The notes beneath the pieces are model-generated. The model saw only the letters and a program-made list of their open reading frames with translations. It was not told where the DNA came from and ran no database searches. A stretch of DNA of 28,099 nt from the IMG/VR virus record IMGVR_UViG_3300043772_001757, positions 1 to 28,099 of that record; one strand, 5' to 3'. Origin of the DNA: a virus. The position numbers were made by a program, and so were the translations under genes. Of this stretch, positions 1 to 28,099 are shown piece by piece; position 1 is the stretch's first letter; every line of letters begins with the position of its first letter.

Positions 1-1481
1 CGCATTTCGCCACGAGAATAAGCACCCTCAAGGATGTACAGCGATCCAGGCGGCAGCATGTCCAACTCGGCAGGGCTCGATGGCACTGCTACGGCCCGCC
101 CATTGAAGTCCCACGCGCGCATCGGAACCGGGTTTGCCGGATCATCTGGATTCGGGATCAACGCAACCAAGGCACCATTGGAGGCTTGCTGGAAGTCAAT
201 TGGCGAACCAGGCTCGATGGCGATGTCGCGCATCATGGTTGAGTCCGGCGCGCCGGACTGGGGGGCACGCGGTGTGGGCGCGGCCCCAGCAGTCGGCGCT
301 CCAGACGGCGGCTGCGATGGAGCAAGACCACCGCCCGCTTGTGCTGGGGCAGGACGCGCCATTCCGGACGCGGCCATCTGCTGATTGAAGAGTTCCTGCG
401 CGCGAGCGCGAACCTTGGATTCATCAACACGCGCATACGGGTCAGTCTGGAGTTCCGTCTGCGCACGCTTGTATGCATCTGCATACACCTTTGCAGACTG
501 CTGCTGGCGCTGCCGCTCAAGCCGCTCCTGAACTGCAAGCGACTGGCGGTTCTCGCGCTCCTGCTCTGCCTGTTGTTCCGCCTGCTGACGACGCCGCCCA
601 GCCATGCGAGCACTTGGGTTGCCCATGGCGGACCACATCATCTCATCCTGCTGCCGTCGCAACCTGGCCTTCGCTTCCTCCCGCTGGCGAGGGGACAAGG
701 CGAGATCAGCAATAGTGGCCTCCATGATTTGGTCAATTCGCTGGAAATCGCGCGACACCTTGTCAGTGCCAGAACTCAAGACCTCAAGAATGTTCGCTCG
801 CGTGCCCTCATCAAGCGCGCGGGAGTACTCCTGCAGCGACATGCCATCAGAGGTCGGAAGCGCATAGCCAGTAATTGGGTCTTCAACAAACGGCATGATG
901 GCACCGCCAGCACCTTGCATCATCGGACCCTGCCTGTTTCCAACCATCTGCGGGCCACCGCCCATTGCACCCATTGCAGCAGTTGGCTGCGGAGCCTGCC
1001 CAGCGCGCCAAGTGCTCTTGTCTGGCACACCCGGCACATTCGCATCCATGGTGGGCTGTGCCGGCGTCTGTGTTGGAGCCTGCGGGAGCGAAGTCTGCCC
1101 ACGGAACTCGCCCGATTGCACTCGCCCACGCATCTGACGGAACGCATCAGTCGCAGCCTGACGCGCTTCAGCAGGGCTTGCACCCGCCTCCTCCGCCTGC
1201 TGTCGAGCCTCAACAGCGGCGTCGCCCGCGCGTGAGCGTGCGCCAGGAATATTGACCGACTCGCGTTGAGCCTGAACTCGTGCGCGATTCTGGGCAAAGT
1301 CACCACCAGTCATCATCGGCTGACGCATCGCCGGCGCAGGAGTCTGCGGAACCGCTGCCGGCTGCTGTGCAGGCGTTGGCGGCTTCGGTAGATCTACCGG
1401 CTCGCCATAGGCATTCGTCGTCGGAAGACCGGTGAGGTCAATCGGCGGGAGTTCTTCGACATCAGACGCTCGGAGTGCCAT
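1..1481 (-). CDS. Long Gln/Ala/Pro-rich phage protein, 3' end outside window
   Basis: The reading frame is open from an ATG at 1481 to the window edge: at least 493 residues with no stop seen. The start has a strong ribosome site (AGGAAGGAAAG) and overlaps the end of the preceding gene by 20 bases. Residues about 30-60 and 130-180 are Pro/Ala/Gln/Met-rich and look disordered. Residues about 255-350 are rich in Arg, Gln and Glu and probably form a long helix or coiled coil. A second Pro/Gly/Ala linker near 385-415 contains SGAPD (409-413), encoded by one copy of the 18-bp palindrome. The stretch after it (SPIDFQQASNGALVALIPNP) looks folded. No enzyme motif is visible. Its place at the end of the virion gene block suggests an internal virion or tail-associated protein; I do not recognise the family. 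Confidence 0.75.
   Translation of the reverse strand, partial: MALRASDVEELPPIDLTGLPTTNAYGEPVDLPKPPTPAQQPAAVPQTPAPAMRQPMMTGGDFAQNRARVQAQRESVNIPGARSRAGDAAVEARQQAEEAGASPAEARQAATDAFRQMRGRVQSGEFRGQTSLPQAPTQTPAQPTMDANVPGVPDKSTWRAGQAPQPTAAMGAMGGGPQMVGNRQGPMMQGAGGAIMPFVEDPITGYALPTSDGMSLQEYSRALDEGTRANILEVLSSGTDKVSRDFQRIDQIMEATIADLALSPRQREEAKARLRRQQDEMMWSAMGNPSARMAGRRRQQAEQQAEQERENRQSLAVQERLERQRQQQSAKVYADAYKRAQTELQTDPYARVDESKVRARAQELFNQQMAASGMARPAPAQAGGGLAPSQPPSGAPTAGAAPTPRAPQSGAPDSTMMRDIAIEPGSPIDFQQASNGALVALIPNPDDPANPVPMRAWDFNGRAVAVPSSPAELDMLPPGSLYILEGAYSRGEM
242..259. repeat. 18-bp palindrome, copy 1 (coding)
   Basis: Perfect self-complementary AGTCCGGCGCGCCGGACT inside the gene that runs leftward from 1481. 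It is read as Ser-Gly-Ala-Pro-Asp in a Pro/Ala/Gly linker. The same 18 bases occur at 5264 and 17194, and 16-17 of them at 17940 and 26414. Confidence 0.95.
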
Positions 1482-1716
1482 CGTTCTTTCCTTCCTCGTT
1501 GGCATTGCCGAACGGGACTAGTTTGTTGAGTGCTTCTTGGCGCTGTTTGCAACCGCCGCATGGCTTGATGCCGACCGCAGATGTTGCGGCTGCAATGACA
1601 TCACCTAGACCACGAATACGAACAGTTGTTCCTGTTGCGTTTTTTGCGTGTTCAACTGCGCGAGCGCGTATTGCGGCCGCTTCTTCTTTTGACACAAGTC
1701 GAGTGGTTTGCTTCAT
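1462..1716 (-). CDS. Small CGGC-motif phage protein, 84 aa
   Basis: The ATG at 1716 overlaps the stop of the preceding gene as ATGA, so I chose it over an upstream in-frame ATG at 1824 that would bury 109 bases in that gene. The N-terminal part (residues 1-40) is charged and helical. The C-terminal part carries KPCGGCKQRQEALNKLVPF, a CxxC pair followed by a basic segment and an LNK turn. I recall similar short CGGC-x2-R-x3-LN proteins in other tailed-phage late regions, with no assigned function. The two cysteines could bind metal or be redox active, but two alone are too few for a zinc site unless the protein dimerises. Its stop lies 20 bases inside the next gene, so the two are probably translationally coupled. 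Confidence 0.8.
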   Translation of the reverse strand: MKQTTRLVSKEEAAAIRARAVEHAKNATGTTVRIRGLGDVIAAATSAVGIKPCGGCKQRQEALNKLVPFGNANEEGKNDGTPSV

Positions 1717-3257
1717 GTCACTGACACAATTCGTTTGAGCCAAAAACCATCTTGTTTCACTGATGTACAACTTGTATAAGCAACATAACACTTGCCTATG
1801 TCGCCAATTTGAGCCAAATTGCATAGTGGACTAGCGGTCCAACATAAATAAGCATTGATGCGGTATGAAGAACCTGAACATGTGCTTTCTGTCAGTGCTT
1901 CCGAAACAGGATCAGTTTGCGTAGACGACTGCCATCCACTATTTGTAAGCCCGCCAGACCAAAATGGACTAATGACCGCACACAAATTGTCGCATTGAGA
2001 ACTTCCAGGACATTGATTGAACATGCATGTTGTTATTGGATTTGTTACATTGCACCCCATTGCTATTGATGGACTGGGCTCCAATATTCCAGGGTCATAT
2101 GTGCAATCGCAACACTCTGATGCCATTGTGCATGGGGTTTCTACGACTGTGCGATTGATTTGAAAACCTTGCTCCCACAAACCGTAGTTCCCAGAAAATT
2201 GTTGTAAATAAACTCGTCCTTGCGCCACCCCAAGATTGTTCTTGATGGTGTAACTCGACGATGAAAGTCGAATTTGCCAATCCTCAACAGCATCGCCAAC
2301 GTGCCGAATGTTGATGGTGTCCCATGTTCCGGCGCTGTAGTGACCAATTGGGAATGGACCCTGAATTGGCAAATAAGTTGATGACACGTTACGGAATGTT
2401 GCGCTTGAAAACGACGGTCCCTGTCGGACGCTCACTAGTTCAGTTGTTGCATCAAGCGCAACACGCAACTGCTCTATGGTGTTTGTAGACAATGCAAATG
2501 TGTATTGCGTCACACCAAGATCATTTCGGATGATGCAATCGGTCGCTGTAATTTCACATGTCCATAGAGCCTGTGCGGCAGTCGCACCACCAATGACCAT
2601 TGCCGGAACATCGGCCAGATATGTTCCGCCATATCGATATTCCACTGTTGGCGAAGTTGTATTCGTTGAGTCGTGTTCGGCAATTACGCAATAATGACAC
2701 GAGTTTGCAGGCGACGTAAGTGTCTGTTTTGCCAACTCAATTGATCCAGAGTACGACTCAACAAATCGAGTGATTGACGTTGTATGCCCTGTCAGGAAGA
2801 TGTTTCCTGCATCATTGAATGCCCAAATCCCAGACGTGTTTTCGGTTGCAGTAGACACATACGGCAAAGTCCAACACAGACTTTGCAACGTAGATTCTTG
2901 GACTTCCCCATGAATTTCAGGTGGAATACTGCATCCACCGTTACTGCACCAAGTTTGCGGAGTAACAACTAGGCTACATGAACATCCGCATTCTGCACTT
3001 AGTTCTGGGCAACTTGGTCGTTTGTCATACACGAAATAGTCATACTCATCGCCGGTACCAGGACTGCCATCCGGGTCACAACTTACATAATTTCCGCTGT
3101 AACAATCTGGGTAAGTCGGCCACAAGTAGTCTTGGGCGTCATATGACCAATCGATTACATACGATCTGCATGAGTTGCATGTATGACAAATTTGCACTTC
3201 AACCGGAGTGACAGTTGTTACATCACAACAGCAAACGTATTGGGCAATTGAAGTCAT
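1713..3257 (-). CDS. Cysteine-rich virion or tail protein, 514 aa
   Basis: A ribosome site (GGAGAG) lies nine bases before the ATG. The protein has about 33 cysteines, concentrated in residues 9-125 and 385-505, with clusters such as CCC, CGCSC and CCDC. The middle section is poor in cysteine and rich in Ser, Thr, Tyr, Trp and Asn in beta-like alternation. Two middle segments resemble each other (CIIRNDLGVTQYTFAL and YTIKNNLGVAQGRVYL), suggesting a duplicated beta domain. There is no signal peptide or membrane segment. Lines counted by hand give about 43-48% G+C, lower than the flanking genes, which hints at separate acquisition. Position among structural genes suggests a tail, fibre or surface protein, perhaps disulfide-stabilised after release. 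I do not recognise the family. Its stop overlaps the next start as ATGA. Confidence 0.8.
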   Translation of the reverse strand: MTSIAQYVCCCDVTTVTPVEVQICHTCNSCRSYVIDWSYDAQDYLWPTYPDCYSGNYVSCDPDGSPGTGDEYDYFVYDKRPSCPELSAECGCSCSLVVTPQTWCSNGGCSIPPEIHGEVQESTLQSLCWTLPYVSTATENTSGIWAFNDAGNIFLTGHTTSITRFVESYSGSIELAKQTLTSPANSCHYCVIAEHDSTNTTSPTVEYRYGGTYLADVPAMVIGGATAAQALWTCEITATDCIIRNDLGVTQYTFALSTNTIEQLRVALDATTELVSVRQGPSFSSATFRNVSSTYLPIQGPFPIGHYSAGTWDTINIRHVGDAVEDWQIRLSSSSYTIKNNLGVAQGRVYLQQFSGNYGLWEQGFQINRTVVETPCTMASECCDCTYDPGILEPSPSIAMGCNVTNPITTCMFNQCPGSSQCDNLCAVISPFWSGGLTNSGWQSSTQTDPVSEALTESTCSGSSYRINAYLCWTASPLCNLAQIGDIGKCYVAYTSCTSVKQDGFWLKRIVSVT

Positions 3258-3263
3258 GTTTAG

Positions 3264-3806
3264 TCACTCTCCAGACTCGCACTCACCAATTAGAGGATTG
3301 GGAGCCCAAAATTCAAAGCGGCTCTGGCCGGTGGTTGCAATACGGACTGTGCGCATCATCACAATTGTGTTGTTTGGGATTGCGGCGAACTCGACGCTTG
3401 TGAATGGCGCAGCCGTAAGTTTCCACTGCGTTCCGCTCCATGCAACACCGAACCCATATGCAACTGATGACGTGTTGCCGCTTTCAGCGACGTTGATTGC
3501 ATCGTTTGAACCAGTGCGGCCACTGGTCAAGGTTACGAAATCCGTCGTTGCCCCAATGGTCGTACCAGGACGCATTTCGGTCCACGAATACTTCCATATT
3601 GCAGCAGTTGCACTACTCGTATTTCCGGTGATCTTGGCAGGAAAGAACACCTCGTCAGCCATGCGCGACTGACGCGACGCGAGCGCCGCAATCATCTGTT
3701 CCCAGCCGGCGAGTTGGTTTACAACGCCAGCAAGATCAGCCATTGCATCGCGGAACTCCTGCGAGAATGGGTTGAACTTGCGCTGGAAGAACGATGGGTT
3801 GAACAT
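3264..3806 (-). CDS. Phage structural protein, 180 aa, unknown role
   Basis: The ORF starts four bases after the preceding stop with no clear Shine-Dalgarno, so translation probably depends on coupling. The N-terminus (MFNPSFFQRKFNPFSQEF, then a helix to about residue 50) looks like an assembly or attachment segment. The rest alternates small and hydrophobic residues (VFFPAKITGNTSSATAAIWK, then TIVMMRTVRI) as in a beta-sandwich. The FPAKITG...W.Y.WTE pattern recalls short beta proteins in phage neck or tail regions, but I cannot name a family. No enzyme motif, signal or membrane segment is present. Neighbours are all virion-type genes on the same strand, supporting a minor structural role. 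Confidence 0.72.
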   Translation of the reverse strand: MFNPSFFQRKFNPFSQEFRDAMADLAGVVNQLAGWEQMIAALASRQSRMADEVFFPAKITGNTSSATAAIWKYSWTEMRPGTTIGATTDFVTLTSGRTGSNDAINVAESGNTSSVAYGFGVAWSGTQWKLTAAPFTSVEFAAIPNNTIVMMRTVRIATTGQSRFEFWAPNPLIGECESGE

Positions 3807-3810
3807 GGCA

Positions 3811-4566
3811 TTACGGCAACGAGGGGAACGCCACCTGGTCGTACAAGTTGACCGCCGTTACCGTCCACGATCCAGACGACTCGGTGAGGTGGTGCATCTT
3901 CCATGCAAACGTGCCGGAGAACATCAATGATCCCTGGAAGGTCAATGCTGAATTTGCCACTGCGCGAATTTCACCACCGTCAAACCGAAGTTGGTTTGCC
4001 GAGAAGGACAAGCCACCAACCGAAAAACCACCGTTGTTCGCCTTTCCAACATAGGACGCCCAGGCAATCATGGGGTTGGTGCCGCTCTGGACCGGAACAC
4101 CAATGCGAAGAACTGGGCGCGACCATGGGAATGACGCTGGCCGGAACCCAATGCGGTTGGCACCCGCAGCATCGAAGAACGCAGCCGTTGTGGCCGGCAA
4201 TCCTGTTGCAGCCTCAGCAGGACCGACCGTGTAGACAGGCACTGATTCAAATGCCAGCCGGTATTCGGCAAGCGTATTCAGCGTGGTAGAACCACCCCAG
4301 TTGCTGTTGCTCCAGGCGTAGTGCTGCTCAGTGATGTACTTGCCGACGCCAATCTGCTTTGCAGTAATGTTCTGCAACGGCATCGTCGCGATGAGCGGGA
4401 ACTGCGTTGCAAAATCGGCAACTTGCGTGTTCGTCTCGTCAACTGCATTTGCAAGTGACGTTGCACCCTCGACGAAGTGCCGGCGTAAAACCCGTTCGGG
4501 CTGCGCCGAGTCATACCCAAGCGAGTAGGTCGAACCGTAAATGTCTTTGGAAAGGACTACTGGCAT
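3811..4566 (-). CDS. Phage structural protein, 251 aa, unknown role
   Basis: The gene starts two bases after the preceding stop and has a GGTGGG-type ribosome site. The N-terminal half is helical with polar turns (residues about 25-85). The C-terminal half is rich in Gly, Ser, Phe and Trp in beta-like alternation (GGFSVGGLSFSANQLRF, LTFQGSLMFSGTFAWKMHHL). It ends SGSWTVTAVNLYDQVAFPSL, a beta-rich tail. No catalytic motif is visible. Composition and context fit a tail, baseplate or head-surface protein. No family was recognised; an alternative would be a fibre-base or receptor-binding adaptor. Confidence 0.74.
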   Translation of the reverse strand: MPVVLSKDIYGSTYSLGYDSAQPERVLRRHFVEGATSLANAVDETNTQVADFATQFPLIATMPLQNITAKQIGVGKYITEQHYAWSNSNWGGSTTLNTLAEYRLAFESVPVYTVGPAEAATGLPATTAAFFDAAGANRIGFRPASFPWSRPVLRIGVPVQSGTNPMIAWASYVGKANNGGFSVGGLSFSANQLRFDGGEIRAVANSALTFQGSLMFSGTFAWKMHHLTESSGSWTVTAVNLYDQVAFPSLP

Positions 4567-4568
4567 GA

Positions 4569-4823
4569 CTACCCACCAAGATCCTCAACCGCTTGCTTGA
4601 GCCCAACAACCTCATCGTGAATGAGGTGCAGGGCATTGAGGACATCGCGCAGCAACTGATCTGTCTGGCCGCGTTCCTGATTGCCCGTGGTGACTGGAGC
4701 CTGTGCTGCTTGAACCTGGCCGACAGAGGTAGAAAATTCCTGTGCAGCCTCTGCCGCAGCCTCGACTCGCTCGCGGAACGCATCAAGATCAGGCACATCA
4801 GGCATGTTTGACGGGTTCGCCAT
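4569..4823 (-). CDS. Small acidic coiled-coil protein, 84 aa
   Basis: The ATG shares one base with the preceding stop (TAATG), indicating coupled translation. The protein has two predicted helices, residues 12-42 (DAFRERVEAAAEAAQEFSTS) and 54-82 (TDQLLRDVLNALHLIHDEVV), joined by a short TTGNQERG turn. Heptad-like spacing of Leu, Ile and Val in the second helix suggests a coiled coil. It has no cysteine, signal or membrane segment. It lies between two structural genes and may be a chaperone or small virion component, but no specific function can be assigned. Confidence 0.75.
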   Translation of the reverse strand: MANPSNMPDVPDLDAFRERVEAAAEAAQEFSTSVGQVQAAQAPVTTGNQERGQTDQLLRDVLNALHLIHDEVVGLKQAVEDLGG

Positions 4824-5251
4824 TAGGCGTTCGACCCTGCAAGCCGGAACGACACAGCCACGCCGACGTATGGCTGTGTCTTGTTGGAATTGACCTCGAC
4901 GCTTTCAACAAAGCCGGAGAGAGTCTTGGATGCCGTCGCGTTGCCATACGCCATGACAATGGCGTTGCCCGTTCCGGAATCCTCGGAGATGCACGTCGCA
5001 AGGGTAAGCGCGCTTGACGCGGTCATGTAGCCAGTGACAAGAAGGCGCCCCTCTACCAGGTTCGTCTTTGCCAGTCGGCGCGTAGTGTCTACGCCGGCCG
5101 TCACGTCCTGAATGTCTGCCTGCACCTGAAGACGGAATCCAATCACGTCAATGCTCATCACCGGCAGCACCGAAGTGTTGCCGCTGAGGCTGCTGCCGGA
5201 ATACGTCACCGTCAGCGGATTGACTGACGGCTTTGCCAATGCTTCTGGCAT
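4823..5251 (-). CDS. Beta-rich phage structural protein, 142 aa
   Basis: The start has an excellent ribosome site (AGGAGGT) directly after a copy of the 18-bp palindrome. The sequence alternates hydrophobic and Ser/Thr/Gly residues throughout (PLTVTYSGSSLSGNTSVLPV, RLLVTGYMTASSALTLAT, VGVAVSFRLAG), as in an all-beta virion protein. A short charged stretch (GVDTTRRLAKTNLVEGR) sits in the middle. The size would suit a tail-tube-like, head-completion or decoration protein, but I see no defining motif. Genes on both sides are virion-type, and its stop overlaps the next start by one base. Confidence 0.75.
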   Translation of the reverse strand: MPEALAKPSVNPLTVTYSGSSLSGNTSVLPVMSIDVIGFRLQVQADIQDVTAGVDTTRRLAKTNLVEGRLLVTGYMTASSALTLATCISEDSGTGNAIVMAYGNATASKTLSGFVESVEVNSNKTQPYVGVAVSFRLAGSNA

Positions 5252-5263
5252 GGCCTACCTCCT

Positions 5264-5281
5264 AGTCCGGCGCGCCGGACT
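5264..5281. repeat. 18-bp palindrome, copy 2 (intergenic)
   Basis: Perfect AGTCCGGCGCGCCGGACT in the 31-base gap between two minus-strand genes, one base after the TAA of the upstream gene and abutting the AGGAGG ribosome site of the downstream gene. In RNA it could form a 7-bp hairpin with a 4-base loop, or a dimer, next to the ribosome site. No U-tract follows, so it is not a standard terminator. Confidence 0.95.
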
Positions 5282-5282
5282 T

Positions 5283-5543
5283 TTACGACACCGTCAGGGC
5301 GGTCCAAGTCGCGGTCGTCGTTGTACCAAGGTTGATGTAGACCGTGTTGGAGGTAGACGTACCGGTGGTGTTGATCAGAATTGCACCACGGGCATACCCC
5401 TGGTAGTCAACACCAGTCGTCGCGGCAGGAATTGCGCCACCGGAGTTGGTGATGTTGCCAAACGATCCGACCTGAATGACCTTACCAGCAACGGTACGAA
5501 CGCCGTCATTGTTGATGCTGTCGAAGTAATTGTGTCCAGGCAT
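5283..5543 (-). CDS. Small phage decoration-like protein, 86 aa
   Basis: The protein is Gly/Thr/Ser/Asn-rich and almost free of charge. After a short N-terminal stretch it contains GYARGAILINTTG followed by VYINLGTTTTATWTAL. I recall the pattern G-A-x-(F/I)-I-x-T-T-x-G-x-x-(V/Y)-x-N-x-G-T-x-x-S-A-x-W in short beta proteins near phage head genes; assignment to that group is from memory and untested. It has no signal peptide or enzyme motif. A small head or tail decoration protein is the likeliest role. The stop is followed after one base by the palindrome at 5264. Confidence 0.7.
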   Translation of the reverse strand: MPGHNYFDSINNDGVRTVAGKVIQVGSFGNITNSGGAIPAATTGVDYQGYARGAILINTTGTSTSNTVYINLGTTTTATWTALTVS

Positions 5544-5554
5544 GTGTGTTGTCC

Positions 5555-6547
5555 TTACGGGCTCGCTGGCCCAACGTAGGTGACGGTCACGTCTCGATCG
5601 TCGAGACGGCCAATTGAATCAGAACGATCGCCGTTGTATCCAAAAATCGAAGGATACATGCCGGCACGGTCAATCATTACAGACGCGGCAAGCCGCTGGG
5701 CAAACAGTTCGCGGTACTTGCTGCTTGGGGTGTCGCCAAACTCTTCTGCAACGGCAAGGCAGGAGACGACGACCGTTTCGTAGTGTTCGGCCCCACCAAG
5801 CGGGTAGTCGCCCACCGACCCAAGGCCGGCAGCGGCAATGTCAAACTTGATGTCTGCGTACAGAGTCAACTTCTCTTGCGCCCACGGATACACACGCAAG
5901 TGGAATTTTTGCGCCGCTTGATCAGACGATTCAGGCCACGTTGCTGGCTCAACGCTGAACACCGCCGGAAGACCAATTGGCGACACATAGTCGTTCTGCT
6001 CCATGTTGGTAATGGTCGCAGAGTTTGTGTGCTTCAATGGGCCGCGATTGGTCGCCGGCGGATAGAACAAATTCACGCTCGCACCAGAGCCAACGAAATT
6101 AGCCCGGTTCCACCAGAACGTAGCAGTTGATGGTGTGGCAAACGTCAAAGACGTATCCCATAGATTTACTATCGTTGACCCATTGGTGGTATTGACTGGG
6201 TAATACCCATCAGAATTCGTGAACTTGACGACCGTATGGCTGTAACTGTTAGACAAGATCGATGACGCAAACGTCACGACTCCGGACGTGCAAGTACAGG
6301 TCACGGTCGTCGTGACCGGGGCAGGGAACGTGTAAACCCTACGCTCGCGAAGGAATGACCATTGGTGCGACGACGTTTCGCCAGGAAGCGGAGGCGGAAA
6401 GTAGAACTGCCGCAGCCCACGGCTGATGATGCTCGTTACATCGCCCTGAAACGCAGCCGACATCGTCGAAAATGTCGTTGAGCGTCCATAGCCCATAAAT
6501 CGCTGGACTTCGGCACGCAAATCTGCAAGCGTGATAGTCAATGACAT
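5555..6547 (-). CDS. Probable head-tail adaptor (neck) protein, 330 aa
   Basis: The N-terminus is helical (TLADLRAEVQRFMGYGRS), then come SIISRGLRQFYFPPPLPG and HQWSFLRERRVYTFP. I know this arrangement (helix, an RGLRQFY-P segment, then a WSFL strand) from neck or head-tail connector proteins of podovirus-like phages that sit beneath the portal; the match is remembered, not searched. The middle is a Ser/Thr/Asn-rich beta domain. The C-terminus (residues about 255-310) returns to helix with conserved-looking AVAEEFGDTPSSKYRELFAQ and a YPSIFGYNGDRSD tail. Co-orientation with capsid genes supports a connector role. A tail tubular component is the alternative. Confidence 0.68.
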   Translation of the reverse strand: MSLTITLADLRAEVQRFMGYGRSTTFSTMSAAFQGDVTSIISRGLRQFYFPPPLPGETSSHQWSFLRERRVYTFPAPVTTTVTCTCTSGVVTFASSILSNSYSHTVVKFTNSDGYYPVNTTNGSTIVNLWDTSLTFATPSTATFWWNRANFVGSGASVNLFYPPATNRGPLKHTNSATITNMEQNDYVSPIGLPAVFSVEPATWPESSDQAAQKFHLRVYPWAQEKLTLYADIKFDIAAAGLGSVGDYPLGGAEHYETVVVSCLAVAEEFGDTPSSKYRELFAQRLAASVMIDRAGMYPSIFGYNGDRSDSIGRLDDRDVTVTYVGPASP

Positions 6548-6548
6548 T

Positions 6549-6758
6549 TCACTGCTTCTTTCGGTTTGCGCGGGCGGAAATCACGCGAAGATTGCTACGG
6601 CGTGAATTGTTTGGGTTTCCGTCCTTGTGATCAACATGCTTTCCATCGCCCTTACGAACGACGCCCTCGCGTGCGAGTGCACGGCGAGCGGCGTTGCGCT
6701 TTGCGCGCTCACGCTTCATTCGATCACTGCTGTGGTACTTGGCGTAATCGCTGTTCAT
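6549..6758 (-). CDS. Small HNH-like endonuclease, 69 aa
   Basis: The ATG overlaps the previous stop as TGATG; an upstream in-frame ATG at 6866 is rejected because it lies inside that gene. The first 35 residues are strongly basic and helical. The core GKHVDHKDGNPNNSRRSNLRVI (residues 39-60) has the VDHKDGNxxNN...NLRV layout of short phage HNH proteins, with His41/His44 and Asn residues as the metal/catalytic set. It lacks the flanking CxxC zinc knuckles of longer HNH enzymes and is near the minimum size. Such genes are often solitary homing-type insertions among virion genes, and some phages use HNH proteins in DNA packaging. Here the tight coupling on the left argues against a very recent insertion. 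Confidence 0.78.
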   Translation of the reverse strand: MNSDYAKYHSSDRMKRERAKRNAARRALAREGVVRKGDGKHVDHKDGNPNNSRRSNLRVISARANRKKQ

Positions 6759-7621
6759 CACTGGATTAGGTTGTACGACAAGGCGATGAACTTCGCAGCA
6801 TTGGCTGCGTTTGCGCCAAGAACAGTCGTGTTTGACCAGTGGTTGATTACCTGAGATCCATGGCAAAGCATCGGAACAACAACAATCCGCGCCGCTCCAG
6901 CAAGACCATTGATGTACAACTCGCCGGCAGCGGTCGCCATTCTCCCGTTTGAAGTCGTTTGATCCGTGGCAAATCCAGGCGAGTATGCAGAGAACCGATA
7001 CCTGCGATTGACAATAGTCGCACTTGGAACGGCGCTTGTATCAATCGTTGACGCGCCATTGATCAAGTCGATGCCAAGGGATCCGCCGATATATCCAGCC
7101 GCATATGCTTCCGTGCCCGTATCTGCGCTGGTGTTGGTATCAGCGCCAAGCAACGGACTGTCAACAACACGAATTTGATTGCAGTATTTCCACTTCTCTG
7201 CTTCCGTGAAAAACCCAGTCAACTGCATCGGTGCTTCCGCCATGTTCGTTGGATACACCAGATTGGTCGCAACGGACACCAGCGGGGTGAGCGAGTAATA
7301 CGACGGAACCTGGTCTTCTTCAACATCTGATTCAACCAAAAAGATGTCGTAAGTAATTACTCCTGAGTAATCCGTTTGCGAAGTGAGTGCAGCCGGCAAA
7401 TGCGCCCACCTAAGCCGGATGGAGTTGTATCCATGCGTCATAATCGGCTCTATTTGATAATCGCCGCACTTGATCCGATCTTGCACATAATTCGACCCGC
7501 GTACTGATTGCCACAATAGTGGACGACCACTGTTTGCTGCGAGTGCCGCAGCAGATCCAGACGAAATCGAAGTACTGACTGCGAAATAGCGTGTTTTCCA
7601 TCCAGTGTTGTAGCCCTGCAT
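6758..7621 (-). CDS. Phage structural protein, 287 aa, unknown role
   Basis: The start has AAGGACA about eight bases upstream. The protein is Ala/Ser/Thr/Tyr-rich with few charges and alternates beta-like segments (IRLRWAHLPAAL, ITYDIFLVESDVEED) with Gly/Asn turns. Residues 185-270 include GGSLGIDLINGASTIDT and ARIVVVPMLCHGSQVINHW, resembling a surface beta domain. There is no signal peptide, membrane segment or catalytic motif. Its size and context fit a minor head, neck or tail protein. I cannot place it in a family. Its stop overlaps the HNH gene by one base. Confidence 0.72.
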   Translation of the reverse strand: MQGYNTGWKTRYFAVSTSISSGSAAALAANSGRPLLWQSVRGSNYVQDRIKCGDYQIEPIMTHGYNSIRLRWAHLPAALTSQTDYSGVITYDIFLVESDVEEDQVPSYYSLTPLVSVATNLVYPTNMAEAPMQLTGFFTEAEKWKYCNQIRVVDSPLLGADTNTSADTGTEAYAAGYIGGSLGIDLINGASTIDTSAVPSATIVNRRYRFSAYSPGFATDQTTSNGRMATAAGELYINGLAGAARIVVVPMLCHGSQVINHWSNTTVLGANAANAAKFIALSYNLIQ

Positions 7622-7653
7622 TGTGGTGTCCTTGGTGCGTTAGAAAAACGCGG

Positions 7654-7809
7654 TTAGCGAGGCCGAATTTCGCCGCCGCCCTTGATGTCTCCGCCACCAA
7701 GTCCAGCGCGCTTGGTTTGCATCGCAGCACCAGTGATGCGCGTCCGAATTGCCTTGGTCGAACCAGCAGCGCGAGAACGGGTCGTACCAGAACGAGACGT
7801 ACTCTTCAT
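7654..7809 (-). CDS. Small basic Gly-rich protein, 51 aa, paralogue A
   Basis: An in-frame ATG exists at 7836, but the ATG at 7809 sits behind a perfect AAGGAGG ribosome site, so the short form is chosen. Residues 1-28 are Arg/Ser/Thr-rich (MKSTSRSGTTRSRAAGSTKA). The C-terminus MQTKRAGLGGGDIKGGGEIR closely matches the end of the 49-aa protein encoded at 8101-8250. It is very basic, without cysteine or membrane segment. A nucleic-acid-associated virion protein or assembly factor is possible, but this is inference from composition only. Confidence 0.72.
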   Translation of the reverse strand: MKSTSRSGTTRSRAAGSTKAIRTRITGAAMQTKRAGLGGGDIKGGGEIRPR

Positions 7810-7837
7810 GTTGCCTCCTTGGCATTGACAGGTCATT

Positions 7838-8101
7838 TCAACAGTTCCATGCCCGCAGTGACTTATTGATCCGAGAATTCGGATCGTTGGCCGTTTTGGC
7901 CCCAGTCAGTTTACGTTTCATGCCCTGCATCCGGGCACAAAAACTCTTCCGCCTGCCCGCATCCGACTTTGTCTTTGGGTTTGGAGCAGGCGGCTTGAGG
8001 TTCCCACCAGTTTCGCGGTTGTATGAAGCCCTCCCGGCAGCATTCAAGCCACCAGAAGGATTCTTTCCTTCAGCACGTTGCCATGCCGGGGACTTTGCCA
8101 T
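7838..8101 (-). CDS. Small conserved phage basic protein, 87 aa
   Basis: The ATG shares one base with the preceding stop (TAATG). Key segments are MAKSPAWQRAEGKNPSGGLN, then GRASYNRETGGNLKPPAPNP, RKSFCARMQGMKRKLTGAK and NDPNSRINKSLRAWNC. I recall near-identical strings in many phage and prophage small proteins (the group I remember as DUF6321-like), found among structural or packaging genes with unknown function. The protein is rich in Lys, Arg, Asn and Pro and looks largely unstructured, with one C-terminal helix and two cysteines. DNA or RNA binding in the particle is plausible but unproven. Confidence 0.8.
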   Translation of the reverse strand: MAKSPAWQRAEGKNPSGGLNAAGRASYNRETGGNLKPPAPNPKTKSDAGRRKSFCARMQGMKRKLTGAKTANDPNSRINKSLRAWNC

Positions 8102-8250
8102 TAGCGAATTCCGCCGCCGCCCTTGGGTTCTCCGCCACCAAGTCCAGCGCGCTTGGTGCGCATCGGAGCACCAGTCTTCTTGGCATACGACTTCGCCGCA
8201 GCCTTTCCAGCCTTGCTGTACGAGAACGATCGCTTTCCTACCTTCGGCAT
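8101..8250 (-). CDS. Small basic Gly-rich protein, 49 aa, paralogue B
   Basis: This short gene runs from an ATG at 8250 to a TAA at 8101 that overlaps the next ATG (TAATG). The N-terminus MPKVGKRSFSYSKAGKAAAK is Lys/Ser/Ala-rich. The C-terminus MRTKRAGLGGGEPKGGGGIR nearly repeats that of the 51-aa protein at 7654-7809, so the two are paralogues flanking the 87-aa gene. There are no cysteines or hydrophobic segments. Coupling on both sides and the shared C-terminal motif make it a confident gene, but its function is unknown. Confidence 0.8.
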   Translation of the reverse strand: MPKVGKRSFSYSKAGKAAAKSYAKKTGAPMRTKRAGLGGGEPKGGGGIR

Positions 8251-8251
8251 T

Positions 8252-8389
8252 TCAAACCTTTCGTTTTGCCTTCTTGGCAACCTTCTTGGGGAGACTCTTC
8301 ATATTGGGCGTCTCCTTAGCCCACTTCTTGGCGGTCTTGGGCATGTTTGCAAACATGAACCCCTGTTGCGCCTTGCTCTTGAACGGCAT
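8252..8389 (-). CDS. Small conserved basic phage protein, 45 aa
   Basis: The start at 8389 overlaps the preceding stop as TAATG; the longer frame from 8479 is rejected because it would run through the previous gene. The protein opens MPFKSKAQQGFMFANMPKTA and continues KKWAKETPNMKSLPKKVAKK. I recall the pattern PFKS-AQxxFM-A-xP-xAKxWxKETP-xxxLPxKV from many small phage proteins of unknown function. It is strongly basic with one amphipathic helix. It belongs to the five-gene run of tiny basic proteins between the lysis-like genes and the neck genes. Confidence 0.8.
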   Translation of the reverse strand: MPFKSKAQQGFMFANMPKTAKKWAKETPNMKSLPKKVAKKAKRKV

Positions 8390-8532
8390 TAGGCAGATCT
8401 CTTCTTTTTCTTCTTCTTTGAGTTGCCACGACCGCGTGCCGCAGTTGCGGTTGCTGACGGCCGACCCAGTTGGCTCCATCCACCCTTGCCAACTCCGCCT
8501 CCGCCTCCGGGAATTGATCCTCCAGGAGGCAT
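8389..8532 (-). CDS. Small Gly- and Lys-rich protein, 47 aa
   Basis: I chose the ATG at 8532, one base after the preceding TGA, over an upstream ATG at 8601 inside that gene. The sequence begins MPPGGSIPGGGGGVGKGGW and ends with a run of six lysines (NSKKKKKKRSA). Low complexity makes homology uninformative. The lysine run comes from a GAA/AAG-rich tract (8399-8420 on the plus strand reads as TTC-rich). Its TAA overlaps the next ATG, which supports real translation. A nucleic-acid-binding or disordered virion peptide is possible; no function is known. Confidence 0.65.
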   Translation of the reverse strand: MPPGGSIPGGGGGVGKGGWSQLGRPSATATAARGRGNSKKKKKKRSA

Positions 8533-8533
8533 G

Positions 8534-8653
8534 TCAGACCTTGCCCTTCTTGCACACAAAGATGCCGGCGCCAAAGCCAACAACCCCCATGAGCAGTGCA
8601 AACCAGATGTTCCCGAGGAACGACGCGAAACCGTCAGCCAGGATCAGATGCAT
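8534..8653 (-). CDS. Small single-span membrane protein, 39 aa
   Basis: The gene begins 20 bases inside the end of the lipoprotein gene, with a GAAAGGCAAG ribosome site, and ends one base before the next ATG (TGACATG). The peptide begins MHLILADGFASFLGNIWFAL; residues about 11-33 form one hydrophobic helix rich in Gly and Phe, and the tail CKKGKV is positive. The topology (short outside segment, one span, basic inside tail) suits a small holin, pinholin or membrane regulator. Its neighbours upstream are a lipoprotein and a membrane coiled-coil protein, which together look like a lysis cassette. Function is inferred from topology and place only. Confidence 0.75.
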   Translation of the reverse strand: MHLILADGFASFLGNIWFALLMGVVGFGAGIFVCKKGKV

Positions 8654-9137
8654 GTTTCTTGCCTTTCTTCAATCGTCGCCACGCCGCGTCGAATTCTGGA
8701 TCTGATGCGCGCCGCGCAGCGACATACTCGCGAGCATCCTCCGGATCATTGGGATCAAGCATACCGGCAGCAAGTTCCGCATCGGACACCTTCTTACGAG
8801 GAAGCCATCCAATTGCAACCCGGATGGCCGTTCCGATCCCTGTCTGCCACAGGATGATGGCGGCGGCGACCGACACAACCGCAATTGCGACCCATCCAAC
8901 AACCGAAAGCCATGCCGGGGTTTGATCCTCGACATCCGGAAGCCTTTCGTGGATGCGTGCTGCCAGAACGTCGATGCGCTCTGCGTGAATCACGACGGTT
9001 TCGTCGTTGGTCTTTCGACCATGATCCACCAACAACCGAGCCTCCGACCTGATGTCGTTGGCATTGTTGGAAATGTCCTGGGTCGCTGAACACGCCGCCA
9101 GGACACATCCGAGGCTAATGAGAGCGGGAATTCTCAA
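8634..9137 (-). CDS. Lipoprotein with a transmembrane helix, possible lysis protein, 167 aa
   Basis: The N-terminus MRIPALISLGCVLAAC is a short lipoprotein signal with lipobox LAAC, so Cys16 would be lipidated. Residues 20-70 are helical and polar (NNANDIRSEARLLVDHGRKT), as in the rod of spanins. A second hydrophobic helix spans about 76-98 (WLSVVGWVAIAVVSVAAAII). The tail, residues 110-167, is charged and helical. An outer-membrane spanin normally has no such second span, so a simple Rz1-like assignment does not fit. An inner-membrane lipoprotein or spanin-like fusion is possible. The gene overlaps its upstream partner by 23 bases, and the next small membrane gene starts inside it. Confidence 0.75.
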   Translation of the reverse strand: MRIPALISLGCVLAACSATQDISNNANDIRSEARLLVDHGRKTNDETVVIHAERIDVLAARIHERLPDVEDQTPAWLSVVGWVAIAVVSVAAAIILWQTGIGTAIRVAIGWLPRKKVSDAELAAGMLDPNDPEDAREYVAARRASDPEFDAAWRRLKKGKKHASDPG

Positions 9138-9324
9138 GTTTCGTCTCGATCTTGTCGAGGCGTTTCGCCGCTGATTCTTGCTGAATGATCACTTGCGTAA
9201 GCAAACGATCATGGTGGATGAATGACCCAACAATGATTGTCAAAACAGTAAGGGCAATTCCGATGATCGGAACCCAATCCTTGATCGACAGCCTGACCAC
9301 TACATTGCTGTTTTCGATTGTCAT
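9115..9324 (-). CDS. Membrane-anchored coiled-coil protein, possible holin or inner spanin, 69 aa
   Basis: Residues 17-36 (DWVPIIGIALTVLTIIVGSF) form one transmembrane helix. They are followed by HHDRLLTQVIIQQESAAKRL and a charged heptad helix ending KIETKLENSRSH. This order (short N-tail, span, coiled coil) matches inner-membrane spanins and some small holin-like proteins. The gene overlaps the lipoprotein gene by 23 bases, and nested or overlapping gene pairs are typical of spanins. No endolysin is visible nearby, so lysis is an inference. A membrane-tethered packaging or superinfection-exclusion protein is an alternative. Confidence 0.75.
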   Translation of the reverse strand: MTIENSNVVVRLSIKDWVPIIGIALTVLTIIVGSFIHHDRLLTQVIIQQESAAKRLDKIETKLENSRSH

Positions 9325-9337
9325 GTCTAGTCCCCGA

Positions 9338-9375
9338 CCATGGGGCAGGGTCCGTCGTGCGGCCCTGCCCCATGG
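9338..9375 (-). terminator. Perfect 13-bp hairpin after the capsid/decoration genes
   Basis: CCATGGGGCAGGG (9338-9350) and CCCTGCCCCATGG (9363-9375) are exact reverse complements around a 12-base loop, and the loop can add a CCG/CGG pairing. It fills the 71-base gap after the decoration gene. No U-tract follows in the minus direction, so it may be a weak terminator, a processing site, or a 3' stabiliser for the abundant capsid mRNA. Confidence 0.75.
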
Positions 9376-9395
9376 CGCGGCATGGAGAAGAAGAA

Positions 9396-10109
9396 TCAGC
9401 GGTCGTACGCAAGCATCACGTTGTCCACGCGAAGCGTCTTGGCAGCGGTATCAGCCTTGATCGCAAGATCAAGAAACAGCGCAGCCGTGGGAATCGCGTT
9501 CGTGTCCGTGATCTTGCCAATCTCAATACCGTTGAGGTAGTAAGTCACGCTGTTGAGGCCATCAACACGGAGTCCAAGTCGATAGTAGGTATCGGCAACT
9601 GCCGTACCAACCGTAACCGGGGTTCCGATCGTGGCGCCCTTTCCACAGACGCCCCTGATGGTCGCAGCGGCAATGGTGAAACCAAGGCCGTTGTTGGTTC
9701 CATCCATTGCACCCGCAATGGTGATGCACGTTGTAGGAACCGTGGTGGCTCCAGCCCGATCGCCAAGACCAATGAACGCAGCGCCGGACGAAGCAATGGT
9801 GCTCACAGCGACCGATGCCTCAAAGTACACCGACCGACTCGCAGCAAGCGTCACCGTGGGAGTCCACGAGTTCACCTGAACATCAGCAGACGACGTGCTA
9901 AGAAGGTTCCACACGCCGGTAGAAACCGTCGTCGAGTGCGTCACCGTCGTGCTGCTTCCGATCGTAATGTTGTACAGATCGGTGTCCGCGCTTGCAGCGA
10001 GGGAGTAGAAGTCGTCGAAACGCCAGACGGCTTCCTTGGGATCGAAGATTGCGTCTGCGATGGGTGCGTTGTTGATCGCTCCAGCCAGACGAGAAGTGAT
10101 GATCTGCAT
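9396..10109 (-). CDS. Lectin-like decoration or head protein, 237 aa
   Basis: The start has AAAGGACA nine bases upstream and lies 31 bases after the capsid stop. The sequence is Ala/Thr/Val-rich and all-beta in look. Residues about 190-225 carry DTYYRLGLRVDGLNSVTYYL, then NGIEIGKI, a pattern typical of concanavalin/LamG-like jelly-roll domains, where a strand ends in a (V/Y)xxYxNGxxxG turn. The end (LFLDLAIKADTAAKTLRVDN) fits the last strands. I recall such proteins directly downstream of phage capsid genes. It probably binds the capsid surface as decoration. Sugar binding is possible but not shown, and no signal peptide is present. Confidence 0.72.
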   Translation of the reverse strand: MQIITSRLAGAINNAPIADAIFDPKEAVWRFDDFYSLAASADTDLYNITIGSSTTVTHSTTVSTGVWNLLSTSSADVQVNSWTPTVTLAASRSVYFEASVAVSTIASSGAAFIGLGDRAGATTVPTTCITIAGAMDGTNNGLGFTIAAATIRGVCGKGATIGTPVTVGTAVADTYYRLGLRVDGLNSVTYYLNGIEIGKITDTNAIPTAALFLDLAIKADTAAKTLRVDNVMLAYDR

Positions 10110-10140
10110 GGTGGTTTGTCCTTTCTATGCAGAGTGCTAA

Positions 10141-11199
10141 TTAGAACGCAGACGAGCCCGTACCGAGCACGAAGTTCATGCGACGGTTGGTGCACATCAG
10201 GTTGAGCGTGGTATCGACGTGAGTGACGAAGACCGTGTGCTGCGACGATGCAGGATTCGGACCTTCCTCACGCATGTACTCGCCAGCGAGGAACGCGGGC
10301 TTGAGGACGCCCCAGTTGATGCCGTACACCGGGTTGGCGGTGTTGGCCTCAAGATAGGGAACCCAAGTCACGGGCACCTGGCGGAACAGGAGACGACCAT
10401 CCTTGGAAGCAATGTCGTTTCCGAGGTTGTCGTTCTGCGCTTCCAGGGCTTCTTCCAGAGGGCCAATCACGTTGTAGTTCGTGTAGTAGCCGTAGTTGTT
10501 GCCCGTGTTGTACGAAGGCGACGGAACCGGCGCCTTGAAGTTGGTGAAGGTCGCAGCGCGACGCCACTTCCGGATCAGGTCCGTAGACGTGATTGAGGTG
10601 TAAGTGCACGCCCAGTTTGCCCACGAACCGTACGTTGCCGAGGACAGGTTTCCTGCTCCAGAACTGAAGCCGACCGGATTCAGACCCTCAAAACCACCGT
10701 TCGCGGCCGTGGTCGTTCCGGGATAGACAATCCAGTACGGAATGCCGTACATGCGCTGGTTGTCCGACGACGAAGCGGGCTTCGTCCAGAACCGCTCTTC
10801 CATGTGCTTGGCAAGGTCGATCATCGCATCGTTGCGGCGAATGCGAACAAGATCGACGATCTCGGCGGGAGCGCGGTTCATCGCCACTTCACGACGCTCG
10901 ATGGCGTAGTTGGTGGTGACGTGACGCCACGGGATGTTCGCCGTCTGCATCACGTCAGAGACGTTCACCGAATCGGTGGCGTACAGTTCGGTGTCCTTGG
11001 CAGCGCCGCTCGTCGCGACCGCCACGTTCCACTGAATGCCGTAGCCGCTCTGGAACGAAACCTTCTCGCGCTGAAGCAGCATCGGGAGGGCGACGTACTC
11101 CTGGAGGGAGTAGGAAATATCGGTCCACTTCATGCGACCAAGATCACGCTGGGTGGTCTTGATCAGGTCTGCAATGTCATCTGCCTGAAGAAAGGCCAT
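10141..11199 (-). CDS. Major capsid protein, 352 aa
   Basis: The gene follows the scaffold-like gene with a 17-base gap and an AGGAGA ribosome site. The N-terminus (MAFLQADDIADLIKTTQRDL) is helical, then comes an extended region (YVALPMLLQREKVSFQSGYG) as expected for the E-loop of HK97-fold capsids. A long helix (VDLVRIRRNDAMIDLAKHME) resembles the spine helix. Residues 250-352 form a beta-rich domain with WVPYLEANTANPVYGINWGV. Length and position after the scaffold are typical. I assign it by context and fold pattern; no single diagnostic motif exists. It is the likely most abundant product of the late operon. Confidence 0.82.
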   Translation of the reverse strand: MAFLQADDIADLIKTTQRDLGRMKWTDISYSLQEYVALPMLLQREKVSFQSGYGIQWNVAVATSGAAKDTELYATDSVNVSDVMQTANIPWRHVTTNYAIERREVAMNRAPAEIVDLVRIRRNDAMIDLAKHMEERFWTKPASSSDNQRMYGIPYWIVYPGTTTAANGGFEGLNPVGFSSGAGNLSSATYGSWANWACTYTSITSTDLIRKWRRAATFTNFKAPVPSPSYNTGNNYGYYTNYNVIGPLEEALEAQNDNLGNDIASKDGRLLFRQVPVTWVPYLEANTANPVYGINWGVLKPAFLAGEYMREEGPNPASSQHTVFVTHVDTTLNLMCTNRRMNFVLGTGSSAF

Positions 11200-11216
11200 G
11201 ACTGTTCTCCTGTGAG

Positions 11217-12152
11217 TTACGAGCCAGACATGCGATCACGCATCAAAGCCGCCACGCTTGCGATCGCCTTCTCGCGGCCGGACACGGGACGCTTCCCGTT
11301 GTTTGCCGGTCGCGCGATCAACTGCGATTCGCGCTGCTTGACCTTTGACGTGAGCGCACGCTGCTCCACTTGCTTTACTTTGCTGCCGAAAACGCTTCGG
11401 ACAGCCTGATCAAACGCCTCGCTCACGTCCGGGATCCGCTTGCGCGCGGTCCGTGCCGTATCGCGAATGCGCTGCATTTCCTGCACAACCGTGGTGCGTG
11501 CCTTGAACTGTTCCGACTTGGGTGACAGCGCACTCGACGGGCCTTCACCGAACACGTCGGCAAAGTCCGATCCAAGTTTTGCAATCATGTAGTCGGCTTC
11601 GTCAGCACGCGCTGCGGGGGCTGGCTCGACAGACCTTGCACGGATCTTGTCGAGTTCAGCCTTCAGCGCCTTGATTGCCTTGATGGCCGACGGATCAAGT
11701 GCATCGTCGGGATCAAGCGCAGCAAGCGCCTCGTACTCGGAACTTGGGCTTGCGCCCGCATCAGGCTTGCGCCTGGATTGTTCGGTGTCGTCACTCGTCT
11801 CGACAGCGGCCTGCCGCTGGAGCGCAGCAATCACGCTGCGGAGTGCGCCGGTGTCCTTGATACTGGACACCTCTTCGTCGTTCATGCCAAGCGACTTCGC
11901 CTTGGTGGCGAGTTCTTGCAGCACGCCTGCATCAGACTCATCGACGGTGTTCTTGGCATCGTCTTCGTCGCCAGCGTCGCGCTCGTCTTCCTTCTTGGGT
12001 GCGACGATCAAGTCATACTCCGACATGTCCGGCTGATCAAAGTCAAGCGGGTCTGGACGGCGTGTATCCGACAACTGCTCCCGCGTGGGGAATGCATTGT
12101 CTGGGGTGTCGCTCGGAGCGGGGATGAACTCGTCGTTCTCTTCAGTCGCCAT
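11217..12152 (-). CDS. Capsid scaffolding-like protein, 311 aa
   Basis: I chose the ATG at 12152, overlapping the preceding gene by 11 bases behind an AGGAA site; upstream in-frame ATGs lie deeper in that gene. Residues 1-90 are acidic and disordered (TEENDEFIPAPSDTPDNAFP, KKEDERDAGDEDDA). The middle has helices with Asp/Ala (EYEALAALDPDDALDPSAIK, then a Lys/Glu helix). The C-terminal third is basic and helical (KARTTVVQEMQRIRDTARTA). An acidic start, helical middle and basic end is the usual plan of scaffolds, whose basic C-terminus contacts the capsid protein. It sits immediately before the capsid gene. No protease domain is visible. Confidence 0.78.
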   Translation of the reverse strand: MATEENDEFIPAPSDTPDNAFPTREQLSDTRRPDPLDFDQPDMSEYDLIVAPKKEDERDAGDEDDAKNTVDESDAGVLQELATKAKSLGMNDEEVSSIKDTGALRSVIAALQRQAAVETSDDTEQSRRKPDAGASPSSEYEALAALDPDDALDPSAIKAIKALKAELDKIRARSVEPAPAARADEADYMIAKLGSDFADVFGEGPSSALSPKSEQFKARTTVVQEMQRIRDTARTARKRIPDVSEAFDQAVRSVFGSKVKQVEQRALTSKVKQRESQLIARPANNGKRPVSGREKAIASVAALMRDRMSGS

Positions 12153-12504
12153 AGCCGGCATTCCTATCAATGAAGCCTCGGGCGGCAAGATACCGCTTGC
12201 GGTGTGCCCGGTCGGTAAAAATCGCTTGTCCAGTTCGCTGGTCAAACGTGGTCGGCACTCCGAGACTGACGGAGTGCTGGTATGCCTCACCGGCCTGCGA
12301 GGGGTGGACCCCTGCGGCATCAGACTTCATCGGCCAAGATGCACATCCGCTCTGGGCGGGAGCATGCTCGGCTTCCAGGTTTCGCTTGAGCCAAGACCCC
12401 TCATGGAACAGGAACCCGTTCTGCTCGTTCTGCTCCATCTCGGCCACGGTCATAAAGATCTCGTGGTTGGTCCCATTCTTGTCGGTGTAGATGTACGTCG
12501 GCAT
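12142..12504 (-). CDS. Conserved phage protein with FmdB-like start, 120 aa
   Basis: The protein opens MPTYIYTDKNGTNHEIFMTV, like the first strands of FmdB-type zinc ribbons, but the usual CxxC pairs are missing; only one cysteine (Cys54) is present. The second half, ASWPMKSDAAGVHPSQAGEA, GVPTTFDQRTGQAIFTDRAH and RKRYLAARGFIDRNAGYGD, is a block I recall in many phage proteins encoded between portal and scaffold genes. It may be an assembly factor, but no activity is known. It starts at the last base of the portal stop and overlaps the scaffold by 11 bases, so all three are translationally coupled. Confidence 0.78.
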   Translation of the reverse strand: MPTYIYTDKNGTNHEIFMTVAEMEQNEQNGFLFHEGSWLKRNLEAEHAPAQSGCASWPMKSDAAGVHPSQAGEAYQHSVSLGVPTTFDQRTGQAIFTDRAHRKRYLAARGFIDRNAGYGD

Positions 12505-14285
12505 TACTGCTGCTGTCCCTGATTCGCCATGGCAAGGAGGTTGCGCATGGCCTCCTGATCATTGCCCTGCCGGGTTGCCCCAGCCACGTTCTCCCGGATC
12601 GTCGTCCGAGACGTGACCGGCGACTGGAGCGGGCGTTCGCCTGCTCCGCCGGCCTGCTGCATCATCTGCATCTGCTCCTGCGGGATGCGCTCCAAGATGC
12701 GCTCCATCTCCGGGAGGTTGGAGTACTTCGCCATGATCTGCATGAACTCATCCATGTTCACGCCAATGCCGCGCTGCTGGAGTTGCGGCGCCATCGGGAT
12801 GACGAAGTTGGTCATCATCTGGCTGATGGTCTGGAGCCGCTCGGTGGGCGTCCGGCTCTGCATGGAGTACGGGGCAATCTCGACCATGTAGTCAAGGAGA
12901 TCACCTTCGCGGATGTCCTGCGAGAACTCGACCGGGATCGAGAAGTCCGTACCAGCCACCTTCTTGATGACGGTCGGAACCGACACCGGATCGTTCCACA
13001 GGTAGTCAGCAAGGCTCTCAACGACCTTCTTGACTGCCGTGGTCGTGCGATCCTGCATGTCCGCAATCAGCATGTTCGCTGAACGCTGGATGAGGCTTTC
13101 CTGGCCGACCGTGTTCGCCTGACGGCCAAGGCCACCCAGAGCATCAAGATTGCCGCCAAGATAGACAAAGAGATCCTTCAGTTGGAGAAGGAACGCGATG
13201 CTTGCCGAATCCGGCCCGCCGTACCGCGCTTCCTTCGTTGCCTGCGGATTGTCAGAACGGATCATGTCGCCGTCATTGGCCTGCAACAGCCGGCGACCAT
13301 CTTCTTCCGCACCGTTGGCAACGATCGTGACTGTCTTCTGCCGATCTGCCTGACGCACGATCTTGCGGAAGACGCGGTTCGATGCCTCATGCAGATCAAG
13401 CATCGCCTGCGCCGGCGGCAGCGGCATGATGTTGCCGGGCACGTCTCCAAACGCAAGCAGATGGTACGGACCGCTCTCCGGTCCATCCCAGTCCACCACG
13501 CGGATGACCTTGCCGCCATTGATGCCGCTGTTGTCAACGACCTGTACGGTGACCAAGAGATTGTCGTACGGGAGCCATAGATCCCAGAGTTCCACGAGAT
13601 CCATGTAGCCACGTTCAGGGTTCCAGGATCCACCGGTCTGGAGGATCGAAACCTTTTCGTCGCCACCATCGTTGTAGTCGGTGATCTGCGACGGGGTCAG
13701 TTCCTGGTTGCCAAAGATCTTGAGATCCATCGCCGCTTCATATGGCAGCGTGTACCGATTGCCGACGTACTGGCACAGATCCCAACGCTTGGCGTTCATG
13801 TCGAAGACGAAGTCGTCGAAGTCAACGACATCCGCGAACGGAAGCCCTGCGTCGTGGACGTAGCCTTCGATCTCGGCTTGGTTGCCGGGAGAGATGCCGA
13901 CCTTCATCACGCCGACGGAGAACATGGCATCGATCACCCAACGAGAGATCGACTCTTCGAGGTTGATCTCCTTGATCAGCCAGTTGAGCGCCAACTCAAA
14001 GTCGGCTGCGGTTGCAACCAGTCGTTGGTCACGCGGGATGACCATGGCCTGTGGCGCGCGAGCAGCAACCTGGCGACGGTAGATGTTCACCGCCATCTGC
14101 ATCAGGTTGAGCGGCACCTTGTCCTTGGAGCCCATCTCGCCGTAGTTGCTGCCGACGTATGCGCGCACAGCAGCAAGCCGCTGTTCGCGGAATGGCTGCA
14201 TGCGATCGCGAGAGAACTGCACGGCCTCAAGGAGGCGCGATGCCTTCTTCTCGTCGAGGGTCAGGTCACGCTTCTTCTTTGCCAT
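12504..14285 (-). CDS. Portal protein, 593 aa
   Basis: I chose the ATG at 14285, which overlaps the preceding TAA (TAATG), rather than a GTG nine bases upstream. The dodecameric portal would form the DNA entry channel at one capsid vertex and dock the terminase. Residues 10-75 are helical (RLLEAVQFSRDRMQPFREQR), then KVPLNLMQMAVNIYRRQVAA, the helix that starts many portal clip/wing regions. DVVDFDDFVFDMNAKRWDLC is typical of the wing in podovirus-like portals. The stretch LDLHEASNRVFRKIVRQADR fits the long channel helix. The C-terminus (QMQMMQQAGGAGERP onward) is Gln-rich and probably flexible. Length and neighbours fit well. Confidence 0.88.
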   Translation of the reverse strand: MAKKKRDLTLDEKKASRLLEAVQFSRDRMQPFREQRLAAVRAYVGSNYGEMGSKDKVPLNLMQMAVNIYRRQVAARAPQAMVIPRDQRLVATAADFELALNWLIKEINLEESISRWVIDAMFSVGVMKVGISPGNQAEIEGYVHDAGLPFADVVDFDDFVFDMNAKRWDLCQYVGNRYTLPYEAAMDLKIFGNQELTPSQITDYNDGGDEKVSILQTGGSWNPERGYMDLVELWDLWLPYDNLLVTVQVVDNSGINGGKVIRVVDWDGPESGPYHLLAFGDVPGNIMPLPPAQAMLDLHEASNRVFRKIVRQADRQKTVTIVANGAEEDGRRLLQANDGDMIRSDNPQATKEARYGGPDSASIAFLLQLKDLFVYLGGNLDALGGLGRQANTVGQESLIQRSANMLIADMQDRTTTAVKKVVESLADYLWNDPVSVPTVIKKVAGTDFSIPVEFSQDIREGDLLDYMVEIAPYSMQSRTPTERLQTISQMMTNFVIPMAPQLQQRGIGVNMDEFMQIMAKYSNLPEMERILERIPQEQMQMMQQAGGAGERPLQSPVTSRTTIRENVAGATRQGNDQEAMRNLLAMANQGQQQ

Positions 14286-14407
14286 TACTTCCACCCACGC
14301 TTCATCTTGGCGTAGACCTTGGGCTCAATGGTGGACTTGGACTTGGGGCGGCTGGTGCCTGCCTTCTTCCGTGCGTTGATGTTGTCGTATAGACCGCGCT
14401 TCTTCAT
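14285..14407 (-). CDS. Small basic phage protein, 40 aa
   Basis: The gene has a GGAGTGG ribosome site inside the end of TerL and a TAA that overlaps the portal ATG. The peptide begins MKKRGLYDNINARKKAGTSR and ends KVYAKMKRGWK. I recall the opening MKKRGLYDNIxAKRxR from many short proteins next to phage portal or tail genes. It is very basic and unstructured, with no known function. Its position between TerL and portal and tight coupling make it a real gene although it is short. Confidence 0.82.
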   Translation of the reverse strand: MKKRGLYDNINARKKAGTSRPKSKSTIEPKVYAKMKRGWK

Positions 14408-14409
14408 GG

Positions 14410-16134
14410 CTACCACTCCGATCGCTTGAGTTTGCGCTGCTGGGCCTGCAATCGGCGCCATGCCAGAGTACCAACTTGCATGCCGACATCCATGACTTTA
14501 TGCGCAGACCGGCCACGCATGCCCTTCCAGCACAGGGCGTCCGCTGTCGGCCGGTCGCCATGGTTCTCTCGTGCGCCAGACGGATCGACGTTTGCCATGC
14601 TCCTGCCATGGATCACCCATCCGCCGTCCGTGTAGACGATCTCCTTGCATTCCCGCAGGGCGTCCACGGATCTGTTGATGAACTCGCCCTCGTTCAATGC
14701 CCGGCGGTACTCCCCGTACAGGGACCGTTTCTCGTCCTTGGTGGGCCACCATCCCGGCACGGTGCCGCTCTTGGCATTGATTGCCAGTTCGTTCTTGCGG
14801 TAGTACACGTTCCGGTATCCGCTTCCCATGACCACGTCACCGAAGTTTCGGCCTGGTCCGGGTGCTTCCCAGACCATGTACGCCTCCTTCTGCATGCCCT
14901 TGAACCACTTCCCAAGGGCCACGGCAAGCCGGCCAAGTTCGTCCGGCCTGATCTTTGGGTCAACGTACTCGGCTACCTTCTCCCCGCTCAGGCAATCCCC
15001 GACGGAGATGGCGCTGTTGCTTGCGCCGGTTCCGGTAGCGATATCCACGCCAATGGCATAGTTTCGATCGTCAGGCAACTTCAGTCCAAGGGTGGGTTTG
15101 ACCCACAGCCGCAGTTTGCCATTGCCGCTTTCCACGAAGTCCATCGGCTCCAGGGTCTGCGGGTCGAACAGCAAGTCGCCGCGAATGATCGGTGGGTGGG
15201 CTCCAGACACCAGCCGATCGATCATCGATGCGTCGAAGAACAGGTAGTCGCTTCCAGCAAAGTCGATGTCCAGTTCCTGCGCGATCTCGGTGGCATTGGC
15301 ACAACGCCGGCATTCCTTGTCGTACCACGGGCTCCTTGCCTTGCCATTGGAGTCCGTGTAGATCCCGACCGACTTGACCGGGTGCTGGGACCAGTGCATG
15401 CGCACTTGCTTCATGTCCGGCTTCTGGGCCAGATCATGGAACGCGTTGGAGTTGCCGTTGGGTGTCGAGTTGAAGATGCGGCACTTGGTCGCATCGCGGG
15501 TCGCGCTCAATGCCCGGTATCCGTCAGACGACTCGAACGCCGCGAACTCATCAAGCATGATCGCGGTTCGCCGGTCACCACGGGCCACGTCGCCGGTCGT
15601 CGATTCTCCATCGATACTCGACCCATTGTCATCGTTGGACATGCGTAGCCGCGTCCTCGTGAGGTTCGGCAACAGCCACCCAGGCATGTTCTTGTGCAGG
15701 AAGTCGAACTTCCAGAACAGGCTCTTCGGGTTGCCGGCCTTGTCCACATAGTCCTCGTTGCGGCTCACGACCAGGAACGACTGCCCATGCTTGAACCGCC
15801 ACCGGTGCTCGAACGCAGTCAGGATCAGCCACGACGCACCCATGTCGCGACTCTTGGCAAACAGCAGATCCTCACCATTCTCAATCGACTCATGCACTTT
15901 CTGGATCGCGTCGTCCTGGAACGGATATGTGATGAACGGGACCGTCGGGCTCGATAGGCGCGGGTCATACGTCCAGCAGAATGCATTGACGTAGAACAGG
16001 CAATCCTCCGCGCACATCGATAGCAACGTCGCCTTCTCCCGCGCACCACGATTCGCAAAGGCAATCAACTCGCGCCGGAACTCAAGGTTCTTCGCGTGTG
16101 CCTTCGGGACCAGATGAACGTGCGGGAACCTCAT
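14410..16134 (-). CDS. terL: Terminase large subunit (DNA packaging ATPase/nuclease), 574 aa
   Basis: TerL pumps DNA through the portal and cuts concatemers. The Walker A-like segment AKSRDMGASWLILTA (residues 93-107) is the variant form found in many terminases, with Arg before the glycine in place of the classical GKT. Walker B with catalytic Glu is RTAIMLDEFAAF (189-200), and FNSTPNG (221-227) is the coupling motif III. The nuclease domain begins near residue 358 with YAIGVDIATGTG, whose Asp364 is the first metal ligand of the RNase H fold. Length is normal. Its start overlaps the previous stop as ATGA, and the stop is two bases before the next ATG. Packaging strategy cannot be told from sequence alone. 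Confidence 0.93.
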   Translation of the reverse strand: MRFPHVHLVPKAHAKNLEFRRELIAFANRGAREKATLLSMCAEDCLFYVNAFCWTYDPRLSSPTVPFITYPFQDDAIQKVHESIENGEDLLFAKSRDMGASWLILTAFEHRWRFKHGQSFLVVSRNEDYVDKAGNPKSLFWKFDFLHKNMPGWLLPNLTRTRLRMSNDDNGSSIDGESTTGDVARGDRRTAIMLDEFAAFESSDGYRALSATRDATKCRIFNSTPNGNSNAFHDLAQKPDMKQVRMHWSQHPVKSVGIYTDSNGKARSPWYDKECRRCANATEIAQELDIDFAGSDYLFFDASMIDRLVSGAHPPIIRGDLLFDPQTLEPMDFVESGNGKLRLWVKPTLGLKLPDDRNYAIGVDIATGTGASNSAISVGDCLSGEKVAEYVDPKIRPDELGRLAVALGKWFKGMQKEAYMVWEAPGPGRNFGDVVMGSGYRNVYYRKNELAINAKSGTVPGWWPTKDEKRSLYGEYRRALNEGEFINRSVDALRECKEIVYTDGGWVIHGRSMANVDPSGARENHGDRPTADALCWKGMRGRSAHKVMDVGMQVGTLAWRRLQAQQRKLKRSEW

Positions 16135-16394
16135 TCCTGAAGTTCGTCGATCGCCTCGTGCGCATCCTCAATGCAGATCCTGCGCACGAAGACCGGAGTC
16201 CCATGGCCGACCCATGCGCCAGCCACGTTGAACTCAAAGTACTCCTCCGCCTCCTCCTCATGCATCCCATCGCGATCCATCAGGATCTCGATGCACTTCT
16301 GCCGATCGTAGATCGCGAAGTGACGGTTGAACTGCGTCCCAATCCCAAGGAACGCATCCTCAAACCCATCGGCCAGCATGATCCGGTCGCTCAT
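16131..16394 (-). CDS. Conserved small protein before TerL, 87 aa
   Basis: The sequence begins MSDRIMLADGFEDAFLGIGT and continues QFNRHFAIYDRQKCIEILMD, then EEAEEYFEFNVAGAWVGHGT. I recall the GFE-AFLG-G-QF...YDR-KCI-ILM-RDGM--EEA-EYF-FNV-GAWVG pattern from many phage genomes, usually as a short protein of unknown function; occurrence beside packaging genes is common in my memory but unverified. It is acidic with an alpha/beta look. It overlaps TerL by 4 bases (ATGA) and the gene before it by 4 bases, so it belongs to a tightly coupled packaging group. Confidence 0.82.
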   Translation of the reverse strand: MSDRIMLADGFEDAFLGIGTQFNRHFAIYDRQKCIEILMDRDGMHEEEAEEYFEFNVAGAWVGHGTPVFVRRICIEDAHEAIDELQE

Positions 16395-16597
16395 AGTTCG
16401 CGCACCTCGTACTCCTGCAACTTGGAGAGCAACAGGACATTCCTGCGCTTGGCCTCGTCACGCTCCTCCGTCAACCGCTCAATCTCAGCGAGAGCATCCC
16501 TCACATTCAGGACCGTGACCGCCCCAAACATGTTGCTCGGCTCATACAACTCAAGCCACTCACGCAACCGCCCAGACACAGTCAAGCCCTGACTCAT
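16391..16597 (-). CDS. Small coiled-coil protein, 68 aa
   Basis: I selected the ATG at 16597, which overlaps the preceding stop as ATGA, over an upstream ATG at 16642. Residues 1-32 (SGRLREWLELYEPSNMFGAV) are helical, and residues 34-65 form a charged heptad coil (VRDALAEIERLTEERDEAKR). The LTEERDEAKR segment resembles LTAERDEARR in the 79-aa plus-strand protein at 26718, so these two may share a coiled-coil origin. The N-terminal EWL-LYEP-N segment may bind a partner. No function is assigned. Confidence 0.72.
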   Translation of the reverse strand: MSQGLTVSGRLREWLELYEPSNMFGAVTVLNVRDALAEIERLTEERDEAKRRNVLLLSKLQEYEVREL

Positions 16598-16866
16598 CCC
16601 TCCCCCTCGTACAACGCACGCTCCATCTCCATCCGCCTGCACTCACGCAAGAGCACATGCAGACGCTCGATCTCCGCACGCATCCACGTCTGCTCCCGCA
16701 TCTCCTTCGCCAACTCCATCCGCAAGTTCTGGATCTCGCCAGAACACTCGCGAAGCAAGTCCTCCGCCTGCTTGCAGCGGGGCGCCGAGAACCGGTCAAC
16801 CTTCTCGACAATGTCCAGACCGACATCCTCCTCCGGGACTGTACCAACCCACTCCCACTCAAGCAT
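16594..16866 (-). CDS. Small helical protein, 90 aa
   Basis: Three in-frame starts exist (16920, 16881, 16866). I favour 16866, preceded by AGGA at good spacing and overlapping the previous stop by eight bases; 16881 is possible. The N-terminus (MLEWEWVGTVPEEDVGLDIV) is acidic. Residues 30-80 are a long helix with Cys, Arg, Glu and Leu (CKQAEDLLRECSGEIQNLRM, then AEIERLHVLLRECRRMEMER), which predicts a coiled coil. No motif indicates a role. It is one of three short genes before TerL and may assist packaging. Confidence 0.65.
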   Translation of the reverse strand: MLEWEWVGTVPEEDVGLDIVEKVDRFSAPRCKQAEDLLRECSGEIQNLRMELAKEMREQTWMRAEIERLHVLLRECRRMEMERALYEGEG

Positions 16867-17488
16867 CACTTTCCTGGGCATCGCCAGCCACCTTTCCACT
16901 GATCTCACGAACCCTGTCAATCAACTCCAACACCGCAGACCCATCGTCCGAAATCCGCTCCGCCGCCTCCAACTGCTGCTTGCTCGGCATCATCTTCGAC
17001 CAGATCTGCCCCCAGAACTGAGCCTCATTCTGATTCGTCCGCCTCGCCCACGACAACATGCTCCACGCCTCCATGCTCGGCGCATCCTCCGCCCTCGGAT
17101 CCTCCACCATCATCATCTTCGCCACCCACTCCACCGTCTTCGTAATCGAACACGCCCGCCCAGCCAACACCTCCAACTTCACCCGCCCAATCGAGTCCGG
17201 CGCGCCGGACTTTTCCGCCCCTCCAACACCCGCATCACCACCCACAACACCACCACCCCCAAGATCACCCCCAGAGACATCCATACCCCCATCTTCCACA
17301 ACAACACCACCATTCGTCACCTCCTCAAACGCCTGAGCCCACGCCTGCGGCGCAGGCATCCCACCAGCCTTCAACGACTCACGACGATCCACAAACTGCT
17401 GCCATAACCCCCGCTCCACAAGTTCCGCACGCTGCGCAACCTTGTTCTTGCGGTGCGCAAACTGCGCATCACTAATCCTCGGCTTCAT
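16859..17488 (-). CDS. First late-operon gene, possible small terminase, 209 aa
   Basis: The frame stays open far upstream through GC-rich noise; I chose the ATG at 17488 because normal protein composition begins there. A ribosome site is poor. Residues 1-57 are basic and helical (MKPRISDAQFAHRKNKVAQR, then QQFVDRRESLKAGGMPAPQA) and may bind DNA. Residues 58-93 form a glycine-rich linker with SGAPD at 94-98 from the 18-bp palindrome. Residues 99-205 are helical (RVKLEVLAGRACSITKTVEW, then MEAWSMLSWARRTNQNEAQF). A DNA-binding front, flexible link and helical oligomer domain, just upstream of TerL, would suit a small terminase, but I see no diagnostic motif. Confidence 0.68.
   Translation of the reverse strand: MKPRISDAQFAHRKNKVAQRAELVERGLWQQFVDRRESLKAGGMPAPQAWAQAFEEVTNGGVVVEDGGMDVSGGDLGGGGVVGGDAGVGGAEKSGAPDSIGRVKLEVLAGRACSITKTVEWVAKMMMVEDPRAEDAPSMEAWSMLSWARRTNQNEAQFWGQIWSKMMPSKQQLEAAERISDDGSAVLELIDRVREISGKVAGDAQESDA
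17194..17211. repeat. 18-bp palindrome, copy 3 (coding)
   Basis: Perfect AGTCCGGCGCGCCGGACT within the first gene of the late operon. It encodes SGAPD directly after a Gly-rich linker, in the same reading phase as copies 1 and 5. Confidence 0.95.
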
Positions 17489-17939
17489 ACCAGCCAACCA
17501 TACCACAAGTTGATTTCCATGTGGGGCGGGCGGGGGTATATCTGGCGCGATGACCGTGCCGGGCATCGCGGTTTGCTTTTCGCAGGCGGTCGCGATGCGG
17601 GCGCGTCGCCCCCGGCGGCGGGCCGCGCGACGCGAGCGCGCGAGGGCGCGAGCCGCCCCACCCCGCCGCAGCCGGTGCCGATGCCAGGGCGACAGCCGGC
17701 GCGGACCCCCTTGCGGCATGCATGCTCGACCCCGGCGGCGCGGTCCGCGCGGTCGGTGCGGGCGGTGCGGGCGACGGCGTCGGCATGAAGAGAGGAACGC
17801 GCGCGGGCGGGCACGTCGGCCGACCCGGCGGTGGCGGACTACCCCCGGCCTCCCGCCTCCCCCGCTGCCCTGCCTCCCCTGCCGTCGTGCTCCCCTGCGG
17901 TTCGTGATAAGTGGCCCCCCTGCCGTGCGCCCCTCCCCC

Positions 17940-17956
17940 AGTCCGGCGCGCCGGAC
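17940..17956. repeat. Palindrome, copy 4 (intergenic, 17 of 18 bases)
   Basis: AGTCCGGCGCGCCGGAC followed by C in place of T; the inner 16 bases are a perfect palindrome. It lies 25 bases upstream of the -35 of the early promoter, where it could also serve as a protein-binding site. Confidence 0.92.
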
Positions 17957-17981
17957 CCGACGCCACCTGTCCGGTGGGGGG

Positions 17982-18010
17982 TTGACACTCCCGGCGGGTG
18001 CGTGTATGCT
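17982..18010 (+). promoter_or_regulatory. Sigma70-type early promoter
   Basis: TTGACA (17982-17987), a 17-base spacer and TATGCT (18005-18010) make a promoter with a perfect -35 and ideal spacing; the -10 matches TATAAT at four positions. Transcription should start near 18017 and read the plus-strand operon. The hairpin CCACC/GGTGG ending four bases before the -35 may be a regulatory site. Confidence 0.82.
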
Positions 18011-18017
18011 CACGCAT

Positions 18018-18050
18018 GCGGGGCACGTCGGCACGTTGCCGGGTGCCCGC
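18018..18050 (+). promoter_or_regulatory. Structured 5' leader of the early operon
   Basis: Near the predicted transcript start, GGGCAC (18021-18026) pairs with GTGCCC (18043-18048), extendable by CG pairs around a bulge. The interior GGCA/TGCC forms a small inner hairpin with loop CGT. The region ends in CGACCCCTCTACTGGGAG, the same initiation box used by four later genes. It may protect the 5' end or control access to the ribosome site. Confidence 0.6.
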
Positions 18051-18078
18051 GCTCGACCCCTCTACTGGGAGCATGACA

Positions 18079-18474
18079 ATGAAGACCACTCGCAAGCCCG
18101 CCCCGATCCAAGCCCAACCCCTCCCCGCATGGGCGACCCAGTTCGTCCGCCTATGCGACCTGCTTGCAGAATCCTGCGCCACGACCGACGATGCCGTGAA
18201 CGCAGCCCGCTCCGCCCTTGGGTGCATGGCCGTACTGGGGAGCGTGAATGGAGTCCTGTACGAGGAGGTGCGCGACGCGGTGGACGCCTATGTGCAGGCG
18301 GCGGTGCTGCGCGTGCGCATGACGCGCGCCTACAACGCCACCCCATGGCGCAACCCCGAATGCCCATGCACCATGAGTGTGGCCCTGAAGACCGCGAACG
18401 GCCATTACGACGTTGAACGTCGCGAACTGGAAGCCGCCCTGCGCGACGTTCGCCCGTCCCTGCCCCTGACGTGA
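18079..18474 (+). CDS. Early protein, tandem paralogue 1, 131 aa
   Basis: Two ATGs lie close together (18073 and 18079). GGAG is one base from the first but seven from the second, the normal spacing, so I chose 18079. The protein begins MKTTRKPAPIQAQPLPAWAT and ends ALRDVRPSLPLT. The body is helical with several cysteines (VRLCDLLAESCATTDDAVNA, then NPECPCTMSVAL). No signal, membrane segment or known motif is present. It is the first gene of the early operon and shares start, end and layout with the next gene, so they are duplicates. First position behind a strong promoter suggests a host-interaction role, but that is speculation. Confidence 0.78.
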   Translation: MKTTRKPAPIQAQPLPAWATQFVRLCDLLAESCATTDDAVNAARSALGCMAVLGSVNGVLYEEVRDAVDAYVQAAVLRVRMTRAYNATPWRNPECPCTMSVALKTANGHYDVERRELEAALRDVRPSLPLT

Positions 18475-18555
18475 CCGCGCACCGTGCGCACCTACTGGGT
18501 GCGCCGGATGCGTCGGCCGCGTCGGCCCCGCACACATCACCCCTCTACTGGGAGC
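18475..18555 (+). promoter_or_regulatory. Structured intercistronic element, copy 1
   Basis: After the stop come CCGCGCACCGTGC, then a hairpin GCGCACC (18486-18492)/GGTGCGC (18498-18504), the string CGGATGCG, a second hairpin GGCC/GGCC (18515-18527), then GCACACATCACCCCTCTACTGGGAG. Copies 2 and 3 share the layout and flanks but have different first-stem sequences that still pair. The loop and stem of this copy include CTACTGGG, matching the start of the initiation box. Confidence 0.8.
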
Positions 18556-18561
18556 ATGACA

Positions 18562-18951
18562 ATGAAGACCACTCGCAAGCCCGCCCCGATTCAGCGCCCC
18601 GACCTCTCGCCATGGGCCATCCAGTTCGTGCGGTTCGTTGAACTGGTGGGGGAGACTGCGCCCGACGTGGACGCCGCCGTGCAGACAGTCACCTTCGCCT
18701 TCGGCTGCATGGCGGACCTCGCCAACTTCAAGGGCGACGAGTACCGGATCGCGCGCGACTCCGCACAGGACTATGTCCGGAACCTGTACTGGCGCCGACT
18801 GGTCGTGCGGATGGAGAACGCCTGCCCGATCGACGATCGCATGGACCGCCCATCGGCCATCGTTCAACTGGCGGAGCATACGAACGCATGCTGCCGCATG
18901 GCGCTGCGCGACGCCCTGACCGACATTCGCCCGTCCCTGCCCCTGACGTGA
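18562..18951 (+). CDS. Early protein, tandem paralogue 2, 129 aa
   Basis: As for its neighbour, the second of two close ATGs (18556, 18562) has proper spacing to GGAG. The first 13 codons are nearly identical at DNA level to paralogue 1, and the last codons plus the following spacer (CGCCCGTCCCTGCCCCTGAC and on) are identical too, while the middle differs widely. The middle is helical (FVRFVELVGETAPDVDAAVQ, DSAQDYVRNLYWRRLVVRME). Shared ends with a diverged core point to gene duplication followed by either selection or repeated recombination at the ends. Function is unknown; no enzyme or membrane motif is visible. Confidence 0.78.
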   Translation: MKTTRKPAPIQRPDLSPWAIQFVRFVELVGETAPDVDAAVQTVTFAFGCMADLANFKGDEYRIARDSAQDYVRNLYWRRLVVRMENACPIDDRMDRPSAIVQLAEHTNACCRMALRDALTDIRPSLPLT

Positions 18952-19039
18952 CCGCGCACCGTGCACCGTCCCCGCGACGGTGCCGGATGCGACGGCCACG
19001 TTGGCCCCGCACACTTCACCCCCCTACTGGGAGACTCTC
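18952..19039 (+). promoter_or_regulatory. Structured intercistronic element, copy 2
   Basis: The first hairpin is a perfect 8-bp stem, GCACCGTC (18963-18970)/GACGGTGC (18976-18983), with loop CCCGC. CCGGATGCGACGGCC follows with a second hairpin GGCC-ACGTT-GGCC (18994-19006). The end, GCACACTTCACCCCCCTACTGGGAG, supplies the ribosome site six bases before the next ATG. There is no U-tract, so it is not a standard terminator. Confidence 0.82.
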
Positions 19040-20458
19040 ATGGCTCGCAAGGCACCTATCTCACTCTTCACGTCCGACCGTGGCACCCGCTATTTGTTCC
19101 TCAACGGCGGCGCATTCCGCACCGCCTACAACGCATGGCGCGCGACTGGCGCCGGGTCGGGCATGCCGTCGGAACTCTCCAACTTCGCCAAGATCGCGAT
19201 CGTCGAGCGCGGTGGCCGCGTTTCGTTCGAGGTGAAGGCGAGCGCCACCCACCAGTACATGGCGCTCGCCAGTATCTCTGAATGGGCCGACGCCCTTGGG
19301 CGCGCCTTCGGGGACACCCTGCCCGTGCCCCACGGCGCCCCCGTTGCCGTCGCGCTCGCGCAGGCGGTGAGTGACTGCGCGCAGAACCGCGCCACCGTCG
19401 CCCAGTTCGATTCCCTCGCCCTGCTCGCCGCGCAGGCGTTCCCGGCGCAGGACCGGGACGATGACGCGCCCCGGCGCGAGCCCGCACCGCAGCCCGCGCG
19501 CCTCGACGCGCAGCCGCAGCCCGCGCCGCAGCCGTCCGGCGTCAACGTCGGCGCAGGCATGCTCGACGCCTTCGGGGACTTCGGCAAGGCGATCCATGGC
19601 ACCATCGTCACCGTCGTGGAGCGCGCGGTGTCCGACCTCCCCAAGGGCGGCGGCGCCGTGCACATCACCGTGCCCGGCTACACCCCAGTCGCCCTGCCCG
19701 ACGGCGAGGTGACGCACGAATCGTTCCCCGCCCTGCTGACCCGCTGCACCGCGCAGAAGCCCAAGGACCGCAATGTGCTGCTACTGGGGCCGCGCGGGTC
19801 CGGCAAGACCCATGCCGCCGAACAGGTCGCGCGCGCCCTTGGCATGGCGTTCGACGCCGTCAGCATGTCCGGCGGCACGACCGAACGCGCGTTTTGGGGA
19901 TCGACAACCATCCGCGACGGGAACATGGCGTGGAAGCCCTCGCGCTTCGTCGAGGCGTTCCGCAAGGGCGGCGTGTTCCTCATTGACGAACCCACCGTCG
20001 TGACCGCCCTGAACATGGCGACCTCGAACGGCTACATCTGCCCGTCAGACTCTGACGAGCGGATCGAACGTCATCCGGACTTCATCGTGCTCGCAGGCGC
20101 GAACGCGCTCGCCTCCGACCGCGCCTACACCGGGTCCACCCGCCTCGACGCATCAAGCCTCGACCGATTCGCCATCATGCGGTGGGACTACAGCCCGGCC
20201 ATCACCGCGCGCGTGGCGGCGGAGTGCGGAGACGCCCGCGCGGCGGACTGGATCGTGCGCCTGTCCGACGCCATGCGCGCCCGGATCGATGCGAAGAACT
20301 GGCGCGGCGAAGTCGAGTGGGGCACCCGCACCGTCGGACGCGTTGCGTCGTGGATCCGCGCCGGACGCTCCCGCGCCGATGCCGTCGCCATGGAACTGGA
20401 CGCCATGCCTGCCAACATCCGGAACGAACTGAACACCGTCGCCGTCGGCGTCGGCTGA
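19040..20458 (+). CDS. MoxR/CobS-like AAA+ ATPase, 472 aa
   Basis: The ATG at 19040 is six bases after GGGAG. Residues 1-135 form an N-terminal domain of unknown type (ARKAPISLFTSDRGTRYLFL). A Pro/Ala/Gln linker spans about 143-168. The ATPase core has Walker A GPRGSGKT (250-257), Walker B VFLIDEP (312-318), a sensor-1-like FIVLAGAN (348-355) and an Arg-rich TGSTRLDASSLDRF (364-377) that should supply the arginine finger. The GTTERAFWGS and CPSDSDE segments fit the MoxR/CobS branch, which remodels proteins or metal complexes, usually with a VWA-domain partner. The next gene may be that partner. CobS-like ATPases are known in phages with mostly untested roles. Confidence 0.85.
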   Translation: MARKAPISLFTSDRGTRYLFLNGGAFRTAYNAWRATGAGSGMPSELSNFAKIAIVERGGRVSFEVKASATHQYMALASISEWADALGRAFGDTLPVPHGAPVAVALAQAVSDCAQNRATVAQFDSLALLAAQAFPAQDRDDDAPRREPAPQPARLDAQPQPAPQPSGVNVGAGMLDAFGDFGKAIHGTIVTVVERAVSDLPKGGGAVHITVPGYTPVALPDGEVTHESFPALLTRCTAQKPKDRNVLLLGPRGSGKTHAAEQVARALGMAFDAVSMSGGTTERAFWGSTTIRDGNMAWKPSRFVEAFRKGGVFLIDEPTVVTALNMATSNGYICPSDSDERIERHPDFIVLAGANALASDRAYTGSTRLDASSLDRFAIMRWDYSPAITARVAAECGDARAADWIVRLSDAMRARIDAKNWRGEVEWGTRTVGRVASWIRAGRSRADAVAMELDAMPANIRNELNTVAVGVG

Positions 20459-20486
20459 TCACCACCACCTACTGGGAGCACACACC

Positions 20487-21410
20487 ATGACACTCACCCA
20501 CACCGAATTCGCCGCGCGCCTCGACGCGCGCCCCAACGCCCCGCGCATCGTCGCGTGGACCGACCGCAGCGCCACCCTCGAATGGCCCAACCTCGACGCA
20601 GCCGTGGCTAACGCCCGCGCAGGCACCGCCTACATGCAGGCAGGCGGGCCGCGCGAGGCATGGGAGACGTACATCGAGAACCATAAGGGCGACCGCAAGT
20701 GGAACGGCGGCGTGACCGACGCCGACGCATGGGACCGCATCGTGCGCAAGCCGCCCGCCGACCTCACCGCACGGGTGCGCGAGTGCATGGACGCTCTCGA
20801 CGCCGTGCCGCTCCCGCTCGACGAGGCGCCCCGCCGCCGCACCATGCGCAACCTCGACGAGGGCGACACCCTCGACGCCGTGCGCATGGTCGAGGACTTC
20901 AACCTCGACCGCGCGTGGAGCGAGCGGAGGCGCAGCACCAGGGCGAGGCCGTCCCTGCGCATCCTGCTCAACTCCGGCCTGAACTGCAACCTCGACGCCA
21001 AGGCGCTCGCATGGCGCGGCGCATGCGCCATGGCGATCGCCCGCCGTGCAGAGGACGCAGGCGCCGACGTTGAGGTGCTCGCCGCCGTGAACTGGCAAGC
21101 GATCGCGACCGACACCGGGCGCGACCTTGTGATGGCGTGGCCGCTCAAGGCGCGCGGCGCATTCGCTGACCGCGACACCCTCACCGCCTACTGCTGCCAC
21201 TTCGCCGCGTTCCGGTGGTTCGCATGGGTGCTCGCCGCGCAGAACATGCAGGGCATGCAAGTGTGCCGCGCATGGGGACGCCAAGGCCGCATCGAACAGG
21301 TCACGCAGCACCTAGGCGCCGACGTGGTCGTGGACTACGACGTGATCACCCGCGAGCGCGCAGTCGAGCGCCTGCGCAAGGTGGCCGAACTGGTCGAGGC
21401 TCGACGCTGA
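20487..21410 (+). CDS. Protein with VWA-like segment, probable AAA+ partner, 307 aa
   Basis: The start lies 28 bases after the ATPase stop behind CCTACTGGGAG. The N-terminal half (residues 30-145) is mixed alpha/beta, with AWETYIENHKGDRKWNGGVT. From about 155 comes SLRILLNSGLNCNLDAKALA, then a helix WRGACAMAIARRAEDAGADV and strand EVLAAVNW: strand, loop, helix, strand, as at the start of a von Willebrand A domain. The metal-site DxSxS is replaced by NSGLN, so metal binding is doubtful. I recall phage proteins with this layout next to CobS-like ATPases, but cannot check. The C-terminus is basic and helical (ITRERAVERLRKVAELVEAR). The two probably work as a complex. Confidence 0.72.
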   Translation: MTLTHTEFAARLDARPNAPRIVAWTDRSATLEWPNLDAAVANARAGTAYMQAGGPREAWETYIENHKGDRKWNGGVTDADAWDRIVRKPPADLTARVRECMDALDAVPLPLDEAPRRRTMRNLDEGDTLDAVRMVEDFNLDRAWSERRRSTRARPSLRILLNSGLNCNLDAKALAWRGACAMAIARRAEDAGADVEVLAAVNWQAIATDTGRDLVMAWPLKARGAFADRDTLTAYCCHFAAFRWFAWVLAAQNMQGMQVCRAWGRQGRIEQVTQHLGADVVVDYDVITRERAVERLRKVAELVEARR

Positions 21411-21503
21411 CGCGACCGCGCACCGCCCACCCCGGCGACGGGGTGGCGGATGCGACGGCCGCGTGGCCTGCGCAACACATCCCCCCTACTGGGAGACTCT
21501 GCT
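21411..21503 (+). promoter_or_regulatory. Structured intercistronic element, copy 3
   Basis: CGCGACCGCGCACCG precedes a 7-bp hairpin CCACCCC (21427-21433)/GGGGTGG (21440-21446) with loop GGCGAC. Then come CGGATGCGACGGCC, a second hairpin GGCC-GCGT-GGCC (21457-21468), and CAACACATCCCCCCTACTGGGAG. The first-stem sequence differs from copies 1 and 2 on both arms, which keeps the pairing. Confidence 0.82.
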
Positions 21504-21797
21504 ATGGGAACTGATGATAAGAGTGGCGGCGGCGACGGGTTCGCCATCACGTTCGAGGTGCTCGAAGGCGCGCTCCTCATGGCGCGCATGGAGCCGCGCG
21601 CGTCGATCTCGTGCGCGATCGCCGTGCTGCACGAGGCGTTCATGCAAGGCGCTTGGACGCACGACGCGCGCCTGCGCACGTTCATGCGGCACGTCGTGCG
21701 CCTGAACACCGACGCGGGCATCCTGAAGGGCATGACCGATGACGAGGCGCGCATCTGGTCGAACATGGTCGCGACCTTGGAAGGCGGTGCAGCATGA
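21504..21797 (+). CDS. Small early protein, 97 aa
   Basis: The ATG lies eight bases after GGGAG of the initiation box. The N-terminus MGTDDKSGGGDG is flexible. The rest is helical, with FEVLEGALLMARMEPRASIS, CAIAVLHEAFMQGAWTHDAR and MTDDEARIWSNMVATLEGGA. There is no membrane segment, signal or recognised motif. It overlaps the next gene by four bases (ATGA) and heads a chain of seven tiny coupled genes. Phage early regions often carry such host-modifying proteins, but nothing here proves it. Confidence 0.75.
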   Translation: MGTDDKSGGGDGFAITFEVLEGALLMARMEPRASISCAIAVLHEAFMQGAWTHDARLRTFMRHVVRLNTDAGILKGMTDDEARIWSNMVATLEGGAA

Positions 21798-21985
21798 GCC
21801 GCCGAATCGCCATCACCATCACGCTGACCATCGAAGACGCCACCATGCTTCCGCCCGTGTTGTGGGCGCTGCTCGACGCCGTGGACGGCGAATCGGAGGC
21901 GCTCGACGCCATCCCCGGCGCCATGGACGCCGTCGATCGTCTCGCCTACACCATCCACAACGCAGCCAAGGAGGCCGCACAATGA
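21794..21985 (+). CDS. Small early protein, 63 aa
   Basis: The start overlaps the previous stop as ATGA. The protein begins MSRRIAITITLTIEDATMLP, a beta strand or hairpin, followed by a helix VLWALLDAVDGESEALDAIP and another MDAVDRLAYTIHNAAKEAAQ. The order strand, helix, helix resembles small alpha/beta regulators, but no family is recognised. AAGGAGG (21968-21974) within its end supplies the ribosome site for the next gene. Confidence 0.72.
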   Translation: MSRRIAITITLTIEDATMLPPVLWALLDAVDGESEALDAIPGAMDAVDRLAYTIHNAAKEAAQ

Positions 21986-22074
21986 CCGCGCTACTGGAAT
22001 TCGGACTGTTCATCGGCATCGGGTTCGCGGCGATCGCCGCATTCGCCTTCATCATGGAGAGGATCGAGCAATGA
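21982..22074 (+). CDS. Tiny membrane protein, 30 aa
   Basis: The 30-residue peptide begins MTALLEFGLFIGIGFAAIAA and ends FAFIMERIEQ. It is a single hydrophobic helix (about 6-24) with an acidic/basic tail. It overlaps both neighbours by four bases (ATGA at each side), and an AAGGAGG site precedes it, which strongly supports translation in spite of its size. It may act on host membrane proteins, as many tiny phage membrane peptides do. No homology can be judged at this length. Confidence 0.72.
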   Translation: MTALLEFGLFIGIGFAAIAAFAFIMERIEQ

Positions 22075-22316
22075 ATATCGACAAGGCAGCGGACGCGGGA
22101 CTGCTCCCGCCGTGCGGCATGGGCCGCATCATGCGAGAGGTTCGCACGTCCATGGGCATGCAGACGGCTTGGCGCTACGGCGACCTCGCATGGATCACCT
22201 ACGGTACCCGGGTGCGCATGCTTGGCACCGTGCAGTTCGTGCGCGACGTGATCGAACACGAAGCGCGCCGCAACAACCAAGCCTCCACCATCGGATGGGA
22301 GGTGGCCGATGTCTGA
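22071..22316 (+). CDS. Small early protein, 81 aa
   Basis: Start overlaps the previous stop as ATGA, with GGAGAGG about 12-18 bases upstream. Sequence includes AGLLPPCGMGRIMREVRTSM, then a beta-like WRYGDLAWITYGTRVRMLGT and a helix VQFVRDVIEHEARRNNQAST. There are no zinc or membrane motifs. It overlaps the next gene by eight bases. No family recognised. Confidence 0.72.
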   Translation: MNIDKAADAGLLPPCGMGRIMREVRTSMGMQTAWRYGDLAWITYGTRVRMLGTVQFVRDVIEHEARRNNQASTIGWEVADV

Positions 22317-22620
22317 CGATCTCATGAACTGGTGCGACGAGTACGGCGTGATCCCCGGCGGCGGGCAGGACTGCTGCGGCATCGGCTCGCATGCATTCGG
22401 GTTCGTCACGCTCGCGCAGGCGATCGATTTCGCGCGCGCGAACGGACTGGGCGACTGGCCCGACGCGCATGTGTGGACAATCACGCACGGCGACGGCGAC
22501 GAAGAAGACGAGGACGGCGACGACCCATGGCACATCATGGCAGGCGTTCACCGCGTCAACGTCATCGCGTTCGTCGTCACGCGCAAGCCACACAACGGAA
22601 CGGAGGTCGTCCAATGGTAG
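22309..22620 (+). CDS. Small acidic early protein, 103 aa
   Basis: The start overlaps the previous stop by eight bases, with GGGAGG 14 bases upstream. The protein contains MNWCDEYGVIPGGGQDCCGI with three cysteines, GFVTLAQAIDFARANGLGDW (a helix) and WTITHGDGDEEDEDGDDPWH, a strongly acidic loop. The end, NVIAFVVTRKPHNGTEVVQW, is beta-like. The acidic stretch could mimic DNA or bind a basic protein, but it is short. It overlaps the next gene by seven bases. No family was recognised. Confidence 0.73.
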   Translation: MSDDLMNWCDEYGVIPGGGQDCCGIGSHAFGFVTLAQAIDFARANGLGDWPDAHVWTITHGDGDEEDEDGDDPWHIMAGVHRVNVIAFVVTRKPHNGTEVVQW

Positions 22621-22850
22621 ACCCTGAATTCTGCGACCATTGCGCGGATGAAGTGACCCCGGGTACGCGGCACGTCGTCGAAGAGTTGCCCATTAACGTG
22701 ATGAGCGCGGACGAGGGCGACAGCGCCGTGCTCTGCTCGACGTGCTACCGCGCCATGTTGGAGTGCGACCGCACCGTGCTCGCTGCGTTCATTGCGTTCC
22801 AACGGGTAGCAACGCGGCACGGGCCGGGACCGGGGCAACCCGATGCATAG
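22614..22850 (+). CDS. Small zinc-ribbon-like protein, 78 aa
   Basis: The ATG at 22614 overlaps the previous stop by seven bases behind a GGAGG site (22602-22606); longer frames upstream lie inside that gene. Two CxxC pairs, FCDHC (residues 6-10) and LCSTC about 30 residues later, would form a zinc ribbon. The rest is helical (RAMLECDRTVLAAFIAFQRV) with a Gly/Pro tail. Such mini zinc ribbons often bind DNA, RNA polymerase or other proteins; the target here is unknown. Its end overlaps the next tiny gene by eight bases. Confidence 0.73.
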   Translation: MVDPEFCDHCADEVTPGTRHVVEELPINVMSADEGDSAVLCSTCYRAMLECDRTVLAAFIAFQRVATRHGPGPGQPDA

Positions 22851-22929
22851 CACCCTCGCCTTGCTGCTTGTGCTTGCATTGACGGCGCTCGTGGTTACAC
22901 TTCACCAAGTCACCCGCCCCCGGCGCTGA
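22843..22929 (+). CDS. Tiny membrane protein, 28 aa
   Basis: The frame begins MHSTLALLLVLALTALVVTL and ends HQVTRPRR, a single transmembrane helix with a basic tail. It overlaps the previous stop by eight bases and is the last gene before the terminator-like hairpin at 22956. GGGACCGGGG upstream is a weak ribosome site, so translation may rely on coupling. The topology is similar to the 30-aa protein at 21982. Function is unknown. Confidence 0.62.
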   Translation: MHSTLALLLVLALTALVVTLHQVTRPRR

Positions 22930-22955
22930 CGCAACATCCCACCCGCCCCCGGAAG

Positions 22956-22989
22956 CCCCGCGCCGCGAGCCTCTTGGCCCGGCGCGGGG
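22956..22989 (+). terminator. Terminator-like hairpin ending the early operon
   Basis: CCCCGCGCCG (22956-22965) and CGGCGCGGGG (22980-22989) are a perfect 10-bp stem with a 14-base loop containing a small GCC/GGC pairing. TTGTTG follows, a weak U-rich tail. It lies 26 bases after the last early gene, which fits an intrinsic terminator. Confidence 0.75.
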
Positions 22990-22995
22990 TTGTTG

Positions 22996-23159
22996 CATGC
23001 ATGCGGCATGCTCGACCCCGCGCATGGTTGCGTGTATGCGCATGGGCTGGTGCATGCCATGGGTGGGCGTGCGCCATGGTGAAGTACATACTTCCCCGGC
23101 GGCATGCGCTTGCCATGGAGCATGCATCCATGGCCCCCAGCATGCGCGGTCGAGCATGG
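22996..23159. repeat. CATG-dense intergenic cluster
   Basis: By hand count, CATG occurs 14 times in about 165 bases, mostly within GCATGC, CCATGG or GCATGG; about 0.6 would be expected at random. Open frames crossing the stretch have no ribosome sites and biased His/Met/Cys/Pro composition, so I see no gene. It may be a protein-binding array or a relic repeat. Confidence 0.75.
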
Positions 23160-23179
23160 TGCCGGGCGGGTCGCGGCGC

Positions 23180-23206
23180 GCGTGCCGGCCGACGTGGCCG
23201 GCGCGC
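23180..23206 (+). promoter_or_regulatory. Strong hairpin before the tandem repeats
   Basis: GCCGGCC (23184-23190) and GGCCGGC (23196-23202) pair around GACGT, and the stem extends outward by about four pairs including one G-U. The GGCC-(n)CGT-GGCC core resembles the second hairpin of the three intercistronic elements. No U-tract follows. Confidence 0.6.
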
Positions 23207-23246
23207 CTCGTCAGAGAACCGCGCCCGCCCGGCCGGCCGACGTTAC

Positions 23247-23314
23247 ACGCAATGACCGATTCCACGCAATGACCGATTCCACCCATTGACTGATTTCGGT
23301 CAATGACCGATTCC
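23247..23314. repeat. Four tandem 17-bp repeats, candidate origin or operator
   Basis: Units start at 23247, 23264, 23281 and 23298. Copies 1, 2 and 4 share AATGACCGATTCC exactly; copy 3 is ATTGACTGATTTC. A partial fifth, TTGACCGATTCC, lies at 23356 over the next promoter. Copy 3/4 also holds the inverted pair ATTGAC/GTCAAT (23285-23304). An AT-rich patch (23325-23350, AACTTTATCTTCCGATTTTC region) follows, as beside iterons in replication origins. Confidence 0.8.
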
Positions 23315-23355
23315 ACAACCCGGAACTTTATCTTCCGATTTTCCCATTTCACCCC

Positions 23356-23385
23356 TTGACCGATTCCCGGGCGTGCTGTTAGAGT
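23356..23385 (+). promoter_or_regulatory. Promoter of the replication operon
   Basis: TTGACC (23356-23361), an 18-base spacer and TAGAGT (23380-23385) with an upstream TG (extended -10) make a plausible promoter. The -35 lies within a fifth copy of the 17-bp repeat sequence, so a protein binding the repeats would block or stimulate it. Confidence 0.65.
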
Positions 23386-23392
23386 GGTTCAC

Positions 23393-23461
23393 ATGTGGCA
23401 TCTGGAAGCGCCGTATGCGCCCCGATGGCCACCCTTTCGTAAAGGGGACTACTGTGTTTGA
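23393..23461 (+). CDS. Possible leaderless leader peptide, 22 aa
   Basis: An ATG eight bases after the -10 element would be at or near the first transcribed base, so any translation would be leaderless. The frame begins MWHLEAPYAPRWPPFRKGDY and ends in a TGA that overlaps the TGAGGAG ribosome site of the HTH gene. A hairpin CCCTTT/AAAGGG (23432-23446) lies inside. It could couple or regulate HTH translation. It has no Shine-Dalgarno, and chance occurrence is possible. Confidence 0.4.
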   Translation: MWHLEAPYAPRWPPFRKGDYCV

Positions 23462-23472
23462 GGAGATTCAGA

Positions 23473-23706
23473 ATGCAGCCCGCAAGCATGTCGATCGTGG
23501 TGATCACCGAGGAACTCCGACAGCGAGTCATTCGCCTGAAGGAGAAGTACGGAGTGTCGTTCCGACAGTTGGCGAGGGAGGCCAAGATGAGCCAGTCGCA
23601 CCTGATGCGGTTCGTGTGGCAGAAGCATCACAACCTGATGGCGCAAACCCTGACGCGGCTCGACGCGACGGTAAGCAGGCTCACCGCAGAGCGCGAAGCA
23701 AGGTAA
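23473..23706 (+). CDS. Small helix-turn-helix protein, 77 aa
   Basis: AGGAG lies eight bases before the ATG at 23473. Residues 14-27 form a first helix (ELRQRVIRLKEKYG), and 29-50 read SFRQLAREAKMSQSHLMRFV, a clear helix-turn-helix with the usual Ala in the first helix and Ser-Gln-Ser at the recognition-helix start. The C-terminus (residues 55-77) is a helix with Leu and Val repeats that may dimerise. The protein is short for a repressor but the size suits a compact Cro- or XRE-like regulator. It is the first gene after the 17-bp repeats, so it may bind them and control its own promoter. That link is inference. Confidence 0.78.
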   Translation: MQPASMSIVVITEELRQRVIRLKEKYGVSFRQLAREAKMSQSHLMRFVWQKHHNLMAQTLTRLDATVSRLTAEREAR

Positions 23707-23732
23707 AGCCGCTGCCGGAGATCCACAGCGGC

Positions 23733-24629
23733 ATGCTGACGGATGCATGCCCGCGCCGGGTGCAGTTGCGAATCGAAGGCAAGAGCGTCCTGTCTGCCCC
23801 GACGGCGCTGTACCGTGGCGTGTTGGCGGGCGAGGTGCTGCGCGAGTACCACATTGCGAACAAATGGGACTTGACGCCATCTATGGTGGTGTCCGTTGTC
23901 GCAGCCAAGGTGCGCGCGCAGTTCACCGCCGAGGGTCGCATTCTCACGGATTCCGTCGAGAAGAACATCGACGAGATCCACTCCGAGGTGGCGACGAACA
24001 CCGCGCTGTACATCGATCGGTTCGCTGCGCGGTTCATGCGGGCGAGGTTGGTCGGGTGCGAGTTGCCATGCCGCATGCAGATCGGCAAGGTCAAGTTTGC
24101 TTCGCACATCGACCTCATGTTCCGTGACCTCAACGGAGAACTGGGTGGCGCGCCTGGGCAGTTGGTGATTTGGGATTGGAAGTGGCGCCAGGAATCGCCA
24201 AGCCGTGCGTACCTATCCCGCAACCTCCAGTTGGCGCTGTACTGGCTGATGGCGCAGCGTGGCAGCATCTGCATCTCTCCCGAGTTTGACCTATGGGAGA
24301 AGTTTGGCGAGGCGCCTGCGGTTGCGTGGTGCCACCTCCCGAGCCTGAAGCCGTTCTCAAGGGCGACCACCATTCAGGACGATGATGGCGTCGAGCGAAC
24401 CTATGTGAAGGGCGAGTTCCGCCCCGAACGGAGCATCGTCAAGGACTGTGGTTTCAGGGACGGCATGCAGCAACATGCCGAGGCCGAGATCCTGAAGCGC
24501 GTTGAGTTGATGAAGAAGGGGTTGGACATTGCGATTCCGGATCCTGCCGGATGCCACCTGTGTGATTGCGAACCGTGGTGCCGACGTTTCGACACCGCTG
24601 AACTTGGAACCCGAACTGCGAAGGACTGA
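23733..24629 (+). CDS. PD-(D/E)XK nuclease, Cas4/RecB-like, 298 aa
   Basis: The frame is open upstream, but those residues overlap the HTH gene in another phase, so I start at the ATG 23733; the true start may be slightly earlier, since no close ribosome site is visible. MLTDACPRRVQLRIEG carries the N-terminal Cys6. The active site is HIDLMF (Asp127) and VIWDWKW (Asp148, Lys150), then a QLALYWL helix, the Gln/Tyr motif of RecB-family nucleases. The C-terminal GCHLCDCEPWCRR holds Cys274, 277, 279 and 283, which with Cys6 could bind an Fe-S cluster as in Cas4. With the RecT-like protein it forms a phage recombination pair: 5'-end resection and annealing. It is not next to any CRISPR array. Confidence 0.85.
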   Translation: MLTDACPRRVQLRIEGKSVLSAPTALYRGVLAGEVLREYHIANKWDLTPSMVVSVVAAKVRAQFTAEGRILTDSVEKNIDEIHSEVATNTALYIDRFAARFMRARLVGCELPCRMQIGKVKFASHIDLMFRDLNGELGGAPGQLVIWDWKWRQESPSRAYLSRNLQLALYWLMAQRGSICISPEFDLWEKFGEAPAVAWCHLPSLKPFSRATTIQDDDGVERTYVKGEFRPERSIVKDCGFRDGMQQHAEAEILKRVELMKKGLDIAIPDPAGCHLCDCEPWCRRFDTAELGTRTAKD

Positions 24630-24630
24630 C

Positions 24631-25038
24631 ATGAACTGGGCAGATAGACCATCGAAGACACCCAAGGCACCCAAGCCGTCCACCACGACGGCCGAGACTG
24701 CGGAGATCGTGTTGGACACGTTGACGTGCGCGTTCATCTACATCGAATCGGTCAAGCGGTATCAGAAGGCCGTCCACGCGATTGTTGACAGCGAGGACGA
24801 GAACTATGCCAAGGCCCGTGCGCTCGCATGGGAACGCGCATGCAGCACGTCCATCGACATGCTCAACAAGGCATTTCAGGATTTGCTGAAGTCCGACACG
24901 CGAGTCAATGAGATCCTCGCGGCACGTTGGGATACGACCGAAGAGATCATCGCATCAAGCATCCCCGTGCTTGCTCTGATGCAAGAGACGGAATCCATGG
25001 AGCGCAACAACAAGAGCAAGGAGAAGACCGATGAATGA
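24631..25038 (+). CDS. Unknown protein between nuclease and RecT, 135 aa
   Basis: The ATG follows the nuclease stop by one base and has AAGGA upstream. Residues 1-27 are Pro/Thr/Lys-rich and flexible. Residues 28-120 are helical (TAEIVLDTLTCAFIYIESVK, RALAWERACSTSIDMLNKAF, TRVNEILAARWDTTEEIIAS), and the C-terminus is polar (MERNNKSKEKTDE). There is no catalytic motif. Placement between nuclease and annealing protein suggests a recombination accessory protein. Its stop lies eight bases inside the next gene. Confidence 0.75.
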   Translation: MNWADRPSKTPKAPKPSTTTAETAEIVLDTLTCAFIYIESVKRYQKAVHAIVDSEDENYAKARALAWERACSTSIDMLNKAFQDLLKSDTRVNEILAARWDTTEEIIASSIPVLALMQETESMERNNKSKEKTDE

Positions 25039-25948
25039 GATCATGCGTACAACGACGATGCCTATCGCCATGCAGATGGACCCGATGACGGTGGCACAGG
25101 TGTTCAAGGCGTCGGGGATGTTCCCTGACATCCAGTCCGAGGCCGCTGCCTGCGCCAAGATCATCATTGGTCGTGGGCTTGGCTTGAGCGACTACGACGC
25201 CATGACCGGACTCCACATCATCAAGGGCAAGGCCGTGCTTGCATCGAACCTGATGGCAGCAGCCATCAAGCGCGCAGGCAAGTACGACTACCGCGCCGAA
25301 TGCACCGATGAAGACTGCACCATCGTGTTCTATGGACGCACCATGGACGGCAAGATGGAGCAGATCGGCACTACCTCATACACCATGGAGGATGCCAAGC
25401 GCGCTCGCCTGACTGGCGGCGACAACTGGCAGAAGTACCCACGCGCCATGCTCTTTGCCCGCTGCATCAGCACGGGGTACAAGCAGCACTGCCCTGATGC
25501 CCTGGGTTCAGCGCCTGTCTACGTCGAAGCCCATGGCGAGATGGAGATCACGGACGATTCAGCGGGTCCGGTCAAGGAAGTGCAGACCGTGCGCCCGGTG
25601 ATTGAGCAGCCGAAGAGCAAGAAGGGGTCGGCCAAGCAGTCGTTCCTCGCAGCGGTGTCCGAGTGGACCGGATGCGGAATGAAGGACGCAATTCCCCATG
25701 GCATGCGTATCCTCGCGGCGTTGTCGCTGCCGACCGATGGGACCGTGGATGATGATAAGGTGCGGTGGGCCGAGACGTGGGTGCGCACCCGGATCGAAGA
25801 GGGGCACACCATTGACATCCTCGACACCAAGGAAGCCGTCCCTGTTCCCGAGTCCAAGCCGGCCGTTGTCAAGCGCACGACGCGCAAGGACATTGCTACG
25901 CCGGTCGTTGAAGTCGCACCCGCAACCACTGAAGAACTGGAATTCTGA
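25031..25948 (+). CDS. recT: RecT-like single-strand annealing protein, 305 aa
   Basis: Residues 20-130 carry a block I recognise from phage RecT-family annealing proteins: VFKASGMFPDIQSEAAACAK, IIIGRGLGLSDYDAMTGLHI, then KGKAVLASNLMAAAIKRAGK and YDYRAECTDEDCTIVFYGRT. GDNWQKYPRAMLFARCISTG completes the conserved core. The protein would coat single strands and pair them with homologous DNA. Residues 185-305 form a variable, partly flexible tail ending in EELEF; an acidic hydrophobic end like this often binds a partner in single-strand binding proteins. It follows a Cas4/RecB-type nuclease, the usual pairing. Its TGA overlaps the next ATG (TGATG). The gene symbol denotes family only. Confidence 0.85.
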   Translation: MNEIMRTTTMPIAMQMDPMTVAQVFKASGMFPDIQSEAAACAKIIIGRGLGLSDYDAMTGLHIIKGKAVLASNLMAAAIKRAGKYDYRAECTDEDCTIVFYGRTMDGKMEQIGTTSYTMEDAKRARLTGGDNWQKYPRAMLFARCISTGYKQHCPDALGSAPVYVEAHGEMEITDDSAGPVKEVQTVRPVIEQPKSKKGSAKQSFLAAVSEWTGCGMKDAIPHGMRILAALSLPTDGTVDDDKVRWAETWVRTRIEEGHTIDILDTKEAVPVPESKPAVVKRTTRKDIATPVVEVAPATTEELEF

Positions 25949-26721
25949 TGCCACGCAAGAAGAAGGAAATCATCGACGTTGTCCCGCACGTTGGAATTAC
26001 GCAGCAGTCTGCGCTTGATCAGCAACTGGACGTGATTCGGATTGCCGAGCAGGAAGTGGTGTCACGTTGGCAAGTCATGGCGATTGCCACCAAGACGATT
26101 CACAGACAGCGCCTGTGGGAATTGAACTACGAATCGTTTGAGCACTGCATGTCGGAAGCCCTTGGTTGGAAGAAGTCATGGGCCTACGAGATGCTCAAGG
26201 CTGCGGACGTGCTTGAAGACGCGCCAATCACCGACGCGAGCATGGCCCGGTATCTGCACCCACTTGAAGGCGCCAAGCGTCTCACGGCATGGCAGTCTGC
26301 TGTCGAGTCTGCGCAACCGGAGAAGCCGACCCGGGATGACGTGAAGAAGGCGGCGGCACTGCTGCGTGGTGGCGAGGCAACCCCGAAGGAAGAGCCCGAA
26401 GAGGGCGAGAAGGAGTCCGGCGCGCCGGACCAGGCACCAACACCATCCATTGTCCCGTCTGGCGAGGAGTTTGACCGCATCGTTGCCATGCTTCGTGAAG
26501 CGCGCAACGCAATCGAGGAACTTGCCGAGAAGCCGGCCGGCGCGTTTGTGACGACTGCGCAGATCATTGTTGACCTCAAGAACGTCTTCAATGCCCTGAC
26601 GTGGGCCAAGCCGCATTGCGTCTGCGTGTACTGCGAAGGAGAGGGCTGCAAGCATTGCCAAGGCCATGGTTGGATGTGCAAGGGTCTGTACGCATCTGCA
26701 CCGGAGGATCTGAAGCAATGA
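25948..26721 (+). CDS. HTH and zinc-ribbon protein, 257 aa
   Basis: Residues 25-110 are helical, with LWELNYESFEHCMSEALGWK and KSWAYEMLKAADVLEDAPIT, a layout I recall from ParB-like or replication-associated phage proteins with a helix-turn-helix. Residues 125-140 are basic. A Glu-rich linker (144-170) contains SGAPD (157-161) from the fifth palindrome copy. Residues 172-220 are helical. The C-terminus CVCVYCEGEGCKHCQGHGWM (Cys224-Cys244) has CxxCxGxGC spacing like DnaJ zinc centres, with six cysteines. The architecture suggests DNA binding and protein contact in replication. No enzyme motif is present. Its stop overlaps the next start (ATGA). Confidence 0.75.
   Translation: MPRKKKEIIDVVPHVGITQQSALDQQLDVIRIAEQEVVSRWQVMAIATKTIHRQRLWELNYESFEHCMSEALGWKKSWAYEMLKAADVLEDAPITDASMARYLHPLEGAKRLTAWQSAVESAQPEKPTRDDVKKAAALLRGGEATPKEEPEEGEKESGAPDQAPTPSIVPSGEEFDRIVAMLREARNAIEELAEKPAGAFVTTAQIIVDLKNVFNALTWAKPHCVCVYCEGEGCKHCQGHGWMCKGLYASAPEDLKQ
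26414..26430. repeat. Palindrome, copy 5 (coding, 17 of 18 bases)
   Basis: AGTCCGGCGCGCCGGAC followed by C; the inner 16 bases are perfectly palindromic. It encodes SGAPD within the acidic linker of the HTH/zinc protein, on the strand opposite to copies 1 and 3 but in the same phase, since the motif reads the same on both strands. Confidence 0.92.
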
Positions 26722-26957
26722 CGTGGCGAGACAAACTGGCACAGAAGGCCAATGGCATGCTCCCCGCAGGCGAGTACGGCATGTACCTCAAGCGTGAATT
26801 GCTAGAGATTGTGGCCGAACTTGACCGCCTCACCGCCGAGCGAGACGAGGCGAGGCGGGAGGTGTGTGTGTGGCAGGGATTGGACACGGGCAATACGCCA
26901 CGCGACACCGCAACGGTGCGGGGATGGAATTGCTTTCCACAGGAGGACGGCAAGTGA
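26718..26957 (+). CDS. Small coiled-coil protein, 79 aa
   Basis: The ATG at 26718 overlaps the previous stop (ATGA); longer frames upstream are rejected. Residues 1-25 read MTWRDKLAQKANGMLPAGEY, then a heptad helix ELLEIVAELDRLTAERDEAR, and a C-terminal part VWQGLDTGNTPRDTATVRGW. The LTAERDEARR stretch resembles LTEERDEAKR in the minus-strand 68-aa protein at 16391; these may be related or convergent coils. Its end contains AGGAGG, the ribosome site of the helicase. No function is assigned. Confidence 0.75.
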   Translation: MTWRDKLAQKANGMLPAGEYGMYLKRELLEIVAELDRLTAERDEARREVCVWQGLDTGNTPRDTATVRGWNCFPQEDGK

Positions 26958-28099
26958 ATCTTCGACCATACCAACATGACGCAGTGAAGGGAGTGCAATC
27001 CGCCCTGACCGGGAAGAAGTCAGCATTGGTGGTCATGCCAACCGGAACTGGCAAGACCGTGTGCTTTGCCCATATCGCCAAGCAGGCCGTCTCACGGGTC
27101 ATGGTGATTGCGCACCGCGAAGAGTTGGTACAGCAAGCGGCTGACAAGATCCGGTCGGTTACTGGGATGTCGCCGGATATTGAGATGGCGGAGTACAAGG
27201 CAGGCCGGATGTACAAGGCGCCTGTGGTTGTGGCGAGTGTGCAAACCCTGTGCGCTCCATGGGGCGACGTTCACCGCATGATGAAGTTCAACCCGGATGA
27301 GTTCGACATGCTCGTGATCGACGAGGCTCACCATGCAACCGCCGATTCATATCGGCGGATCATTGCGCACTTCTCGCGCAATCAACGGCTGCGAACCGTT
27401 GGGTTCACGGCGACTCCCGACCGAGCCGACAAGGCCGCGCTTGGCATGGTGTTCGATTCGGTTGCGTTCCAGTACGAGATCCTCACCGCAATGAGTGATG
27501 GATGGCTTGTGCCAATTGAAACACAGCAAGTCATCGTCAAGGATCTCGATTTCAGCCACGTCAAGACCATCGCCGGCGATTTGAACCAGGGTGAACTGGC
27601 AACGATCATGCAACAGGAGAAGGTTCTGCATGGCGTCGTAAGCCCAACCATTGAGATTGCGGGCAAGCGCAAGACACTTGTGTTTGCGTCAAGCGTTGCG
27701 CATGCGGAGCGCATGGCCGAGATCTTCAACCGCCATGGCGTGACTGCGGCAGTTGTGCATGGCGGGACGTTCAAGGATGAGCGACGCCGGATCCTTCAGG
27801 CATACGCCGACGGGAAGATTCAAGTGCTTTGCAACTGCGGTGTTGCTGTTGAGGGATTTGATTGCCCGGGAATTGAAGTCGTGGTCATTGCGCGGCCAAC
27901 CAAGTCGCGCGCCCTGTACACACAGATGGTCGGACGTGGCACCCGTGTCCTTCCAAACGTGGTAGATGGTCTGTCTGACGCATCGGCACGGCGGGCTGCG
28001 ATTGCGGCAAGCAAGAAGCCGCGCATGCTTGTGATCGATTTCACTGGCAACAGTGGTCGGCACAAACTGGTTACGGCGGCGGACATCCTTGGCGGGAAG
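26954..28099 (+). CDS. SF2 DEAD/DEAH-type helicase, 3' end outside window
   Basis: A GTG at 26954 (GTGA overlap with the previous stop, AGGAGG upstream) starts 382 codons open to the window end. Motifs in order: Q-like LRPYQHDAV (3-11), Walker A VMPTGTGKT (27-35), Ia IAHRE (52-56), Ib-like VASVQTL, Walker B VIDEAHH (121-127), III FTATPDR (151-157), IV TLVFASS (241-247), V-like VEGFDCPGI (299-307) and VI QMVGRGTR (324-331). This is a full helicase core of the DEAH/Res-like SF2 branch common in phages, where it may act in replication start, branch migration or recombination, as UvsW does in T4. C-terminal domains are not seen. Confidence 0.9.
   Translation, partial: MNLRPYQHDAVKGVQSALTGKKSALVVMPTGTGKTVCFAHIAKQAVSRVMVIAHREELVQQAADKIRSVTGMSPDIEMAEYKAGRMYKAPVVVASVQTLCAPWGDVHRMMKFNPDEFDMLVIDEAHHATADSYRRIIAHFSRNQRLRTVGFTATPDRADKAALGMVFDSVAFQYEILTAMSDGWLVPIETQQVIVKDLDFSHVKTIAGDLNQGELATIMQQEKVLHGVVSPTIEIAGKRKTLVFASSVAHAERMAEIFNRHGVTAAVVHGGTFKDERRRILQAYADGKIQVLCNCGVAVEGFDCPGIEVVVIARPTKSRALYTQMVGRGTRVLPNVVDGLSDASARRAAIAASKKPRMLVIDFTGNSGRHKLVTAADILGGK

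Follow-up and report, generated by a model that had tools for sequence, protein, structure and literature searches.

Dispersed 18-bp palindromes, different in each of several sister phage clades, as putative landing sites for a DNA-binding protein

The parS and NBS sites are palindromes of 14–16 bp read by the ParB/Noc HTH fold, and the Noc sites are dispersed. The KorB operators (OB) of plasmid RK2 are 16-bp sites, some located close upstream of promoters and some distal to them (PMC11790492), and the RK2 system also features a partner of KorB, KorA. Cluster A stoperators (L5/D29) comprise an operator at the early promoter and many dispersed sites whose consensus varies between phages; the sites are 13 bp long, asymmetric, oriented with transcription, and read by a temperate-phage repressor (PMC5712189). 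The nearest known phenomenon to the one described here is the set of 17-bp dyad repeats found in Cluster O mycobacteriophages (Corndog), TGTTCGG-NNN-CCGAACA, present in more than 30 copies in phages that lack integrase and parAB and encode an AAA ATPase as well as a ParB-like protein; the function of the repeat is unexplained (PMC4351075). For a decade, dispersed dyad repeats in seemingly non-temperate phages have had neither a known binder nor a function.

We analyzed the window, a 28.1-kb piece of a phage record that contains several copies of an 18-bp palindrome. Like the Cluster O repeats, these are short inverted repeats with dyad symmetry, invariant arms, and a variable center, dispersed in many copies in and between genes, and the phages likewise encode an AAA ATPase and a ParB-like protein but neither integrase nor parAB; however, the repeat sequence, copy number, and length differ. 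Profile comparison of Firecracker gp94, the Cluster O ParB-like protein, with the candidate binding protein of the window (the 25948 protein) gave no match, and gp94 matches ParB-like partition families. As with stoperators, a site at the early promoter is accompanied by dispersed sites, with a sequence that varies between phages, although here the sites show symmetry and an integrase was not detected. The model of the 25948 protein resembles the ParB-type HTH domain of KorB, whereas the CTP-binding ParB N-terminal domain of KorB was not found in the phage records analyzed here. In contrast to parS and NBS, the sites are 18 bp long and lie on a phage, and the protein has no CTPase domain. A literature search for the palindrome sequences themselves returned no match.

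Within the window, the perfectly palindromic 18-mer AGTCCGGCGCGCCGGACT has three exact matches and two copies with a single mismatch (ending in GGACC), against a chance expectation of ~2 × 10⁻⁶ copies (Table 1). The largest comparable palindrome family has one or two members in shuffled sequence versus five in the window. The intergenic slot of the copy at 5264 is matched in relatives at G001 20189, G002 9427, and G006 32046. No Rfam families or tRNAs were found in the window.

Table 1 Palindrome copies and neighboring features in the 28.1-kb window.
Feature	Position	Strand	Context	Remarks
Exact palindrome AGTCCGGCGCGCCGGACT	242–259		Read as SGAPD (residues 409–413) in gene 3–1481 (-)	Linker slot occupied likewise in G001, G002, G003, and G006
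Exact palindrome	5264–5281		Intergenic, immediately 5′ of the ribosome-binding site and ATG of gene 4823–5251 (-)	
Possible decayed copy, may be chance	13208–13225		Portal gene	4 mismatches; 3 mismatches in L082 and L097
TerS-like gene	16859–17488	-		Function inferred from position upstream of the terminase large subunit; no PHROG or Pfam match
Exact palindrome	17194–17211		Read as SGAPD (residues 94–98) in the TerS-like gene	Sister clade has a different palindrome in the equivalent slot
17/18 palindrome	17940–17957		24 bp upstream of the early promoter -35 box	
Sigma-70-type promoter TTGACA-N17-TATGCT	17982–18010	+		No other strong match in the window under the criteria applied
PD-(D/E)XK exonuclease	23373–24629	+	Early operon	
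RecT-like annealing protein	25031–25948	+	Early operon	phrog_561
Candidate binding protein	25948–26721	+		ParB/Noc/KorB-type HTH domain, disordered linker, C-terminal helices and Cys cluster
17/18 palindrome	26414–26431		Inside the gene of the candidate binding protein; SGAPD (residues 157–161) in the disordered linker	
Helicase, continuing beyond the window end	26864–28099	+	Early operon	

Among 2.9 million viral contigs, the palindrome occurs in only 27 stretches, several of which are multi-copy. The 84,980 bacterial and archaeal genomes contain 38 stretches with the palindrome, each of them single-copy, and a host-derived repeat or host motif was rejected on this ground. The multi-copy records are relatives of the window phage, with 6 copies in G001, 8 in G002, 5 in G003, and 6–7 in G006. 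The copies of this group, hereafter clade I, occupy matching places, namely in linkers of the 3–1481 gene, the scaffold gene, and the TerS-like gene, in the 25948 gene and a giant gene, before gene 4823 and the early genes, and after a RusA-like gene (a label assigned by eye). The scaffold-gene copy is present in G001, G002, and G006 and missing from the scaffold gene of the window, where the flanking sequence is still there. Across 45 distinct clade I sites, each of the 18 positions carries 1.3–2.0 bits of information, compared with at most 0.2 bits outside, and conservation ends exactly at the 18-bp borders. The palindrome is almost certainly a site, putative as read from sequence, on which a DNA-binding protein lands at ~8–12 places per phage genome. 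Two further observations concern individual records. A lone exact palindrome at position 8896 of G007 (IMGVR_UViG_2708742476_000001) is probably due to chance; protein comparison showed no kinship of this record to the phage group. The record G003 (IMGVR_UViG_3300035680_000060) from 18146 onward and from 1 onward matches the window from 1 onward and from 25121 onward, respectively, with 100% identical proteins; by sequence, the two look like parts of a single phage.

Further sets of relatives carry other dispersed palindromes. Clade II phages, with a terminase 57–60% identical, have the 18-bp palindrome ACCTGCCANNTGGCAGGT, dispersed in ~6–8 copies in long records and read, in the equivalent linker and phase, as LPRGR or LPHGR. 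At the orthologous place in the TerS-like linker, the DNA that spells SGAPD in clade I gives way to ACCTGCCACGTGGCAGGT (LPRGR) or close variants. The clade III motif, TGTCGCGC-CA-GCGCGACA, was searched as a consensus and is based on a single genome, G011, with four copies against ~0.05 expected at that stringency; other fragments of similar relatedness yielded no match to it. The palindromes of the remaining two clades were found de novo: GTTGGTTC-GC-GAACCAAC for clade IV, with 9–12 copies in G027, G028, G030, and G033, and TTCCGGAAT(T/C)CCGGAA for clade V, with ~5 clear copies in G026 and two each in G029 and G031. The genomes of clades IV and V were fetched via a TerS-like alignment after the hypothesis that the HTH protein implies a palindrome of its own had been framed. 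Five sets of relatives thus have five dispersed palindromes with 4–12 copies each, where the shuffle maximum is 1–2 for all except the third, and all five can be written as 8-2-8 bp, the fifth being less certain at its outer ends. Probably a single phage protein, one with a DNA-binding domain of the chromosome-partition type, recognizes the different palindromes of these sister phages. A genome-wide set of sites can switch its sequence, probably along with its reader.

The candidate for this reader is the 25948 protein. Relatives of it are encoded in 12 of the 12 genomes that cover the region (the window, G002, G003, and G006; G012, G013, and G021; G011; G027, G028, and G030; G026), every one of which has a palindrome family, while the more distant relatives G014, G015, and G016 have neither. 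This co-occurrence is confounded by descent, since the genomes without the HTH protein are also the most distant; counted by clade (5 vs 3), Fisher's p is only ~0.02. In a structural model built from six sequences (mean pLDDT 78), residues ~19–140 form a helical domain predicted with good confidence and preceded only by a short disordered N-terminus, and residues 142–167 form a disordered linker. Among the best structural matches are Spo0J–parS (Z 9.7), ParB–parS (9.6), Noc–NBS (8.7), and KorB–OB (6.1), and the Rubisco assembly factor Raf1 scores 10.6; for the clade II protein, the Noc–NBS domain ranks first (Z 8.0, 108 residues aligned), and Z values of 8–10 are middling for a helical domain. 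The central HTH DNA-binding domain is assigned by predicted fold. Foldseek with the protein model gave no PDB match below E 0.1, the protein profile found nothing convincing among PDB sequences, and tblastn against cultured phages detected no relative of the window protein. Similarity of the recognition helix between clades tracks similarity of the half-site poorly. Clades I and V have both KKSWAYE and the core TCCGG in common, the other pairs do not track, and we claim no helix-to-half-site code across clades.

Placement of the sites relative to early genes provided a further line of evidence. The palindrome lies upstream of a strong promoter at distances of 24 bp in the window, 13 in G002, 29 in G012, 30 in G021, and 13 in G011 (five genomes from three clades; shift-test p 0.007–0.022 each). 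In G006, only a weaker promoter stands beside its copy, and the geometry is not convincing in clades IV and V. According to the gene maps of the window, G011, G012, and G013, the promoter-side copies stand before the exonuclease, RecT, HTH protein, and helicase genes. Start-associated sequences of the Cluster K type are characterized by close linkage of their copies to translation starts. In clade IV, 13 of 23 copies lie directly 5′ of a ribosome-binding site and ATG, and the linkage to gene starts is significant in two genomes (7/12, p = 1 × 10⁻⁷; 6/11, p = 4 × 10⁻⁶). No such linkage was seen in clades III and V, and in clades I and II it is at most marginal; start-codon linkage was therefore rejected as a general rule and holds for clade IV only.

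Taken together, the simplest account, which we consider likely, is that the palindrome acts in cis as a DNA site for a phage protein, most likely the 25948 protein, and that the copies are dispersed operators of an early regulator. We infer that the protein would bind the palindrome as a dimer via its ParB/Noc/KorB-type HTH domain, at ~8–12 copies scattered over a genome of 43–47 kb. In clades I–III, one copy lies just upstream of a strong promoter serving the early operon to which the HTH gene itself belongs, and in clade IV many copies lie directly before early gene starts. Such an arrangement could provide autoregulation of early transcription together with repression or organization of the genome at the remaining sites, much as KorB operators or stoperators do, and in-gene copies may survive where the linker peptide they spell is harmless. 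A broader proposal, which we offer tentatively as a serious possibility short of the likelier one above, is that an apparently non-temperate phage family uses a CTPase-less ParB/Noc-type protein with its own dispersed 18-bp address palindrome as a genome regulator and organizer, and that sister clades may have swapped all addresses together with the reading helix while keeping the architecture (8-2-8 bp, with one site close to the early promoter or to the starts of early genes). With five clades, five sites, and one candidate protein, binding, specificity, and function are directly testable.

We regard it as unlikely that a phage protein binds these sites for genome partition, condensation, or packaging rather than for transcription. 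The ParB/Noc-like fold of the models would suit such a role, as would the site that clades I, II, IV, and V have inside the TerS-like gene or close to it. The copies are also spaced more evenly than expected by chance in G002 (largest-gap p 0.006) and G012 (p 0.014), and not clearly so in G006 and G013. However, clade IV copies are unevenly bunched within ~10 kb, and eight dispersed sites are unlike a single pac or cos site. Neither the ParB CTPase domain (PF02195) nor a ParA-type ATPase (PF13614) had a match in 11 phage records, with positive controls in both searches, and no tyrosine integrase was detected in the palindrome-bearing records. ParABS partition and an integrated prophage were rejected on these grounds, and without an integrase there is no known lysogenic state to maintain. 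As the CTPase domain is absent, we did not file the 25948 protein as a member of the ParB family.

Binding by a different protein, be it from the host, the TerS-like protein, or a regulator that escaped detection, is also improbable. The TerS-like gene is the one coding slot that is certainly common to clades I and II, which would fit a role for its product. Against this, the HTH protein is the sole conserved early protein found with a site-specific DNA-binding fold, and it is its HTH domain that is conserved most where genomes have the site in common: 86–89% identity versus 52–68% for the rest of the protein within clade I (p 0.0005–0.012), and 72–76% versus 57–58% within clade II (p 0.04–0.1). 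Between clades, this excess conservation is mostly gone. A host factor, in turn, would need to vary across five clades with five palindromes.

We see very little room for the alternative that the element acts as RNA, in the form of a hairpin with a 7-bp stem and a 4-base loop serving as a terminator, RNase III site, or 5′-UTR element. All five palindromes could fold in this way, T runs follow some clade I copies, and the position of clade IV copies before ribosome-binding sites and start codons would accord with a 5′-UTR element. Nonetheless, compensatory double changes were seen in none of 12 variant forms of the clade I site, and most one-sided changes break a pair. The loop, too, is conserved and symmetric, the exact sequence is kept beyond what pairing demands, and many copies lie mid-gene.

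The reading preferred here, a DNA site, accounts for the peptide by which the palindrome had been noticed. The first-pass annotation described three coding copies, always read as SGAPD inside protein linkers. The three readings are confirmed (Table 1), with two of the copies exact and the third a 17/18 match, and a common phase in three of three is weak evidence by itself (chance 1/9). The word "always" holds within the coding copies of the window: no real gene reads the copies at 5264 or 17940 as SGAPD, one being intergenic and the other lying before the early genes, and the giant-gene copy is read as VRRAG in G002, G003, and G006. The placement in linkers was borne out by the model of the 25948 protein (pLDDT <50 at residues 142–167) and by the TerS-like protein, where the site falls within the sole strongly gappy block, between two conserved blocks. 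The suggestion of filtering for harmless linkers is likewise supported, as coding copies lie in variable or disordered linkers in both clades I and II and the scaffold gene of the window lacks its copy. Ordinary protein conservation, recognizable by SGAPD spelled with different codons, was not seen: all SGAPD copies read TCC GGC GCG CCG GAC. In G006, base changes are non-synonymous (SGATD, SGVPD, SGGTD) and concentrated in the center, while the outer half-sites of the DNA are largely kept, with AGTCCG retained on one side and CGGACT on the opposite side in all but one case. SGAPD is a by-product of copies that happen to lie in genes, and a DNA site of this kind can dictate the wording of a protein linker. 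The further idea that several phage proteins share SGAPD, or its DNA, as a short peptide tag or interaction motif has next to no chance of being right, for although five clade I protein slots are read in the SGAPD phase and all are linker-like, it is contradicted by the intergenic and promoter-side copies, the VRRAG readings, the uniform codons, and the non-synonymous drift in G006, and largely refuted by the different peptide at the equivalent linker of clade II.

Several other features of these genomes were observed. The giant gene (~3,850 codons in G003), which carries the VRRAG-phase palindrome, is split over the ends of the 43.5-kb G002 record (35578–43509 and 2–3652), and because of this split G002 probably represents a complete genome in circularly permuted form. 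The window segment 17520–18000, which separates the structural genes on the minus strand from the early genes on the plus strand, is very G+C-rich and contains long, probably spurious frames on both strands. An AAA_5-type ATPase (18980–20458) followed by a DUF7192-kind protein (20487–21410; labelled from a Pfam match in the G002 orthologue) stands at the head of the early genes. A second repeat, CTACTGGGAG, occurs just 5′ of early start codons at 18062, 18545, 19024, 20469, and 21486 in the window and at 23489 and 25406 in G002; this start-associated leader is a different element from the palindrome. Downstream of the promoter, the two short early genes have nearly identical beginnings (ATGACAATGAAGACCACTCGCAAGCCCGCCCCGAT; window 18062–18110 and 18545–18593) and are apparently a tandem duplication.
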